DNA from: Dyadobacter luticola
GTDB lineage: Bacteria; Bacteroidota; Bacteroidia; Cytophagales; Spirosomataceae
Direction of reading: 5' to 3'
Length of the DNA: 64,000 nt
NCBI RefSeq assembly: GCF_005860805.1
Contig: NZ_VCEJ01000002.1
Span: 1,100,375-1,164,374 of the forward strand
Of the stretch, positions 1-64,000 are shown in pieces. Under the pieces are notes generated by a model. It was not told where the DNA came from and did no database searches. It saw only the letters and a program-made list of their open reading frames with translations. The position numbers were made by a program, and so were the translations under genes. Each line of letters starts with the position of its first letter. Position 1 is the stretch's first letter.

Positions 1-407
1 AGCAGCATCTTCGGGAAGAAAATAAGATTGACTACAATTTGAACCGCAGCGAATATCGCGCCGGTTATGGCAAGTTCTCTGAATGTAATCAGGCCGCGGG
101 GCACGGCAAGTTCTTTCCGGTATTTGGCGTCATCTTCGGCGTCTTTGAATTCGTCGAAAATCCGTACGAGAAAAAAGAGGGATATGGTCGTGAAAATGCC
201 GGTAAGGAAAATTTTCCAGCTGACAAATCCTTCGGCGCCGCGGCAAATTCTTGAAAAGGAGATCGCCGAAAAGCTGAATGCCGTAACCAGCAGTCCATGA
301 CCGAGGATCGGGAAACGCTCTTTTTGATAAATGTAGAGCCGTTTCAGGAAAGGTGCACGATTTTCCTCCGGCCTGCTGAATTCATTTCCTTGCGCGGGTA
401 GCCTCAT
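1..407 (-). CDS. UbiA-like prenyltransferase, partial (N-terminal part)
   Basis: Open frame of 135 codons that starts at the ATG at 407 and runs off the left edge of the window. Hydrophobic stretches lie at about residues 36-55 and 66-84. They are followed by an acidic cluster, VRIFDEFKDAEDD (residues 81-93), which resembles the first Asp-rich Mg-prenyl-diphosphate motif of UbiA-family integral membrane prenyltransferases. Its ATG overlaps the TGA of the upstream HMG-CoA reductase gene by 4 bp (ATGA), so the two are probably translated together. The context fits isoprenoid metabolism. The acceptor substrate cannot be told from this fragment, and the second Asp-rich motif lies outside the window. 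Family call is good, function is inferred. Confidence 0.7.
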   Translation of the reverse strand, partial: MRLPAQGNEFSRPEENRAPFLKRLYIYQKERFPILGHGLLVTAFSFSAISFSRICRGAEGFVSWKIFLTGIFTTISLFFLVRIFDEFKDAEDDAKYRKELAVPRGLITFRELAITGAIFAAVQIVVNLIFFPKML

Positions 408-1681
408 TTTTTGCGACCGAACTTCTGGTGAGCGGCGGCAAATTGACCGGCGGACAATGCTGCTGCAATGGACAATTCCCCAGCCAAAACCAGCGCGCCG
501 CATATCTCGGCAAACTTCCGGGCTTTGCCTTCGCCGTAGCAATCCATCAGTTCCAGACATTCGCGCTGGGTGGGTAGCGAAGTACCGCCGCCGACGGTGC
601 CGACGATGAGGTTGGGCAATGTTACCGAGGCATAGAGGCTGCCGTCGCCGGTGAGCTCCATACGGGTGATTCCCACCGCGGCTTCGGAAATGCAGGCGAC
701 GTCCTGGCCGGTGGCGATGAAAAGTGCGGTCAGACCATTGGCATAATGTCCCTGCGCGCCGATGGAGCCGCTTTGTATCGTGCCGACTGTGGAAGACAAC
801 CAGTATTGCGCCATCGCTTCCGGGCTGGTTTTCAGTATTTTAACAACAATTTCCCTGCTGAGTGTGATCTCGGTTGTTACCTTTTTACCGCGGACATGCG
901 CGAATGATTGGGAAGTGGCTTTTTTATCGCCGGAATAATTGCCTTCGATAAACCACCATTCCGGCTGCACGGGTGCGTTGGCAATGATATATTGGCAAAT
1001 CGCATTGCTGCAAATGGTGACCATATTTTGCCCGGATGCGTCGCCGGTCTGAAATTCAAAAGTGAGGATCAGGTGGTTGCCTTCAATGTTGGATTTCATA
1101 TCCGAAAGTCGCGCATATCGGCTGGTTTCACCGGTAATGCGTTCAAATTCAGCAATGTTTCCCAAAATCCAGATCAGGAATGTGCCCAAATCGCCGAGGT
1201 GCTCAAACTTGAAAAGCGGCGAGCGCTGGACACCTTCGATCAGGCATACAGAGGTAGTGCCGCCTGCCCGCCGGCAAGCCCTCGCGCCGCGACTGTATGA
1301 AGCCAGTAAACTGCCTTCGCTCGTCGCCATCGGTACATAAAAATCTCCTTTGGCGCACGAGCCCAAAACCGTCAGCGGGCCGACAATCCCGGTGGGTACC
1401 ATGGACATCCCGATGAAATTTTCAATGTTCCCTTCCAGCTGCGAGAGGTTTGAAAACGTATTCTTTCCGGTAAGATAGGGGAGCTCCCGGCCCGTTTTCC
1501 TAAGCATATAATCCAGCCTTTTCTCTGTTCCTTCCTGCGTAACCGGCACTTCTGCGGGCAAGGATTCGGTCAGCGGCTCGGGCAATTTTTTGTTGCGGAT
1601 ATCAGAGATCAGCTGGTCGATATTTTCCAAAGCGCTGATTTGCTGCAACGCTTTTAAGGTGATTTCACTTGATGAAGACAT
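404..1681 (-). CDS. Hydroxymethylglutaryl-CoA reductase (class I-like)
   Basis: Protein of 425 aa that should reduce HMG-CoA to mevalonate with NAD(P)H, the committed step of the mevalonate pathway. Family landmarks are all visible: ENFIG with the following VPTGIVGPL (residues 87-103), catalytic Glu122 in MATSEGS, a dinucleotide-binding segment GDASGQN (213-219), catalytic Lys in GDKKATS (251-257), catalytic Asp327 in GQDVA, the GTVGGGTSLPTQ segment (361-372) and the C-terminal His418. It lacks the membrane anchor of eukaryotic enzymes, so it is cytosolic. The gene overlaps the UbiA-like gene by 4 bp. HMG-CoA reductase is not present in all Bacteroidota, and no other mevalonate-pathway gene is in the window. 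Confidence 0.93.
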   Translation of the reverse strand: MSSSSEITLKALQQISALENIDQLISDIRNKKLPEPLTESLPAEVPVTQEGTEKRLDYMLRKTGRELPYLTGKNTFSNLSQLEGNIENFIGMSMVPTGIVGPLTVLGSCAKGDFYVPMATSEGSLLASYSRGARACRRAGGTTSVCLIEGVQRSPLFKFEHLGDLGTFLIWILGNIAEFERITGETSRYARLSDMKSNIEGNHLILTFEFQTGDASGQNMVTICSNAICQYIIANAPVQPEWWFIEGNYSGDKKATSQSFAHVRGKKVTTEITLSREIVVKILKTSPEAMAQYWLSSTVGTIQSGSIGAQGHYANGLTALFIATGQDVACISEAAVGITRMELTGDGSLYASVTLPNLIVGTVGGGTSLPTQRECLELMDCYGEGKARKFAEICGALVLAGELSIAAALSAGQFAAAHQKFGRKK

Positions 1682-1797
1682 AGGGCGTTTTTTGGATTTT
1701 TCATGCTAACATTTGGGCAAAATCGTAATTTTTAGAAGAAATAAAAATTTATGCGCCTGCGGCAATTTCGTATGATGCAGAGATAACTGTCTGATTT

Positions 1798-3264
1798 ATG
1801 ACCAAGTATTGGGTCGAACATTTAAATTGCCGTTTGAATACGCAAAATGCTATGACTGAAAAATCTCACAATGTTGCCGCCCAAGCTTCCATCGCCGTTT
1901 TACCCTTCAAAAATCTGAGTAATGATCCCGAAGAAGAATATTTCAGCGACGGGGTGACGGAAGAAATTATCAATGTACTGAGCCGCGTGCCGGGTTTGCA
2001 GGTGGCCGGCCGGACTTCTTCTTTTACTTTCAAAGGCCGAACGGATGACCCGCAATTGATTGGTGAACAGCTTCATGTGGACTATATCCTGGAAGGCAGC
2101 CTGCAAAGTTCTGATCAGGCGTTGCTGATCGTGGCGAAGTTGCTGAAAGCGGAAGACGGCTCGGAGCTTTGGTCGGAGGAATATGACCGGGCGCTGGAAG
2201 ATATTTTTGATGTGCAGGACGAAATTGCGCAGGCTATTTTAAGCGCGGTGAAAATTGAGCTGCTGGGCGAGGAGCCGGCGGTGACTTTTAAGCGGTATAC
2301 CAATAACAAAGAGGCTTACCGGCTGTACCTGCGGGGCCGTTTTTATCACAACAAATTTGCCGGGATTGACGAATACAACAAGGCGATCGGCTATTTTCAG
2401 ACAGCTATCGAGCTTGAACCGACGTATGCGATTGCTTATTCGGGCATCGCCTCGTGCTACCTGAATATGTGGTTTTACCGGCATATGCCTGCCAAACAAG
2501 CTTTGCCGCTCATGAAAGATGCGACGGAAAAAGCGCTGGCGCTGGATAGCGGGATTGTCGAAAGCTACCTCGCGCTGGCACGGATGCAAATGCTGTCGGA
2601 GTGGGACTTTTCGGCGGCCTCGGAAACATTTAAAAAAGCCTTGGAACTGAACTGGAATACGGCCGACCTGCACGGACAATATGCGCTTTACCTTGCCCTG
2701 ACCGATCATTCCGACGAAGCGCAGGAAGAAACGGCCCTGGCGCTAACATTGGAGCCTTTTTCGCTGATCAATAATTTTTATGCAGGATATGTGTACTGGC
2801 TCGCCGGGAAGTTTGACAAAGCCATCGAACAAGGCCGGAAACTGACGGACCTGGAACCTTCTTTCTGGGGCGGACATTTGATTACCGGCTTAAACCAGAT
2901 CACACTACAAGATTATCCGGAGGCGCAGGAAGCATTGGAAACCGCCCTCGAAATGAATTATAACGGGATAACATTGAGCGCCTGCGGTGTGCTTTTCGGT
3001 CTCTCCGGCGAAACCGAAAGCGCGCGTGACATCCTCACTCAAATGAATACATTAAGCCAAACGCAGGTCGTCTCGAACTACGATATGGGTATTGTTAACG
3101 CTTCCATCGGTGAAAAAGATACTGCTGTGAGATATTTCCAAACTGCCGTAGAAAAGCACGAGCCGCCTATGCTGTTTTTCAAATACATTGTCCGGGATTG
3201 GCTTTCCGGAGAATTGTATGATGAGAGGTATGGGGAATTGGTTGGGATTTTGCGACGGGGTTAA
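1798..3264 (+). CDS. TolB-like N-terminal domain and TPR protein
   Basis: 488 aa. Residues about 31-145 carry the TolB/FlgO-like domain often found in bacterial adenylate cyclase and kinase fusions: it opens with SIAVLPFKNLS and continues with YFSDGVTEEI and later SELWSEEYDR. The rest (about 170-485) is a run of tetratricopeptide repeats. No cyclase, kinase or DNA-binding domain is present and there is no signal peptide, so this is a cytoplasmic scaffold form. A second ATG at 1852 would remove 18 residues and lies right before the conserved domain; the true start is undecided. Divergent from HMG-CoA reductase with 116 bp between them. Cellular role unknown. Confidence 0.75.
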   Translation: MTKYWVEHLNCRLNTQNAMTEKSHNVAAQASIAVLPFKNLSNDPEEEYFSDGVTEEIINVLSRVPGLQVAGRTSSFTFKGRTDDPQLIGEQLHVDYILEGSLQSSDQALLIVAKLLKAEDGSELWSEEYDRALEDIFDVQDEIAQAILSAVKIELLGEEPAVTFKRYTNNKEAYRLYLRGRFYHNKFAGIDEYNKAIGYFQTAIELEPTYAIAYSGIASCYLNMWFYRHMPAKQALPLMKDATEKALALDSGIVESYLALARMQMLSEWDFSAASETFKKALELNWNTADLHGQYALYLALTDHSDEAQEETALALTLEPFSLINNFYAGYVYWLAGKFDKAIEQGRKLTDLEPSFWGGHLITGLNQITLQDYPEAQEALETALEMNYNGITLSACGVLFGLSGETESARDILTQMNTLSQTQVVSNYDMGIVNASIGEKDTAVRYFQTAVEKHEPPMLFFKYIVRDWLSGELYDERYGELVGILRRG

Positions 3265-3291
3265 ACTGATGCAGCGCATCGCCCGATATCT

Positions 3292-3317
3292 TATCTGCGG
3301 ATTTCAATCCGCAGATA
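3292..3317 (+). terminator. Hairpin between TPR gene and YfcC-type gene
   Basis: Perfect 11-bp inverted repeat (TATCTGCGGAT / ATCCGCAGATA) with a 4-nt loop, 27 bp past the stop of the TPR gene. It is followed by an A-rich, not T-rich, stretch, so it may not be a classical intrinsic terminator. It ends only 14 bp before the start codon of the next gene, so in a read-through transcript it would sit in that gene's leader. Confidence 0.45.
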
Positions 3318-3331
3318 TATAAAAAACCTTT

Positions 3332-4831
3332 ATGCCCTCAACACGCCTTCCCTCGCCGCTCACTATCTTAATGATCGTCGTCATCCTCGCGGCGATCAGT
3401 ACCTGGCTGCTGCCCGCTGGCCAGTATAGCAAGCTGGCTGCGGAGGGGACGGATGCATTTGTATTGACTAGCCCGACCGGTTCGGTTAAACTGCCTTTTG
3501 CGCAAAAAACACTGGACAGCTTGTCGATAGACATTGCGATCGGGAAATTTAGCAGCGGCGATATCCGGAAGCCGGTTTCGGTGCCGGGGTCTTACCAAAA
3601 ACTTAAAAGCAATCCACAGGGCTTCACCAGCATTTTACAGGCACCTATCCGCGGCATTATCGATAGCATCGACATTGTCCTTTTCATTTTGACCATCGGC
3701 GGTTTTATGTATGTTTTCAACGAAACCGGCGCGATTGCCAGAGGCATTGAAAACCTTTCGCATACCATGAGGGGCCGTGAGCCGCTGCTGATGGTTTTGC
3801 TGATCTTCATTTTTGCGTTTCTGAGGGCTTCTTACGGGATGGAGGAAGAGGCGATCGTTTTTATTCCCATTCTCGTCCCACTTTTTCTGGCGGCCGGTTA
3901 TGACCTGCTGATCCCGGTGGCGGTGGTTTTTGGTGGAACGAGCGTCGGGGGCATTGCAGCTTTTTCGAACCCTTTTTCGGTAATCGTCGCTTCGAATGCG
4001 GGGGGAATCAACTGGATGGACGGACTGTACGAGCGGCTTATTCTGTTTATGATCGCGACTTCTTTTATGGCCTGGTTTGTGGTCAGGTATGCAGCGAAGA
4101 TCAGGAAAAATCCGGCTGCGTCGCTGGTTTTGCAGATCGAGGGAGTAGTAGCGCCAGCTTTGGAAAATGTGGTAAGTGACCAAAAAGAGCCTGTTTTGCT
4201 CGATTTAAAAACCAAAATATTGCTGCTCATTTACTTCGCCACATTTATCGGCATGATTTCCGGCATTGTGTGGCTGGGTTGGTGGACGATCGAAATGTCG
4301 GCGCTTTTTCTCGGCGTATCCATTCTGGTGGCTGTGATCACGCGGATGAATGAGCGGGTTTTTGTAAGCAATTTTATCAAAGGTGCCGAAAGTCTGCTTT
4401 CTGTCGCATTTATAGTCGGGGTGGCGCGCGGGATTACCATTGTACTCAACGACGGCCTCATTACCGACTCGATTCTTTTTTACGCGTCCGACATTGTACA
4501 ACATTTGCCGCCCGCCGTTTTTATCCTGTTTTTAATGGTTTTTTATCTGATCTTCTCGCTCTTTATCAGCTCATCGTCGGGCATGGCCGTGCTCACGATG
4601 CCCGTGGTAGGCGCGCTGGCGGTGATCATCCATATTCCGGGGCGGGAAATCGTAAACAGTTATTTGTACGGGATCAACATCATGTTTTTCATTTCGCCCA
4701 CCAGCCTGGTGTTGCCGTCGCTGGCGATGGTAAATGTGAGTTACAAAGTCTGGCTGCGTTTTATAACCCCGGTGATGGCCGTACTGCTACTTTTATGCGC
4801 TGTTTTTCTGGTTGTTGGATTGTATCTTTAA
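3332..4831 (+). CDS. YfcC family transporter (C4-dicarboxylate / amino-acid type)
   Basis: 499-aa integral membrane protein with about 12 hydrophobic segments, beginning with a segment at residues 8-28 and a short polar loop up to about residue 110. The series ILFLI-type helices, the motif RASYGMEEEAIVF and the conserved FGGTSVGGIAAFSNPFSV segment point to the YfcC/ArcD-like (COG1288) branch of the ion transporter superfamily. Members move basic amino acids or dicarboxylates, but the substrate here cannot be deduced. The loop at about 235-290 is variable in the family. No catabolic partner gene is adjacent; the next gene is an acetyltransferase 48 bp downstream. Confidence 0.82.
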   Translation: MPSTRLPSPLTILMIVVILAAISTWLLPAGQYSKLAAEGTDAFVLTSPTGSVKLPFAQKTLDSLSIDIAIGKFSSGDIRKPVSVPGSYQKLKSNPQGFTSILQAPIRGIIDSIDIVLFILTIGGFMYVFNETGAIARGIENLSHTMRGREPLLMVLLIFIFAFLRASYGMEEEAIVFIPILVPLFLAAGYDLLIPVAVVFGGTSVGGIAAFSNPFSVIVASNAGGINWMDGLYERLILFMIATSFMAWFVVRYAAKIRKNPAASLVLQIEGVVAPALENVVSDQKEPVLLDLKTKILLLIYFATFIGMISGIVWLGWWTIEMSALFLGVSILVAVITRMNERVFVSNFIKGAESLLSVAFIVGVARGITIVLNDGLITDSILFYASDIVQHLPPAVFILFLMVFYLIFSLFISSSSGMAVLTMPVVGALAVIIHIPGREIVNSYLYGINIMFFISPTSLVLPSLAMVNVSYKVWLRFITPVMAVLLLLCAVFLVVGLYL

Positions 4832-4879
4832 AAAAGCGCACGACAAAGGGTAAAATAGGAGGGATCAAACATTTAGATC

Positions 4880-5359
4880 ATGACAACACCAGATATCCAA
4901 CTTAAAACCGCCCAAGCTTTACAGGAATATTCCGATGCAGCGGATCTGATTATCGCTTACGTAACCTGGCTGGGTTTTGATCTTTCTTTTCAAAATTTTG
5001 ACAAAGAAATGGCGGACTTGCCAGAGATGTACAATCCCACGAATGGCGGTCTGTATGTGGTTTATCTGGATGAAAAACCGGTTGCAGTGGCTGGTTTGAG
5101 GCGATTCGGAGAAAACGACGGTGAGGTAAAAAGAATGTACGTAAAGCCGGAAGCCCGCGGCCACGGAATTGGAAAATTGCTTTTGACCAAATGCATTGAA
5201 GACGCAAAAGCCCTGCATTATGATACCCTCAAACTTGACACCGCCGATTACATGACCGCCGCCATCAAACTCTACACCGACCACGGCTTCACCGAAATCC
5301 CAGCCTACCGCTTCAACCCCCACGCAGAAGCCAAATATTTCGAACTGCCCCTAAAATAA
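4880..5359 (+). CDS. GNAT family N-acetyltransferase
   Basis: 159 aa, a single Gcn5-related N-acetyltransferase domain. The acetyl-CoA pyrophosphate-binding motif reads RGHGIGK within YVKPEARGHGIGKLLL, preceded by the typical strand GEVKRMYV, and the C-terminal strand region has ALHYDTLKLDT followed by AIKLYTDHGFTE. Substrate unknown; small-molecule or protein acetylation are both possible. Downstream of the YfcC-type gene in the same direction. A second, distantly similar GNAT protein occurs at 31605. Confidence 0.85.
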   Translation: MTTPDIQLKTAQALQEYSDAADLIIAYVTWLGFDLSFQNFDKEMADLPEMYNPTNGGLYVVYLDEKPVAVAGLRRFGENDGEVKRMYVKPEARGHGIGKLLLTKCIEDAKALHYDTLKLDTADYMTAAIKLYTDHGFTEIPAYRFNPHAEAKYFELPLK

Positions 5360-5432
5360 AAGCTAATGACCAAAATGACTACCAATGACCACACCTGACA
5401 ACCCCTGACCAAACCGTCAACCCAACCCCAAA

Positions 5433-6596
5433 ATGCCCAACCTCACCCCCTCCCGCATCCAATCCATCGATCTCCTCAAAGGCTTCGTAATGGTACTCAT
5501 GGCACTGGATCACACGCGTGATTATTTTTTCCAGGCCGGTTCTTTTTTCGAAGTTAGCAACCCGGCGCAAGCCGCTGTACCTGTGTTTATTACGCGTATC
5601 ATCACGCACGTGTGCGCGCCGACATTCAGTTTTTTAGCCGGGGTTTCCGCTTATATGTCGGGTAAGAAAAAATCCAAAGCAGAACTCGCCGAATTTCTGG
5701 TCAAACGCGGGCTCTGGCTGATTTTAATGGAATTGACCATCATTACATTTGCCTGGTATCTCAATGTGGCATTCAACAGTATCGACCTGGCGGTAATCTG
5801 GGTGCTGGGGGCGAGTATGGTGTTTCTGGCCGGCTTCATATTCCTGCCGCCAAACGTGATCCTGATTATCTCTGTTGTGCTGATCGCGGGACATAACTTG
5901 CTGGATAACATCCATTTAAACAATGTCTGGTGGGCGATGCTGCACGAAGTTTACGCAACCAAAATCTTCGGCGGTCATACCACTTTCTCGATCATTTACC
6001 CGATCATTCCCTGGATCGGCGTGATGTCGCTAGGGTATTATGTGGGGCGTTTTTATGATAACTCAATATTACCAGCGCAGCGACGAAAGTGGTTTAACCG
6101 GATCGGCTTTTCATCTTTTGCGCTTTTTATCATCATCCGATGGCTCAACGTTTATGGCGATCCGGTTCCCTGGGTGCACATGCCCACTACCGGCAGGACG
6201 CTGATGTCGTTTTTGAACGTAACGAAGTATCCGCCGTCGCTGTGCTACCTGCTCTTTACATTGACATTTACCTTTTTGTTTCTGGCCAATTCCGAAAAGT
6301 GGCGCGGTAGGCTTGTAGACTTTTTCAGCGTGTTTGGCCGGGTGCCGTTTTTCTACTACATTCTGCATTTATACCTGATCCGCATCGCAAGCGGCGTAGC
6401 GGGCTGGCTCACCGGCCATGGCTGGGATTTGCTCGTTCAGAAAGATTTTGAAATAGACCTCCATGGATTCGGGTTCAGTCTGCCTGCCGTGTACCTGATT
6501 TGGATGTGCATTATTGTGGCACTTTATCCGGTTTGCAAGCGATTTGACCGCTACAAGCAAAGTCACCGGGAACAGTGGTGGCTCAGCTATCTTTAA
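5433..6596 (+). CDS. DUF1624 / heparan-alpha-glucosaminide acetyltransferase-like membrane protein
   Basis: 387-aa polytopic membrane protein. The N-terminus (RIQSIDLLKGFVMVLMALDHTRDYFF, described by its key residues Asp12, Lys15, Asp26 and His27 in part) is characteristic of the DUF1624/COG3503 group, relatives of lysosomal heparan-alpha-glucosaminide N-acetyltransferase and of acyltransferase family 3. About ten hydrophobic segments follow. Members are thought to acylate sugars across the membrane with cytosolic acetyl-CoA, but bacterial members are mostly uncharacterised. No sugar-processing partner is adjacent, so the acceptor is unknown. The region 5360-5432 upstream is short and carries no recognisable signal. 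Confidence 0.8.
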   Translation: MPNLTPSRIQSIDLLKGFVMVLMALDHTRDYFFQAGSFFEVSNPAQAAVPVFITRIITHVCAPTFSFLAGVSAYMSGKKKSKAELAEFLVKRGLWLILMELTIITFAWYLNVAFNSIDLAVIWVLGASMVFLAGFIFLPPNVILIISVVLIAGHNLLDNIHLNNVWWAMLHEVYATKIFGGHTTFSIIYPIIPWIGVMSLGYYVGRFYDNSILPAQRRKWFNRIGFSSFALFIIIRWLNVYGDPVPWVHMPTTGRTLMSFLNVTKYPPSLCYLLFTLTFTFLFLANSEKWRGRLVDFFSVFGRVPFFYYILHLYLIRIASGVAGWLTGHGWDLLVQKDFEIDLHGFGFSLPAVYLIWMCIIVALYPVCKRFDRYKQSHREQWWLSYL

Positions 6597-6628
6597 CATT
6601 CTCATTTAGTATTTTAAAATTCTTTGTT

Positions 6629-8215
6629 ATGAAAAAAACTTTACGCTTTCCGCTGCTCTTTTTTTGCTTTAAACTGCTGATTAGCTTCGACTTATCTGCG
6701 CAGATTTCGTCAAACGAAGTCGACGCACTGGTACAGGATGCGCTGGTAAAATTCCAGGTTGCCGGAGCTTCCGTGGCGATTGTGAAGGATGGAAAAGTGG
6801 TGCATAAAAAGGGTTACGGGGTGAGATCGGTTGAAACAAAACAACCCGTCGACGACCGTACCAACTTTCAGATCGCCTCCAATTCCAAAGCATTCACGAC
6901 CGCCGCGCTGGCTATTTTGGTGGATGAGGGCAAAATTTCCTGGAAGGATAAGGTGAAAAAGCACATCCCTGAATTCAAAATGTACAATGAGTATGTGACG
7001 GAGAATTTCCTGGTCGAAGATCTGCTCTGTCACCGCTCGGGACTGGGCTTGGGCGCGGGAGACCTGATGTTTTTTCCGGATGGTACCGATTTCACGATCA
7101 AGGATGTGCTTTCGAGCTTCCAGTACTTCAAGCCGGTTTCTGCATTCCGCACGCAGTTTGACTATGATAACCAGCTCTATTTCGTGGCCGGGGAAGTGAT
7201 TGCGCGGGTCACCGGGATGTCGTGGGAAAAGTTTGTGCATTCGCGGATCATCGAACCACTGGGGATGGACCATACCTATACTTCCGTGGCCGAAGTGACG
7301 GACAAGATCAACCTCGCGATGCCGCATTCAACTGAAAACTCGGAAACCAACAAGATCCGGAAAATCGATCTATTTATCGAGGCGATCAGCGGCGCGGCAG
7401 GTGGTATTTTATCCAATGCGGATGATATGTCGAAATGGATGATCACGCAACTGAACAAGGGAAAATATGGACCAAATCTGGAAAAGCAGCTTTTTACAGA
7501 AGCGCGGCAGCGGGAAATGTGGACGATCCATACCGTCACCGGCGTGAACCGCGATCCACGCTACAACTCACATTTCGCCGGTTATGGGCTGGGTTGGGAC
7601 CTGGCCGATATCAAGGGAAATCTTCGAGCAAGCCACACCGGCGGCCTGCCCGGAATGCTTTCAACTGTCGTACTAATCCCGGATCAGAAGTTAGGAATTA
7701 TGATTTTGACCAATACCGAAGCAGGCGGCGCTGGTTTGTTCAGTGCACTGAGCCGGACGCTCGTGGATAGTTATTTAGGGATTGATAAAACGGATAAGGT
7801 GGACTGGATCAGCAGGATCAGCAAGAATTTGCAGGCAGGAAGATCCTATGGCGACTCGGTAACAACGAAAGTATGGCAAACTGTGGCCGCCGCGAAGAAT
7901 ACGCCGGTGAAAGCGAATGATTATGTGGGTGTTTACGAAGACAAATGGTTTGGGAAAGTGGAGGTTTTTTTAAAAGGAGACCAGCTATGGTTTAAATGTT
8001 ACCGTTCCAAAAGATTGAACGGCCCGATGCATTTTTACAAAGCAAATACCTTTGCCATAAAATGGGAGTACCAGGATATGGACTGCGACGCATTCGCCAG
8101 CTTCGTCCTGGATGAAAACGGCAAAGCGCAGAGTATCAAAATGAAAGGTATCTCACCCAACATTGATTTCAGCTTCGATTTCCATGATTTGGATTTGCAG
8201 CGGGTGGGTAAGTAG
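6629..8215 (+). CDS. Serine hydrolase (class C beta-lactamase-like) with DUF3471 tail
   Basis: 528 aa from the ATG at 6629. This start is chosen because MKKTLRFPLLFF begins a good signal peptide ending near LSAQ; the upstream in-frame ATG at 6575 would overlap the previous gene and bury the signal. Penicillin-binding-fold catalytic motifs are all present: SNSK (Ser84, Lys87), Tyr179-Asp-Asn181 and His336-Thr-Gly-Gly. A C-terminal domain at about 430-520 (DYVGVYEDKWFGKVEVFL) matches the DUF3471 beta-barrel seen in such hydrolases. Likely a periplasmic or secreted esterase, D-amino-acid peptidase or amidase; the substrate is unknown and true beta-lactamase activity is not implied. Confidence 0.88.
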   Translation: MKKTLRFPLLFFCFKLLISFDLSAQISSNEVDALVQDALVKFQVAGASVAIVKDGKVVHKKGYGVRSVETKQPVDDRTNFQIASNSKAFTTAALAILVDEGKISWKDKVKKHIPEFKMYNEYVTENFLVEDLLCHRSGLGLGAGDLMFFPDGTDFTIKDVLSSFQYFKPVSAFRTQFDYDNQLYFVAGEVIARVTGMSWEKFVHSRIIEPLGMDHTYTSVAEVTDKINLAMPHSTENSETNKIRKIDLFIEAISGAAGGILSNADDMSKWMITQLNKGKYGPNLEKQLFTEARQREMWTIHTVTGVNRDPRYNSHFAGYGLGWDLADIKGNLRASHTGGLPGMLSTVVLIPDQKLGIMILTNTEAGGAGLFSALSRTLVDSYLGIDKTDKVDWISRISKNLQAGRSYGDSVTTKVWQTVAAAKNTPVKANDYVGVYEDKWFGKVEVFLKGDQLWFKCYRSKRLNGPMHFYKANTFAIKWEYQDMDCDAFASFVLDENGKAQSIKMKGISPNIDFSFDFHDLDLQRVGK

Positions 8216-8220
8216 TTTTT

Positions 8221-8259
8221 TATGCCACGAATACACCGCTGCGGTGTATTCGTGGCATA
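8221..8259. terminator. Long perfect hairpin between convergent genes
   Basis: Arms of 19 bp (8221-8239 and 8241-8259) are perfect reverse complements around one nominal central base; flanking T-rich and A-rich stretches extend the pairing. It lies between the convergent serine hydrolase and GH125 genes, so it probably ends transcription in both directions. Confidence 0.7.
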
Positions 8260-8262
8260 AAA

Positions 8263-9681
8263 CTAGGCAAGCAGCGCCGGCTTATTCTTATAAGTCTCCC
8301 ACAAAAACTCCCCGAACAAAGTATTTGCCCACGCAAACCAGGAGCGCGTGAACTTCGTAGCATCGTCTTTATGGAAAGATTCGTGCATAAAGCCCGTACC
8401 TGCGTGGTTCTTTTTCAATAACTGGACGCAGAATTTGATCTCGGCGTCGTCCTTGCTGGTTAGTCCGCGGATGATGATACCCAGCGGCCAGATCATGTCG
8501 ATCCCCGCGTGTGGCCCACCGATTCCTTCACCTGCTTTCCCCTTGAAAAAGAAGGGGTTATTGGGTGAAAGTAACATTTTCCGGGTGTTTTGGTAAACCG
8601 GATCGGAGACTGGCATCGCGTCCAGGTAAGGCATTCCCAGCAGGCTCGGCACATTGGCATCGTCCATCAGGTTGTAGCTCCCGAAACCGTTCACTTCATA
8701 AGCGTAGATCTTGCCATATTGCGGGTGATCGATCACCGCATATTGTTTCAATGCTTTGTCGACTTCATTCGCCAATGCAGTCAGTTCAGCGGCACCGGCT
8801 TTGTCATTCAGGATCTTTTCAAACATCGTCGCCGCCTGTCTCAAACTGGTCACGGCGAAGAAGTTGGAAGGTACCAGGAAAGAATAAATCGTGGCATCAT
8901 CGCTCGGGCGGAATGAGGAGCAGATCAATCCCACGGGCTTCACCGGATAGCCGTAACCGTTCATCGGCACGCCGTCTGTTGCCCAGGAAGTTTTACGCTG
9001 AAAATGATAAGGCCCGTCGCCGTTTTTGCGCTGCTGCTCTTTGAATGTTTTCAATGTCAGCATCACCGCTTCCTTCCATTTTGCATCAAAAGGCGCCGTA
9101 TCGCCGGTCAACTGCCAGTATTTGTGTGCCAGGCGGATCGGATAACAAAGCGAATCGATCTCCCATTTGCGCTCATGCAGTCCCGGTTTCATATCCGTTA
9201 CATCGTCTTTCCACTCGCCCTGCTTGTTCGGATCGTCGTAAAAAGCATTGGCATAAGGATCTTTGATAATGCAGGCCGACTGGCGGTTGATCACCCCAGC
9301 GATGAGCTGCTGCAATGATCTATCTTTTTTAATAAAATGCAGATAAGGCCAAACCTGCGCGGTACTGTCACGCAGCCACATGGCGTCGATATCGCCGGTA
9401 ATAACGTAGGTATCCGGCCGTGCGCCGTCGGCTTTATGGGTAACCGTGGTGTCGAGCGTATTGGGAAAGCAGTTGTTAAAAAGCCAGCCGAGTTCCTTGT
9501 CTTTCACGGCACCCTGGAATTCAACGATGGCATCTTCGATGACTTTGCTGGTGAAGTTGCGCTTGGCAGCCGGAACCCGAACAACCGGAAAATTGGCTGC
9601 CTGGGCAAATGAAGGTATTTTTGACATCATCAAACCCGTACTGAGTAGCGCTGTATTCTTTATAAAGCGGTTGCGATTCAT
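8263..9681 (-). CDS. Glycoside hydrolase family 125 (exo-alpha-mannosidase)
   Basis: 472 aa. Signal peptide MNRNRFIKNTALLSTGLMMS ending near FAQA, so exported. The body matches the GH125 (formerly DUF1237) family: FNNCFPNTLDTTV, then ITGDIDAMWLRDSTAQVWPY, RKWEIDSLCYPIRLAHKYW and KTSWATDGVPMNGYGYPVKPVGLICSSFRPSDDA in part. GH125 enzymes are metal-independent exo-alpha-1,6-mannosidases with an inverting mechanism; Asp and Glu residues in these motifs supply the catalytic acid and base. The length is normal for the family. It stands alone, with no mannan-utilisation genes beside it. Confidence 0.92.
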   Translation of the reverse strand: MNRNRFIKNTALLSTGLMMSKIPSFAQAANFPVVRVPAAKRNFTSKVIEDAIVEFQGAVKDKELGWLFNNCFPNTLDTTVTHKADGARPDTYVITGDIDAMWLRDSTAQVWPYLHFIKKDRSLQQLIAGVINRQSACIIKDPYANAFYDDPNKQGEWKDDVTDMKPGLHERKWEIDSLCYPIRLAHKYWQLTGDTAPFDAKWKEAVMLTLKTFKEQQRKNGDGPYHFQRKTSWATDGVPMNGYGYPVKPVGLICSSFRPSDDATIYSFLVPSNFFAVTSLRQAATMFEKILNDKAGAAELTALANEVDKALKQYAVIDHPQYGKIYAYEVNGFGSYNLMDDANVPSLLGMPYLDAMPVSDPVYQNTRKMLLSPNNPFFFKGKAGEGIGGPHAGIDMIWPLGIIIRGLTSKDDAEIKFCVQLLKKNHAGTGFMHESFHKDDATKFTRSWFAWANTLFGEFLWETYKNKPALLA

Positions 9682-9730
9682 TGCGTAATTAAGTTAAGTT
9701 TTGAGGGGCAGAGTTTTCCCGGGGCGAAAA

Positions 9731-11317
9731 TTACAAAACCAGCGATTCTTCCACATTGATTTCTTTCAAAAAATAGGAATCATGCGAAATGACAAGCAAT
9801 GTTCCCCGGTATTCGTTGATCGCCGCCGTCAGGATTTCAATGTTCTGAATGTCGAGATTGTTGGTCGGCTCGTCGAGAATGATGAGGTCGGGCGCCTGGT
9901 TGCCGATGGCGAGGGAACAAAGCATCAGCCGCATTTTTTCACCTCCGCTCAATGTAGAGCAGGGTTTATCCCAAAATGCTTTGGTAAACAAATACCGGTT
10001 GAGGCGGATTTTGATATCATGCTCCTGTAAGTCGCGGGAGTTGAATTTTTGCGCCTGCTCGTAAACCGTCAGTGTTCCGTCGATCAACGAATAATTCTGG
10101 TCCATATAAATACTACGGACTTCTGCGCGCTCGATGCTGCCGGTTTGCGGCTGGATTTCGCCCAATATCAGTCTGATTAAGGTTGTTTTTCCTGAACCAT
10201 TGGGGCCTTTTACAGCCAGTCGCTGGCCGCTGGTTAGCTGAAAGCTGAGCGGGTTTTCCCACAACATTTGCTCGCCATAACCAAAATTCACATCCGTCGC
10301 CGTGACCAGGATTTTACCTTTGTGCAGCCTGGAATGGTCAAAATCCATTTTCATTCTATCTGTATCCGGCAGTTCCTGGCGTAGCTGGCTCATTTCCTGC
10401 GAGATAGCCCCCACTTTTTCCGCATGCACTTCCTTCATATTGGCCGTACTTCGCTCGGCTTTGTTCCTTAATGTATTGAGCATAATGGTCGGGATGCCAG
10501 CTTTTTCCTGCTTTCTCCGACCGCGAGCGTCCAGTTTTTGTTGCCGCTCGATGGATTCGCGCTCTATTTCTTTTGCCTTCCGAAGTGCTTTTTCCTTGTT
10601 TCTCAAATCGTTCGCCAGTGCTTCGCTTTCCACTTGTTTCTGGGCAGCATAAAAATCATAGTTGCCACCATAAATCCGGATGCCGCGTTTACTGAGTTCA
10701 TAAACCGAATCGAGCAGATTCAGCAATGTCCGGTCGTGGCTGACAATCAGCAGGGTATCCGTTGTAGTTTGAATGTATTGATATAAAATGCGCCGGCTCG
10801 CATCGTCCAGGTGGTTGCTAGGTTCGTCAAGGAAGACAATTTCCGGTTTGTGGATCAGGATACCGGCCAGGAAAATTTTTGTTTTTTGCCCTCCGCTCAG
10901 CGAGCCGAATGTTTGCATTAAGTTTAATCCATCCAGCTGCCAGTAAGCTAGCGCTTCTGCGCAGCGTTCTTCAATGCCCCAGTCATCATTGAGCAAAGAA
11001 AGATTTTCTTCGGTAACATTACCTGCCAAAATTTCCCGCAAAGCCAGCAGGTTTTCTTCCACGCCCAGAGCCGCCGCTATGCTCCCGGTATCGTATTGAC
11101 CTAGTAGTTGCGGAACAAAATAAGGCGCAGACTCCGTCCGCACAATTCCCTGCGAAGGTTGCAGCGTGCCAGCCAAAATTTGTAACAAAGTAGATTTTCC
11201 CGAACCGTTATTCCCGATCAGCGCAATTTTTTCGTGACGATTAACAGTAAGGGATATGTCTGTGAATAACAGATCTTTATTGGGATGCGCATACGCGACA
11301 TCTTGCAGAATAAGCAT
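9731..11317 (-). CDS. ABC-F family ATP-binding protein
   Basis: 528 aa from the ATG at 11317; an upstream TTG at 11326 is possible but less likely. Two ABC ATPase domains are joined by a charged linker: Walker A GNNGSGKST near residue 40 and GPNGSGKTT near 370, signatures LSGGQK and LSGGEK, Walker B with FLDEPSNHLDD and ILDEPTNNLD. No transmembrane segments. The linker (about 230-320) is Lys/Arg/Glu-rich, as in ABC-F proteins that enter the ribosomal E site to promote translation or protect against antibiotics. The subfamily (Uup, EttA, Lsa/Msr-like) cannot be fixed by eye. Upstream neighbour on the same strand is the TPR protein at 11485. Confidence 0.9.
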   Translation of the reverse strand: MLILQDVAYAHPNKDLLFTDISLTVNRHEKIALIGNNGSGKSTLLQILAGTLQPSQGIVRTESAPYFVPQLLGQYDTGSIAAALGVEENLLALREILAGNVTEENLSLLNDDWGIEERCAEALAYWQLDGLNLMQTFGSLSGGQKTKIFLAGILIHKPEIVFLDEPSNHLDDASRRILYQYIQTTTDTLLIVSHDRTLLNLLDSVYELSKRGIRIYGGNYDFYAAQKQVESEALANDLRNKEKALRKAKEIERESIERQQKLDARGRRKQEKAGIPTIMLNTLRNKAERSTANMKEVHAEKVGAISQEMSQLRQELPDTDRMKMDFDHSRLHKGKILVTATDVNFGYGEQMLWENPLSFQLTSGQRLAVKGPNGSGKTTLIRLILGEIQPQTGSIERAEVRSIYMDQNYSLIDGTLTVYEQAQKFNSRDLQEHDIKIRLNRYLFTKAFWDKPCSTLSGGEKMRLMLCSLAIGNQAPDLIILDEPTNNLDIQNIEILTAAINEYRGTLLVISHDSYFLKEINVEESLVL

Positions 11318-11484
11318 AATTTCCAAGTAGTGAAAGTGAATAATCGGGCAGCAAGCAAAGTGCAGCCCTGAACATTTTCCTAAAAGAAATTATATCTCAC
11401 ATAAAGGGATTTCCTGGATTGAAGGGGACAAAGATAGGGAAGTCTTACCTGAAATGCGTATTCAACAAGTATCCGATCAGCATT

Positions 11485-13203
11485 TTACCTGATCTGCACC
11501 GACGCAGTCGGTAGCTCGTCCGCTTTCGCAAAAGATTGCTGGTACTTGGTTTTATACCGGGCCAGCTCTTTGGTTTTCTTCTGCGCAGCCAGACTTTTAT
11601 ACAAACCCACCAGCGACCAGCCGTTGCCGGGATTGTAGGTCAGATCTTTGCGATAAATGGCTTCTGCCAGCGCGGATTTCCCATCTTTTAGCAAATATGC
11701 ACCAAGGAACTGGCGCGAGGGGATCGGCCAGTCTTTTGGTTCGGTGTAGATCAGCTTGTCTTCCAATGCGGCGGCCTCCTGAAAATTGGCGATGGCCTTT
11801 CCAGGCAGTTTTTGTGCGTAAAATATTGCTCCTTTCAGGATTTTTTGCGCAATGTTGGCAATTTGGATCGGGGAGTTAAATGGTATCCGACGTTTGGTCA
11901 GCGCCGGGTCTTTCATGCTGATATTTAAGCTTCTAAGACGCGCCGCAGCCGAATCAAGCTGATCGGTATTGACAAATGCCAGGCCTTTTGCAAAATCTGA
12001 AAGGACATTCGCGTAGGACCATTTTCCATCCGGCATGGCCGTATCCGCCAGGATTTCCTGCCACTTTCCATGACGTACCATCGCCATTTCGGGCAACATA
12101 TAAAGGTATTGATCATAAGTCGATTCGGCAGTAGGGGATACGCTTTTCCGGCAGCGGAGGGCGTATTTGACGGCATCTTTGTACATGCCGGCCGAGAGCG
12201 CACAGTAAGTTTGCACCGCGAAATAATGCGGAGACTGTTTACTCAGCGCAAGGTTTTTAGCCAGTAAATCGTAATATTTCAAATTGTCATCCGCCAGGTT
12301 ATTGACCTCTACACCCTTCACATACAACCCGTTACGTTCGTACTCGTGGCTCGACATGTGTACCATGTGCGCCACGCCCGGCAGCAGGTCACGCAAAGTT
12401 TCAGCGCTGCCCAAGGCCACTTCCGGATGCAGGGAAGCCTCGGTGAGGTGAATGTAGTAATGCAATGCCGCAGGATGTTTTGGATTGGTTTTCAAAACTT
12501 GCTGGCAGATAGTGACCAGCTCTGGCGTCCAGGCTTTTTCGCTGCCGTCTTTATTCCAGAAATCCCAGGCGTGCATCAGCATATTGGCATCGATGTACAG
12601 CACTTTCATGTCGGCGTCATCAGGGTAAGTGTCGATCAGGGATCTCAGTTTTTGTGCGTAAGCCTGATTCAACGCGGCCCGCTGTGCATCCGAGGCGTCG
12701 TCCGAGTATCGGCTGTTCATGGCGTCGATCAATGCCTTTTCTTTTGGTGACGCACTGGTAGCAAGCGCATTCATGCTTGTCAGGACGCCTGCCAGCTCTT
12801 CCGGTTTTTTATAGCTGTGCGCCGCATTGTAGTAAGGCCCCATCGCCAGCGCCTGACCCCAGTAAGCCATCGCATTTTTCGGATCAATCCGCGCGGATTC
12901 TTTGAAAGACGCCACCGCTTCCTTGAAATGATAGCTGTAATACATATTCAACCCCTGATCGAAATAAAATTGTGAGCTGTCCTCTTTGGTCGAAACCGGA
13001 TAACTGTAACGTCCCCAGCCAGGTAGCGCCACCACGAACTTTCCGTCAGCCGCCGGTCGTATCTCCGCGTCATAAAATGGTCCGCACACGGCGATATCTC
13101 TCACCGTTTTCGCAGGAGCCACGGTGTTTTTAGTATTAAAATAAAATGCGGAAATCCCCAGCAGAAAAGAAATAAAAAGGGAAGGAAGCAGGAAAATTTT
13201 CAT
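11485..13203 (-). CDS. Exported TPR-repeat protein
   Basis: 572 aa with an N-terminal hydrophobic signal or anchor (MKIFLLPSLFISFLLGISAF). After a spacer, FDQGLNMYYSYHFKEAVASF begins tetratricopeptide-type helices that continue through most of the protein, with a last clear repeat near residue 520 (GNGWSLVGLYKSLAAQ). The phrase MHAWDFWNKDGS and the HMSSHEYER segment (two His and an Asp/Glu cluster) recur in a poorly characterised family of large exported TPR proteins. No enzymatic domain recognised. Function unknown; a scaffold in the periplasm is likely. Confidence 0.78.
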   Translation of the reverse strand: MKIFLLPSLFISFLLGISAFYFNTKNTVAPAKTVRDIAVCGPFYDAEIRPAADGKFVVALPGWGRYSYPVSTKEDSSQFYFDQGLNMYYSYHFKEAVASFKESARIDPKNAMAYWGQALAMGPYYNAAHSYKKPEELAGVLTSMNALATSASPKEKALIDAMNSRYSDDASDAQRAALNQAYAQKLRSLIDTYPDDADMKVLYIDANMLMHAWDFWNKDGSEKAWTPELVTICQQVLKTNPKHPAALHYYIHLTEASLHPEVALGSAETLRDLLPGVAHMVHMSSHEYERNGLYVKGVEVNNLADDNLKYYDLLAKNLALSKQSPHYFAVQTYCALSAGMYKDAVKYALRCRKSVSPTAESTYDQYLYMLPEMAMVRHGKWQEILADTAMPDGKWSYANVLSDFAKGLAFVNTDQLDSAAARLRSLNISMKDPALTKRRIPFNSPIQIANIAQKILKGAIFYAQKLPGKAIANFQEAAALEDKLIYTEPKDWPIPSRQFLGAYLLKDGKSALAEAIYRKDLTYNPGNGWSLVGLYKSLAAQKKTKELARYKTKYQQSFAKADELPTASVQIR

Positions 13204-13517
13204 GGAAGTAGCTGTTTGCGATGCCTTTTCTCTAAATATATTTAGGCAAGACAGGTAAAATCAGATTTGAAATATAGCAAATTCCTGCCTTTGTCACGCG
13301 GAGGATCGGATAAGTTTCTATATTGTAATGTCGCCAGTGGATACATTCTTGTCGAATAAATTAAATCATTTAGTGGCTTTAAACATTCTGATAAAAAATA
13401 TAATTAAATTGACAGCATCTTGCGGGTAATTCCTATGCAGGTCGTCGACGTTTATAACCAACAGTTAGTATTTACTTAAATGTTTAAATACACCCAGCGT
13501 GTAGATCGGTTAGTGGC
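13204..13517. other. Divergent intergenic region with AT palindrome
   Basis: 314 bp between the minus-strand TPR gene and the plus-strand PAS gene, so it must carry both promoters. A perfect 14-bp palindrome CTAAATATATTTAG lies at 13232-13245, 28 bp upstream of the TPR start codon. Apart from its AT-richness (around 13360-13410) nothing else is recognisable. Confidence 0.4.
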
Positions 13518-15461
13518 ATGACGAACGAAAATATCAGTGAAGTATTCGAGGCTTTGCCGTCTCCGAGTATCGTATTGGCGGCTGACAAGCCCAGATTTAC
13601 CATAACGGAAGTGAATGCCGCGTACCTATCCCTAACCCAAAAATCGAGGGATGCGCTGATAGGAACCGGGTTCTTTGAAGCCTTCCCGGATCTTCCGCCG
13701 ACCCGAAAGGAGGTTTGGATCTCGCTGCTCGACAGGGTGCTGGAAGAGCGACAGCCCAATAAGACCCCTGTTTCACGCTACGCACGCCCGGCCGTCCGAG
13801 ACGGATATTTTGTGATCACCAACACACCGGTTCTCGATAAGGACGGCGCTGTGGCATTCATCGCACGGTCACTGACCGACGTGACGGAGATTGCAGAATG
13901 TGTGCTGCACGATAGCAGCGCAAACATTGAGTCCAAGCGGCTCGAAAAAATGGAGCGGCTGGAAAAGAAGATTTTGGAGCGCAACATTTCGAATGCCAAA
14001 TCCATCGACGTGATCCTGACGGATTACCTTTCCGGCATAGAGTTTATTTTTCCAAAAATGCGCTGCGCGATCCTTTCCGTGCGGAATAACCACCTGCATA
14101 ACTGGGCAGCACCATCGCTTCCGGTCTCTTATCTTAACTCCATTGAAAATGTGGAAATCGGGCCGCAAGTGGGTTCCTGCGGGGCGGCTGCTTTCCTGAA
14201 AGAACGCATCGTGGCCAGTGATATCGCTATCGATCCGCGCTGGACTAAGTATCGCGAAGTGGCGCTGGAACATGGCCTGCGCGCCTGCTGGTCGCACCCG
14301 ATCATTATGATGGATCAGACGGTAATTGCCACATTTGCCGTGTATTACGACCAGATCCGGTATCCGGCGGAGGAAGAGATCAAAGTAATAGACCGCGCGG
14401 GGGCGATTTTAAAACTGATATTGGAAAACTGGCGGATCGCAGAAGTTTCGGAGCAGACCCGGCTGGAATTGCTGGCGAGCGAGTCGCGGCTGCGGAGCCT
14501 GGTGGACGCGCAGACCAACTATGTGATCCGGACCGACATTTTTGGAAACTACACGTACTATAACTCCAAATTCGAGCAGGATTTCGCCTGGTTTTATGAC
14601 CACAAAAACTTCCTTGGCGTCAACTGTATGCAGATCGTCAAGCAGTACGATAAGAAAAAAGTGATTGAAACCGTGGCCGATTGCATGAAAAATCCGGGGG
14701 TGGTATGTCCGCTGGAAATCGACCATATCAGTGAGGATGAGGATCAGCAAACCGCTTACTGGCATTTTATTGCGCTCACCGATCCGCAGGGAAAACCGGT
14801 GGAAATCCAGTGTATCGGGATCGATATATCGGAACGGAAAAAGGCCGCGGACGCGCTCAAACGAAGCAACGAACGCTACGAGCTGCTCAACAAAGCGGCC
14901 AATGATGCGATCTACGACTGGGACCTGGTGCGCGACCACATTCACTGGGGCGACGGTTTCCGTAAACTCTTTGGATTTGATGTCAGTGAAGAACAATATC
15001 CGATCGAGCAATGGTCGCGACACATTCACCCCGCCGACAAGGACCGCATCCGGGAAGATTTGTACCGACAGCTGGAAAACCGTGACCAGACGAAATGGAA
15101 TGCTGAGTTCCGCTTCAAAAAGGCCGATGGTACCTATGCGTATGTGGAGGATACCGGATACATTCGCCGAAACCGCGGCGGCAAACCTGTGCGGATCATC
15201 GGCGTGGTGCGCGACGTGACCGAGCGCATGCGGTACGTGAGCGAAATCGAGGAGCGCAACCAGAAATTACAGGACATTGCCTGGCTTCAATCACACGTTA
15301 TCCGCGCGCCGCTCGCCAGGCTGATGGGGCTTGTAGACCTGATCCAGAATTACGAAAATTCAGCCGAAGAAATCAATCAGCTCCTTGACCACATTCTGAC
15401 GTCGGCCAACGATCTGGACAACATTATCCGCAGCATTTCTTCCAAAACCGCCCAGGTGTAG
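13518..15461 (+). CDS. PAS/GAF sensor protein with DHp-like C-terminus, no ATPase domain
   Basis: 647 aa, no membrane segment. Domains in order: PAS at about 8-125; linker coiled coil 125-150; GAF at about 155-303 (PQVGSCGAAAF and SHPIIMMDQTVIATFAVYY are typical); PAS at 320-440 with a PAC-like WHFIALTDPQGKPVEIQCIGIDISERKKA segment; PAS/PAC at 450-575 (WNAEFRFKKADG, RIIGVVRDVTER). The last 70 residues resemble a histidine kinase dimerisation helix pair with an H-box (SHVIRAPLARLMGL, His593). The protein then stops, so the HATPase catalytic domain is missing. It may bind a partner kinase or a response regulator. Its stop codon is one base from the stop of the convergent gene. Confidence 0.85.
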   Translation: MTNENISEVFEALPSPSIVLAADKPRFTITEVNAAYLSLTQKSRDALIGTGFFEAFPDLPPTRKEVWISLLDRVLEERQPNKTPVSRYARPAVRDGYFVITNTPVLDKDGAVAFIARSLTDVTEIAECVLHDSSANIESKRLEKMERLEKKILERNISNAKSIDVILTDYLSGIEFIFPKMRCAILSVRNNHLHNWAAPSLPVSYLNSIENVEIGPQVGSCGAAAFLKERIVASDIAIDPRWTKYREVALEHGLRACWSHPIIMMDQTVIATFAVYYDQIRYPAEEEIKVIDRAGAILKLILENWRIAEVSEQTRLELLASESRLRSLVDAQTNYVIRTDIFGNYTYYNSKFEQDFAWFYDHKNFLGVNCMQIVKQYDKKKVIETVADCMKNPGVVCPLEIDHISEDEDQQTAYWHFIALTDPQGKPVEIQCIGIDISERKKAADALKRSNERYELLNKAANDAIYDWDLVRDHIHWGDGFRKLFGFDVSEEQYPIEQWSRHIHPADKDRIREDLYRQLENRDQTKWNAEFRFKKADGTYAYVEDTGYIRRNRGGKPVRIIGVVRDVTERMRYVSEIEERNQKLQDIAWLQSHVIRAPLARLMGLVDLIQNYENSAEEINQLLDHILTSANDLDNIIRSISSKTAQV

Positions 15462-15462
15462 T

Positions 15463-16062
15463 TTAGAACCCGTATTTAATGCCGATCGCCAGGTTCACAA
15501 TGTCGCGGAGGTGCAGGTAGCCCCGGTTTTGCGCGTAGCTCACGAGCAGCAAATCGTATGTTCCGAGTTCGTAATAGGCTTCTATGCCGCGTTTTCTCTC
15601 TTTATAAATAAAATTCTTTCCGACTTTCCCGCCAATGTAAGCGCCTGGCCGGAAAGAGGTCGCCCACCAGTAATAGCCTTTGGGATAGTAGCTCGGCCAT
15701 TTCGAATCAAACTGCGGCCCGAAGGTGTAGCTCAGGTAAAAACCGATGGAGGCCGGGACAATGTAATGTTCGTTCCGGACGGGTATACGCCAGGGCGAGT
15801 AGGTGGTTTTTCCCGTGATCGTCACCAGCGCGTCGCCGCCAAATTTTTGCGGTAAAAAACCGAAAAGTATATCCGTCTCCAATGTTTTGTTTCGCGAAGA
15901 ATAACCCGGTCCGCCCGATAGGAAACCGACGCCTCCTGCAAATTGCAGCTTCATGTGATCGGGCAGGTACCACTTTTTGCTTTTTTGAAAAACTTCTTCC
16001 CGTTGCCCGAATGCATTGAGGGATATGCCGAGGGCGATAATCAGTAAAAATCGATGTGCCAT
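15463..16062 (-). CDS. Conserved exported protein, probable outer-membrane barrel
   Basis: 199 aa from the ATG at 16062 (MAHRFLLIIALGISLNAFGQ), which gives a clean signal peptide; an upstream start at 16083 would overlap the previous gene. The mature protein has alternating aromatic strands, many Gly and Tyr, and ends in Phe (AIGIKYGF), as outer-membrane beta-barrels often do. No specific family recognised. It follows the metallophosphoesterase gene by one base, so the two form an operon. Function unknown. Confidence 0.65.
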   Translation of the reverse strand: MAHRFLLIIALGISLNAFGQREEVFQKSKKWYLPDHMKLQFAGGVGFLSGGPGYSSRNKTLETDILFGFLPQKFGGDALVTITGKTTYSPWRIPVRNEHYIVPASIGFYLSYTFGPQFDSKWPSYYPKGYYWWATSFRPGAYIGGKVGKNFIYKERKRGIEAYYELGTYDLLLVSYAQNRGYLHLRDIVNLAIGIKYGF

Positions 16063-16063
16063 G

Positions 16064-16870
16064 TTAAAATTCAATTCTGTCAACCTTATACCCGCCTTTC
16101 CATACTTTCACCATCATATAACCCCGCGCACCCACATTCGTGGTGACGAAGTAATGTACGCCATCATTGTAAAACTCGCCGTCGTTGAAACTGTGCTTGT
16201 GGCCGTAAAGGCTCATATTCACATTCGGGTTTGAACCCAGCAGGTCAGCAAAATCTTTTTCCAGGTTTTTATCAAAATCACCGTCATAAGGCGGCACGTG
16301 GCCGATTACAATGATGTTTTTGTTGGAAGGGTTATCGGCCAGCTGTGATTTTAGCCATGCAATGTCGGGTACCGAGCCGTCGAAGGCATATTCACGGGAA
16401 TTGGTGTTGATGAAAACAAACTTGTTGTTGCCGTACTCAAAAGAATAATTCATCGGGCCGTACATTTTCCGGTAGTTCGCCGGGCCATTTGCCACAATGT
16501 CATGGTTGCCGATCACCGTCACATACGGGTATTTCAGCTTCTTCATAATGTCGTTTACCCACTTCAATTCCTGACCGATACCGAAATCTGAAATGTCGCC
16601 GGCATGGATCACGAATGCGACATCTTTTTGATTGTTAGCGCTTTTGACGAAGTCCGCCGACTCGTCGTACCAGCGTTGGGTATCGCCCATGAGGATAAAT
16701 TGGAGCGTATCGGTGATGGGTATCTGCTGGATGCGCTCGATATTTTTCGCATTCAGGTTACGCTCGTCTTTATCAAAAATGACTTCGTTGGGATTGTAAA
16801 GGATCAGAGAGTCGCAGGAAGAGCAGAAAATAGCCACGCCCGCCAACATTCGGTGGAGATATTTTTTCAA
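16064..16870 (-). CDS. Lipoprotein metallophosphoesterase (calcineurin-like)
   Basis: 268 aa. Carries the five blocks of the calcineurin-like phosphoesterase fold: GDTQRW, GDISDFG, GNHD, GHVPPYD and GHKH, which together bind a dimetal centre. The N-terminus (KKYLHRMLAGVAIFCSSCDS) looks like a lipoprotein signal with the acylated Cys at about residue 19. The start used is TTG at 16870, since it keeps the positive n-region of the signal; the next ATG at 16849 would lose it. Exported phosphoesterase of unknown substrate, co-transcribed with the barrel-like protein downstream. Confidence 0.85.
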   Translation of the reverse strand: MKKYLHRMLAGVAIFCSSCDSLILYNPNEVIFDKDERNLNAKNIERIQQIPITDTLQFILMGDTQRWYDESADFVKSANNQKDVAFVIHAGDISDFGIGQELKWVNDIMKKLKYPYVTVIGNHDIVANGPANYRKMYGPMNYSFEYGNNKFVFINTNSREYAFDGSVPDIAWLKSQLADNPSNKNIIVIGHVPPYDGDFDKNLEKDFADLLGSNPNVNMSLYGHKHSFNDGEFYNDGVHYFVTTNVGARGYMMVKVWKGGYKVDRIEF

Positions 16871-17009
16871 CGTATTTTACTATTTGAGTCGTGAGTAGGC
16901 GCCGCCAGGGCACTTTTAGACAACCGAGATACCGGAACGATAATTCCAGTTACATGCAATTTCTGGGCGGCATGGTTTTTGCATTTCACTCCCTGATACG
17001 ACATTTTAA

Positions 17010-17477
17010 ATGAAAATGAATATGAAAATCAAAGCACTGGCAGGAACATTCGCTTTCCTGCTAATTACCTTCTCATTGTCGGCACAAGTTGTTTCCAAAG
17101 ATTCTATCAGTATGTTAAAGGATCAGAAACAGGCTTTGGAGCTGAGTAAAAGACTAAACGACCGCAAGCTGGAACTGGCCAAACTGGAAAATGAACTTCC
17201 GGGCGCAACAGAAGAAGCGGCGAAAACGGCAGAGCAAGCACAAAAATCGGCAGACGATAACCGCGAAGCCGCTGATAAGCTGGGAGACGACGCACAAAGC
17301 AGGAAACTAGCTAAGCGCGCCAGTAAAAGCGCGGGATCAGCACACCGCGATGCGAAAAAAGCGAGACGCGCTGCAGATAATCTTGAAAAGCTGAGAAAAG
17401 ACATTGATAACCTCAGAAGCAAGATCAGTGAAGACGAACAGAAGCTGGCTTCCATGCCCGCACCGTCCGGACGATAA
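17010..17477 (+). CDS. Small exported coiled-coil protein
   Basis: 155 aa. Signal peptide MKIKALAGTFAFLLITFSLS with cleavage after SAQ (the gene has three closely spaced ATG codons at 17010, 17016 and 17022). The mature part is almost entirely a charged Ala/Lys/Glu-rich helix with heptad-like spacing (about residues 45-145). No known domain. Followed by a strong intrinsic terminator, so it is a single-gene unit. Possibly an envelope structural or stress protein; function unknown. Confidence 0.7.
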   Translation: MKMNMKIKALAGTFAFLLITFSLSAQVVSKDSISMLKDQKQALELSKRLNDRKLELAKLENELPGATEEAAKTAEQAQKSADDNREAADKLGDDAQSRKLAKRASKSAGSAHRDAKKARRAADNLEKLRKDIDNLRSKISEDEQKLASMPAPSGR

Positions 17478-17489
17478 GCCATTAAGAAG

Positions 17490-17521
17490 CCCGCGCCAGG
17501 AGTAACCAGCGCGGGTTTTTT
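17490..17521 (+). terminator. Intrinsic terminator
   Basis: Stem CCCGCGC (17490-17496) / GCGCGGG (17509-17515), 12-nt loop, then six T (17516-17521). It lies 12 bp after the coiled-coil gene. Confidence 0.9.
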
Positions 17522-17578
17522 GTTTTTAATCAATAATTATAAAAAAATATTTTGCTTAAAATCACAGGGTAATTTGTT

Positions 17579-17599
17579 TTTACTAAACACTGTTTATTA
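17579..17599 (+). promoter_or_regulatory. Predicted TetR operator in front of the regulator gene
   Basis: TTTACTAAACACTGTTTATTA, 28 bp before the TetR start codon. The core AAACACTGTTT is an imperfect palindrome. 19 of 21 bases match, in the opposite orientation, the element at 18256-18276 in front of the efflux operon. Likely autoregulatory site. Confidence 0.72.
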
Positions 17600-17626
17600 T
17601 ATTTACAACGTACTTCAATAAATGCT

Positions 17627-18241
17627 ATGGCGATCAAGGAACGGAAAGAGCGGGAAAAGCAGGATATGAGAAACCTGATCATTGAATCGGCTACCCAGCT
17701 GTTTCTGAAGCACGGTTACGATAAGACGTCTATCCGTAACATTGCCGATGATATTGAGTACAGTCCCGCCACGATTTATCTTTATTTCAAAGACAAAGAC
17801 GAAATCTTCTACGTCATCCACGAAAACGCTTTCGTAATCCTGGATGGACTTTTACGCAAAAACCAGAGCATTGAAAATCCAATTGAGCGGCTGCACGCGA
17901 TCGGGAAAACTTACATGCAGTTTGCATTCGACAATCCGGATTATTACGACTTAATGTTCATTATGCGTGCCCCGCTGTCGCAGATCAAAAGCGAAGAGCA
18001 GTGGAAATCAGGCGAATGTGCGTTTGGATATCTGATCGATACCATCGGCGAATGTTTGGATAAAAAGCTTGTGAAGCCGGTGGATAAAATGCTGCTCTCT
18101 ATTTCTACCTGGTCATTTGTGCATGGACTGGTATCGCTGTATATCCGTGAAAGAATGTGTATTGTCCCGATGGAAGATTCTCAGATCAAGCAGATGCTGG
18201 ATGTCGCGGTCGAAAATTACGTGGAAAATCTGAGGGCTTAA
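17627..18241 (+). CDS. TetR family transcriptional regulator
   Basis: 204 aa. N-terminal TetR helix-turn-helix at about residues 12-60: IIESATQLFLKHGYDKTSIRNIA, then YSPATIYLYFKDKDEIFY, the usual recognition helix and the following helix. The C-terminal half is a ligand-binding and dimerisation region with a C-terminal TetR-like arrangement of helices (YMQFAFDNPDYYDLMF). It precedes a TolC-fusion-RND operon in the same direction, and the two share a 21-bp site, so it is very probably the local repressor of efflux. Ligand unknown. Confidence 0.92.
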   Translation: MAIKERKEREKQDMRNLIIESATQLFLKHGYDKTSIRNIADDIEYSPATIYLYFKDKDEIFYVIHENAFVILDGLLRKNQSIENPIERLHAIGKTYMQFAFDNPDYYDLMFIMRAPLSQIKSEEQWKSGECAFGYLIDTIGECLDKKLVKPVDKMLLSISTWSFVHGLVSLYIRERMCIVPMEDSQIKQMLDVAVENYVENLRA

Positions 18242-18255
18242 AAAATTTTGACTAT

Positions 18256-18276
18256 TAATAAACAGTGTTCACTAAA
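18256..18276 (-). promoter_or_regulatory. Predicted TetR operator in front of the efflux operon
   Basis: Reverse complement TTTAGTGAACACTGTTTATTA, which matches 19 of 21 bases of the element before the TetR gene. It lies in the 47-bp gap between the regulator and the TolC gene, 12 bp before the TolC start, a position that would block transcription. Confidence 0.72.
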
Positions 18277-18288
18277 TAAACAATATTT

Positions 18289-19656
18289 ATGATAAATGGT
18301 ATGTTTAGCCGGATTTTGAGGCTGATATGTTTTTCAACGGTTTTGATTGGCTTTGGCTATGAGGCTGTTGCGCAGGATCAGGCCTTGCAGGACTACATTG
18401 CTCAGGGATTGAAAAACAACCAGGGCATCAAGCAGCAGGGTTTATTGCTGGAAAGAAATATGTATGCTTTGAAAGAAGCCAAAACATTCTTTCTGCCCGA
18501 AGTGAATTTCAGCACGTCGTATCTGGATTCCAGGGGCGGCCGGAAGATCAGCATTCCCATCGGTGATCTGCTCAACCCGGTGTATTCTTCGCTCAATGCA
18601 CTCACCAACTCGACTGCTTTTCCGCAGGTAGAGAATGTGAATCAGACATTTAACCCAAGAAATTATTACGACGCTAAATTCCGTACCTCGCTGCCGATTT
18701 ACAATGCGGAGATCACCTATAATACCAAAATTCGAAAGGAGCAGATTAACTTCCAGCAGGCAGAGGTAGATGTGTACAAAAGGGAGCTGGTGAAGGAAAT
18801 CAAGCTGGCGTATTATGCTTGTTTACAGGCCGATGAGGCAATCCGGATCCTGGAAAGCGCAGTTTCGCTGGCGCGGGAGAATGTGCGGTTTAACCAAACA
18901 TTGGTCAAAAACGACAAGGCAATACGCACCGTGGTAAGCCGCTCCGAGAATGAGCTGATCGGCTTGCAGGCGAAGTGGGAGGATGCGAAAAACCAGGCGG
19001 AAAATGCAAATGCTTACCTCAATTTTCTCGTAAATAATTCTTTGGATACCAAGGTGAATTTGCAAAAACGCGATCAGCTGATCGTGGAAGCTGATTCGTC
19101 GGCGGCGGGTAGGAGAGAGGAGCTGCTGAAACTGGAATCTCTTTATAAAATCAACAACCTGTCGGGCCAGCTGGCGAAGGCGGCAGCGATGCCGAGATTG
19201 GCGACGTTTATAGACCTGGGGTCGCAGGGAGAATTTGTGAAATTCAATGGTGACACGCGCTACTATCTCTTCGGCGTGACATTGGATTGGCGGGTTTTTG
19301 CCTCCAACCGTACCCAGTACAAAGCCAAACAGGCGCAACTGGAAAGTCAGGCAACCGGAGAGCAGATCAGCCAGGTGGAGCAACAGTTACAATTACAGGC
19401 ACAAACTGCCTCAAATCGATTGAAATCGGCTGTGCAGATTTTCCAGGCAGCCCGCAGTCAAACCGCCTTATCACAACAATATTATCAGGACCAGCAGAAA
19501 TTATACCGCGAAGGTCAGTTGCTCTACATCGAGCTGCTCGACGCTCAGAACCGTCTGATCGGCGACCAGTTACAGCAAAGTATTTCCTATTTGAATGTCC
19601 AGACGCGCTCCGCAGAATTGGAGCGGGCGAAGGCAAGCTATGTATTCTCAAACTGA
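18289..19656 (+). CDS. TolC family outer-membrane efflux protein
   Basis: 455 aa. Signal peptide ending near AVAQD (about residue 29). The rest is the two-repeat alpha-helical OEP fold: long amphipathic helices with repeated ALKEAKTFFLPEVNFSTSY (first repeat) and, in the second repeat, AAAMPRLATFIDLGSQGEF and FGVTLDWRVF before the final long helix ending near SAELERAKASYVF. First gene of a TolC-fusion-RND operon; forms the outer-membrane channel of the exporter. Confidence 0.92.
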   Translation: MINGMFSRILRLICFSTVLIGFGYEAVAQDQALQDYIAQGLKNNQGIKQQGLLLERNMYALKEAKTFFLPEVNFSTSYLDSRGGRKISIPIGDLLNPVYSSLNALTNSTAFPQVENVNQTFNPRNYYDAKFRTSLPIYNAEITYNTKIRKEQINFQQAEVDVYKRELVKEIKLAYYACLQADEAIRILESAVSLARENVRFNQTLVKNDKAIRTVVSRSENELIGLQAKWEDAKNQAENANAYLNFLVNNSLDTKVNLQKRDQLIVEADSSAAGRREELLKLESLYKINNLSGQLAKAAAMPRLATFIDLGSQGEFVKFNGDTRYYLFGVTLDWRVFASNRTQYKAKQAQLESQATGEQISQVEQQLQLQAQTASNRLKSAVQIFQAARSQTALSQQYYQDQQKLYREGQLLYIELLDAQNRLIGDQLQQSISYLNVQTRSAELERAKASYVFSN

Positions 19657-19664
19657 AAAATGAA

Positions 19665-20699
19665 ATGAAAACTACCCAGATTGCATTATCCATCCTTTTT
19701 GTAGCGGCCATGACCAGCTGCAAAGAAGAGAAAAAGAAAGCGGAAGCGACTGACAATACGATTCCCGTGAAGATCATCAGCTCCTCGTCACTCAGCCAGG
19801 CGCAGGCCGTGGAAACTTCGGGCTTGCTATCCTCTGACAATGAGGCACATTTATCCTTCAAAGTCGGCGGGATTATCCGGGATATCCTGATAAAAGAAGG
19901 CGACAAAGTACGCAGGGGCCAGGTGCTGGCGACATTGAATACGACGGAAATCGGTGCACAAGTGGGCCAGGCGGAGGAGAATTTCCTGAAAGCAAAACGC
20001 GACGCCCAGCGCGTCCAGAACCTTTACCGCGACAGTGTCGCGACCAAGGAACAAGTGGAAAACAGCCAGACAGCATTGAACCTGGCGGAAAAACAACTTG
20101 ATATCGTAAAATTCAATATGTCGCAATCCAAGATCATCGCTACGACCGACGGTGTGGTGATCAAGAAGCTGCAAAATGCAGGCGAGCAGGTATCCGGCGG
20201 CACGGCGGTGTTGTACATCAGTGGTACCGGCAGCCAGGATTGGGTGATCAAATGCGGCCTCACGGACAAGGATTGGGCAAGATTAAAAGGCGGTGAAAAA
20301 GCCGACATTACCTTCGATGCCTACCCCGAAACATTCACAGGAAGTGTGAAAACATTGGCACAAGGCAGCGACGCTACTTCCGGACTTTACCAGGCCGAGA
20401 TAAGGGTTGACAAAAAAGCGGCCAAACTCGCGACGGGTCTTTTCGCGAAGGTGAGCATTTATCCCGCAGAAAAAACAAACATGGTTTCCATCCCCGTCGA
20501 TGCGTTGATCGAAGGTGAAAACGACAGTGCGTTTGTATTCCTGGCGGAAAACAGCAAAGCTGTAAGGAAGCCGGTGAAAATCGCGTATCTGCAAGGCGAT
20601 AAGGCATTTATACTATCGGGCGTGAGCAGCGGCGCGCAGGTGATCCGGGAAGGTTCGGCTTACCTGGCCGATGGCTCGGCGATCAAAATAGTCCAGTAA
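19665..20699 (+). CDS. RND efflux periplasmic adaptor (membrane fusion lipoprotein)
   Basis: 344 aa from the ATG at 19665; a longer upstream frame is an overlap with the TolC gene and is ignored. The N-terminus MKTTQIALSILFVAAMTSC is a lipoprotein signal with the acylated Cys at residue 19. Features of membrane fusion proteins: barrel-hybrid start VKIISSSS, biotinyl-lipoyl-like half motif GGIIRDILIKEGDKVRRGQVLATL, helical hairpin (about 90-150), second lipoyl half TDGVVIKKLQNAGEQV, beta-barrel and C-terminal proximal domain (VDALIEGENDSAFVF). It links the RND pump to the TolC channel. Starts 8 bp after the TolC stop. Confidence 0.92.
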   Translation: MKTTQIALSILFVAAMTSCKEEKKKAEATDNTIPVKIISSSSLSQAQAVETSGLLSSDNEAHLSFKVGGIIRDILIKEGDKVRRGQVLATLNTTEIGAQVGQAEENFLKAKRDAQRVQNLYRDSVATKEQVENSQTALNLAEKQLDIVKFNMSQSKIIATTDGVVIKKLQNAGEQVSGGTAVLYISGTGSQDWVIKCGLTDKDWARLKGGEKADITFDAYPETFTGSVKTLAQGSDATSGLYQAEIRVDKKAAKLATGLFAKVSIYPAEKTNMVSIPVDALIEGENDSAFVFLAENSKAVRKPVKIAYLQGDKAFILSGVSSGAQVIREGSAYLADGSAIKIVQ

Positions 20700-20717
20700 C
20701 AATCAACTGAGGAAACC

Positions 20718-23700
20718 ATGAAATTACCTGAATTCGCCGTCAAGAATTACCAGTTTACGCTGGTCGTTTTCCTGGGTGTGCTCGCGCTGGGCATTTACTC
20801 GCTCTTCACCATGCCGCGGTCGGAGGACCCTGACATTCACCCGCCGCAGTTTACCGTGGTGGTCATTTACCCCGGCACCAATCCGAAAGATATGGAGCAG
20901 CTGGTGGTGGACCCGATGGAAAAGAAAATCAATGAGCTGGACGATATGAAACACGTCATCACCGACATCCGCGACGGACTTGCGGTGATGCAGATCCAGT
21001 ACAAATACAGTTCCGATCCGGACGATAAATACCAGGAAGTGGTGCGCGAGATCAACAGTCTGCGCCCGCAGCTGCCTGCCGACATTGCCGATATCCGTAT
21101 CAACAAGCAGATACCTTCTGACGTAAGCATTTACCAATATGCTTTGATCAGCGAAAATGCCACTTATGCGCAGCTGAAAAAGTATTCGAAGGATTTCAAG
21201 GAGCGTCTTGAGAAGATTAAAACTTTGAAAAAAGTAGAATACTCGGGTATTCCGGAAAGACAGGTGAAAGTGAACCTAAACCTGCAAAAAATTGCGCAGC
21301 AAAAACTGACGCAAGACCAGGTGATTGGTGCTTTGCAGAGTGAGAATGTCAACATTCCGGGCGGGAGTATCAGTATGGCGACCAAAAAGCTGAACATTAA
21401 AACCAGCGGAAATTTCAGGACGCTCGACGAGGTGGCGAACACGATCGTGTCCACTTCCGGCGGAAAAGTAGTGTACCTGAAAGACGTGGCGGACGTGAAA
21501 ATGGGTTACGAAGATGAAACCCACATTACCCGCCTGAATGGTTTCCGGTGCAGTTTTGTAAATGTCAGCCAGAAAGAGGGCGAGAACATTATCGCGGTGC
21601 AGGACCAGGTAAATCCGGTGGTGGCGTCTTTTGAAAAAACGCTTCCTTCGAACATTCAGCTGGTGAAAGTTTTCGATCAGGCCAAAAGCGTTGACGTACG
21701 TTTGTCACATTTCGCCCGGGATTTTGGAATCGCGATCTTATTGGTACTGCTGACTTTACTTCCGCTGGGTACCCGGGCGTCGCTTGTGGTGATGATTTCG
21801 ATCCCGCTTTCCCTGGCGATCGGGCTCACACTCATGAACTTGCTGGGTTACAACATTAACCAGCTGAGCATTGTGGGGATGATTGTCGCGCTGGGAATTC
21901 TGGTGGACGACAGCATTGTGGTGGTGGAGAACATTGAGCGCTACCTGCGGATGGGTTACGGAAAAGTGGAAGCCGCTATCAAAGCATCCTCGCAGATCGG
22001 TCTGGCGGTGGTTGGATGTACCATTTTGCTGGTTTTTGCATTTCTTCCGCTGGTTTTCCTGCCAGAGGGCGCCGGTGATTTTATCCGGAGTTTGCCTCTT
22101 TCGGTAATTACGACGGTGTTGGCTTCGATGCTGGTTTCGCTTACAGTCGTGCCGTTTTTGTCGAGCGTGATTTTGAAACCGCACGCCAGCGAAGAGGGTA
22201 ACTTTTTGTTGAGAGGTATGAAAAAGATCATTCATACCACTTACGGAAGCCTTTTGGACAAAGCTTTAAAACGTCCGGTGATCACGTTATCCATCGCAGC
22301 TTTGATTTTCGGCGGCTCGCTGGCGCTTGTGCCTTTGATTGGGAACAGCCTTTTTCCCAAATCAGAAAAACCGATGTTTTTGGTTGACATTGAAACACCG
22401 CAGGGTACAAATCTGAAAAAGACCAATCAGATAGCCCGCTACGTGGAAGGTGTTTTGAAAAAAGAACCTTTGATCACTTCTTTCTCCACCAATGTTGGAA
22501 AAGGTAACCCGCGGGTTTATTACAATGTAATCCAACGCAATGAAAGCGAGAACTTTGCGGAGATTTTTGTGCAGGTAGAAGGTTTGGAAACCGGCGAAAA
22601 AGTGGAGGTGATCGAGCGGCTGCGTAAGAAACTGGAACGTTATCCGGGTGCAGAAATTAAAGTAAAAGATTTCGAGCAGGGACCTTTGATCGAAGCGCCG
22701 CTGGCTTATCGGATTTATGGTGAAGATTTGGAAGATTTGCGCAAAACCGCATTTCGTGTGGCAGATATGCTCTCCAAAACCGAGGGTACCATTTACGTCA
22801 ACAACCCTTTGCAAGTGCAGCCCACCGATTTGCGTATCAACATTAACAAAGAAAAAGCGGGCGCGCTGGGCATCTCCTCCGCCAACATCGACCGGACGGT
22901 ACGACTGGGCGCGGCGGGGTTGAATGTGGCCACCTACCGCGAAGATGTGGGTAAGGCCGACAATTATGACGTGAATGTTTCGGTTGCAAGAAATGCCGCG
23001 ATCCAGGATTATAGTGTTTTTGACAAACTATATGTGCCGTCAATCACCGGCGCGAGCATTCCGCTGAAAAATATCGCCAAAATTGAGCTGGAAAGTTCGC
23101 CTAACCAGATCCGGCATTACGACAAAGACCGGTATGTGACAGTTTCGGCATTTGTGAAACCCGATTACAATGTGCAGCGTCTCAACGACGAGATCACACA
23201 AAAGCTGGGAAAATTCAAATTTGAAAAAGGCCAGACATTTAAAGTTGCGGGAGAAAAGGAAAGCCAGGAAGAAAGTTTCGGCGGACTGGGGCTTATTATT
23301 CTGGTCACTATTTTCGGTTTCCTCGGCGTGCTGATCCTGGAATTCAAGACATTCAAAAGCATCCTCATCGTACTATCCGTGATCCCGCTAGGTATTGTAG
23401 GAGGTCTGGCCATGTTATTCTTCACTGGCGAAACCCTCTCATTCACAGCGACAATCGGATTTATTGCACTCGTAGGCATCGAAGTTAAAAACTCGCTGCT
23501 GGTGGTAGATTTTACCAATCAGCTCCGCGAGCAGGGCAAAGGCATCGAAGAGGCAATCATTGAGGCCGGTGAAATTCGTTTCGTCCCGATCCTGCTCACT
23601 TCGTTAACTGCGATTGGCGGATTGTTGCCACTTGTTATTGAGTATAGCGCGCTTTATTCACCGCTTGCGCTGGTTTTAATCGGAGGTTTGATCAGCTCAA

Positions 23701-23813
23701 CATTGCTGTCAAGACTTGTGACGCCGGTGATGTACAAGCTGCTGCCGCCAAAAATTGAAACGAAAAAGGCGGAGCTGGAAGTAGCCGCGGAAGGCGAAGT
23801 GGCCTGGGCCTGA
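20718..23813 (+). CDS. RND efflux transporter permease (AcrB/MexB-like)
   Basis: 1031 aa, the normal length of inner-membrane HAE-RND pumps. Twelve transmembrane segments in the usual 1+5+1+5 arrangement: segment 1 near residues 12-30, then a large periplasmic loop, then segments from about 335 (including GILVDDSIVVVENIERYL, which holds the Asp pair of the proton relay) and a second set from about 850 to 1000. It is the energy-coupling subunit that drives export by proton motive force. A Shine-Dalgarno-like GAGGAAA precedes the ATG. Substrates cannot be predicted; drugs, detergents or lipids are all possible. Confidence 0.94.
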   Translation: MKLPEFAVKNYQFTLVVFLGVLALGIYSLFTMPRSEDPDIHPPQFTVVVIYPGTNPKDMEQLVVDPMEKKINELDDMKHVITDIRDGLAVMQIQYKYSSDPDDKYQEVVREINSLRPQLPADIADIRINKQIPSDVSIYQYALISENATYAQLKKYSKDFKERLEKIKTLKKVEYSGIPERQVKVNLNLQKIAQQKLTQDQVIGALQSENVNIPGGSISMATKKLNIKTSGNFRTLDEVANTIVSTSGGKVVYLKDVADVKMGYEDETHITRLNGFRCSFVNVSQKEGENIIAVQDQVNPVVASFEKTLPSNIQLVKVFDQAKSVDVRLSHFARDFGIAILLVLLTLLPLGTRASLVVMISIPLSLAIGLTLMNLLGYNINQLSIVGMIVALGILVDDSIVVVENIERYLRMGYGKVEAAIKASSQIGLAVVGCTILLVFAFLPLVFLPEGAGDFIRSLPLSVITTVLASMLVSLTVVPFLSSVILKPHASEEGNFLLRGMKKIIHTTYGSLLDKALKRPVITLSIAALIFGGSLALVPLIGNSLFPKSEKPMFLVDIETPQGTNLKKTNQIARYVEGVLKKEPLITSFSTNVGKGNPRVYYNVIQRNESENFAEIFVQVEGLETGEKVEVIERLRKKLERYPGAEIKVKDFEQGPLIEAPLAYRIYGEDLEDLRKTAFRVADMLSKTEGTIYVNNPLQVQPTDLRININKEKAGALGISSANIDRTVRLGAAGLNVATYREDVGKADNYDVNVSVARNAAIQDYSVFDKLYVPSITGASIPLKNIAKIELESSPNQIRHYDKDRYVTVSAFVKPDYNVQRLNDEITQKLGKFKFEKGQTFKVAGEKESQEESFGGLGLIILVTIFGFLGVLILEFKTFKSILIVLSVIPLGIVGGLAMLFFTGETLSFTATIGFIALVGIEVKNSLLVVDFTNQLREQGKGIEEAIIEAGEIRFVPILLTSLTAIGGLLPLVIEYSALYSPLALVLIGGLISSTLLSRLVTPVMYKLLPPKIETKKAELEVAAEGEVAWA

Positions 23814-23923
23814 CCGTTCTTTTCAGGTTGGCAGAAGAAAAAATACCCCAAAAATCCGCTCCCTGAAAAAAGCGTTTGGAAGGTTCAGAAATTTGATTTA
23901 ACCTTATTGCGTACTTCATATTT

Positions 23924-23951
23924 ATTGCCCCGGGCGCAAGTCCGGGGCAAT
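23924..23951 (+). promoter_or_regulatory. GC-rich hairpin upstream of LacI gene
   Basis: Perfect 10-bp arms ATTGCCCCGG / CCGGGGCAAT with an 8-nt loop, 26 bp before the LacI start codon. No T-tract follows, so it may be a leader structure or protein-binding inverted repeat, not a terminator; either reading is unproven. Confidence 0.4.
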
Positions 23952-23977
23952 CTACATTTCTACCGCGTTCCGAAACC

Positions 23978-25015
23978 ATGAAAAAAACATCCCTGAAAGA
24001 TATAGCCCAAAAGGCTGGCGTATCCACTGCATTGGTCAGTTATGTGCTCAACGGGAAGGAAAAGGAGACGCGGGTTGGGGAGGCTATTGCCAAGAAAATC
24101 AGGGAAATAGCGAAGGAATTGAATTATCAGCCAAACCATCTGGCGAAGAGTTTGCGAAGCGGCAAAACGCATACGATCGGGCTGATCATTGCGGATATTT
24201 CCAACCCATTTTTTGCTAACATTGCGCGGGTGGTGGAGGACGAGGCAAAGCGCAATGGTTACACGGTGATCATCGGCAGCTGCGACGAGAATGCCGACAA
24301 ATCCTGGGATATGATCAATGTGCTCATCAACAGGCAGGTAGACGGTTTCATCATTGTGTCGTGCGAAGGTTCCGAGAACCAGGTGAAGTATCTGAAAGAA
24401 AGAAATATCCCTTTTGTGCTGCTGGACAGGCATTTCCCTGACATTCAAACGGATTTTGTAGCGACGAATAATTACAAGGCATCCTACGACGCCGGCCTTC
24501 ACCTGATCCGCGGAGGTTATGAAAAAATTGGATTAATGGCCTATAAATCAAACATGTACCACATGGAAGAGCGGATCCGCGGCTATAAACACGCGCTCGC
24601 CGACAATGGGATCGAATTCCAGAAAAGCTGGCTGAAAGAAGTGAAGTTCGACGCGATGGAGCGGGAAGTGAAAGTGGCAATCGACGAGATCATGAAATCG
24701 GAGCACCGGGTCGAAGCGATTATTTTTGCCACTTATGGTCTGGCAATCAATGGTTTAAAATATTTCAATGAGCTGAAAGTGAAAGTGCCTTCCGATCTGG
24801 CGATTGTCAGTTTCGGGCAGGCGGAGGTTTTTGACTTGTATTATTGTCCGATCACTTTTATGCGGCAGCCACTGGAAAACCTGGGGAAAACCGCCGTCGA
24901 ATACCTTTTGAAAAACCTGAAAAATCCGGAAGAAGGTATGAAACAAATTCTCATGGAAGCCCGCCTGATTCCCCGCGAATCGTCAAAAGCCAAGAGTGAG
25001 TGGCTCGTGAAATAA
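23978..25015 (+). CDS. LacI family transcriptional regulator
   Basis: 345 aa. LacI DNA-binding domain at residues 1-55: SLKDIAQKAGVSTALVSYVLNG with the hinge helix LAKSLRSGKTHTIG. The remaining part is the periplasmic-binding-protein-like sensor domain (GLIIADISNPFFANI, then VLLDRHFPD, SYDAGLHLI and AIVSFGQ). It lies directly upstream of the sugar-acid operon, and a 12-bp palindrome of LacI type is located in the gap between them. The most likely job is repression of that operon until a sugar acid or its product is bound. Confidence 0.93.
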   Translation: MKKTSLKDIAQKAGVSTALVSYVLNGKEKETRVGEAIAKKIREIAKELNYQPNHLAKSLRSGKTHTIGLIIADISNPFFANIARVVEDEAKRNGYTVIIGSCDENADKSWDMINVLINRQVDGFIIVSCEGSENQVKYLKERNIPFVLLDRHFPDIQTDFVATNNYKASYDAGLHLIRGGYEKIGLMAYKSNMYHMEERIRGYKHALADNGIEFQKSWLKEVKFDAMEREVKVAIDEIMKSEHRVEAIIFATYGLAINGLKYFNELKVKVPSDLAIVSFGQAEVFDLYYCPITFMRQPLENLGKTAVEYLLKNLKNPEEGMKQILMEARLIPRESSKAKSEWLVK

Positions 25016-25033
25016 TATTTTTTTCAAATTAGC

Positions 25034-25045
25034 TTAATCGATTAA
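25034..25045 (+). promoter_or_regulatory. Predicted LacI operator
   Basis: Perfect palindrome TTAATCGATTAA (extended CTTAATCGATTAAAG), the CG-centred form typical for LacI-family sites. It lies 106 bp upstream of the dehydratase start and 18 bp after the regulator's stop. Confidence 0.65.
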
Positions 25046-25151
25046 AGTATAATTCACCCCAAAATGTTTTTGTAAAATAATAAGGTATTCTGTAAAGAAT
25101 TCCCGAATGCGATCCTAACCCAAATGCTCCGCCGGGGGCTACTTTTTTATT

Positions 25152-26393
25152 ATGGAAAGAAGAAATTTTATTAAAACTGCCTTGCTGGGTTCCACGGCCA
25201 TCGCGGCAGAATTTCCGCTGATCAAAGCCGAGGCGGCGTCCAAGATGAAGATCACCAAAATCCGGTACTATGCGGCACCGGGTTATAACAAGCCGCTTTT
25301 CAACCAGGCGCGCGGAATCGTGGAGATCGAAACCGACGGCGGCATTATCGGGATCGGCGAAGGCGGCTCCAAGGATATGATCGAGCAATGTGCGCAAATG
25401 ATGATCGGGGAGGACCCTTTTCGCATTGAGCATATCTGGCAGAATGTGTATCGCGGGATGTTTTATCCGCCCGGACGCGAAAAGCTGCACGCGCTCGGCG
25501 CGCTTGAAATGGCTTTGTGGGATATCAAAGGCAAGGCGCTGAATGTGCCGGTGTATGAATTGTTGGGCGGCGCAACCCGCGATTACGTGGAATGTTACGC
25601 CACCGGTTTCCGCGCATCCAAAGCCAAAACCGAGGAAGAACGTGCCCGCGACTGCATTGAGGCAGGTTTGCGCGCCTACCGGATCGGCCCCACAGGCGGC
25701 AGCGGCGAGGAGCCTTTTGATTTTTATGAGAATGTTAAAAAGACGATCGAATTCTGCAAAAGAATCGACGAGGCAGTGGGTGGCGGCGGAAAATGGGCGG
25801 TGGATCTGCACACACGTTTTGATCTGACCGACGGGTTGAAAATCTGCTCTGCGCTGGAATCGACCGAACCTTACTTTGTGGAAGACATTGTACGATCAGA
25901 AAATCCGGCGGTATATCAGCAGGTCCGCGCGATGACCAAGGTGCCGATCGCGGTAGGTGAGCAGTTTGGCGACCGCTGGGATTCCAATGAATTTATCGAA
26001 AAACGTTGGATCGATTACACCCGGTTTACATTGCCGAATACCGGCGGAATCGGGGAATTCAAAAAGCTGGCGTCGATGTGTGAAACGCATTATGTTGGGA
26101 TGATTCCGCATTTTACAGGGCCGCTTTCCACAGCTACGCTGGTGCACGTGCTGGGTTCGAGCAGTCCGGCCCGGGCGATGATGGAACTGGGCGGGGGCGA
26201 ACCTGAGCGGCCGCCGTATTTCAATGAGGATTTTATCAATTTCAAAAATGGCAAGCTGTATCTCAATGATGCACCGGGTTTGGGCGTAAAGTTTGATCCT
26301 AAGAAGGCCACTTTTGTGATGGAGGTAAAAGAAAAAACCAAATTCCCGCATCCGATCCTGAAAGCGCCGGATGGTTCTATACATAACTGGTAA
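25152..26393 (+). CDS. Exported enolase-superfamily sugar-acid dehydratase (galactonate-type)
   Basis: 413 aa. Mandelate racemase/muconate-lactonising enzyme fold: capping domain from about residue 30, barrel with metal ligands Asp218 (WAVDLH), Glu244 (VEDI) and Glu270 (VGEQF) and a catalytic His near 320 in PHFTGPL. His220 fits the dehydratase group that acts on sugar acids. An N-terminal RRNFIKTALLG sequence followed by a hydrophobic stretch ending near KAEA is a Tat-like export signal, unusual for this normally cytosolic enzyme. With kinase and aldolase genes downstream, D-galactonate to 2-keto-3-deoxygalactonate is the best-fitting reaction; gluconate or another aldonate are alternatives. 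Confidence 0.82.
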   Translation: MERRNFIKTALLGSTAIAAEFPLIKAEAASKMKITKIRYYAAPGYNKPLFNQARGIVEIETDGGIIGIGEGGSKDMIEQCAQMMIGEDPFRIEHIWQNVYRGMFYPPGREKLHALGALEMALWDIKGKALNVPVYELLGGATRDYVECYATGFRASKAKTEEERARDCIEAGLRAYRIGPTGGSGEEPFDFYENVKKTIEFCKRIDEAVGGGGKWAVDLHTRFDLTDGLKICSALESTEPYFVEDIVRSENPAVYQQVRAMTKVPIAVGEQFGDRWDSNEFIEKRWIDYTRFTLPNTGGIGEFKKLASMCETHYVGMIPHFTGPLSTATLVHVLGSSSPARAMMELGGGEPERPPYFNEDFINFKNGKLYLNDAPGLGVKFDPKKATFVMEVKEKTKFPHPILKAPDGSIHNW

Positions 26394-26414
26394 TCAATGT
26401 GCTGACTAGGTAGG

Positions 26415-28646
26415 ATGAAGAAAAATTACCTGTTGTTCCTTTCGCTGCTTCTGGCGGTGCTTTTATTTGGTGGCGCGGCAAAGAGGCTGGGCAAGTTTGC
26501 GAAACTTACCCGCTCCAATCCTGCAAAACCTGGTGAAGACTGGCCGGTTTACGGCGGTAATAATGCTGGAAACCGTTATTCTTCGTTGACGCAAATCAAT
26601 AAGGATAATGTAAAAAACCTGCAACTGGCGTGGACGTATGATACCGGCGAGAACAAGGATACCACCCAGCGCGGCATGGACCTGCAATGTCAGCCGATCA
26701 TCATCGACGGCATTATGTACGGCACCACGCCGCAACTGAAAGTTTTCGCCGTCGATGCTGCGACAGGCAAGCAGCTTTGGAAATTTGATCCTTTTGAAGG
26801 AAAAAGACCCCGGTTTCATCCGGCGCGCGCAGTGGTTTATTGGGCCGACGGGGATGATAAGCGCATTTTATTTACCGCAGGTTCAACGCTTCACGCAATT
26901 AATGCGGTCGATGGCAAGCCGGTTTCCAGTTTTGGTAAAAATGGCGAAGTGGATTTTCACGGTGGACTGGGTGATGAAAAAACGTACGGTTACGACCCAA
27001 TTAATTTTAACATCAGAAATACCTCTCCGGGTGTTATTTACAAAGATTTACTGATTACCGGGTCATCGGTTTCCGAGGGAGGCGATGCCTTGCCGGGACA
27101 TATTCGCGCATTTAATGTGCGCACCGGAAAAGTGGCCTGGGTTTTCAGGACGATTCCTTTGCCGGGGGAATATGGTTATGAAACCTGGTCGAAAGATTCG
27201 TATAAAAAGCTCGGCGGTGCGAATTGCTGGGCGGGTATGGTGATCGATGAAAAGCGTGGGATGGTATTTCTCGGAACAGGCTCGCCGTCCGTTGATTTTT
27301 ATGGCGGATCCAGGATCGGGACGAATCTTTTTGCCAACTGCGTGATTGCCCTGAATGCAGCTACCGGGAAAAGGAAATGGCATTTCCAGACCGTGCACCA
27401 CGATCTCTGGGACCGCGACATTCCTTGTCCGCCCAACTTGATCACGGTGAAACAAAAAGGTCCGGATGGCAAATTGCGGACGATCGACGCCGTGGCGCAG
27501 GCTACCAAAGACGGCTTTATTTTTATATTCGACCGCGACAGCGGCAAGCCGCTTTTTCCTGTAAAGGAAGTCCCGACGCCCAAAGGAAATATCCTTCCCG
27601 GCGACCAGCCCTGGCCGACGCAGCCGGTACCCTCCAAGCCGGCACCGTTTGCTTATCAAAATTTGACAGAAGACAACATTACTACGCGTACACCCGAAGC
27701 GCATGCTTACGTGCTCGACCGCTATAATCAAAGCAATAAGGGCGCGAAAAACACGCCGCCGGATCTGGTAGGGGGTTTATTGTATGGAATCGGGGGAGGC
27801 GCGGAGTGGGGCGGCACGGCTGCCGATCCAAATGGAGTGATGTATGTGAATGGTAACAACATGCTCTGGTGGCTCAAAATGCGGGATGCGAAAGAGAAAT
27901 CCGGCGCTGAAATGTCGAAGGGGCAGGTTTTGTTTAATACCAATTGTGCGGCCTGTCACGCAAATGGCGCACAAAATGCGTCGGCTTCGGCTCAGGCTTA
28001 TCCGGTTTTGACTGACATCGGGAAGAGAATGTCTCGGGAGCAGATTGGTGCGCTGCTTGAAACAGGTCGCGGACGGATGCCTTCTTTTCAGCATATCTCA
28101 AAAGAAAACCGGAATGAGATCATCAATTTTTTATTGAAAATAGAGGCCAAACCGGCCGCGAATGACATTCACAGCCAGAAAACAGAGGTGGCTGAAAAGA
28201 AGGAAAGTTTTCCATTTTCGGTGCCTTACGTCAACAATGGCAATGTGCAGTTTCGCGACCAGGACGACTATCCTGCCATGAAACCGCCGTGGGGAACCTT
28301 GAATGCGGTAGACATGAACACGGGTGAGTATCTCTGGAAAGTAACACTGGGAGAATATCCAGAGCTGACCAAAAAGGGCGTGCCGCCAACCGGGACCGAA
28401 AATCACGGCGGGCCGATCGTGACGGCAGGTGGTTTGCTGTTTATCGCCGCCACTTATGACCAGCATCTGAGAGCATTTGATACCAAAACCGGAAAAGTGG
28501 TTTGGCAGTATAAACTTCCGGCTGGAGGCTTTGCCACACCAGTTACTTATATGGTCAATGGGAAGCAATACATTGCGATAGCGGCCGGCGGGACGAGGTA
28601 TGGACTGAAACCCGGCGGCACTTATGTAGCATTTGCATTACCTTGA
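26415..28646 (+). CDS. PQQ-dependent dehydrogenase with internal cytochrome c domain
   Basis: 743 aa. Signal or anchor MKKNYLLFLSLLLAVLLFGG, then an eight-bladed quinoprotein propeller (DWPVYGGNNAGNRYSSLTQI; VFAVDAATGKQLWKFDP; HHDLWDRDIPCPP near residues 325-337, the signature of glucose-dehydrogenase-like quinoproteins). A cytochrome c domain with C511-A-A-C514-H515 (about 500-580) is inserted before the last blades, which resume at about 600 (PPWGTLNAVDMNTGEYLWK). PQQ is reduced in the periplasm and electrons could leave through the internal haem. It follows the dehydratase by 21 bp, so it may oxidise an aldose to the aldonate that the dehydratase uses. Confidence 0.88.
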   Translation: MKKNYLLFLSLLLAVLLFGGAAKRLGKFAKLTRSNPAKPGEDWPVYGGNNAGNRYSSLTQINKDNVKNLQLAWTYDTGENKDTTQRGMDLQCQPIIIDGIMYGTTPQLKVFAVDAATGKQLWKFDPFEGKRPRFHPARAVVYWADGDDKRILFTAGSTLHAINAVDGKPVSSFGKNGEVDFHGGLGDEKTYGYDPINFNIRNTSPGVIYKDLLITGSSVSEGGDALPGHIRAFNVRTGKVAWVFRTIPLPGEYGYETWSKDSYKKLGGANCWAGMVIDEKRGMVFLGTGSPSVDFYGGSRIGTNLFANCVIALNAATGKRKWHFQTVHHDLWDRDIPCPPNLITVKQKGPDGKLRTIDAVAQATKDGFIFIFDRDSGKPLFPVKEVPTPKGNILPGDQPWPTQPVPSKPAPFAYQNLTEDNITTRTPEAHAYVLDRYNQSNKGAKNTPPDLVGGLLYGIGGGAEWGGTAADPNGVMYVNGNNMLWWLKMRDAKEKSGAEMSKGQVLFNTNCAACHANGAQNASASAQAYPVLTDIGKRMSREQIGALLETGRGRMPSFQHISKENRNEIINFLLKIEAKPAANDIHSQKTEVAEKKESFPFSVPYVNNGNVQFRDQDDYPAMKPPWGTLNAVDMNTGEYLWKVTLGEYPELTKKGVPPTGTENHGGPIVTAGGLLFIAATYDQHLRAFDTKTGKVVWQYKLPAGGFATPVTYMVNGKQYIAIAAGGTRYGLKPGGTYVAFALP

Positions 28647-28670
28647 CAGCCAACACCTAACAATCGATCT

Positions 28671-29669
28671 ATGAAAAAATATCTGCTTAGCTGTGACTGG
28701 GGGACGTCGTCTTTCCGGTTGAGACTTGTCCATTTGCCGGACCAAAGCATTGTCGGTGAAATCGTTTCCAAAAATGGTGTCGGGGATACTTTCAATGTGT
28801 GGCGGGAAAAGGGAATTCAGCTGATGCCGAGGGAAGAATTTTTCAAAAAACATTTAAAAGAGCAGGTCGATTTTCTTTCCCGCGACCTGGAAATAGACTT
28901 GACCGGCGTGCCGATCGTACTTTCGGGCATGGCCTCTTCTTCGATTGGCATGCTGGAAATTCCGTACGCCAATGTGCCATTTGACCTCGACGGAAGCAAT
29001 GTGCTCACGCGGTTTATCGAGTCACAGCCTGCATTTCCGAATGAAATCATCATTATTTCCGGCGCGCGGAGCAGTCAGGATGTGATGCGCGGCGAAGAAA
29101 CGCAGCTGGTAGGCTTGCATCAGCTTGTACATTTTGCCAGCCAGGAGGAATCGATCTTTATTTTCCCGGGTACGCATTCCAAGCACATGTATGTAAAAAG
29201 CGGCCAGCTGGTTGATTTCAAAACCTTTATGACCGGAGAAGTTTTCAACCTCATGGCGACTCAGAGCATTCTGAAAGATTCCGTGGACCTGGAACAGCTG
29301 GCGGATTTGAGTGAAAGTGACTGGGAACCGTTTCGTGCCGGGGTGCGGGAATCGGGTTCAGGGTTTATTTTAAATTCCCTTTTTACGGTCAGGACCAACC
29401 AGCTTTTTAATGTGATGAGCAAAAAGCAGAACGCCATGTACCTCAGCGGCGTGCTGATCGGCTCTGAGCTGCGGTACCTGATGGGTGAGCGCGGGAAGGA
29501 ATTTGCTTTATGCAGCGGAAACAATCTTTTTGAACTATATCAAACAGGCATCAGCGAGCTGGGCCTGGCAGAAAATACGAAAATCATTTCATCGGAAATC
29601 GTAGATATCGCCGCTATGACGGGACATATCCGCATTTTCGAACACCAGAAATCAAAATTGGAATTATGA
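28671..29669 (+). CDS. dgoK: 2-keto-3-deoxygalactonokinase (DgoK type)
   Basis: 332 aa. The N-terminus CDWGTSSFRLRL is the phosphate-binding loop of the FGGY/ASKHA-like DgoK family; further family landmarks are SGMASSSIGMLEIPYANVPF (key residues Ser, Gly, Met), ISGARSSQDVMRGEETQLVG and FPGTHSKH. It phosphorylates 2-keto-3-deoxygalactonate at C6 with ATP. No signal peptide, so it acts in the cytosol. Its stop overlaps the aldolase start by 4 bp (ATGA). Together with its neighbours it defines a De Ley-Doudoroff operon. Confidence 0.92.
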   Translation: MKKYLLSCDWGTSSFRLRLVHLPDQSIVGEIVSKNGVGDTFNVWREKGIQLMPREEFFKKHLKEQVDFLSRDLEIDLTGVPIVLSGMASSSIGMLEIPYANVPFDLDGSNVLTRFIESQPAFPNEIIIISGARSSQDVMRGEETQLVGLHQLVHFASQEESIFIFPGTHSKHMYVKSGQLVDFKTFMTGEVFNLMATQSILKDSVDLEQLADLSESDWEPFRAGVRESGSGFILNSLFTVRTNQLFNVMSKKQNAMYLSGVLIGSELRYLMGERGKEFALCSGNNLFELYQTGISELGLAENTKIISSEIVDIAAMTGHIRIFEHQKSKLEL

Positions 29670-30304
29670 GTCAAGGTAAATTTTCAGAGGCGCTTTTTGC
29701 GAAGGCACCGCTCGTCGGCATTATCCGGAATGTGGCATTGGAAGATTTGAAACAAATTCTCCCGATATTCCGTGAAGTAGGTTTAACCACCGTCGAAATC
29801 ACGATGAACACTGCAGGAGCGACGGAAATGATCCGGTATGCGATTGAAAATGAGGGAGAAGGCCTGAACATTGGTGCCGGTACAGTGTGTACCAAAGACG
29901 ACCTGGACGCTGCATTGGAAGCGGGCGCGCAATTCATCGTCACGCCGGTAATTAGCAAAAAAGTGATTAAGTCCTGCGTAAAAAAGAACATTCCGATTTT
30001 TCCCGGCGCATTTACGCCCACCGAAATTTACAATGCCTGGACCCTCGGCGCCACAATGGTGAAAATCTATCCTGCTACGTCCCTTGGTCCTGAGTACATT
30101 AAAGATTTGAAAGCGCCGATGAACCAACTGAAACTACTTCCGACGGGCGGGGTAAGTCTGGAAAATATGTCGGCTTTTTTGAAAGCGGGTGCAAACGGGC
30201 TGGGAATCGGCGGGCAGCTTTTTGACAAGAAACTGATACAGGAAAAAAACTGGGATGAGTTGCGAAGTCACTTCCAGCAGTTTGTGCAAAAACTCTCCAT
30301 GTGA
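29666..30304 (+). CDS. 2-keto-3-deoxy-6-phospho-sugar-acid aldolase (KDPG/KDPGal)
   Basis: 212 aa. A class I aldolase of the KDPG family: LVGIIRNVALEDLKQI, VEITMNT with the catalytic Glu, GAGTVCTKDDLD, and the Schiff-base Lys133 in TMVKIYPATSLG, then LPTGGVSLENM. It splits 2-keto-3-deoxy-6-phosphogalactonate (or -gluconate) into pyruvate and glyceraldehyde 3-phosphate. Cytosolic. Placed between DgoK (overlap 4 bp) and the MFS carrier (overlap 1 bp: stop TGA shares its A with the next ATG). The partner DgoK favours the galacto epimer. Confidence 0.92.
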   Translation: MSQGKFSEALFAKAPLVGIIRNVALEDLKQILPIFREVGLTTVEITMNTAGATEMIRYAIENEGEGLNIGAGTVCTKDDLDAALEAGAQFIVTPVISKKVIKSCVKKNIPIFPGAFTPTEIYNAWTLGATMVKIYPATSLGPEYIKDLKAPMNQLKLLPTGGVSLENMSAFLKAGANGLGIGGQLFDKKLIQEKNWDELRSHFQQFVQKLSM

Positions 30305-31599
30305 TGGGCCAGATCAAAAATTACCGCTGGATCATCGTTGTCCTGCTTTTTTCGGCAACCACCATCAACTACCTCGACCGCCAGATCATCGGACTTTTGA
30401 AACCGATCCTGGAAAAAGAATTTGTATGGACAGAAACCGATTTTGCGCGGATTGTGATGGCATTTACAGCGGCTTATGCGCTGGGTTTGCTGGTTTTCGG
30501 CTGGTTGATTGATAAAATCGGTACGAAGGCGGGCTACTCGTTTACCATTATTTTTTGGAGCATTGCCGGTATGCTGCACGCGGTGGCGCGGAGTGCTTTT
30601 GGTTTTGGCCTGGCGCGTATCGGATTAGGATTGGGTGAGGCGGGTAACTATCCTGCGGCCGTGAAAACGGTAGCAGAATGGTTTCCCAAAAAGGAGCGCG
30701 CGCTAGCGACGGGACTTTTCAATGCAGGTACCAGCATTGGCGTCGTGGTGGCACTGATCCTTGTACCCTGGATTTTGACAAGCTATGGTTGGCAGGAAGT
30801 TTTCTGGATTACCGGTGCTCTGGGTTTTGTGTGGCTTATTTTCTGGTTGCTTTTGTATGACATTCCTGCCAAGCAAAAACGACTGACTGCCGAGGAGCTG
30901 CACCACATTACTAGCGGCCAGGATCAGGATGAAAATGAAGCCGAGAAGCAGCCGATTAAGTGGATCAAGCTTTTTACATTTCCCCAAACCTGGGCATATA
31001 TTACCGGAAAAGGGCTTATCGACCCGATTTACTGGTTTTTTCTTTTCTGGCTGCCGTCTTATTTTGCATCAACATTTAACCTGGATTTGAAAAAACCAAG
31101 CCTCGAATTGATGTTGATTTACACGGCCACAACCGTGGGAAGTATTGGCGGCGGCTACCTTTCATCCTGGCTGATCAAAAGAGGCTGGCCGACATTGAAA
31201 GCACGGAAAGCGGTATTACTGGCTTTCGCTTGTCTCGAATTATCCGTGATCACGATCCAGTTTGCCGACGGCGTCTGGGCAGCAGTTGGTTTGATCAGTT
31301 TTGCCGTGGCATTGCACCAGGCCTGGGCCACCAATGTATTTACTTTACCTTCCGATTTATTTCCGAAACAGGCAGTGAGCTCGGTAGTCGGCATCGGCGG
31401 GATGGCGGGCGCGGTGGGCGGTATACTTTTTCCGATACTGATCGGGAATTTGCTCGATAATTACAAAGCTGCGGGGAACATTCAGGCGGGCTATAACATT
31501 ATCTTTACGATCTGCGGATTCACCTACCTGGTCGCCTGGACAATTATACATCTTCTGACCAGGACACCTAAGGTGGTCGAGCTGGATGAACTGAGATAA
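30304..31599 (+). CDS. MFS sugar-acid transporter (hexuronate/aldonate type)
   Basis: 431 aa, 12 membrane segments. Member of the anion:cation symporter branch of the major facilitator superfamily (ExuT/GudP/DgoT relatives): NYLDRQIIGLLKPIL in helix 1, FGWLIDKIGTK loop, RIGLGLGEAGNYPAAVKTVAEWFPKKERALATG (key residues Gly, Glu, Asn, Trp, Pro). Start taken as ATG at 30304; a GTG at 30301 is less likely. Genetic context suggests import of galactonate or, if the dehydratase is really exported, of 2-keto-3-deoxygalactonate. Confidence 0.88.
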   Translation: MGQIKNYRWIIVVLLFSATTINYLDRQIIGLLKPILEKEFVWTETDFARIVMAFTAAYALGLLVFGWLIDKIGTKAGYSFTIIFWSIAGMLHAVARSAFGFGLARIGLGLGEAGNYPAAVKTVAEWFPKKERALATGLFNAGTSIGVVVALILVPWILTSYGWQEVFWITGALGFVWLIFWLLLYDIPAKQKRLTAEELHHITSGQDQDENEAEKQPIKWIKLFTFPQTWAYITGKGLIDPIYWFFLFWLPSYFASTFNLDLKKPSLELMLIYTATTVGSIGGGYLSSWLIKRGWPTLKARKAVLLAFACLELSVITIQFADGVWAAVGLISFAVALHQAWATNVFTLPSDLFPKQAVSSVVGIGGMAGAVGGILFPILIGNLLDNYKAAGNIQAGYNIIFTICGFTYLVAWTIIHLLTRTPKVVELDELR

Positions 31600-31604
31600 T
31601 TTCC

Positions 31605-32066
31605 ATGAATACCATTAAAAGAACAGATTCCGAAAACCCCGACTTCGTCGCCCTGGTGAAAATGCTGGACGCTTACCTGGCCGTCACGGATGGCGATGAG
31701 CATGCCTTTTACTCGCAGTATAACAAGATCGACAAGATCCGGCACGTCGTTGTTTTCTATGAAAATGATATTGCGATCGGCTGCGGCGCTATCAAACCTT
31801 TCGGCGAGGACGCCATGGAAGTGAAGCGAATGTTCGTTACGCCGCAAGGACGCAATAAAGGTATCGCTTCTAAAATGCTCACTGAACTGGAAAACTGGAC
31901 AAAAGAACTGGGCTACTCACGCTGCGTCCTGGAAACCGGCGCGAGGCAAACCGAAGCCATCGCGCTATACAAGAAAAACGGTTACCAGGTGACGGAGAAT
32001 TATGGTCAGTATGTGGGCGTGGAAAATAGTGTTTGCTTTGAGAAAAGGTTTTTTCCTTCGCTTTAA
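31605..32066 (+). CDS. GNAT family N-acetyltransferase
   Basis: 153 aa with a GNAT fold: GAIKPFGEDAMEVKRMFV strand, acetyl-CoA loop PQGRNKGIASKML, and the final ALYKKNGYQVTENYG. It starts 5 bp after the MFS stop, so it is co-transcribed with the sugar-acid operon or reads through from it; a functional link to the pathway is not evident. Substrate unknown. Confidence 0.85.
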   Translation: MNTIKRTDSENPDFVALVKMLDAYLAVTDGDEHAFYSQYNKIDKIRHVVVFYENDIAIGCGAIKPFGEDAMEVKRMFVTPQGRNKGIASKMLTELENWTKELGYSRCVLETGARQTEAIALYKKNGYQVTENYGQYVGVENSVCFEKRFFPSL

Positions 32067-32073
32067 TGTAAAC

Positions 32074-32424
32074 TTACTTTTTGGTGATTGATGTGATCGT
32101 GATGTAAGGCGGAATCGCGACGAGCGACTCGCCAGAATAGCAGGTTGATTTCAGATCTCCGCTGATTATGTAATTCCTAACCTTATAATTTTCCGCTTTC
32201 TGCCAGGTTGAGTCGACTTCACAGGCTACTGCACCGGTTCTTGCAGATGTTGAATCACTGGTGTCGTAAATGGTAAAGTTTCCGTGACCATGATATGTGG
32301 CTTCCAGGTTTGCAACTTGCTTAAAAGGCTTACCATCGCAGCCGCATTCCGGCTCAGGATTTTTTTTCTTGCATGAAAATGCCAGTGACATTAAGACAAA
32401 TACCAGAAAGGAGCTTGTTTTCAT
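32074..32424 (-). CDS. Small lipoprotein, unknown function
   Basis: 116 aa. Signal MKTSSFLVFVLMSLAFSC with the lipid-modified Cys at residue 18, followed by KKKNPEPECGCDGK, whose extra Cys residues may form a disulphide. The rest looks beta-rich. No family recognised. Convergent with the GNAT gene at 31605 (8-bp gap); upstream neighbour is another lipoprotein on the same strand. Confidence 0.65.
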   Translation of the reverse strand: MKTSSFLVFVLMSLAFSCKKKNPEPECGCDGKPFKQVANLEATYHGHGNFTIYDTSDSTSARTGAVACEVDSTWQKAENYKVRNYIISGDLKSTCYSGESLVAIPPYITITSITKK

Positions 32425-32479
32425 AACAGTGGATTTATTCTTTAACTTTCAAAGAATCCAGTTCGGCGTTTAAGCCGCA

Positions 32480-33319
32480 TCAATACACAAAATTTAATGT
32501 ATAAACCGTCCCTCCGGCTGAATCACTTTTGACGGTGACTTTGCTTGGGTAGCCGTTTGGCAGGTACTCGTAGGTATAGTCGACGTGGTAAGCCGAGCCG
32601 TTTGTAGCGACGCGGGTTTCGCGCACAATGTTGTTGGGGCTAAAAGAGTTGACCGACATTTGTCCCTGCCAGTCTATTCCGAGGTGGAAGAAAGGATTTG
32701 GGTGGTTGTCATACTCATATTTGATAATGCCCGTCATGCCATTCTGGTCATAGATGGTACTGGCGCTTTCAATGACATTATGCTGAGCGTCACGGGTATA
32801 GGTGGCGCTGTAATCTGTTCCCGGCGCATTTTTGGCGGTCATCACCTGCTTGATAATGTATCCGTTATCGTCGAAAAAGTAAATGCGGTTGTACAATTGC
32901 GGATAGGTGAAATACTCCTCGGTGAGCTTTCTGACCGAATCATTAGCCGGCGCCTCGAAGGTCAGGTTGTAAAATGGTTTGAAATCGGGTGAGACCGAGC
33001 CGCCCTCTGGTGAAACACTGGCAGAAATGACCTTGTAGGTAGTTGGGATACCGGCGTTGCGGGTGAAGCTGCCGGTACCAAAATGCGCCGGTTTTTCAAA
33101 TGCAGCATAGCGCAATTCCTGGCTCAGATAATTTCCTTCGTAAACGTATTCTGCCAGCAACCGATTGTTATACAGCAATTTCTGCAACTTCACATCCGCG
33201 CCGCGGGAGCCGAATGGTGCCTGCTGCCTTTCCAGGTAAGAGAGGTCCGGGGCGGTTTCCTTGTCTTTTTTGCAGGAAATAAATCCGGCGAGAAGGAGTA
33301 AGAAGTAAAATTTTTTCAC
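32480..33319 (-). CDS. Lipoprotein with Rhs/YD-like beta repeats, unknown function
   Basis: 279 aa when started at the GTG at 33319 (VKKFYFLLLLAGFISC), which gives a standard lipoprotein signal; the upstream TTG at 33349 would add 10 residues and spoil it. The mature protein has repeated short strand motifs such as YEYDNHPNPF and DYTYEYLPNGYPSKV that resemble the YD-type repeats of extracellular proteins. No toxin or enzymatic domain. Function unknown. Confidence 0.6.
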   Translation of the reverse strand: MKKFYFLLLLAGFISCKKDKETAPDLSYLERQQAPFGSRGADVKLQKLLYNNRLLAEYVYEGNYLSQELRYAAFEKPAHFGTGSFTRNAGIPTTYKVISASVSPEGGSVSPDFKPFYNLTFEAPANDSVRKLTEEYFTYPQLYNRIYFFDDNGYIIKQVMTAKNAPGTDYSATYTRDAQHNVIESASTIYDQNGMTGIIKYEYDNHPNPFFHLGIDWQGQMSVNSFSPNNIVRETRVATNGSAYHVDYTYEYLPNGYPSKVTVKSDSAGGTVYTLNFVY

Positions 33320-33408
33320 GGCCTGAGGGAAAATATTTGTGTTGAACAAGTTACAAATATTCGGATTATAAATGTTTACGCAAACAAAAATGAAAATGCT
33401 AAATACTT

Positions 33409-33457
33409 ACATTTAAAAAGGGAGATACTTTGCGAATGTATCTCCCTTTTTAAATGT
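33409..33457. terminator. Long bidirectional terminator hairpin
   Basis: Perfect 20-bp arms (33409-33428 and 33438-33457) with a 9-nt loop; the stem ends in A/T runs that give U-tracts on either strand. It lies 1 bp past the small YxWxxGxW gene and upstream of the lipoprotein gene. Confidence 0.85.
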
Positions 33458-33458
33458 A

Positions 33459-33683
33459 CTATCTCCTGTATCTTCCTCTTACCCACACGTAGCGTCCTCG
33501 TTTCCAGACATAATGACCAGGATCCCAGTGATGCTGGGGCGAAGGCTGGCGAGGTATTACTTCCACTCTAACCGGTGGCGGCGAAGGTCTTGGAGCTGCG
33601 GGCCTCACTACGCAGGATGCCATGGACAATAGCAGGAATGTCGCTGCCAGGATATGGTTTCTGAAACTCTTTGGATTTTTCAT
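33459..33683 (-). CDS. Small YxWxxGxY-repeat lipoprotein
   Basis: 74 aa. Lipoprotein signal with ATFLLLSMASC (Cys at residue 24). A Pro-rich linker follows, and the end carries tandem aromatic-Gly repeats (HYVWKRGRYVWVRGRY), like the YXWXXGXW family of small envelope proteins. Followed directly by a strong hairpin terminator. Function unknown. Confidence 0.68.
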   Translation of the reverse strand: MKNPKSFRNHILAATFLLLSMASCVVRPAAPRPSPPPVRVEVIPRQPSPQHHWDPGHYVWKRGRYVWVRGRYRR

Positions 33684-33877
33684 AACGATCGGTTTTTAGG
33701 TTCTCTGGACTTCCGGCAAAACTGCCGCAATGTGTTTTAGAGGGTTTCAGGCAGGAAAGGTTTAAATGATCGCGTTTTTAGCAGAAGTTGTGGTGCTTTA
33801 TAAGTAAACAAGCCGCTCAAAACCGTTTTTATCTCAGGAATAAACAGCATTAAATATTTAACTAAAATCAAGAAACG

Positions 33878-34327
33878 ATGAAACTGAGCTTCAAAAGCGG
33901 GGTACTGGTAATGTTTTCACTCATGATGAGCGCGACGCTGAGCTTTGCGCAGAGCAAAGACGAGGCGGATGTGGCCAAGGCGGTCGAGTCGCTGCGGGTG
34001 CTGCTGGTGGAGCCGACCAAAAAAGGACTGGAAGAAATTTCTGCAAAGGAGCTTAGCTACGGGCACTCCAATGGTATGGTGGAAGATCAGTCAACTTTTG
34101 TTGAATCGCTAATGAGCCTGAAATACGATTTTGTGACGATGGAACTGACCGAGCAAACGATCAAAGTGGTGGGTAATGCAGCGATCGTGCGTCACATCCT
34201 GACAGCCAAAACCAACGATGCCGGAAAGGGACCGGGCACGGCTAATATCAAAGTTTTGCAGGTATGGCAGAAGCAGGGAAGCAAGTGGATTTTGATTGCG
34301 CGTCAGGCGGTGAAGATCGTGGCCTGA
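33878..34327 (+). CDS. Exported SnoaL/DUF4440-like protein
   Basis: 149 aa. Signal peptide MKLSFKSGVLVMFSLMMSATLSFAQ. The mature part has the cone-shaped NTF2-like pattern: helix ADVAKAVESLRVLLVEPTKKGLEEI, strand ELSYGHSNGMVEDQSTFVESL, then ITILTAKTNDAG-like strands ending in VLQVWQKQGSKWILIARQAVKI. DUF4440 members may be ligand-binding or enzymatic; no active-site residue can be named here. Single-gene unit with a terminator. Confidence 0.78.
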   Translation: MKLSFKSGVLVMFSLMMSATLSFAQSKDEADVAKAVESLRVLLVEPTKKGLEEISAKELSYGHSNGMVEDQSTFVESLMSLKYDFVTMELTEQTIKVVGNAAIVRHILTAKTNDAGKGPGTANIKVLQVWQKQGSKWILIARQAVKIVA

Positions 34328-34334
34328 ACTGATC

Positions 34335-34373
34335 CGGTGCGCTTCACCATAGAAGGTGGGCGCACCGAATTTT
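34335..34373 (+). terminator. Two-part terminator hairpin
   Basis: Outer stem CGGTGCGC (34335-34342) / GCGCACCG (34360-34367) with an inner CACC / GGTG pair and a T-rich tail, 8 bp after the DUF4440-like gene. Confidence 0.8.
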
Positions 34374-34545
34374 AGGGAGGAGGATTTAACGTAAGCTTAA
34401 ACGTTGAGTAAAATGCGTTTGTGTTTTCAAATGTAGAAATAGCTTTGTGAAATCCTGAATTAATGGCATTTCAAAAACATTCCAATTTGTTCAGTATTGA
34501 TTTACAAGCGGTTGACGCGCGAGAATTTTGCGTAAGTGTTTTCTC

Positions 34546-36261
34546 TTAGATGGAACCGACCACATCATTGAGGTTTGATTCTTCTGGAAGGTTCAGCTTT
34601 TTCCTGATCCGGTGGCGGATAACCCGCACACTTTGCACGGAAATTCCCAAAGTACTGGCCATTTCTTTGTATCCCAAATTAAGTTTGGCGAGCGCCATAA
34701 ACCGGGTTTCGGCAGGGGTAAGGCCCGGCAATTTTTCCCTCAGCCGCGAAAGGTATCCCACATGTATTTTGTCAAAAAGCCGGCGGAAATATTCCCACTG
34801 CTCGTCGGTGAGGATTGTGATTTTTTGTAATTCCGCCACAGCCTGATCATTGGCGCTCATCCCGTAGCGCGCGGTAAGTTCTTCCACGAGTTGATTTTTC
34901 TCCGAGATACTGCGCGTGAATTCTTCCAGCTGCTGGGTGGCAAAATTGAGTTCCTGCTCCGCTCTTTTGAGCTGGTCCTCGGAGCGGCGCTGCTTTTCGC
35001 GCACCTGGTAATAGTAGGTTTTATAAAAATACAGCGCAAGAACGATCAGGAGAATGATCAGTATAAAAAGAATGTTGCGTTCCAGGGTTTTGATCTGCTG
35101 CTCCGCCGCGATGCTTTCCAGGGTAGCCCGGTGCTCCTGCAACTTGGAGCGCTCCGATGCACGCAGCATTTGAATCGAATTAAACTCTTTGGCCAGCTTA
35201 TCGTGGAGCTGATTGGCAGAATCGAGGTATGTATTCGTCAGGTCAAAATTTCCCTGCGCGGCATTTACTTTGGCAAAAACCTGGTAGAGCTGCTCCGACT
35301 TTTTCGGCGGGTTTGTCCGGCTGATCAACCCCTGCGCATCTTTCATGGCGACGGCCGCATCCGCGAACCTTTTTTGCCTGAAATAAATGTCGCTGATGCG
35401 GGTCATCGAGCCTGCTGCCTGCTCAAAATCACCGATCAGCTTTGCCTGATTCACGCTGCTTAGGAGCAGAGGGAGGGCTTTTTCGTAGTTGCCGCGCAGA
35501 TAGGCTGTATGTCCAAGGTCACCCTGCGCGATGCCCTTCCAGACATTATAATCGCCCAGCTTAACATTCTCAATGATTTTTTGAAAATAAAAATCAGCGG
35601 AATCCAGCATTCCTTCCTTGATATAGCTCAACCCGATGGTGTTCATCGCAATGTTGTGCACGCCAAGATGTTCAAAGATCACTTCGGCTTTGAGAGCCTC
35701 CCTGGAAAAAGTAATGGCACTTTTATAGTTGGCAAAAAAGTAATAAGATTCGCCGATGCGTGTCAGGATCACGGCTTTTTCAGGAAGCTCTTTGCCCGAA
35801 ATATGGGCCAGACGCTTGTGAATGTCGAAAAACAGCTCAAATGCCTTTTCGTAATTTTTGGTAAAATACCAGTAAACGTGCGCCAGCTGTACCCGCGCCC
35901 GGATCTGCATTTGCTGGTTTTCCTGCTGATCGGCCTTCGTGATCAGGGCATTCAATTCGTTGATCACCTTGCCAGGCTTCATGCCCGGTACCGATGTCAG
36001 CATGGCAATGTGAATGTAATCGGCTTCCAGCAGCAGCTCATCATCGCCCGCCCTGGCCGCCTGCGACCTGATTTTTGCGATGGATTCATTCGTAGTGACA
36101 GTATCGATGTGATTGACATTGTGATCGATAAAGTTCCGCATGTCCGAATATCGCTCAGCGTGTTTTTTATTGAGCCAGTGTTCAAACTGCGCTGCTCCCG
36201 GAGAGGAGGCCAGAACGAAAAGAAACAGGAATGCAAACCGCTTCTGTAAAAATACGGGCAT
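34546..36261 (-). CDS. Membrane-anchored TPR regulator with C-terminal HTH
   Basis: 571 aa from the ATG at 36261, chosen because MPVFLQKRFAFLFLFVLASS gives a clean signal peptide; the frame extends further upstream without a good start. TPR-type helices fill about 90-390, then a membrane segment (396-414), a coiled coil (415-470) and a C-terminal LuxR/HTH-like domain (about 505-560: LPGLTPAETRFMALAKLNLGYKEMASTLGISVQSVRVIRHRI in part). This layout is a common Bacteroidota regulator in which periplasmic TPRs sense a signal and the cytoplasmic HTH binds DNA. Target genes unknown; the divergent neighbour is trehalose-6-phosphate synthase. Confidence 0.8.
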   Translation of the reverse strand: MPVFLQKRFAFLFLFVLASSPGAAQFEHWLNKKHAERYSDMRNFIDHNVNHIDTVTTNESIAKIRSQAARAGDDELLLEADYIHIAMLTSVPGMKPGKVINELNALITKADQQENQQMQIRARVQLAHVYWYFTKNYEKAFELFFDIHKRLAHISGKELPEKAVILTRIGESYYFFANYKSAITFSREALKAEVIFEHLGVHNIAMNTIGLSYIKEGMLDSADFYFQKIIENVKLGDYNVWKGIAQGDLGHTAYLRGNYEKALPLLLSSVNQAKLIGDFEQAAGSMTRISDIYFRQKRFADAAVAMKDAQGLISRTNPPKKSEQLYQVFAKVNAAQGNFDLTNTYLDSANQLHDKLAKEFNSIQMLRASERSKLQEHRATLESIAAEQQIKTLERNILFILIILLIVLALYFYKTYYYQVREKQRRSEDQLKRAEQELNFATQQLEEFTRSISEKNQLVEELTARYGMSANDQAVAELQKITILTDEQWEYFRRLFDKIHVGYLSRLREKLPGLTPAETRFMALAKLNLGYKEMASTLGISVQSVRVIRHRIRKKLNLPEESNLNDVVGSI

Positions 36262-36631
36262 CGGGGATGGGCGGAAACTGGGTGTACTGCAATACGAAAA
36301 GGAAAAGTACACCAAAAGCTGATCAAAAAAAATGGCGACCATTTCTGACCGCCAGCAACCCACAACAAAAAGTGGCACAGTGTTAATCTGCGATTACATA
36401 GTTGTAGTCCTTGACTAATCTTAGGTTCGCAAGAACCCGTATTTGTGGTCAGACATCACCTTAGTTTATAGAAAACAGCAAAGTTTTTTGCTTGCGTCGT
36501 CTTTGACAGACTTGCCCGGATAAAACCGGTTCCTTTTAAAATGATGAGAGAGGTTGCGGCCGCTAAGCTAGTTATTTTTCCGTTTTAACAAACGCTGCTG
36601 GCACAGGTTTTGAGGCTTGTGCAGCAACGCT

Positions 36632-38866
36632 ATGAAAAATTTACGCTCAGAAAAGTCGGGTAAGTTAATTATTGTCGCCTATCGGTTGCCTTTCAAATTG
36701 GTCTGGGAGAATGAAGAAGTTCGCTTGTTCCAGAATTCCGGCGGCCTGGTTTCAGCGGTACTTTCGCTGGTAAAAAGCCAAAATAATGCTGCTTTCAATG
36801 CGGATGAGAAGATCCAGTGGATTGGTTTCTCAGAAAATTCGCCGGAAGAGCTGGAAGGACAATCGATGGAAAATGAACATTTCCAGGCGCACCCGGTTTT
36901 CATTCCGGCAGATGTCAATGAAAATTACTACGAAGGATTTTGCAACAACCTGCTCTGGCCGCTGTGCCACTATTTCCCCTCACTGGCGCGGTTCGACGAC
37001 GCTTATTTCGAAGCGTACCAGACGGCGAATCAACTGTTTTTTGAAAAGCTGGCGGAGGTGATACAGCCGGGAGATACGGTTTGGGTGCAGGATTATCAGT
37101 TAATGTTGCTGCCCGCGCTGATCCGCAACCATTTTCCTTCCAATAAAGTCGGCTTCTTTTTTCACATTCCGTTTCCTTCTTTTGAACTGTTCCGGATGCT
37201 GCCGGTGGCCTGGCGTAAAGCGCTGGTTGATGGGATGTTGGGTTCGGATGTGATCGGTTTTCATACCAATGATTATGTCGAATATTTCCTGAAAGCCGCC
37301 CGGCTCGTGTCGGGATACGGCAATAAGCTGCATTATATTAATATGAGTAACCGGATCGTGAAAGTCGATTCTTTCCCGATCAGCATTGATTTTGACCAGT
37401 TTAACGAAGCTTTTGAAGATCCCGGCGTGGTGCAGGCGAGATACGACGCACGACTTTCACTGAAAGAGAAGATCATCTTTTCGGTTGACCGGCTCGATTA
37501 TTCCAAAGGCATCATCCACCGGCTGCGCGGTTACCAGCGGTTCCTGGAAACTTACCCGGATTGGCACGAAAAGGTTTCGTTTGTGATGGTGGTGGTTCCT
37601 TCGCGGGATACCATCGAACAATATCAACAAATGAAATCCGACATTGACCAGACGGTCGGACGCATTAATGCAGATTACGGCACCATTTCCTGGCAGCCGA
37701 TCATTTACCAATATCGCTCGATGCCTTATCCCGAGCTGGTTGGCATGTATACTGCCAGCGACGTGGCGCTCATTACGCCGGTGCGGGATGGTATGAACCT
37801 GGTTTGCAAGGAGTATGTGGCCAGCCGGCAAGACAATCGGGGTGTATTGATACTCAGTGAAATGGCCGGAGCAGCAGCCGAATTAGGTGAGGCGCTGATC
37901 ATTAACCCGCTGGACAAACAGGACATTGCGGATGCCATCAACACGGCATTTGTAATGCCCGAAGAAGAACAAATGAAACGTATGGAGGCTATGCGTCAGC
38001 GCATCAGGGATTACGATGTGTTTGCCTGGACCAATGACTTTTTTACCCAAATGACCATGCTTGAATTAGAACATGAAAGGTTGCGCCAGGTTTTCCTGAC
38101 CAACAAAGGAATTGACGCGATCAGGAAGGCTTATGAGTCTTCGAGCAATAGAATTTTATTTTTTGACTACGACGGAACACTGGCGCCGATCGTACCGGAC
38201 CCGGCAAAGGCGATCATTTCAGAAGATGTGAAAAAGCTTTTGCTGGATATTGCCAAAAGAGATACGGTGATTATTGTGAGTGGAAGGGACCGGCATTTTC
38301 TGGATAAATTGTTCCATGACCTGCCGGTGCACATCATTGCCGAGCACGGCGCTTTGATCAAGACAAAAGAAAGCGGCGAGTGGCTGCTGAATGATAATTA
38401 CGAGGAAAACTGGAAGGATAGCATTCGTCCGATCATGGATATTTATGCCAAAAGGTGTCCCGGTGCCTTCGTGGAAGAAAAAGAAACTGCGCTTGCCTGG
38501 CATTACCGTACCGCCGACGATAAGTTGTATGCAACCCGCCGGGCGCAGGAATTACTCTGGCAACTCAAAAACTACATCCAGCCTGAACTGAATTTGCAGG
38601 TGATCGATGGAAATAAAGTAGTGGAGGTCAAGAAAACGGCTTTCAATAAAGGTACTTCGGCACGCATGTTCGTGGAGAACGGCAACTACGATTTTATTCT
38701 GGCGATTGGGGATGATACCACGGATGAAGATATGTTTGAAGCGTTGCCGGAGAGCTCTTTTACGATTAAGATCGGTGATGATCTTTCGGCGGCGAGGAAC
38801 CACATTCGCAGCCAGGAAGAAGTATTTTATTTTCTGAATTTCATGGTTTCTTCGATAGGCGAATAG
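36632..38866 (+). CDS. Bifunctional trehalose-6-phosphate synthase/phosphatase
   Basis: 744 aa from the ATG at 36632 (a TTG at 36617 is also in frame). The N-terminal GT20 domain (about 1-470) makes trehalose 6-phosphate from UDP-glucose and glucose 6-phosphate: YRLPFKLVW, QDYQLMLLPA, FFHIPFPSFELFRMLP, and SVDRLDYSKGI near residue 284. The C-terminal HAD-type trehalose phosphatase (about 505-735) has DYDGTLAP (Asp at about 511), a conserved SGRD loop and GDDTTDED. One protein therefore carries out both steps of the OtsA/OtsB route, usually for osmotic or desiccation stress. A hairpin lies in its leader and a strong terminator follows. Confidence 0.95.
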   Translation: MKNLRSEKSGKLIIVAYRLPFKLVWENEEVRLFQNSGGLVSAVLSLVKSQNNAAFNADEKIQWIGFSENSPEELEGQSMENEHFQAHPVFIPADVNENYYEGFCNNLLWPLCHYFPSLARFDDAYFEAYQTANQLFFEKLAEVIQPGDTVWVQDYQLMLLPALIRNHFPSNKVGFFFHIPFPSFELFRMLPVAWRKALVDGMLGSDVIGFHTNDYVEYFLKAARLVSGYGNKLHYINMSNRIVKVDSFPISIDFDQFNEAFEDPGVVQARYDARLSLKEKIIFSVDRLDYSKGIIHRLRGYQRFLETYPDWHEKVSFVMVVVPSRDTIEQYQQMKSDIDQTVGRINADYGTISWQPIIYQYRSMPYPELVGMYTASDVALITPVRDGMNLVCKEYVASRQDNRGVLILSEMAGAAAELGEALIINPLDKQDIADAINTAFVMPEEEQMKRMEAMRQRIRDYDVFAWTNDFFTQMTMLELEHERLRQVFLTNKGIDAIRKAYESSSNRILFFDYDGTLAPIVPDPAKAIISEDVKKLLLDIAKRDTVIIVSGRDRHFLDKLFHDLPVHIIAEHGALIKTKESGEWLLNDNYEENWKDSIRPIMDIYAKRCPGAFVEEKETALAWHYRTADDKLYATRRAQELLWQLKNYIQPELNLQVIDGNKVVEVKKTAFNKGTSARMFVENGNYDFILAIGDDTTDEDMFEALPESSFTIKIGDDLSAARNHIRSQEEVFYFLNFMVSSIGE

Positions 38867-38870
38867 ACAG

Positions 38871-38910
38871 AAAACAAGAAAGGCCAGGATAACCTGGCCT
38901 TTCTTGTTTT
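38871..38910. terminator. Perfect terminator hairpin
   Basis: 18-bp arms (38871-38888 and 38893-38910) around the loop ATAA, with a T-run on the + strand and an A-run before it, so it ends transcription from both the trehalose gene and the minus-strand small gene. Confidence 0.9.
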
Positions 38911-38926
38911 AATAAAAATCTCGATA

Positions 38927-39178
38927 TCAGCCGATTGCCAGGCCACCGGGCTCTTCCAAATTTTCGAGCTTAAGAAAGTGGCAGACATAGCCTGCGGAGC
39001 GGAGTGTCGCCTGGATCAATGTGAAATCGGATAGCTCGGAAGTCAGCGTCAGCAAAAAATCCTGAAAATCGTACGCCCAATGTTTGACATTGAGCTGTTT
39101 GAGGCAATCGTGTAATCTTTGGAACGACTTATTGTTTTGTATTCTCGTCCTGAATGAAATCTTATATGTTCTTGCCAT
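38927..39178 (-). CDS. Small protein, possible ferredoxin-like (HMA-type) fold without Cys pair
   Basis: 83 aa from the ATG at 39178; an upstream start adds 15 residues. The pattern strand-helix-strand-strand-helix (TYKISFRTRI; FQRLHDCLKQLNV; HWAYDFQDFLLTL; FTLIQATLRSAGY) resembles heavy-metal-associated domains, but the metal-binding CxxC is absent. This resemblance is by eye only. Isolated gene between two terminators. Function unknown. Confidence 0.5.
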   Translation of the reverse strand: MARTYKISFRTRIQNNKSFQRLHDCLKQLNVKHWAYDFQDFLLTLTSELSDFTLIQATLRSAGYVCHFLKLENLEEPGGLAIG

Positions 39179-39303
39179 TTGTTGTGACCGGGTAAATAAA
39201 TTTAAGTAATGCTTTCTCCGCAAAGAGTAACATATTCAAATGTCAATCTTATTTATATTAATTACAAATAAGAAAGTAGAATTGTTGCAGGCCGCGGAAA
39301 TAA

Positions 39304-39343
39304 AAAAGCTTTGCATTACGATGGCGTAAGTTGCAAAGCTTTT
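39304..39343. terminator. Terminator hairpin after the D-amino-acid operon
   Basis: 12-bp arms AAAAGCTTTGCA (39304-39315) / TGCAAAGCTTTT (39332-39343), 16-nt loop, T-run on both strands. It lies 78 bp beyond the stop of the dipeptidase on the minus strand. Confidence 0.75.
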
Positions 39344-39420
39344 CTGAGATTACTTATTATTATAATATTAAGAAAGTATTAGATTTTATAAATCCGAAAC
39401 TTACTATTTGTCCAACTACT

Positions 39421-40491
39421 TCAATCCCAGTTTCTTCCCAGGAAATCCACCCAATTTCGCCACATGATCTGCTCAATGTCCTGCTCCGAGTAGCCGCGGG
39501 CGCGTAATAGGCCAGGGATGGTTTGCAAATCTGCGATTGAATCCATATCGCCCGGGGATTGTTCCTTCCCGTAAGCTCCGTCCAGGTCCGAACCGATCCC
39601 GACGTGCAGCGCATTACCCGCGAGCTGGCAAATATGGTCGATATGCTGTACCACATGCTCGATCTTCAAACCTGTACTTTCCGGCGTCGATTTTCCGCGG
39701 ATCCAGCCAGGTATCATCATCCACGCATCAAATGCCATCCCGATCACCGCTTGTCTTTCCAGCAAGACCTTGATCATTTCATCGGAAAACTGCCGGTTGT
39801 GCGGCGTGATAGCACGTACCAGGTTGTGACTTGCCCAAACCGGCCCTTTGTAAAGATCCATCGCTTCCCAGAATGCCGTATCGCACAAATGCGTCGCGTC
39901 GAGGATCATATCCAGCGCATCCATTTCCGCCAGCAGATCTTTTCCTTTTTGATTTAAAGGAGCGTCTGAGTCTGTACCATAGGCATATACGCCCGGCCCA
40001 TAATGTGCCGGACCTACGGCGCGCAACCCGTATCCGTACGCGATTTCAAGGTTATTGAGACTAATAAACGAGTCGGCACCTTCGAGGCTGAGGATGTAGC
40101 CAATCGGCAAATTTTCCGTGAATTCAGACTTTTGCCAGAGATCCAGGTGATATTGCAGTCCGGCAAGGTTGGTGATCTGCACCATTTCGCCTGCGTCTTC
40201 CATGGCTTTGTACCACGCGATCTGTGCTTGTGTCTGCGCCCAGGCCTGCGCCTGCGAATGCCAGCCTGGAATTTTACTATCCGGTTTGATAAACCGCGCG
40301 ATCTGCGTGGCGACGCACATACCGATGTTGCCTTTGCGCATTTCAGGGAAACTTACTACGCCTTTGCCGCGGTCGGGCTTGTCGGTCAGATGTTTTTCGC
40401 GATCGCGGATTGCATACAAATCCTGGGTTAAGTCCCGGTTCCATTCCACGGCATTCATGGAAAGGTCGAGATGGGCATCGAATAGGAACAT
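39421..40491 (-). CDS. Membrane dipeptidase (renal dipeptidase, M19)
   Basis: 356 aa. Metal-binding N-terminal HxD (DAHLDLS, His7 and Asp9), bridging Glu in SLEGADSF (near 136), and later zinc ligands in DATHLC and SHNLVRAITPHNRQFSD, plus GIGSDLDGAYGKE: the M19 family of dinuclear zinc amidohydrolases. Bacterial members split dipeptides with a C-terminal D-residue or act as D-aminoacylases or beta-lactam hydrolases. No signal peptide, so cytosolic. Last gene of the operon with the D-threonine aldolase-like gene (19-bp gap). Confidence 0.9.
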   Translation of the reverse strand: MFLFDAHLDLSMNAVEWNRDLTQDLYAIRDREKHLTDKPDRGKGVVSFPEMRKGNIGMCVATQIARFIKPDSKIPGWHSQAQAWAQTQAQIAWYKAMEDAGEMVQITNLAGLQYHLDLWQKSEFTENLPIGYILSLEGADSFISLNNLEIAYGYGLRAVGPAHYGPGVYAYGTDSDAPLNQKGKDLLAEMDALDMILDATHLCDTAFWEAMDLYKGPVWASHNLVRAITPHNRQFSDEMIKVLLERQAVIGMAFDAWMMIPGWIRGKSTPESTGLKIEHVVQHIDHICQLAGNALHVGIGSDLDGAYGKEQSPGDMDSIADLQTIPGLLRARGYSEQDIEQIMWRNWVDFLGRNWD

Positions 40492-40510
40492 TATAAAAGT
40501 TTTTTGTAGG

Positions 40511-41620
40511 TCAAATTGTTATTCTTCTGCTGCGGGCGGTGATTTTCCACTCGTCGGTCACTTCACCGTTTTCAATAATGCTGGCAAAATCGTGCAGCGC
40601 CACAGTCGGGCAAACGTGGTAGGGGATCGCGTAAAGCACATCACCAATCTGCATTTGCTCCCAATGTTCGTGGGTTACTTCCAGCACGCCGTGTTCTTCG
40701 CTCTGGCTCAGGACGGTGTAGTTGGTGAGATTCAGAAATTTAATGCGGTTCTGGATCGGATTTTCGGCGGATATCGCTTTGTGTCCCAGATCAATTGTGA
40801 TATTTCCCGGGGCAGGTTTTGAAATCACCCTTGTCAAAATGACGGCTGCGTGCTCAAAAGGTTGTCCGTCAAAACGGTCACCATAGCCCCAGTCCCAGAG
40901 CACATTCGTACCCGGGCTCAGGTAAACGTGCGGCCGCATGGCGTGGACTGTGAAAGACGGAGAACCGCCCGCAATCGCCATCGGCTCTTTTCCAATATCC
41001 GATTTGATCAGATCCAAAAGCGGCAAAACGGTTTCATAAGCATTGTCCGCCGTCGTCTTTCTTTCCGAAAATTCCGCATCCCGAATATGCCCGTCGTAAA
41101 TGTGCACGCCGGTCAATGTAATGTGCGTCAGGGTGGAGATAAAGCGGTAAAACGACAGGATACTTTCGTCCGTAGCGTGACCGGTACGGTTCATGCCATT
41201 GTTTACATCCAGAAAAACTGGCGAAATTTGTCCATGATCCAGGGAAGCCGCATTCAGGTCGAGCGCAGATTTTTCATTATCAACCAGACTTGAAAACACG
41301 ACATACGGATAGGCCTCACGCAACTTAAAAAGCCTCGCAATGTTAGGCCCGACCATTTGGTAAGCAATCAAAATCCACTTGGCGCCTGCGTCAGCCAGCA
41401 TTTCGGCTTCGGCGATGGTCGCGCATTTGTATTTGCTGATACCCTGTTCCAGTTGCATCCGGACAATCTCAGGCGTCTTATGCGTTTTAACATGCGGCAC
41501 AAGTCGCTCCGCATCTCCCGCCAGATTGATCATATTACGGATATTCGTCTCGATCCGGTTTTTATAAAAAAGCAAAGACGGTGAGATGACCTGATCCGGA
41601 TTGTTAAGCGTGAACCACAT
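40511..41620 (-). CDS. D-threonine aldolase-like PLP enzyme
   Basis: 369 aa. Alanine racemase-like N-terminal barrel with the PLP lysine Lys45 in PHVKTHKTPEI; DVNNGMNRTG, then GHIRDAE and GGSPSFTVHA (phosphate-binding), and the C-terminal metal site HEHWEQMQ...HVCPTVALHD. These match D-threonine aldolase / D-serine dehydratase-like enzymes, which cleave or dehydrate D-3-hydroxy amino acids and need a divalent metal. Cytosolic. Placed between the RidA gene (34-bp gap) and the dipeptidase gene. Confidence 0.88.
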   Translation of the reverse strand: MWFTLNNPDQVISPSLLFYKNRIETNIRNMINLAGDAERLVPHVKTHKTPEIVRMQLEQGISKYKCATIAEAEMLADAGAKWILIAYQMVGPNIARLFKLREAYPYVVFSSLVDNEKSALDLNAASLDHGQISPVFLDVNNGMNRTGHATDESILSFYRFISTLTHITLTGVHIYDGHIRDAEFSERKTTADNAYETVLPLLDLIKSDIGKEPMAIAGGSPSFTVHAMRPHVYLSPGTNVLWDWGYGDRFDGQPFEHAAVILTRVISKPAPGNITIDLGHKAISAENPIQNRIKFLNLTNYTVLSQSEEHGVLEVTHEHWEQMQIGDVLYAIPYHVCPTVALHDFASIIENGEVTDEWKITARSRRITI

Positions 41621-41654
41621 GGAGTTTTAAATTTTGAATGAGTGAATCACTTAC

Positions 41655-42131
41655 TTATTTCTCTTCCAGCTCAAACATCGCCTCAATCTCCACGGGAATA
41701 TTATCCGGCAATGTGCCCATACCGACGGCGCTTCTCACGCCGATGCCATTTTCTTCACCCCATACTTTGGCAAACAGCTCGCTGCAACCGTTGATAATGA
41801 AGGGATGTTTTTCGAAATCCGTCGTACAATTCACCATTCCTAAAACTTTAATTACCCTTTTCACCCGGTTGAGGCTGCCCAGGTTTGCCTTTAATGTGGC
41901 CAGAATCGCGAGTCCGACCTGGCGCGCGGCCAGCTTTCCCTGATCCGCATCCATATCTTTTCCGATGCGTCCTTTTATTAATGTACCATCGTCCTGCACC
42001 GTGCCGTGGCCCGAAACATATACCCACCTTTTATCGACAATCAGCAAAGGTTTGTAGACGCCCAAAGGCTTGGGAGCGGGAGGTAATGTGAGGCCGAGTG
42101 CAGCAAAGTTTGATTCTGGTGTAGTTTCCAT
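41655..42131 (-). CDS. RidA family protein
   Basis: 158 aa from the ATG at 42131 (METTPESNFAAL); the longer frame from 42209 has no good start signal. A YjgF/RidA domain: LPPAPKPLGVYKPLLIV, VYVSGHGTVQDD, DQGKLAARQVGLAILATLKANLG, VKRVIKVLGMVNCTTDFEKHP, GVRSAVGMGTLPDNIPVEIEAMF. RidA proteins hydrolyse reactive enamine/imine products of PLP dehydratases; the invariant Arg appears as Arg in GVRSAVG. This fits its position next to the D-threonine aldolase-like gene. Confidence 0.9.
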   Translation of the reverse strand: METTPESNFAALGLTLPPAPKPLGVYKPLLIVDKRWVYVSGHGTVQDDGTLIKGRIGKDMDADQGKLAARQVGLAILATLKANLGSLNRVKRVIKVLGMVNCTTDFEKHPFIINGCSELFAKVWGEENGIGVRSAVGMGTLPDNIPVEIEAMFELEEK

Positions 42132-42236
42132 ATTGATAAAAATGGTGAAGCCCTGAGGCTGGATTATTGAACGCTCAGCCAGAAAAGACGTTAAGAAAGT
42201 CCCTCTCAAATGTTGGCAAAATAGCGTCAGAACTGT

Positions 42237-43541
42237 TTAAACAAACAAATTTAATATTAAAACGCCCAGTAGCCCCATGATCGAAACAATAGTTTCCATG
42301 ACCGACCAGGTAAGCAGGGTGTCTTTGATGCTGAGGTTGAAATATTCTTTGAAGAGCCAGAAACCGCCGTCATTGAGGTGAGAAAACATCAAACTTCCTG
42401 ATCCTATGGCGAGTACGAGTAGCTCCGGCGGCACTGCGGAGTTGACCAGAAGCGGCGAAAGTATACCCACGGTCGTTAGCCCGGCTACGGTGGCAGAGCC
42501 TACACAAACCCGGATCACCGCAGCGATTCCCCAGCTCAAAAGGAGGGGAGAAATGTTAATCCCTTTTAAGCTTTCGGCGATAAAGGTGCTTACACCGCTG
42601 GCGGTCATAACTTCCTTAAAAACACCTGCACCGGCAATGATCAGCAGGATCACGGAAACACCTTTAAAGGCTTCTTCCATGGATTTGCTGATGTTTTTCA
42701 TCGTCATTCCGCGAAGAATCCCCAGGGTATACGCCGCGAAAAGAACTGAGAGCAGCATGCCGAAATAGGGTTCGGCGAGCAGACCGATAATTTTGTTGTC
42801 AGGATAAATCTTTTTGATTCCCGACATGGTTGTCAGCAAGAAAACGGGAAGCAGCGCGGTGACAACGCTTATTCCCAGGCCGGGAAGTTCGGAAGTGGGC
42901 CTGGGTGTGACATTAAAAAGATCTTCATCGGGTTTTGGCTGGAAACGTTTCAATGTACTTCCGAACAGCGGGCCGGCCACAGCAATCGCGGGAAGCGAGA
43001 CGATCATTCCGTAAAATAATGTTTTTCCAAGATCGGCATGCAACTGGCTGGCGATGGCGGCAGGTGAGGGGTGGGGTGGGAGATAACCGTGCGCGACGGA
43101 TAAAGCAGATAACATCGGAACACCCACATATAATAAAGGAAGCCGGGCCGTGGCGCTGATCATGAAAATCAGCGGGATCACAATCACAAAACCAGCATTA
43201 TAAAAAAGCGGAATACCGATCACAAAACCCGCCAGCGCCATACCCCACTGAATGTATTTTTTACCAAATAAACCGATCAGCGCGTCGGTAATCCTCTGAG
43301 CAGCACCACTATCCGCCACCATTTTTCCCAGCATTGCACCAAATCCCACGATCAGAACGAGGTCGCCCAGGGTACCTCCTACACCTTTTTGGATGGCCTT
43401 ACTCACTGTTTCAACATCCAGACCGCTGGCCAGGCCGAGCCCGATGGAGACGAGCAGGAAGGAAATGAATGTGTCAATTTTGAGCCAGGCAATTAAAAGG
43501 ATGAGTGTGAGAATTGCGACAAAAGTGAGTAATAAGGGCAT
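42237..43541 (-). CDS. GntP family permease (gluconate / D-serine type)
   Basis: 434 aa, 12 or more membrane segments. GntP family features: LLVSIGLGLASGLD, GFGAMLGKMVADSGAAQRI, YNAGFVIVIPLIF, the HGYLPPHPSPAAIA motif, and SHLNDGGFWLFKEYF near the end. Members carry gluconate, fructuronate, D-serine (DsdX) or other small acids with protons. Operon context (RidA, D-threonine aldolase-like enzyme, M19 dipeptidase) favours D-amino or hydroxy acids over gluconate, as inference. First gene of the unit. Confidence 0.9.
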   Translation of the reverse strand: MPLLLTFVAILTLILLIAWLKIDTFISFLLVSIGLGLASGLDVETVSKAIQKGVGGTLGDLVLIVGFGAMLGKMVADSGAAQRITDALIGLFGKKYIQWGMALAGFVIGIPLFYNAGFVIVIPLIFMISATARLPLLYVGVPMLSALSVAHGYLPPHPSPAAIASQLHADLGKTLFYGMIVSLPAIAVAGPLFGSTLKRFQPKPDEDLFNVTPRPTSELPGLGISVVTALLPVFLLTTMSGIKKIYPDNKIIGLLAEPYFGMLLSVLFAAYTLGILRGMTMKNISKSMEEAFKGVSVILLIIAGAGVFKEVMTASGVSTFIAESLKGINISPLLLSWGIAAVIRVCVGSATVAGLTTVGILSPLLVNSAVPPELLVLAIGSGSLMFSHLNDGGFWLFKEYFNLSIKDTLLTWSVMETIVSIMGLLGVLILNLFV

Positions 43542-43822
43542 AGGTGAAAGGCTGGAAATGTAAGCTTACTTTTAGAAGCGGGAAGAAACTAAAATTTAAT
43601 GACAGATGCCAAATAAGTTTTCCGCGTGGGATTTTCGGGATAAAAGCCGTGAGATCACGGACATAGAAAATGAGGTTGAAATAGCATTAAAGATAGTTTG
43701 TTAGAATGCTTTAAAATAGCGAAATTTGACTTTTTGGTGTTGCAAACATTGTATTAATTCATTGAGCAGTTGAACGTTTTCAATCTCTCACTTAACAACT
43801 TTCGATTCTTTTCTAACACTTT

Positions 43823-46456
43823 ATGGCAGAATCTTCTGGTGAAAATATAATCCCGATTAATATTGAGGATGAAATGCGGGGTGCATACATCGATTACTCG
43901 ATGTCCGTAATCATTTCCCGCGCTTTGCCCGACGTTCGCGATGGCTTGAAACCTGTACACAGACGGGTTCTATATGGAATGTCGGACCTGGGCGTCAATT
44001 ACAACCGCGCTCATAAAAAATCCGCTCGTATAGTAGGGGAGGTTTTGGGTAAATATCACCCGCATGGAGATTCCTCGGTATATAATACCATGGTACGTAT
44101 GGCCCAGCCGTGGTCACTGCGCTATCCTTTGGTGGATGGGCAGGGTAACTTTGGATCTGTTGACGGTGACAATCCGGCGGCGATGCGTTATACCGAAGCC
44201 AGGCTGAAACGTCTTGCTGACGAGCTCCTGAGCGATTTGAACAAAGATACCGTTGATTTTCAGCCCAACTTTGACGATTCGCTGAGTGAACCTTCGGTAC
44301 TTCCTTCCAAATTCCCCAACCTGCTCGTGAACGGTTCGTCCGGTATTGCGGTGGGGATGGCCACCAACATGGCGCCGCACAACCTTTCGGAAGTGGTGGA
44401 CGGTGTGCTGGCTTTTATCGACGACCCTGAAATCACGATCCCGCAACTGATGGAGCATGTAAAAGCTCCTGACTTTCCAACCGGCGGGATTATATATGGT
44501 TATAATGGTGTCCGCTCGGCGATGGAGACTGGACGCGGCAGCATTATCATGCGTTCCAAGGCCCAATTTGAGGTTTCGAAAACCGGCCGTGAGCAGATCA
44601 TTATCACGGAAATTCCGTATATGACCAACAAGGCGGCGATGATCGAAAGGATCGCGGCGCTGATCAATGACAAAAAACTGGATGGTATTTCTGATATCCG
44701 CGATGAGTCGGATAGGGAAGGGATGCGGATTGTTTTTGATTTGAAAAAAGATGCAGTACCTAATATTGTACTGAACCACCTTTTCAAATACACGCCGCTG
44801 CAAACATCTTTCGGTGTAAACAACGTGGCTTTGGTAAAAGGCCGCCCTGTTTTGCTGAACCTGAAAGACCTGATCAAACATTATGTAGATCACCGGGTGG
44901 TTGTCGTCACACGCCGTACCGAATTTGAACTTCGGGAAGCGGAAAAACGTGCACACATTCTCGAAGGTTTGATCATCGCCCTGGACAACCTGGATGCGGT
45001 GATTTCCCTGATCCGCAGCTCGCGTGACCCGGAAACTGCGAAAAACGGTTTGATGGAATCCTTTGCACTGAGCGAAATCCAGGCGAAAGCCATCCTGGAA
45101 ATGCGTCTGCAAAGGTTGACCGGTCTTGAAAGAGATAAAATTGTCAAGGAATACGAAGAGATCATGCTTTTGATCGCGGATTTGAAAGACATTCTGGCGA
45201 ATGAATTCCGTAAATACGAGATCATCAAAAACGAGCTGAGCGAAATCAAGGAACGTTACGGCGACGCGCGCAGAACGGTGATCGAATTTTCCGCAGAGGA
45301 ATTCAGCGACGAGGATATGATCCCCGACGATGAAATGCTGATCACGATTTCGAATGAAGGTTATATCAAACGTACCCCATTATCGGAATACCGAACTCAG
45401 ACCCGAGGTGGCGTGGGTTCACGCGGTGTGAAAACAAAGGATACCGATTTTACGGAGCATTTGTTCTCGGCTACCATGCTGAATTACCTGCTGATTTTCA
45501 CGGAATTCGGTAAGTTGTTCTGGATGAAAGTGTATGAAGTGCCGGAGGGTAGCAAGACTTCCAAAGGCCGTCCGATCCAGAATTTGATCAGCCTGGAAAA
45601 TGGTGATTCAATTCGTTCAGTGATCAACGTTCGCACATTGTCGGATGAGGATTATATCAACAACAATTACCTCATAATGTGTACCCAGCAGGGCACTATC
45701 AAGAAAACTTTATTGGAAGCTTATTCTCGTCCACGTACAAATGGTATCATCGCGATCTCGATCAACGAAGGCGACAGATTACTGAACGTGGCTTTGACCA
45801 ATGGTGATAATGACATTGTGATTGCTTCCAGTGCAGGCCGTGCGGTACGTTTTAACGAAAAAGGTGTTCGCCCGATGGGCCGGACTGCTGCGGGTGTACG
45901 TGGTATCAACCTGACTGATCCTGAAAATAAGGTAATCGGTATGGTTTGTATCAACCGGGAAGATGCGCAGCTGCTGGTTGTTTCTGAAAATGGTTTTGGA
46001 AAACGCTCAGACATCGATAGTTACCGGATTACAAACCGTGGCGGAAAAGGTGTTTCTACCATGAATGCGACGGATAAGGTAGGTAAACTGGTGGCGATCC
46101 GCGAGGTAACCGAGCAGGATGATTTGATGATCATTACCAGAAATGGTATCGCAATCAGAATGAGCGTGCTGGATATTCGTCTGGCTGGCCGTAACACGCA
46201 GGGAGTGAAACTGATCCGGTTGAACAATTCCGACGAAATCACTTCGGTAACCCGCATCTTGAAAGATCCGGACGAGAAGGCAGAGGAGCTGGATGAAGAC
46301 GGAAATGTAATTGAAAAACCCGCTGTACAGGTAATCGGAGGAGATAGCGACGACATTCTGGTTACGGATGAACTGGATGAAACCGACGATGACGACGAAG
46401 TGATTGAGGATGACGAGGATGATGAAAATGAGCCTTCTGATGAACCTGAGGCATGA
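43823..46456 (+). CDS. gyrA: DNA gyrase subunit A
   Basis: 877 aa. Winged-helix and tower region with the catalytic Tyr123 in [10 protein letters not shown], quinolone-determining segment [16 protein letters not shown], a coiled-coil region at about 430-490 and six C-terminal beta-pinwheel blades from about 515 (the first has [12 protein letters not shown], in place of the GyrA box, and others have [10 protein letters not shown]-like repeats). The end is a very acidic tail ([12 protein letters not shown]). It breaks and rejoins DNA in the gyrase A2B2 complex. Asn88 replaces the Asp found at the equivalent position (87) in E. coli. Confidence 0.97.
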
Positions 46457-46528
46457 TTTTTGTAAAATTTTATATTAATTGATTTATATTTAAACTCGAA
46501 TAATCAATCACAACCAAAGTTAGGATTT

Positions 46529-47989
46529 ATGAAAAAACTGTTTTTTGTTTCTGCTCTTAGCCTTTTCAGCGTTGCTGCGTTTTCGCAGGATGCTGCCAAC
46601 AAGCTAGTAGTAGACGGATTCCGGAAAGACAAGGAGAAAAGCGATAAAGATGCCTCAGATCCCAAGAGTAGTGCAAAAGCTGCCTTTTGGATGGATAGGG
46701 CAAAATTGTACGAAAACATCGCTTCTCAGGCGTCAGAGGTAGATTCTAGTGCTGCGAAAACAGCTTACGAAGCGTATAAAAAGGTTGTTGAACTGGATAA
46801 AACCAAAAAAGGTGAGCCTGGGAAATCGGCGAAAGAAGCTGAGAATGTGTTGAATGGGGGAGAAGGTACCAATCTTTTCAATGCTTTTGTAAGACAAGGT
46901 GCTGAGAAATATCAGGCTAAAAACCTGAACGGTGCTCTTGAAATGTTTACGCTGGCGCAGGAAATCAATAAAAAAGACACATTGGCTTCCTTGTATGGCG
47001 GTATCGCCGCGCAGCAGCTGGATAAAAAAGAAGAGGCAAAAACCAGCTTCGAGAAATATGCAGCAAACGGTGGAAAAGATCCTAGCGTGTACTACGGATT
47101 GTCACAGCTTTACCGCGGTGAAAACAACTTCGACAAAGCGATTGAAACTTTGAACAGAGGTTTGACACAATCTCCGAACAACAAAGATCTTAAAGCTGAG
47201 GTAGTTAACATTCTTTTGGCATCTGGTAAAGAAGACCAGGCTATCAAAGAACTCGAAGCTTTGGCTACATCGGATCCGAAAAATACGCAAAACCTGGTGA
47301 ACCTGGCAATCTTGTATGATAACATGCAGAGAACTGCTAATGACAGCATCAAGGTATTGAAAGGCAAAATGGGAGCGGGTGGTAGTGCAACCGACGTGAT
47401 CGCTAAAAACCTTGAAAGCGAAAAAGGAAAGATCGAAGTATACGATGGTGAAGTAAAGCGTATCGGCGGGTTGATCAAAAAACAACCTAAAAATGCAGAT
47501 TTGAAACGCCAGTTGACTGACGTAAATACGAAGAAAAAAGAAAGCCAGGAAGCAATCGTAAAATTGCAGGCTGATCTGACTGCTGCACAAAATGCGTCAA
47601 AAGGAAATGATGTAGCCGGAATGGAAAAGCAAATGGCTACTTTGAAAGCAAAACAAGCTGACGCGAGCGCCAAAGCAATCGCCAATTACAAAAAAGTATT
47701 GGATGTTGACGCGGCAAACTACGATGCACTTTTCAACCTGGGTGTTTACTACTTCAACGAGGCAGTAATACTAAAAGGTGAAGTTGATAACATGAATATG
47801 ACTGAGTATCAGCAACGTGGTAAAGAAATAGAAGGTCGTGTGTGTGGCAAATTCAAAAAAGCAAAACCTTATTTCGAGAAAGCCATCCAGGCAAAGGATG
47901 AAGCCGAAGCGAAAGAAACATTGACTACGGTAAATGGTGTTTTGGAACAATTTGCAGCTAAACAAGTTGCTTGCGTAGAAGAGCAATAA
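46529..47989 (+). CDS. Exported TPR and coiled-coil protein next to gyrA
   Basis: 486 aa. Signal peptide MKKLFFVSALSLFSVAAFSQ. TPR motifs at about 130-260 (GALEMFTLAQEINKKDTLASLYGGIAA; NFDKAIETLNRGLTQSPNN; VNLAILYDNMQRT) and a last one near 385 (ANYDALFNLGVYYFNEA), interrupted by a charged coiled coil (about 290-370). Likely periplasmic or anchored to the envelope; role unknown. It follows gyrA by 72 bp in the same direction. Confidence 0.78.
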   Translation: MKKLFFVSALSLFSVAAFSQDAANKLVVDGFRKDKEKSDKDASDPKSSAKAAFWMDRAKLYENIASQASEVDSSAAKTAYEAYKKVVELDKTKKGEPGKSAKEAENVLNGGEGTNLFNAFVRQGAEKYQAKNLNGALEMFTLAQEINKKDTLASLYGGIAAQQLDKKEEAKTSFEKYAANGGKDPSVYYGLSQLYRGENNFDKAIETLNRGLTQSPNNKDLKAEVVNILLASGKEDQAIKELEALATSDPKNTQNLVNLAILYDNMQRTANDSIKVLKGKMGAGGSATDVIAKNLESEKGKIEVYDGEVKRIGGLIKKQPKNADLKRQLTDVNTKKKESQEAIVKLQADLTAAQNASKGNDVAGMEKQMATLKAKQADASAKAIANYKKVLDVDAANYDALFNLGVYYFNEAVILKGEVDNMNMTEYQQRGKEIEGRVCGKFKKAKPYFEKAIQAKDEAEAKETLTTVNGVLEQFAAKQVACVEEQ

Positions 47990-48007
47990 GCGATTTTAAA
48001 TAACGAG

Positions 48008-48043
48008 AAAGCGGCGCCGGAGCAATCCAGCGCCGCTTTTTTT
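48008..48043 (+). terminator. Intrinsic terminator
   Basis: Stem AAAGCGGCGC (48008-48017) / GCGCCGCTTT (48030-48039) and a T-run to 48043, just past the TPR gene. The T-run reaches the stop codon of the opposing membrane-protein gene. Confidence 0.92.
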
Positions 48044-49367
48044 ATGGCTTGCTAAACTCACACATTGATTTGGGTAACATTTGGCGGATCGTAGGTTGGC
48101 TCAATAAATCGCGCAGCCGAGCAGAGTCGGGGAAGGGGATTTCGTTTCCCGGCTTTTGGAGATTGGTACCGTTTCCGGTTTTGAGAAAGTTGCAAACATT
48201 GGTTGTCTGAATTAGGGAGTACCGATAGTTCCGGCGCATATCATGCATGTCCATCGAGAACCGGATATAATGTCCAAAAAGAAATGTTACAAAAAATGCC
48301 AGGAAAGCCCAGCGCAAAGGATTACCCCGAAACTCCTGAATTCCCCGAATTGCAAACCAGGCATTACTAACCAAACCCAAACTGAGAAGTTCGGTGTAGC
48401 GGGAGGAGACTTCCGTCATTTCCTGTCCGCGGCCATAGGCGATCGCGAGGTTTTGAGAAAATGACCAGACAAAACAGCCGGACAGCAAGATGTCAGATGG
48501 TTTGAGTTTTCGTTTAAATAATAAAATGGGGATGACGATAAATGCGGGCGACCAAAGTAGCAATGCCGGAAGCTGGTGATCGGGAACTGGCCAGCTGAGA
48601 ATGTAGCCGAGCGCATTGTAAAGTTGTGAGACATTTGTCGCACGGTAAATCTGATAATTGGGAATTTTGGGAATGATCAGAAATCCGGTAACTGCGATAA
48701 TTATTAAGATAGCCGATAGGATCAGGTTTTGCTTTGATAACTTTTGGCTATTCAATGTGTGCAAAAGATAGATGCTGAGAACCGCGACGGAGGTCAGCAG
48801 GCCGGAGCCCATGGTGAGAATGCTCAGCAAGCATAAAGTGACGATTCCGAATTTGGCATAGATGTGATCAGGTCGAAATGTGGCGAGGATCAGCGCCAGT
48901 AAGGTGAATAGCATTAAAAAGTAAAACTGGCTTTGAAATCCGATTAGCAGATTTTCAAAAGAGAATGGTAACGAAAACTGTGCGAGTAAAACTGGCAGGA
49001 TAAATAACCTGGCGCCGGACAATGCGCGGTTTTTTACAAGTACCCAAATAAGAACAGCAGGAACCGAGGCTGCAAGAAAAACATTCAGCCGGGCGGCTGT
49101 CAGATTATTCCATTCATGGGTAATGTTGAAAACCGCGAGCGACAGTAACCGTGTTGGAAAAATGCGATGCTCATTATGTGGTTCCCACAGCGCGGTTAAT
49201 TTCAATCTGCCTTCGATCCACTGTTTTAATAAAAAATCACCTTCGGCATCCCATTGATCCCAGAAAGGTAGTGGTACCGCAAATGATCCAACAATGTATA
49301 GTCTGGAAACAACGACAATCAGGAAGGTTAGTAGGACCAGAAGGTTTCCAGAATATCTACTTAACAT
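48042..49367 (-). CDS. Polytopic membrane protein, GT-C-like or O-antigen-ligase-like
   Basis: 441 aa from the ATG at 49367, chosen over the upstream TTG at 49433 because MLSRYSGNLLVLLTFLIVVV starts cleanly. About 9-11 hydrophobic segments are visible. A first extracytoplasmic loop carries FWDQWDAEGDFLL and HNEHRIF, a pattern of acidic and His residues that recalls GT-C glycosyltransferases, but no family is certain. The C-terminal 60 residues are soluble. No glycan-biosynthesis gene is adjacent. Function unknown. Confidence 0.6.
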   Translation of the reverse strand: MLSRYSGNLLVLLTFLIVVVSRLYIVGSFAVPLPFWDQWDAEGDFLLKQWIEGRLKLTALWEPHNEHRIFPTRLLSLAVFNITHEWNNLTAARLNVFLAASVPAVLIWVLVKNRALSGARLFILPVLLAQFSLPFSFENLLIGFQSQFYFLMLFTLLALILATFRPDHIYAKFGIVTLCLLSILTMGSGLLTSVAVLSIYLLHTLNSQKLSKQNLILSAILIIIAVTGFLIIPKIPNYQIYRATNVSQLYNALGYILSWPVPDHQLPALLLWSPAFIVIPILLFKRKLKPSDILLSGCFVWSFSQNLAIAYGRGQEMTEVSSRYTELLSLGLVSNAWFAIRGIQEFRGNPLRWAFLAFFVTFLFGHYIRFSMDMHDMRRNYRYSLIQTTNVCNFLKTGNGTNLQKPGNEIPFPDSARLRDLLSQPTIRQMLPKSMCEFSKP

Positions 49368-49520
49368 AATATAAATTATAAAACATTTATATATGAGTTT
49401 ATGGCTGAGCTGATAAGGCTTAGATTTGATCAAACCCGGCCAATATGCGGGTTTGCTTTTTCTATTGAATTCTAAGGCGCATCAAACTTTGCCAAATTAC
49501 CTTGTACCAGGCTGAAAATC

Positions 49521-49570
49521 AAAAAATTGGACGATGAAATCCTGATCAGGTTTTTCATCATCCAATTTTT
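49521..49570. terminator. Terminator hairpin
   Basis: Near-perfect 20-bp arms (49521-49540 and 49551-49570) with a 10-nt loop and A/T runs at both ends. It lies 25 bp past the stop of the isomerase gene on the minus strand. Confidence 0.85.
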
Positions 49571-49594
49571 AAAATGGCTTAAATCCACAAGACT

Positions 49595-50464
49595 TTAAGC
49601 AATATCACAGATCTGAACGCCTTGTTTGAGTGACGCCAGCGGTTCACGCTTTGGAATAAACTCCTGAGCAACGTAGCCTTTGAAGCCAGTGTCAACAATT
49701 GCCTTCATAATTGCCGGATAATAAAGCTCCTGGGTTTCGTCAATTTCATTTCTACCCGGAACGCCGCCGGTGTGATAATGTCCAATGTATTTAGAATACT
49801 GGCGAATGTTCGCGATAACGTCGCCTTCCATGATTTGCATGTGGTAAATGTCGTACAGCAATTTGAAATTTTCGGAACCCACCATTTCGCAAAGGCCAGC
49901 GCCCCAGGAAGTATGGTCGCACATATAGTCTCTATGATTCACTTTGCTGTTGAGCAATTCCATGATCATGGTAACACCATACTTTTGCGCCGATGGCATG
50001 AGCCTTCTCAAACCGATCGCACAATTCCGCATCCCGTCATAGTCCGACATTCCGCGGCGGTTACCTGAAAAGCAGATTACAGTTGTGTATCCCGCTTCTT
50101 TTAATTTTGGAAAAATGTCCTCGTAACTTTTCACGAGCTCATCGTGCAAAGCCAGATCATTGAATCCTTTTTCGATTCCCATACCTGCGCCATTTGGCAG
50201 CGCACAATGTAAACCATATTTTTTTAAAACCGGCCACTCTTCCGGTCCCAGCAACTCGACGGACGAAATGCCCATCGCCTTACATTCCTGTGCGAAAGTG
50301 TCCAGCGGTATTTTGCTGTAACACCATTTACAAACCGAATGCTTGATTTTTCCGTTGAGCTTCGGGCCGAGCGCTTTTTGGTTGGCCGCCAAAACGTCGG
50401 TCAGCGAAAGTGCCCCGGCGGTTCCGGCTACAATATTTTTTAATGCGTTGCGTCTGCTTGACAT
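49595..50464 (-). CDS. Exported TIM-barrel isomerase (hydroxypyruvate isomerase-like)
   Basis: 289 aa from the ATG at 50464, which begins MSSRRNALKNIVAGTAGA, a Tat-like signal with the Arg pair; a longer frame upstream is unlikely. Xylose isomerase-like barrel with metal residues Glu in MIMELLNSKV, Asp in LLYDIYHMQ and Glu in YVAQEFIP. Closest to hydroxypyruvate isomerase (Hyi) and to sugar 3-epimerase-like proteins. In the periplasm it would act on small keto sugars or acids. It follows the PVC-type cytochrome gene by 131 bp. Confidence 0.82.
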   Translation of the reverse strand: MSSRRNALKNIVAGTAGALSLTDVLAANQKALGPKLNGKIKHSVCKWCYSKIPLDTFAQECKAMGISSVELLGPEEWPVLKKYGLHCALPNGAGMGIEKGFNDLALHDELVKSYEDIFPKLKEAGYTTVICFSGNRRGMSDYDGMRNCAIGLRRLMPSAQKYGVTMIMELLNSKVNHRDYMCDHTSWGAGLCEMVGSENFKLLYDIYHMQIMEGDVIANIRQYSKYIGHYHTGGVPGRNEIDETQELYYPAIMKAIVDTGFKGYVAQEFIPKREPLASLKQGVQICDIA

Positions 50465-50595
50465 TGCGGTAATTATTTGAATTGGTTTTTTTCTGACTTT
50501 GAAAATGCGATTGGGACAAAAAAGAAGTGATGCCACTCACGCAGCATCACTATCTTAAGTTGTTTTACTTATAATCTACTCAAAAGCGGGTTCAT

Positions 50596-53289
50596 CTATT
50601 TTCCGCCTTTCTGGGCTTTGCCTTCCGTATAAATCGGGCTGTTTTTGCTACCGCCGGATGACAGGTAAGCGATCAGGTCACGCAGTTCTTTGGGATTCAA
50701 TCCATTGATCAATCCAGGAAGCATGATAGAAACCGGCGAGATTTTGGTAGAAGTTACCGTTTTCTTCGAAACCTTCTTGATTGTTTTCTGATCAAAAGGA
50801 TTCTGAGCGATATAGTAGAAATTTGCATCCTCATTCATCTGACGTCCCAAAACCGATTCACCATTATTTAATGTGTAAATCGTGGAAGCGTACTGATCGG
50901 AAACCGCCTTGTCCGGTGTGATGATGGATTCCAGCATATCTTTTGCCGTAAATCTGTTCGCCAATTGGGTCAGATCAGGACCGATATCAGAACCTTCACC
51001 TTGGATCATATGGCATCTGCTGCACAGAACCGCCGAGAAAATCATCTTACCGGTTTCAAAATCAGCACCGGCTAAACTATCCTGAACAGCTGCGACAGCT
51101 TCATCAACCTTCCATCCCCTACCCGGCCCTTTCGGGTTGTATGATTTTGCAAGATCATTTCCGCTACCGGTCAATTTATCAGCACCGGATAACTTATTGT
51201 AATAAGCCAGTTTGTCCTGAGGCACGTTTTTCAAAGCAATCTGACGTGCTTTCTCAACAAAACCAATGTAGCTGCGGCCACCCTGGAAACTGAATGCTTT
51301 GTCGTACCATTTGAAATAATCATCGCGTAACTCAGGTGTCCATCCTGTTTTGGCCTGGCTCAAAACAAATGCGTAAAACGTCTGCTGTTTCGCCGGCATC
51401 TTTTCCAGCATACCTGCAATGTCCAGACCGTATTGTGGGTTTCTCAAAATCAAATCGGCAGAAGCTGTGGCGGTTTCGTTGTCTTTGTCATCGAAAGGTT
51501 CGTTTTTCATGAGCAATGCCAAGGTGCGTTCAACCGCTTTTGGCGCTTCAAGGAAAACCAGCAACTTACTATAAAGACGGTTGCTCAGCGCAGAAGATGA
51601 CGGATAATTAGGGCTCAGATAATTGGTTACCTGCGTTTTCAATGCGCCATCCAGTACACCGTAGCGGAAAAACGCTACTTCAAAAACCCGTAAAAGATCT
51701 TGTTGTCTTGTCTCAGGCAGTTTTTTCAGATCAATTGTTGTCAAAGCTTTCAGCAAAGCTTCTTTGTCAGCCTGACTTCCCTGGCGCGCCAAAGCAAGTA
51801 ATGCGTAAATTTTAGTTTGCTGATTTGTTTCGGCAAGCGCTTTTGCTTTCCACTCTGCAACTGGCTGATGTTCAACTGCAAGGCGCGCTGCATAACGAAC
51901 TGAGCGATCCGCATGAGCCAGATTTGGCCAGGCTGCAGCTACTGCTTTCGAGTCTACTCCCAGATGGTATTTTTCAAGATCCGTTCTCAATTTGTGCTCT
52001 GGCGTAAGGTTCACGGTAGCAACATTTGAGCCGGCTTTCAGCGATTTATAATCCTTGTAATACACCCGGTAAAGGTCCGATTCAAGACGACGGCCACCAG
52101 TCAGGAAGTACAATGCACCGTCCGGGCCAATTACACCATCCGTCAAAGGTAGTGGCGATCCCGACAGAAATTCTTCATGATCAGCTGTGTAAGTTCCGCC
52201 TGATGGTTTCAGGTGAAGTCCGTGCATGATACCGAAACTCCAATCGAAAGCCAGCAGCGTATTCTTATATTTTTCCGGAAAAAGTGCGTCTTTCAGGTAA
52301 ATAAGGTTGGTGGGCGATCCTTGTCCAATGTTCATGATCGGGCCCATATTGTCTGGAAATGAAGGTGCCCATTTTGCATCACCTGTTCTCCATCCAAATT
52401 CACTAGCACTTGTTGCGTGACAAACACGGGTAGGTCTATACCACGGTGTACCGAAATCCCATTCCATATCCGAGTCATAAGTGAACATATCACCCGCTTC
52501 ATTGAATGCGATATCAAATGGATTCCGGAATCCAGCGCTCACCAGTTCCCAGGTTTTTCCTTCGGGATCAGTATGTGCAATCCAGCCGCCCGGCGCCATT
52601 CTGTCATTGGCGTGACCTCTCGGATCCTTAATAAATGGAAACAGGTTATCATTTCCCCAGTTGTTAGGCAAGCGATATGAATCCATCTGTGGAAGGTCCG
52701 TATGGTTTCCGGCTACCACGAACAAAGATTTTCCGTCCGGAGAAATCTGCACACTGTGTGGTCCGTGCTCACCTTCGCCATTCATGGCTTTCAGCAATGT
52801 GAGTTTGTCATACTGGTCATTGTTGTTTGTGTCCTGCAACCGATACAAACCGCTTCCTTTTGGAAATTTCGCATTCGAGCGGTTGTTGATCATCACATAA
52901 AGACTATTGAAAGCGTACAAAAGTCCATGTGCAAATCCCATGGCGACCTTGGCAGTATCACCTTCAATCTTCAAAGTTTCGATCACCGGCTTTTCGGTTG
53001 ACCCGATCGGCGGCAGGATTGTCCGGTATAATGTGCCGTATTGATCGGAAGTGATCAGGCGGCCTTTGTTGTCGAAAGTCATGGAAACCCAGGATCCATC
53101 CTGTTCCTCCGACGGACTAAATAAATGCTCGGCCTTGAATCCTTCGGCAAGTTTCAGTTTGTCTACTTTATTTCCCGGTGGCCGGTGCTTGGCGGTGCGG
53201 TTGCTCAGCATCACTCCGCAAAAAACGCCCACAGCCAGTATGGCGGCAAGTGTCATCGGGAGTTTTGACCATTGTTTTTTTGTGTACAT
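50596..53289 (-). CDS. PVC-type dehydrogenase with HEAT repeats and c-type haem
   Basis: 897 aa. Signal or anchor LPMTLAAILAVGVFCGVML. Residues about 45-400 form a beta-propeller like that of membrane-bound dehydrogenases of Planctomycetes (GFAHGLLYAFNSLYVMINN; GPHSVQISPDGKSLFVVAGN; DPEGKTWELVSAGFRNPFDIAFN). A helical HEAT-like part covers about 430-720. The C-terminal cytochrome domain has C756-S-R-C759-H760 and GEGSDIGPDLTQLANRF with the axial Met expected near IMLPGLIN. Likely oxidises a sugar or alcohol and passes electrons to the haem; the substrate is unknown. Transcribed with the isomerase gene. Confidence 0.85.
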   Translation of the reverse strand: MYTKKQWSKLPMTLAAILAVGVFCGVMLSNRTAKHRPPGNKVDKLKLAEGFKAEHLFSPSEEQDGSWVSMTFDNKGRLITSDQYGTLYRTILPPIGSTEKPVIETLKIEGDTAKVAMGFAHGLLYAFNSLYVMINNRSNAKFPKGSGLYRLQDTNNNDQYDKLTLLKAMNGEGEHGPHSVQISPDGKSLFVVAGNHTDLPQMDSYRLPNNWGNDNLFPFIKDPRGHANDRMAPGGWIAHTDPEGKTWELVSAGFRNPFDIAFNEAGDMFTYDSDMEWDFGTPWYRPTRVCHATSASEFGWRTGDAKWAPSFPDNMGPIMNIGQGSPTNLIYLKDALFPEKYKNTLLAFDWSFGIMHGLHLKPSGGTYTADHEEFLSGSPLPLTDGVIGPDGALYFLTGGRRLESDLYRVYYKDYKSLKAGSNVATVNLTPEHKLRTDLEKYHLGVDSKAVAAAWPNLAHADRSVRYAARLAVEHQPVAEWKAKALAETNQQTKIYALLALARQGSQADKEALLKALTTIDLKKLPETRQQDLLRVFEVAFFRYGVLDGALKTQVTNYLSPNYPSSSALSNRLYSKLLVFLEAPKAVERTLALLMKNEPFDDKDNETATASADLILRNPQYGLDIAGMLEKMPAKQQTFYAFVLSQAKTGWTPELRDDYFKWYDKAFSFQGGRSYIGFVEKARQIALKNVPQDKLAYYNKLSGADKLTGSGNDLAKSYNPKGPGRGWKVDEAVAAVQDSLAGADFETGKMIFSAVLCSRCHMIQGEGSDIGPDLTQLANRFTAKDMLESIITPDKAVSDQYASTIYTLNNGESVLGRQMNEDANFYYIAQNPFDQKTIKKVSKKTVTSTKISPVSIMLPGLINGLNPKELRDLIAYLSSGGSKNSPIYTEGKAQKGGK

Positions 53290-53440
53290 TTTACAGTTCA
53301 GAGGTTAAGAATTGTGATTTGAAATTGAATAAATGTGCAGTTCAGCGTATTTAGAGGCTATTTTAGAAAAAGAATCTCAGTGAATGTTGCTACTGCTGTC
53401 TTAAATAAAACTAACAAAAACTTCAAATAATCTGATAGTT

Positions 53441-53493
53441 AGCAATATTATGGGTAATCTTTCAGCAGACCATCCTGTTGTGTCGGGTTGAAA
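53441..53493 (-). promoter_or_regulatory. Shared 53-bp promoter-like element, copy A
   Basis: Read on the + strand as AGCAATATTA, then 18 bp, then ACCATCCTGTTGTGTCG. It matches copies B and C with the same spacing. On the minus strand it faces the PVC-type cytochrome gene and would leave about 150 nt of leader. Weaker copy: 8 of 10 and 13 of 17 conserved bases. Confidence 0.6.
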
Positions 53494-53517
53494 GCCGGGA
53501 ATGTCTCTTGAAAAATG

Positions 53518-53554
53518 AAAGAAGTGCACGAAGCGTTGGCTTGTGCACTTCTTT
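53518..53554. terminator. Terminator hairpin after the SusCD operon
   Basis: Arms AAAGAAGTGCAC (53518-53529) / GTGCACTTCTTT (53543-53554) with a 13-nt loop and a T-run on the + strand. It lies between the promoter-like copy A and susD. Confidence 0.8.
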
Positions 53555-53558
53555 TTTT

Positions 53559-53641
53559 AATGACTGAATGATTGAATGAGCGAATGAGTGAATAGAAAAA
53601 AAGAACACTCACTCATTCAGTCATCAAATCATTCAATCATT
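53559..53641 (-). repeat. Imperfect long inverted repeat of TGAATGA units
   Basis: Two 36-bp arms (53559-53594 and 53606-53641) that are reverse complements with about seven mismatches, separated by an A-rich 11-nt loop. Both arms are built of repeated GAATGANTGA words. It overlaps the susD stop codon and adjoins a second hairpin, so the susCD transcript would end in a double hairpin. Confidence 0.7.
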
Positions 53642-55148
53642 AAAAGTTCGGCGTAAGCGCTGATTCGACAGCTGGTAATCCGTAATATGGATCCAAAATC
53701 GTGAAGGCATTGCCCGGAGGAACTGATCCGGCTGGGAAATAGTAAGCAGCTGGATTTGATTTAACACGCTGACCGTAAGGCACAATGATCTCCTGGATAC
53801 GGCCGGTTCTTACGATATCAAACCATCTTTTGTTTTCAAAAGCCAGCTCTACCCTTCTTTCTTTGAAAATCGCCTCCCGCAGATCGGCTTGTGATACCGC
53901 TTTGGTAGCAGCCAGTCCCGCTCTTTTACGAACCATGTTCAGATATGGGATCGCTTCCGCAGGTTTTCCTTGCTCGTTTAGAGATTCAGCCAGGAAAAGA
54001 AGTACTTCTGCATAGCGGTACACCGGAAAATTCTGGCCTGTGTTGCCGTGCTGCGTATGTTTCCGTGCGAACTTTTTGATGTAAGGATACACTTTGTTTG
54101 CTCGCAAACTCTGGCTCAATGTCACATATCCAATGCTCACATCCTTTCTTTTATCACCAGGCTCGTAAGCTGCAATGATATCCGGGGTTGGAATGTCATT
54201 ACTTTCCTGAGAAGTCGACTGCGGATTGTTGGTACCTGTGATCGGTACGAGCTCTTCTGCAGTGATTGGCGAAGGAAGGATCTGATAGATCAGGTTTCCG
54301 TTATAACCGGCCGAACCTTCCATGTACTGCACTTCAAAAACCGACTCCGCATTGTTTTTGTTGGTAGCATTTCCTGAAAATGCATCGTCATAGTTTGGCA
54401 TCAGCGAGTATTCGCCGCTTTTTACGACATCCGCCATCAATGTTGCAGCGTCGGCCCATTTTTTCTGAACAATGTAAAGGTTCGCCAGCAGGGTTTTAGC
54501 TGCACCCGAAGTAGCCCGTCCTTCTTCTTGTTTTGATTTGGAAAGCAAAGAAGTGGACGCTTCTTTCGCATCTTTTTCGATTTGCGCATACACGTCTTCC
54601 ACTTTCGACAAAGGCAATGCAGCTTCCTCGCGGTTGGTAACCGGCACCAGGTGAAGCGGCACAGAACCGAAATATCTGGCGAGCTCGAAATAAGCAAATG
54701 CTCTGAGGAAAAGCGCCTGACCTTTCAGGTTAGCCTTGATCGCCGCGTCAAAATCCACATCGTCGATCAGGACCAGGATCTGGTTTGCGCGGGAAATGAT
54801 GAGGTAATCCTGGCGCCACTGCTGCAACACATTGTCATTGGCAGTAACACCATTTGCGGTTGGTACTGCAAAATCTGCAATGTTTTCAGTCGGGTCCACT
54901 GCGCCGTAAAGCGGGTTTCTCGCGTAATAAGCATTATCGGAATGCAGCTCACCCAGCTTCCACGCGCGGTCGTTGAAGATAGACCGCAGCGGAGCGTAAG
55001 TTGCATTTACAGCTTGTTCAAAGTCAGTTTGTGTTTTGAAAAACGTATCTGAGCTCAGCGATGTCTGCGGGGTTACGGTCAGGAATTTATCCTGGCAGCT
55101 TGAAAATGCCATGGTAGCAATGCAAGCAATGATTATTTTTTTTCTCAT
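53640..55148 (-). CDS. SusD/RagB family nutrient-binding lipoprotein
   Basis: 502 aa from the ATG at 55148. Lipoprotein signal MRKKIIIACIATMAFSSC (Cys at 18). SusD family: N-terminal TPR-like helices (QAVNATYAPLRSIF; ANQILVLIDDVDFDAAIKANLKGQALFLRAFAYFELARYFGSVPL in part) and the C-terminal RYAEVLLFLAESLNEQGKPAEAIPYLNMVRKRAGL block with ERRVELAFENKRWFDIVRTG. It sits on the outer membrane above the SusC channel and captures the substrate. Substrate unknown. It starts 33 bp after the susC stop. Confidence 0.95.
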   Translation of the reverse strand: MRKKIIIACIATMAFSSCQDKFLTVTPQTSLSSDTFFKTQTDFEQAVNATYAPLRSIFNDRAWKLGELHSDNAYYARNPLYGAVDPTENIADFAVPTANGVTANDNVLQQWRQDYLIISRANQILVLIDDVDFDAAIKANLKGQALFLRAFAYFELARYFGSVPLHLVPVTNREEAALPLSKVEDVYAQIEKDAKEASTSLLSKSKQEEGRATSGAAKTLLANLYIVQKKWADAATLMADVVKSGEYSLMPNYDDAFSGNATNKNNAESVFEVQYMEGSAGYNGNLIYQILPSPITAEELVPITGTNNPQSTSQESNDIPTPDIIAAYEPGDKRKDVSIGYVTLSQSLRANKVYPYIKKFARKHTQHGNTGQNFPVYRYAEVLLFLAESLNEQGKPAEAIPYLNMVRKRAGLAATKAVSQADLREAIFKERRVELAFENKRWFDIVRTGRIQEIIVPYGQRVKSNPAAYYFPAGSVPPGNAFTILDPYYGLPAVESALTPNF

Positions 55149-55180
55149 TATCAATATCGATAGGATGTAAATGGCTGGAA

Positions 55181-58100
55181 TTAGAAGTTGAGGTTGATAC
55201 CCACTGTCCAGGTACGTGGTATTGGATAGTTAGAAAAATCGCGTCCGAGTGATAAGTTGCCGCCGTCTCCGTTTCCTGATGGGTCAGCACTTGTTTCCGG
55301 GTTTGGTCCACCCCAATATTTGGTAAATACGTACAGCTGCTGAACAGAAGCATACAATCTCGCCGACTTGAAGATCTTGTTTTTCACACCAATGTTGTAA
55401 CCCAATGTCACGTTTTTGATGGTAAAGAAAGATGCGTTCGCCAGGAATTGGGTACTTGCCCAGTCTCTTTCAAGACCTGTGTAGTTACCACCATTGTTGG
55501 TTGCGCCGAACATGCCTTTTCCTTCGGTGATGATGGTGCTCGCTACACCGTTTGCGTCATTTTTAACACGGAAACGATCTTTTACGCCAGCTACCATGTT
55601 GAATACACCGTCGAGGTTGGCAGTACTGTACAAATGTTGTACATAAAGCTGGTTACCTTGTGAACCTGAACCGGTTACCGACAAATCGAAGTTTTTATAC
55701 GATACATTGTTGGTGATACCGTAAGTGAATTTCGGGAATGGGTTGCCGATCACCGTTCTGTCGTCCTGGTCACCACCATTTGTGATCACACCGTCACCGT
55801 TCAGGTCTTTGTAGCGGATCACCCCGATTGCCGAGCGGCCCGGAACAACCGGCGTATTTTTAAGTTGCTCAGCAGTAGTGTAGTAGCCATCTTTTACCAA
55901 GCCATAAAACTGTCCAAAAGGCTTGCCTACCTGCGTAATGTTCACTGCACCGTAAACGCGGTCGATGCCGTCAGCGAGTGACATTACCTTGTTTCTGTTG
56001 ATCGAAATGTTCGCGTTGGTAGTCCATTTCAACTGACCTACCGTGTTGCGGGTTGTCAGAGAGAATTCATTTCCCCAGAACTTGATCTCGCCAATGTTAT
56101 CATTGAAGTTTCCGAAACCGGCTTCCTGTGCGATCTGCACGCTGTAAAGCAGGTTACTGGTTCTTTTTGTATAATAATCATAGGCAAATGTGATCCGGTC
56201 GTTGAACAAGCCCAGATCCAAACCAAGGTCAAACTGTTTTGTTTTTTCCCAGCCCAGGTTACGGTTGGCAAGCGAAGTAATTGCCGCACCCGCTGCTACA
56301 TTGCCTCCGAATACCGAGTTGATCGTGTTGTCAACCAAAGCATAAGAAGTATAGTTACCAATGTTGTTGTTACCAATCACACCGTAGCTCGATCTCAATT
56401 TAGCAAACGATATCTGCTTGACGTTTTTCAGAAACTCTTCGTCTGAAACTACCCAGCCTACCGAAGCCGACGGGAATGTTCCCCAGCGGTTATCAGAACC
56501 AAAGCGGGACGATCCATCCGCACGAACAGCTGCCGTGAACAGGTACTTACCTTTGAAGTTGTAAGTCAGACGCGAGAGGTATGATGAAAGCGTAAACTGT
56601 CCTACACCGCTTGAAGTACCGCCGCCGCGAGAAATGTTGATCGCACTTTGAGGTGTTGTGATCCTGTCGTCCGGATAAGTATTAGCCGAAACAGTCAAAG
56701 CCTCTTCATTGAATTTTTGAAGCGTCGCACCAGCTAGCAATTCGAAATTATGTTCTCCGAAAGATTTGTTGTAGGTAACCGTGTTTTCGTTCAGCCAGCT
56801 GTAACTCTGATAATTTGAGCGAACAGATGATGCAGTGGTTGGAATCGGTACGTTGATCTGGTAAGTCGCAGTCGATGGGTTGAAGTAAAAGAATTTCTCA
56901 GCCCGGTACTCTGTATTGAAAGAGGCTTTGATCGTCAAACCTTTGATCGGCGAATAAGCTGCGTAAGCATTTCCAAGGAAGCTGGTTTTCTTCGTTTCGT
57001 TGGTCAGCTGCTGTGCCGCGCGCACCCAGTTAGGGTAATTGAAAATGTTACCGGTACTTCCAGGGAAGTTGTTATAAGTAGTCAAATCACCGTTTGCGTC
57101 GCGGATCGGCATTACCGGCCAAGTATGCAAAGCATTGAAAAGGATACCGGTACCACGGTCACCATCTGATTTTGGTGTATTGTCAAAAATGTAAGACGGA
57201 GCAATGTTGAAGCCTAGTCTCACTTTGTCGCTCACACGGTACTCGTTGTTAATACGCAAAGAATATCTTTTGTAAGCATTGTTGATCACCACACCCTGCT
57301 GGTTGAAAACCCCCGCTACGACCGAAGTACTTGATTTTTCGGTGTTGGTAGTTACCGTCAGGTTATAGCTTTGAAGCGGCGCCCGGCGGAGCAATGCACC
57401 ATACCAGTCGTTGTTTTTGCCTCTGTATTTTGAAGGATCGGTAAATTCTTCCGGTACTGGCTGGTTCTGGTCTTCGTAATATTCTTTTTTGAACTGCGCG
57501 AATTCTTCTGCATTCAACATTTTGATCAAACCGCGGTCCGGCACTTTTTGCGTACCCACATACACATTCAGGCCAATGTTGGTTTTTCCATTGGTCGATT
57601 TTTTGGTAGTGATCAAAACAACACCATTCGCAGCACGTGAACCGTAGAGAGAAGTTGAAGCCGCATCTTTCAGGATGGTAATGTCTTCAATTTCATCCGG
57701 GTTCATGTTACCGATGCTACCCGTGATCGGGAAACCGTCAATCACGTAAAGCGGATCGCTACCTGCTGAAACCGACAACTGGCCGCGGATACGGATAGAC
57801 ATTCCCTGCCCTGGCTTACCGGTGGTTTGGTTAATCTGCACACCAGCCAGTTTACCCTGTAATTTCTGGGTCACCTGCGACACCGGCATGTCTTTAATCT
57901 CGTCGGCTTTAATGGTCTGTACCGCACCGGTGATTTCTTTTTTCAACTGGCTACCGTAACCCACTACCACGACTTCCGTAAGTGCTTTCGAGTCGGTCGC
58001 GAGCTTAATGTTCACTGTCGAGCTGGATCCGAGGGGTAATTCCTGGGTCAGAAAACCCACGGAAGAAATGATCAATGTTCCACCCGATTCAGGTGCATTG

Positions 58101-58378
58101 ATTGTAAAATTACCTTCGGCATCGGAAACAGTACCAGTAGTTGTTCCTTTCAATACCACACTTGCTCCGGGAAGGCCGGCACCTGTATCGTCAAGCACCT
58201 GCCCCTTGATGGTGCGGTCGACATTCACAGAACTACTTACATGTAATGGGCTAAGGGCCAGATGGTTGTCAGCCATCGCATTGAGTCCACACGCAGCGCC
58301 TATGAGCACCTGGCTCAGAGACAACTTCAAAATGGAATTCAATTTAGCGCATTGAGGAAATTGGCGAAATTGATTCAT
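55181..58378 (-). CDS. SusC/RagA family TonB-dependent outer-membrane receptor
   Basis: 1065 aa. Signal peptide region (residues 1-40), carboxypeptidase-like regulatory domain at about 57-135 (IKGQVLDDTGAGLPGASVVLKG), TonB box-like EVVVVGYGSQ (about 137-147), plug (LQGKLAGVQINQTTGKPGQGMSIRIRG) and the SusC signature LYVIDGFPITGSIGNMNPDEIEDITILKDAASTSLYGSRAANGVVLITTK (key: Pro, Asp, Ala-Ser, Gly). A 22-strand barrel follows and ends in Phe. It imports glycans or other large nutrients with its SusD partner. Preceded by a long intergenic region and promoter-like copy B. Confidence 0.95.
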   Translation of the reverse strand: MNQFRQFPQCAKLNSILKLSLSQVLIGAACGLNAMADNHLALSPLHVSSSVNVDRTIKGQVLDDTGAGLPGASVVLKGTTTGTVSDAEGNFTINAPESGGTLIISSVGFLTQELPLGSSSTVNIKLATDSKALTEVVVVGYGSQLKKEITGAVQTIKADEIKDMPVSQVTQKLQGKLAGVQINQTTGKPGQGMSIRIRGQLSVSAGSDPLYVIDGFPITGSIGNMNPDEIEDITILKDAASTSLYGSRAANGVVLITTKKSTNGKTNIGLNVYVGTQKVPDRGLIKMLNAEEFAQFKKEYYEDQNQPVPEEFTDPSKYRGKNNDWYGALLRRAPLQSYNLTVTTNTEKSSTSVVAGVFNQQGVVINNAYKRYSLRINNEYRVSDKVRLGFNIAPSYIFDNTPKSDGDRGTGILFNALHTWPVMPIRDANGDLTTYNNFPGSTGNIFNYPNWVRAAQQLTNETKKTSFLGNAYAAYSPIKGLTIKASFNTEYRAEKFFYFNPSTATYQINVPIPTTASSVRSNYQSYSWLNENTVTYNKSFGEHNFELLAGATLQKFNEEALTVSANTYPDDRITTPQSAINISRGGGTSSGVGQFTLSSYLSRLTYNFKGKYLFTAAVRADGSSRFGSDNRWGTFPSASVGWVVSDEEFLKNVKQISFAKLRSSYGVIGNNNIGNYTSYALVDNTINSVFGGNVAAGAAITSLANRNLGWEKTKQFDLGLDLGLFNDRITFAYDYYTKRTSNLLYSVQIAQEAGFGNFNDNIGEIKFWGNEFSLTTRNTVGQLKWTTNANISINRNKVMSLADGIDRVYGAVNITQVGKPFGQFYGLVKDGYYTTAEQLKNTPVVPGRSAIGVIRYKDLNGDGVITNGGDQDDRTVIGNPFPKFTYGITNNVSYKNFDLSVTGSGSQGNQLYVQHLYSTANLDGVFNMVAGVKDRFRVKNDANGVASTIITEGKGMFGATNNGGNYTGLERDWASTQFLANASFFTIKNVTLGYNIGVKNKIFKSARLYASVQQLYVFTKYWGGPNPETSADPSGNGDGGNLSLGRDFSNYPIPRTWTVGINLNF

Positions 58379-58695
58379 AGGATTTGATTTTGATTAAAAT
58401 TCAGCAGAGATAACAGATTGGTAGACACGGGTTAATCGGGTTTTTGCATGGGTCCTTTCTTCATTCAACTCAAATTTGGTGGTCAATTTTAGATAGGGGT
58501 TTAGAAATAGTCGCAGATCGGTATGTATAAAAAATATCAACTTTTATTGTTAAAGTCTTATTTGAGTTCAACAGCAATTTTCCCATTTCTGGGAGGGCTT
58601 AAACAGGCATAAGTTGACGGAGAATTGAAATACTTTAAGAATTAAATGTTCTGGTATCTACACGACACAATTTTTAATTCTAATAGTAACATTTA
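58379..58695 (-). other. Long leader region of the susC operon
   Basis: 317 bp between the predicted promoter (copy B) and the susC start codon. A short hairpin-like CCCATTTCTGGG occurs at about 58586. No ORF or known riboswitch is recognisable. The length would allow leader-level control. Confidence 0.4.
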
Positions 58696-58748
58696 TGCAA
58701 TAGTAGAGGGAATGGAATAACAGACTATCCTGCTCTGTCTGGTTTTAA
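58696..58748 (-). promoter_or_regulatory. Shared 53-bp promoter-like element, copy B
   Basis: TGCAATAGTA, 18 bp, ACTATCCTGCTCTGTCT, read on the + strand. Identical in both blocks to copy C at 62856. On the minus strand it reads AGACAGAGCAGGATAGT, 18 bp, TACTATTGCA and lies upstream of susC. Confidence 0.72.
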
Positions 58749-58781
58749 TTGAGATTTAATTAATCGATTTAGTACAAAAAA

Positions 58782-58802
58782 AAGCGCACTTGCGGTGCGC
58801 TT
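58782..58802 (-). terminator. Intrinsic terminator after the DUF1501 gene
   Basis: Stem AAGCGCAC / GTGCGCTT with a 5-nt loop and a run of about nine T on the minus strand (A-run 58775-58783 on the + strand), 24 bp past the DUF1501 stop. It shields the susC promoter region from read-through. Confidence 0.9.
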
Positions 58803-58826
58803 CCTTTCCTGCCTTAACTCCGGATC

Positions 58827-60254
58827 TTAGCTCAGCAATTCCATCACTGGCTTGCCTTTTCCATCGGGAGTGGTGTAAAATGGCCTTTTTTCAATTTCAT
58901 ACTGGGTGTCCGGGGCGATGCCCAATGCGTGGTAGATGGTCTGGTGGATACCGTCGATTTTTACCGGATTTTCGATGGTTTTGCAGGGACGCTCATCGGC
59001 TGTTTTTCCGTACACAAATCCTTTTTTAATTCCGCCGCCGAACATTAACATCGAGCAGCCGTCGGTAAAGTGGCGGTGCATACCATAAAATTTCAAGTCT
59101 GAAAGAATGTCCGGCTGGGCCACTTGTTCCAGTACTTTCTGGTCGGGGCGGCCTTCCACCATCATATCACGGCTGAACTCGCTGGCGAGTACGATCATGG
59201 TGCGGTCGAGCAAACCTTTTTCGTCCAGGTCTTTGATCAGCTGGGCAACCGGCCCGTCGATCTGCTTTTTCATTTCTTCCAGGCGGGTATGTCCGTTTTC
59301 GTGGGTATCCCAGCCTTTAAATGGTTCATATTCAGTAGTTACGCTGATAAACCTGGCGCCTTGTTCTGTCAGCCGGCGGGCGAGTAAGCATCCCAGACCA
59401 AACTTGCCGGTGTTGTACGTATCGTAGCTCTTTTTCGGTTCGGTGCTGAGGTCAAATGCTTTCGATTCGGGCGAATTCAATAATGCATAAGCCTGCTCCA
59501 TCGAACGTTTTAATGATTCGCGCTGGTAGTCACTGCCAAATTCACCCACCGGGCTATTGTTGATCAGCTCATTGTAAAGCTGGTTTCTACGCTCAAATCT
59601 TTTTGCATCCATACCCACCGGCGGGCGCACGCTGTCCAATCCCTGGCTCGGGTCCGGGATAAAAAACGGACCAAATTCATTGCCGAGGAAGCCGGCCGTA
59701 TGGAACGCTTTCAGCTCTTCGGCCTCTCCTACCGTGAACCGCTGGCCAATGTCCACAAACGCCGGGATGACCGGATTTTTAGGTCCCAACTCTTTCGCGA
59801 TCCACGATCCGAGGTGCGGCGCGGCCACGGTTTGAGGTGGTTCGTAGCAGGTATGCCAGTGATATTGGTGCCGCGAATGCAGGATGTGGCCCATGTCCGC
59901 CGCCACGTACGAGCGGATCAATGTGCCTTTGTCCATCACATTCCCGATGGATTGCAGCCCGTCAGAAAAGTGAATGCCGTCGAGTTTGGTGGGCAAAGAT
60001 TTGAATGTGCTCAAAACCCGGTTGCCTTCCATGTCCCTTTCGTAAGGCGTGTACAGTTTCGGGTCGAAGGTTTCGGTATGGGCCATACCGCCTGCCATCC
60101 ATAAAAGAATGACGGTATCTGCGGTGGAGTTGCTGCCGGATTTGCCTTTACAGGAAGACAGCAGGTTTGCTACTGGTGCTCCCGCAGCCAGCGCAGCAAG
60201 TGTTGCAGCACTCGCATGCTGCAAAAACTCTCTCCTATTCCATTGGCTTTTCAT
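58827..60254 (-). CDS. DUF1501 domain-containing exported protein
   Basis: 475 aa from the ATG at 60254 (an upstream TTG at 60260 would add two residues). Tat signal NRREFLQHASAATLAALAAG followed by a possible lipobox SSCKG. DUF1501 (alkaline phosphatase/sulfatase-like fold): VILLWMAGGMAHTETFDPK, GVHFSDGLQSIG-type, HSRHQYHWHTCYEPPQ, and near the end IVLASEFSRDM and MLMFGGGIKKGFVYGKT. Function of the family is unproven; it is nearly always encoded beside a DUF1549/DUF1553 cytochrome protein, as here (184-bp gap). Confidence 0.9.
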   Translation of the reverse strand: MKSQWNRREFLQHASAATLAALAAGAPVANLLSSCKGKSGSNSTADTVILLWMAGGMAHTETFDPKLYTPYERDMEGNRVLSTFKSLPTKLDGIHFSDGLQSIGNVMDKGTLIRSYVAADMGHILHSRHQYHWHTCYEPPQTVAAPHLGSWIAKELGPKNPVIPAFVDIGQRFTVGEAEELKAFHTAGFLGNEFGPFFIPDPSQGLDSVRPPVGMDAKRFERRNQLYNELINNSPVGEFGSDYQRESLKRSMEQAYALLNSPESKAFDLSTEPKKSYDTYNTGKFGLGCLLARRLTEQGARFISVTTEYEPFKGWDTHENGHTRLEEMKKQIDGPVAQLIKDLDEKGLLDRTMIVLASEFSRDMMVEGRPDQKVLEQVAQPDILSDLKFYGMHRHFTDGCSMLMFGGGIKKGFVYGKTADERPCKTIENPVKIDGIHQTIYHALGIAPDTQYEIEKRPFYTTPDGKGKPVMELLS

Positions 60255-60438
60255 TTTCAATTATTTTTTAAAACGCTGATTATCAAAAAATTAAACCGTA
60301 ATATTTATTTTACTTTTTATACTATTAATATTTATTTTTCTTATTTAAAATATCGATCATTTAAAAAGTTACGTATGTAATGATCATATTGTCTGGTTAA
60401 TGCTATTGGTATGTTTGATACATTCAGAATGTGCTGTA

Positions 60439-62802
60439 TTAATAGATCAACTGAAACTCCGGAACCAATGCAATCGCCCATACCAGATCTTGGATTCCTT
60501 CCTCGCTCGGCACCGGTCCGAGTATCTTTTTGGCAGCCGCAATCTCTTTCGGGAGCGGCGTGCGGCCCAATGCTTTTTGGTACAGCTCAGTCACCAGCGA
60601 GTCCGACGTCGGATATTTGGTCTTCCAGTTTTTCGCGCCCTCTTTTAATGTTTGGGTAAACTTGCTACCATTGGTTAGTTCCAATGCTTGCAGCAAGTTG
60701 GCCTGCGACGTCCGGCTCGTACTCACAGTCTCCCGGTTAGGGCGACCCAGTGAAGTCAGGAACGGATCGTTTTTCACGAGGGCTGCGCGGGCAAAAGGAA
60801 GTTTCGGTTTAATGTCCTCAGGTAAGCGTTTGTAAACAATCGCCGAGTCGGCATACATCGGACTGAATGCTACACTGATCGCATCCGAGAACTGTTCGGC
60901 CGAAAGCCGCTTTCTTACCATGCCGGTAAACTTGTAATTGTTGGCCATAATGTCCTGCGCTTCTTTCACGGACGTTGAGGGCAGCTGATATGTTTTGGAA
61001 GTGACGATCGTGAAGATCAGCTTTTTCATATCATAACCATTTGCGACAAAATCGGAAGCCAGCCAGTCGAGCAAGTCTTCGCTCCACGGTACATTGTCCA
61101 TCGCATCCACCGGCTCCACAATCCCGCGACCGAGCAGCTGCGCCCATACCCGGTTTGAAACCGTACGGTAAAGACGTCCGTCTTTGGGCTGCACCAGAAA
61201 ATCTGCAAGCTGACGCAAGCGTTTTTCGGTACTTGCATTAACACTGATCTCACCCAGTTCCGGGAAAAGGATTTTGGTACCAGCGATTTTACCCGTCGGC
61301 TTGTCGCAGCGGTTAATCTCTAATAAGGTATCTGCAAAAATGTTCGCGAATGCATAGGAGTCGGCCAGTTTCCAGTCACTGATAAAACTGTCGTGACAGG
61401 AAGCACATTTCAGGTTGAGCCCTAGCATCACCTGTGCCACATTCTGGGCGGCCTGCATTTCAGTACGCTGGCTCGAATTGATGGTGCCGCGCCATTTAAT
61501 GCCTTTTATAAATCCTTCGGAGGCTTTGTCGGGACTGATGAGCTCTTTTACAAAAAAGTTGTAAGGCTTGTTGTCCTGCAAAGAAGTGTAAAGCCATTTG
61601 GTAATGTCAAAACGGCCACCGGTAATGTAGCCAGTTCCGGAATAATCATTTCGCAACGCGTCATTCCAGAATGTCATCCAATGTTGCGCATAGTCGTCAT
61701 TGCGGCTCAGGAGCTCTTTCGCAAGAATCTCACGTTTGTCGGGACGGCTATCTGCTATGAATGCGGAGATCTTTTCAGGTGGCGGCAGTAAGCCGATAAC
61801 ATCCAGGTAAACCCGGCGGATGTAGGTGCGGTCATCGACAACCGGTTTCCAGGCAATTTTATTTTTTTGAAAATAAGCATTTACAAAAAGATCCACTGGC
61901 TTGGTCAGATCGCCGGTTGGCGCTGGTACCGTCGGCATACGCGGTTCGAGTTCTGCCACGCGGTAAATACTTTTTTGCTTGCCGTCGGGCCACAGGGCGC
62001 CTTTTTCAATCCAGTAAGTCAATACCTTGATTTCTCTTTCACTCAGGCGTTTTCCTTTGGTCGGCATCGCCTCTTTGTCTCCTTTCGGAAGAGATATGCG
62101 CCTGATCAGTTCACTTTTGTCGGGATGGTTCGGGATTACGACCACGCCATCTTCGCCGCCTTTCATAATGGCATCTTTGCTGTCGAGGCGGAGGTCGCCT
62201 TTGGTTTTGGTTTCGCTGTGGCAGCTGTAACAGTTGTGGGCCAGGATTGTGCGAACTTCGATGTTCAGTTCCTGTACTTGCTGCGGGTTTAATGCACCAT
62301 TATTGGTTAAGACAAAATCCGCCTCGGTTTCACCTTCTGGCTCTTTTGTCCCGCCCGCGCCGCCAGGTAACACGCTTGACAGATAGTCATCGCCGTGGGT
62401 TAGCATTGCGCCATAATGTCCGGCAAATGATACGCCAAATACAGTGCAGAACAAGAGTGACCGGAAGATCGCCCTGTTTTTAGCTTTCAAGGCAAAAAGC
62501 GCCACAACCGTCAAGGTCATGGTCGCAATACCCGACCATTTGTGAATGTTGAATGTTTGCCCGCTCGCATCCTCTGAGTCAGCCAGCATGAGTCCGAAGA
62601 CCACAGCAAAGACCGCGCTGAACGCACCCACCCAGGTCAATATAGAAATCGCATCGCGGAGAGCGCCCGACTTGCGTTTCCAGTCTAAAATTTCAAGTAA
62701 GAGGGCGACGCACAAAAGTCCAATCGGAAAATGCACGAGCAGCGGATGCAGCCGCCCTAAAAATTGCCAAAGCCAGAAAGTTTCGTTTGCTTGGAGTAAC
62801 AC
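60439..62802 (-). CDS. DUF2231/DUF1549/DUF1553 multidomain cytochrome c protein
   Basis: 787 aa, start GTG at 62802. Four membrane segments at about 15-140 form a DUF2231-like domain (FLGRLHPLLVHFPIGLLCVALLLEIL). A Planctomycete-type cytochrome domain has C191-Y-S-C194-H195 (HNCYSCHSETKTKGDLRLDSK), followed by the DUF1549 domain (about 310-520) with a second site C466-A-S-C469-H470, and DUF1553 from about 540 (PWSEDLLDWLASDFVANGYDMKKLI). Together with DUF1501 it may form a membrane-bound redox or hydrolytic complex on the periplasmic side. The reaction is unknown. Preceded by promoter-like copy C, 54 bp upstream. Confidence 0.9.
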   Translation of the reverse strand: MLLQANETFWLWQFLGRLHPLLVHFPIGLLCVALLLEILDWKRKSGALRDAISILTWVGAFSAVFAVVFGLMLADSEDASGQTFNIHKWSGIATMTLTVVALFALKAKNRAIFRSLLFCTVFGVSFAGHYGAMLTHGDDYLSSVLPGGAGGTKEPEGETEADFVLTNNGALNPQQVQELNIEVRTILAHNCYSCHSETKTKGDLRLDSKDAIMKGGEDGVVVIPNHPDKSELIRRISLPKGDKEAMPTKGKRLSEREIKVLTYWIEKGALWPDGKQKSIYRVAELEPRMPTVPAPTGDLTKPVDLFVNAYFQKNKIAWKPVVDDRTYIRRVYLDVIGLLPPPEKISAFIADSRPDKREILAKELLSRNDDYAQHWMTFWNDALRNDYSGTGYITGGRFDITKWLYTSLQDNKPYNFFVKELISPDKASEGFIKGIKWRGTINSSQRTEMQAAQNVAQVMLGLNLKCASCHDSFISDWKLADSYAFANIFADTLLEINRCDKPTGKIAGTKILFPELGEISVNASTEKRLRQLADFLVQPKDGRLYRTVSNRVWAQLLGRGIVEPVDAMDNVPWSEDLLDWLASDFVANGYDMKKLIFTIVTSKTYQLPSTSVKEAQDIMANNYKFTGMVRKRLSAEQFSDAISVAFSPMYADSAIVYKRLPEDIKPKLPFARAALVKNDPFLTSLGRPNRETVSTSRTSQANLLQALELTNGSKFTQTLKEGAKNWKTKYPTSDSLVTELYQKALGRTPLPKEIAAAKKILGPVPSEEGIQDLVWAIALVPEFQLIY

Positions 62803-62855
62803 AATATAAAAAATTATGGGTTTAGGAATATTCAGTATAAAGACCTGAAATATTT

Positions 62856-62908
62856 TGCAATAGTAAAATGATTGAAAATTGGCACTATCCTGCTCTGTCT
62901 TGTTTGAA
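62856..62908 (-). promoter_or_regulatory. Shared 53-bp promoter-like element, copy C
   Basis: TGCAATAGTA, 18 bp, ACTATCCTGCTCTGTCT. Identical in both conserved blocks to copy B while the 18-bp spacer differs. 54 bp upstream of the DUF1549 gene start on the minus strand, the position expected of its promoter. Confidence 0.75.
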
Positions 62909-63037
62909 TGTGGCGGGATAGCAGTGTTTTGGAGAAATGTCTTGAATAAAAATCAGGAGATCAGTGAAATTTAGTAAGCACAAAGTTAGTAGGGTAACGA
63001 TTTTGAAATAGTTAAAGTTACAGTTATTCTCAGAATG

Positions 63038-63078
63038 TGTCAAAGACGGACATTTTGGTAAAATATCCGTCTTTGACA
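63038..63078. terminator. Terminator hairpin after second SusD
   Basis: Perfect 13-bp arms TGTCAAAGACGGA (63038-63050) / TCCGTCTTTGACA (63066-63078) with a 15-nt loop, 11 bp past the SusD stop on the minus strand. Confidence 0.78.
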
Positions 63079-63089
63079 ACAAACCACCA

Positions 63090-64000
63090 TTAATAGCCCG
63101 GATTCTGGGTCAATTTGGCATTGATCAGGATTTGTGGGGCCGGGATCGGCAGGTAGTATTCATTTTCTGTGTATACATAATCTGTCGAGTTAAAAGGTAC
63201 GTTTCCGCGGTCCACGGTTGGTTTTTCACGTTCTTTTGCGCCATGAGCATTCATAAATGCGGCCCACTGCGCCGGGGTCATCGTTCTTTTCAGGTCGAAG
63301 AAGCGCTGGTTTTCAAAAGCCAGTTCCAGACGGCGTTCTTTCAACACGGCAGTCCGGAATGCAGTTTTGTCCAAAGCGGTCAATGCGGCTAAGCCAGCGC
63401 GTTTTCTTACCTGGTTAAGGTAGTCCAGAGCTTCTGCGGTCGGGCCAGTCTGTTCGTTGATCGCTTCCGCCAACATTAAGAGCACATCGGCATAGCGCAG
63501 CACCGGCCAGTTGGTATTGGTCCGGTTTACGATGGTATGCGCATAGTTGTATTTGGCAACATAAGGCACCGGATATTCTTTTCCATCCAAAGTAAAGCTG
63601 GTTTTCAGTGAAACATCTTTGCGCAAATCACCTTTTTCGTATGCATTGATGATGTCATTGGTAGGAACATTACGTCCGCCGTTTCCACCGGCAGAGTAGC
63701 CTGTTACCGCGCCTTTTGAAACCCTCGGTGCAAAAACATATTCGAAGTTGCTCCACTCACCCAGGTCATTATCGCCCTGGTACTGCACTTCGAAGAGCGA
63801 CTCTGGTCCATTCTTTTTCGCCGCCGACGGATCGAAGTTATCCGCGTAGTTGGCGTTCAGTGAATAACCCAATGTGGTTACCTCTTTCAATGTAGTGACC
63901 GTTTCGGCGTATTTTTTCTGAACCAGGTAACTTTTGCCCAGAAGTCCCAGCGCGGCCCCTTTGGTAGCGCGGCCTTTGTCGGCAGCATTGGTGTATTTGG
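63090..64000 (-). CDS. SusD/RagB family lipoprotein, partial (C-terminal part)
   Basis: Open frame that enters from the right edge; the TTG at 63890 is only an internal codon, since the frame continues in phase to 64000 (visible residues start about KYTNAADKGRATKGAALG). C-terminal SusD signature is clear: LRYADVLLMLAEAINEQTGPTAEALDYLNQVRKRAGL and KERRLELAFENQRFFDLKRT, closely similar in pattern to the other SusD in the window. The upstream partner susC is expected beyond the window. It is followed by a hairpin terminator, then the promoter-like copy C. Confidence 0.92.
   Translation of the reverse strand, partial: KYTNAADKGRATKGAALGLLGKSYLVQKKYAETVTTLKEVTTLGYSLNANYADNFDPSAAKKNGPESLFEVQYQGDNDLGEWSNFEYVFAPRVSKGAVTGYSAGGNGGRNVPTNDIINAYEKGDLRKDVSLKTSFTLDGKEYPVPYVAKYNYAHTIVNRTNTNWPVLRYADVLLMLAEAINEQTGPTAEALDYLNQVRKRAGLAALTALDKTAFRTAVLKERRLELAFENQRFFDLKRTMTPAQWAAFMNAHGAKEREKPTVDRGNVPFNSTDYVYTENEYYLPIPAPQILINAKLTQNPGY

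Follow-up and report, generated by a model that had tools for sequence, protein, structure and literature searches.

Activator-controlled catabolism of rhamnose in the Bacteroidota is known from RhaR of Bacteroides thetaiotaomicron (BT3768, AraC family) and, in the parts of the published accounts drawn on throughout this comparison, the AraC-type RhaR of Bacteroides is predicted to recognize a direct repeat with a 21-bp period and to control a single operon, whereas the element described here has a 10-bp repeat and precedes SusCD and cytochrome units (PMC3878776, PMC3870299). The RhaR regulons of the DeoR family (Chloroflexus, Rhizobium, Thermotogales) share with our element imperfect repeats of 10-11 bp at rha operons, but their motifs are lineage specific and RhaR is a repressor where tested (PMC3870299); in the 18 genomes examined here, the 40 kb to either side of rhaD contain no DeoR match. 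HTCS and SusR motifs are direct repeats upstream of SusCD operons, as here, but their periods (21 bp on average for HTCS, 67 or 77 bp for SusR) differ from the 10 bp of our block, and both readings were rejected on this spacing (PMC3878776). A Crp-like global regulator was set aside as well, its reported Bacteroides motif being a 22-bp palindrome, unlike the block (PMC3878776), and the portion of the account of Cur drawn on here gives no sequence (PMC10294740). The Bacteroidota housekeeping promoter consists of TTTG and TAnnTTTG boxes (PMC7366714); the inner box of our element fits the -7 part, whereas the -33 position is taken by the second half of a tandem repeat. The AraR subfamily of GntR regulators (GntR HTH and LacI-type sensor) has the same domain make-up as a candidate beside rhaDI, but the GntR consensus is palindromic, with direct-repeat sites reported in some members only, and the block here is a direct repeat (PMC4494728). 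No account of a regulon of this kind came to light in a literature judged mostly by titles and abstracts, with RegPrecise-type motif databases outside the search.

The window analyzed is a 64,000-nt stretch of Dyadobacter luticola (contig NZ_VCEJ01000002.1, positions 1,100,375 to 1,164,374). The pattern GACAnnnCAGGATrGT-N18-TAnTATTGC has three minus-strand matches in it (53442-53484, 58697-58739, and 62857-62899), where a sequence-only reading of this DNA had placed three copies of a bipartite promoter-like element. Copy A (53442-53489, minus strand) comprises the outer block ACCCGACACAACAGGATGGT (53488-53469), an 18-bp spacer, and the -7-like box TAATATTG (53450-53443); copy B (58693-58744, minus strand) has the outer block ACCAGACAGAGCAGGATAGT (58743-58724) and, after 18 bp, the box TACTATTG (58705-58698); and copy C (62853-62904, minus strand) has ACAAGACAGAGCAGGATAGT (62903-62884), again 18 bp, and TACTATTG (62865-62858). 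The earlier description was accurate in its gap of exactly 18 bp, in the identity of both boxes between copies B and C, and in the agreement of the copy A outer block at 13 of 17 positions, while the length it gave, 53 bp, has to be corrected to 45 bp for a whole copy (10+18+17). A fourth copy, D, with one mismatch, lies about 4 kb past the window on the minus strand, upstream of the next susC (C1:1168369-1168411, corresponding to L008:8369-8417). The R1 model gives copies A, B, C, and D 38.2, 51.4, 46.9, and 35.0 bits, scores that follow by construction because all four sat in its training set of 53 sites; the informative tests of this model are the genome background and other genomes only.

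Each of the four copies heads one unit. Copy A precedes the genes for a PVC-type heme-binding CxxCH protein (50596-53289, minus strand; Pfam Cytochrom_C, with NCBIfam TIGR02603 above its cut-off and TIGR02604 below) and a xylose-isomerase-like TIM barrel protein (AP_endonuc_2; 49595-50536, minus strand). Copy B precedes, with a leader of about 320 bp, susC1 (55181-58378, minus strand; Pfam Plug, CarbopepD_reg_2, and TonB barrel) and susD1 (53640-55154, minus strand; Pfam SusD_RagB and SusD-like_3). Under copy C lie the genes for a PSCyt1-DUF1549-DUF1553 protein (60439-62802, minus strand) and a DUF1501 protein (58827-60260, minus strand), and under copy D a frame named SusC2 by its size, place, and pairing (L008:4985-8218) and SusD2, identified by Pfam (minus strand; 63090-63890, truncated by the end of the window and complete at L008:3465-4982). 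The regulon in a SusCD cluster that had been proposed is supported, and it grows here by a fourth unit and by rhaDI and across the genus as a whole. Two hairpins lie between units: one in the gap from susD1 to copy A (53516-53560, minus strand; -21.7 kcal/mol, z -6.9, equalled by none of 200 shuffles), whose clear run of T falls on the plus strand and makes a minus-strand terminator less certain, and a terminator-like one, bearing a U-tract, that separates the DUF1501 gene from copy B (58772-58812, minus strand; -18.3 kcal/mol, z -4.0, 0 of 200 shuffles). Both were spotted by eye and then folded, and a consensus terminator scan listed neither; folding of the stretch upstream of copy C yielded no hairpin, and the window had no Rfam match.

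When the window was dinucleotide-shuffled 100 times, the pattern never matched at up to three mismatches; the whole genome has five matches at this tolerance, namely copies A, B, C, and D and a three-mismatch site at C5:1029705. This last site is upstream of, or overlaps, the beginning of a gene for a CarbopepD_reg-domain protein. Two weak R1 matches within or behind coding regions (C3:320579 and C3:292982) were set aside as probable chance.

At the same tolerance, all 48 Dyadobacter genomes searched matched the pattern, with one to five matches each and four or more in 28 of them, compared with one match apiece in three of the 48 for a reversed control pattern. A scan of 84,980 species with the exact pattern returned 54 stretches, every one named Dyadobacter. 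For the footprint, 105 of 117 distinct contexts could be assigned to the four copy types (ten of the remainder had no copy type, and two came from a second DUF1549 operon). Identity per orthologous copy type was 0.83-0.96 in the block and 0.84-0.97 in the -7 box, against 0.38-0.60 in the spacer and 0.33-0.67 in the flanks. The description of the element as bipartite and promoter-like is supported. Beyond the genus, the R1 search matched 16 of 174 family genomes at E <=0.05, where about nine would be expected by chance.

The outer block consists of a direct repeat in tandem with a 10-bp period, of the form CMRGAYAGW n CMRGAYAGW (permutation p 0.0019 for a shift of 10 and 0.012 when any of the shifts 5 to 12 is allowed); the test covered shifts up to 12 and also revealed a 5-bp periodicity. 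The column profile shows no second sharply conserved block at a distance of 21 bp. Inverted similarity within the block is weak, and the palindromic GT...AC operator of the GntR AraR subfamily is absent from it. The sequence-only reading was correct that the block is not a palindrome; it missed the tandem repeat and a flanking CC, which stands directly outside the block in 96% and 84% of 88 sites profiled. The inner box of the locus, TAnTATTG, is one base off the Bacteroidota -7 element TAnnTTTG, to which it had been likened, and the inner box of a motif learned from rhaD outside the genus is the consensus itself. The outer block spans about -32 to -51, where the -33 box would fall, and among the 88 sites we saw no TTTG near -33, its place being occupied by the GAYA of the block.

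That rhaD motif was built de novo from 27 upstream regions of rhaD (rhamnulose-phosphate aldolase) in relatives outside Dyadobacter. It ranks copies A, B, and C as the top three in the window, which are also the only three positions at or above 11.75 bits among 245,650 in four own-genome stretches, and it gives copy D 23.3 bits. Under the same settings the motif scored 763 at best, compared with no more than 412 in 15 shuffled runs. The presence of a site in 27 of 27 regions is by construction, because the search assumes one site per sequence, and five members are poor (L302, L314, L316, L320, and L323). The rhaD set numbered 33 genomes, ten of them picked for R1 matches, and sequences with short flanks (L309, L321, and L322) were left out of the 27. 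Because seven of the 27 came from genomes picked for weak R1 matches, the motif was rerun without them; it was nearly the same, ranking the copies first (C), second (B), and fourth (A), with copy A at 10.0 bits, below a coding match of 10.1, and copy D at 22.4 bits. Convergence varied: four of six starts in the first 27-sequence run reached 763-798 and the others 601 and 453; the run paired with the shuffles, also of six starts, gave three at 688-763 and three at 403-435, near the shuffled level; and six of eight starts in the rerun converged on a single top score of 639.

Within Dyadobacter, a diverged element precedes rhaDI in 30 of 30 loci and in nine further genomes (39 of 39 examined), a count that partly reflects shared descent because near relatives have leaders that resemble each other from end to end. 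The RhaI protein scores under the NCBI equivalog cut-off (494.8 vs. 646.75 bits). In the D. luticola genome, a GH78 rhamnosidase pair bears the element as well, in keeping with a link to rhamnose. Outside the genus, the element was present at 12 of 20 rhaD loci (<=4 mismatches, with a consensus itself written from such loci), and three loci had nothing above 11 bits by the learned motif. In G215, of the same family and another genus, rhaD adjoins genes for DUF1549 (67%), DUF1501 (88%), and SusC1 (68%) proteins, and upstream of SusC1 stands a three-mismatch element to which the learned motif gives only 8.3 bits, the second-highest value in that 20-kb stretch. The learned motif also produced matches with no evident sense (L294, 15.0 bits; window position 50065, 11.2 bits), and in L281 a coding match (21.8 bits) outscores the rhaDI site (21.4 bits).

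The computations establish the element, how well it is conserved, the repeat within it, and its resemblance to the promoters of rhaD. Activation rather than repression we infer: each copy would be an activator-dependent promoter for the Bacteroidota housekeeping sigma factor. The tandem repeat would suit two DNA-binding domains arranged head-to-tail on one DNA face at about -40, and an unlinked regulator bound at the block would recruit RNA polymerase, so that the SusCD1, SusCD2, DUF1549/DUF1501, and PVC-cytochrome/TIM-barrel isomerase units may be switched on together. A reader common to the locus and rhaDI can only be put forward conditionally, since the rhaDI site has diverged (four to five mismatches to the locus pattern; 13.5 bits and E 0.5 by the locus model). 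Given the diverged element before rhaDI, the signal would most likely be L-rhamnose or a breakdown product, and the locus most likely processes rhamnose-containing glycosides. For this whole reading, of activator-dependent housekeeping-sigma promoters with an unlinked regulator, a tandem repeat, an L-rhamnose signal, and a rhamnose-glycoside locus, we estimate a probability of roughly 65%. A wider proposal, which we offer tentatively and at somewhat below even odds, is that an undescribed Spirosomataceae-wide rhamnose activator reads a 10-bp tandem repeat replacing the -33 box and has captured the Dyadobacter SusCD/DUF1501/DUF1549/PVC-cytochrome locus, producing a periplasmic/outer-membrane redox route for rhamnose-containing glycosides. 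Co-regulation with L-rhamnose catabolism would be a first functional handle on this locus, conserved in the Dyadobacter genomes searched, and the promoter architecture, with a tandem repeat where the -33 box would be, offers a means of testing how activators act with the unusual Bacteroidota sigma factor.

The reader might instead be a general activator of sugar catabolism, not specific to rhamnose, for which rhaDI is one target among many. Well-placed further sites in this genome fit such a role, lying upstream of a 3-keto-disaccharide hydrolase operon (25.4 bits by the learned rhaD motif, the top score of the extra sites in the own-genome stretches), an ECF/FecR/SusCD operon (17.0 bits), and a second DUF1549/DUF1501 operon (14.9 bits); the first two suggest that the regulon may exceed rhamnose. 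The outer block alone, at up to one mismatch, has 22 genome matches against four for the reversed pattern, which favors a wider regulon. The list of extra sites is, however, a biased survey, because the stretches were picked for block matches, and conservation across genera was tested at rhaD only. The concern that genome-wide hits might fall at random or in coding regions does not apply to the four strong sites, all of which precede locus genes, but it does hold for about ten of the eighteen weaker block-only matches outside the locus, which are inside coding sequence. We consider a general activator a real possibility, though an unlikely one.

We give a smaller chance to repression, in which the tandem repeat would be the operator of a repressor (e.g., a DeoR-family RhaR) that covers -33 and is released on induction; it keeps this chance because repeats of 10-11 bp, close to the block's 10 bp, are predicted as the imperfect direct-repeat motifs of DeoR-family rhamnose regulators, some of them repressors, and because binding by Chloroflexus aurantiacus RhaR is abolished by L-rhamnulose, as far as the cited account extends (PMC3870299). 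Each of the 18 genomes encodes one or more DeoR proteins, but none of the matches lies within 40 kb of rhaD, and the DeoR group common to most genera adjoins a histidine kinase gene (Dyadobacter) or a gene of which the one tested member is NUDIX. In G016, neither of the two DeoR proteins compared (of three matches, one partial) belongs to the common group, and yet the rhaDI element is kept. Furthermore, the lack of a -33 TTTG under the block means that the promoter should be weak unaided, which argues against a repressor. DeoR was rejected as the reader for want of rha linkage in the search and in 20 stretches viewed.

The sequence-only reading had named an activator or a special sigma factor as the reader; the evidence favors the former. 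We judge it improbable that the locus is served by an alternative, FecI-like ECF sigma factor with the two boxes as its -35 and -10. An ECF sigma gene (ortholog, identity of 71% or more) lies directly under a site in seven of 48 genomes, and of four such loci inspected, two (G018 and G030) have a FecR-family gene next, G008 has a FecR-size gene, and in G014 the ECF gene is followed by a short frame without a Pfam match. The G018 SusC1, the sole one tested, bears an STN domain, and one weaker site in our own genome precedes the ECF/FecR/SusCD operon. Against this, the best ECF match in the remaining 41 genomes has <=49% identity (68 candidates scored in paralog-rich genomes), while sites are kept in 48 of 48; a dedicated sigma factor is thus disfavored, the only linked one found being confined to seven genomes, and ECF sigma was rejected as a general reader on the other 41. 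About 20 bp of tandem repeat is also long for a sigma -35 contact, and the inner box at rhaD outside the genus is the housekeeping TAnnTTTG, both of which count against an ECF factor. Finally, four similar 45-bp stretches within 15 kb could be recent duplicates or a functionless mobile repeat, but this has next to no probability, because spacers and flanks differ from copy to copy and change from species to species around boxes that are kept, as the spacer differences had already suggested to the sequence-only reading, and because the related rhaD element outside the genus could not stem from such duplication.

A GntR/LacI-type (AraR-like) protein encoded beside rhaDI is our first candidate for the unlinked activator that we prefer. 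Its gene is convergent to rhaDI in our own genome and, among the other Dyadobacter loci viewed, lies beside rhaDI in 13 of 13. Outside the genus, such a gene adjoins rhaD in nine of 20 loci, and the element is present in four of these nine vs. eight of the 11 without it, an independence that counts against this candidate. No regulator was found in the locus among the eight window and eight L008 proteins scanned. About 15 kb away, the window encodes a regulator-like TPR protein with a C-terminal HTH-like region (34546-36378), and in one genome (L338) an AraC gene is close to rhaD.

Re-reading of the sequence bore out the places given for the three promoter-like elements in the window (copies A, B and C), whose minus-strand sequence in the 5'-to-3' direction is GACAnnnCAGGATrGT - 18 bases - TAnTATTGC; each copy spans 45 bp rather than the 53 bp claimed in the sequence-only reading. 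At up to three mismatches, the pattern matched the window exactly three times and matched none of 100 shuffles. The proposed set of elements also held up in a search of the whole genome (6.4 Mb) at the same tolerance, which returned five matches: copies A, B and C, a copy D with one mismatch (C1:1168369-1168411), and one three-mismatch match. A sequence-only model of the locus sites (53 training sites, including all four own copies) gave 51.4 bits for B, 46.9 for C, 38.2 for A and 35.0 for D, and at most 16.1 bits in the rest of the genome. The outer box, or block, repeats in tandem with a period of 10, and the CC immediately outside it is likewise conserved. A 5-bp periodicity is also visible in the block (roughly ACAGn four times; window 53442-53489, 58693-58744 and 62853-62904), for which the 10-bp repeat does not account in full.

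Gene content upheld the claim that each copy faces a minus-strand unit, and the same applies to copy D. The reading frame's first start codon lies ~153 bp from the inner, -7-like box in unit A (a PVC-type cytochrome with a TIM-barrel isomerase), ~319 bp from it in unit B (SusC1/SusD1), ~55 bp in unit C (DUF1549/DUF1553 and DUF1501) and ~152 bp in unit D (SusC2/SusD2). Of two hairpins, the one separating susD1 from copy A carries its T-run on the opposite (plus) strand; the second, which separates the DUF1501 gene from copy B, resembles a terminator, with a minus-strand U-tract.

The pattern was present in all 48 Dyadobacter genomes, with one to five matches in each and at least four in 28; among the same genomes, a reversed control pattern gave a single match in each of three. 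A scan of 84,980 species returned 54 stretches, all from Dyadobacter, and among the 222 Spirosomataceae genomes searched, strong locus-model matches were found only in this genus. Sixteen of the 174 family genomes outside the genus had a match, at E 3.2e-4 or weaker, when about nine would be expected by chance at E 0.05. Between species (105 of 117 contexts, sorted by downstream gene), identity was 83-96% in the block and 84-97% in the -7 box, against 38-60% in the spacer and 33-67% in the flanks.

Weaker sites in the own genome, at loci picked through block matches, precede rhaDI, a GH78 rhamnosidase pair, a second DUF1549/DUF1501 operon, a 3-keto-disaccharide hydrolase operon and an ECF/FecR/SusCD operon; about 10 of the 18 block matches outside the locus fall in coding sequence. 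The rhaD product is a rhamnulose-phosphate aldolase/dehydrogenase (above the NCBI cut-off), and the RhaI product is L-rhamnose isomerase-like (under the cut-off). The rhaDI site has four or five mismatches to the locus pattern. All 30 Dyadobacter loci read retain it, as do nine more genomes, which makes 39 of 48. In G016, another genome, a site lies upstream of a gene 34% identical to the GH78 protein. The second, unlinked PSCyt1-DUF1549-DUF1553/DUF1501 operon has its own element with a spacer of 18 and the box CATTATTG (L093:8356-8400 in the own genome; L179:7123-7167 and L181:5700-5744 in G003 and G002).

Loci with rhaD outside the genus were taken from 33 genomes, 10 of them chosen for weak locus-model matches. 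A Gibbs search of 27 rhaD upstream regions, with zero Dyadobacter sequences, yielded CAGGAnAGTACATGAAA-N20-TAnnTTTG, scoring far over shuffled controls. Copies A, B and C were the only positions at or above 11.75 bits among 245,650 (the window and three other own-genome stretches, one of which, L011, was read for a weak block match), and copy D scored 23.3 bits. Retraining without the seven preselected genomes of the training set left the motif nearly unchanged; within the window the copies then took ranks 1, 2 and 4 (16.8, 12.5 and 10.0 bits), with a coding position at 10.1 bits, and copy D scored 22.4 bits. In G215, from another genus, the same strand carries rhaD, DUF1549, DUF1501 and SusC1 next to one another, and a three-mismatch element upstream of SusC1 is the second-best place in its 20-kb stretch by the learned motif (8.3 bits); in G190, a three-mismatch element (14.6 bits) lies upstream of a RhaT-family transporter gene adjoining rhaD. 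Of 20 rhaD loci from other genera, three gave nothing above 11 bits. No target is evident for the learned-motif hits in the own-genome stretches L294 (15.0 bits) and L277 (11.3 bits), and the rhaDI site of L281 (21.4 bits) scores below a coding position there (21.8 bits). Family models and the likeness of the sites suggest that the regulon serves rhamnose use.

The top rhaD-motif site among the own-genome stretches scanned (25.4 bits) is L094:3012-3056 (C5:115511-115555), upstream of an operon for a 3-keto-disaccharide hydrolase, two TIM-barrel isomerases and ThuA. The Dyadobacter rhaDI leader (L247-L276) has more conserved stretches, GTAAGTTTYC in the spacer and CAGAGTAGTATT and CCTTTCTGG downstream, which may represent a second operator or RNA structure. 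Between two divergent genes near rhaDI lies the conserved stretch GAAAGTGCCTGATAATAAATG...GTACGTATTTTTA (L277:8536-8580), possibly the site of another regulator, with counterparts in L281, L286, L287, L288 and L289 (11.0-16.9 bits by the rhaD motif, six Dyadobacter genomes).

If TAnTATTG is taken as the -7 element of the -7/-33 promoter consensus, as described in PMC7366714, the second half-site falls on the -33 box position, where no TTTG remains. The simplest reading is therefore that an activator would bind at ~ -40 and make up for the missing -33 contact. A repressor bound at that position is a less likely alternative. The special sigma factor suggested earlier as recogniser of the block is disfavoured: the linked ECF sigma factor is ruled out as the general reader because all 48 genomes keep sites, whereas a protein search found an ortholog (at least 71% identity) in only 7 of 48, always directly under a site, the next-best among the matches listed being 49% identical.

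G018, G008, G014 and G030 carry the ECF sigma gene between site and SusC1; its insertion at this place in a subset of Dyadobacter is seen in L168:10762-16292, L171:9728-15289, L172:611-5232 and L184:8421-13260. A FecR-family gene was recognised at the ECF locus in G018 and G030, and the gene in the FecR position of G014 had no Pfam match; G008 has a gene of FecR size in that position. Beside the inserted sigma gene, L168 and L184 have a recognisable FecR-family gene, in L184 as the C-terminal part alone, and L172 has a short frame without Pfam match in that position, as if the FecR genes of L184 and L172 were decaying.

Among candidate readers, a GntR/LacI-type regulator gene is oriented convergently with rhaDI in the own genome and at all 13 other Dyadobacter loci viewed; of 20 loci outside the genus, nine have such a gene near rhaD. 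Its linkage fails to predict the element (up to four mismatches), since outside the genus this occurs at four of nine rhaD loci with the gene versus 8 of 11 without it. All 18 genomes examined encode DeoR proteins, none of them within 40 kb of rhaD. PMC3870299 predicts 10-11-bp repeats for DeoR-type rhamnose regulators and 21-bp repeats for AraC-type ones outside enteric bacteria. Of the proteins scanned around the four units, none was recognised as a regulator. A regulator-like TPR protein of 610 aa with a C-terminal sigma-region-4-like HTH is encoded at window 34546-36378.
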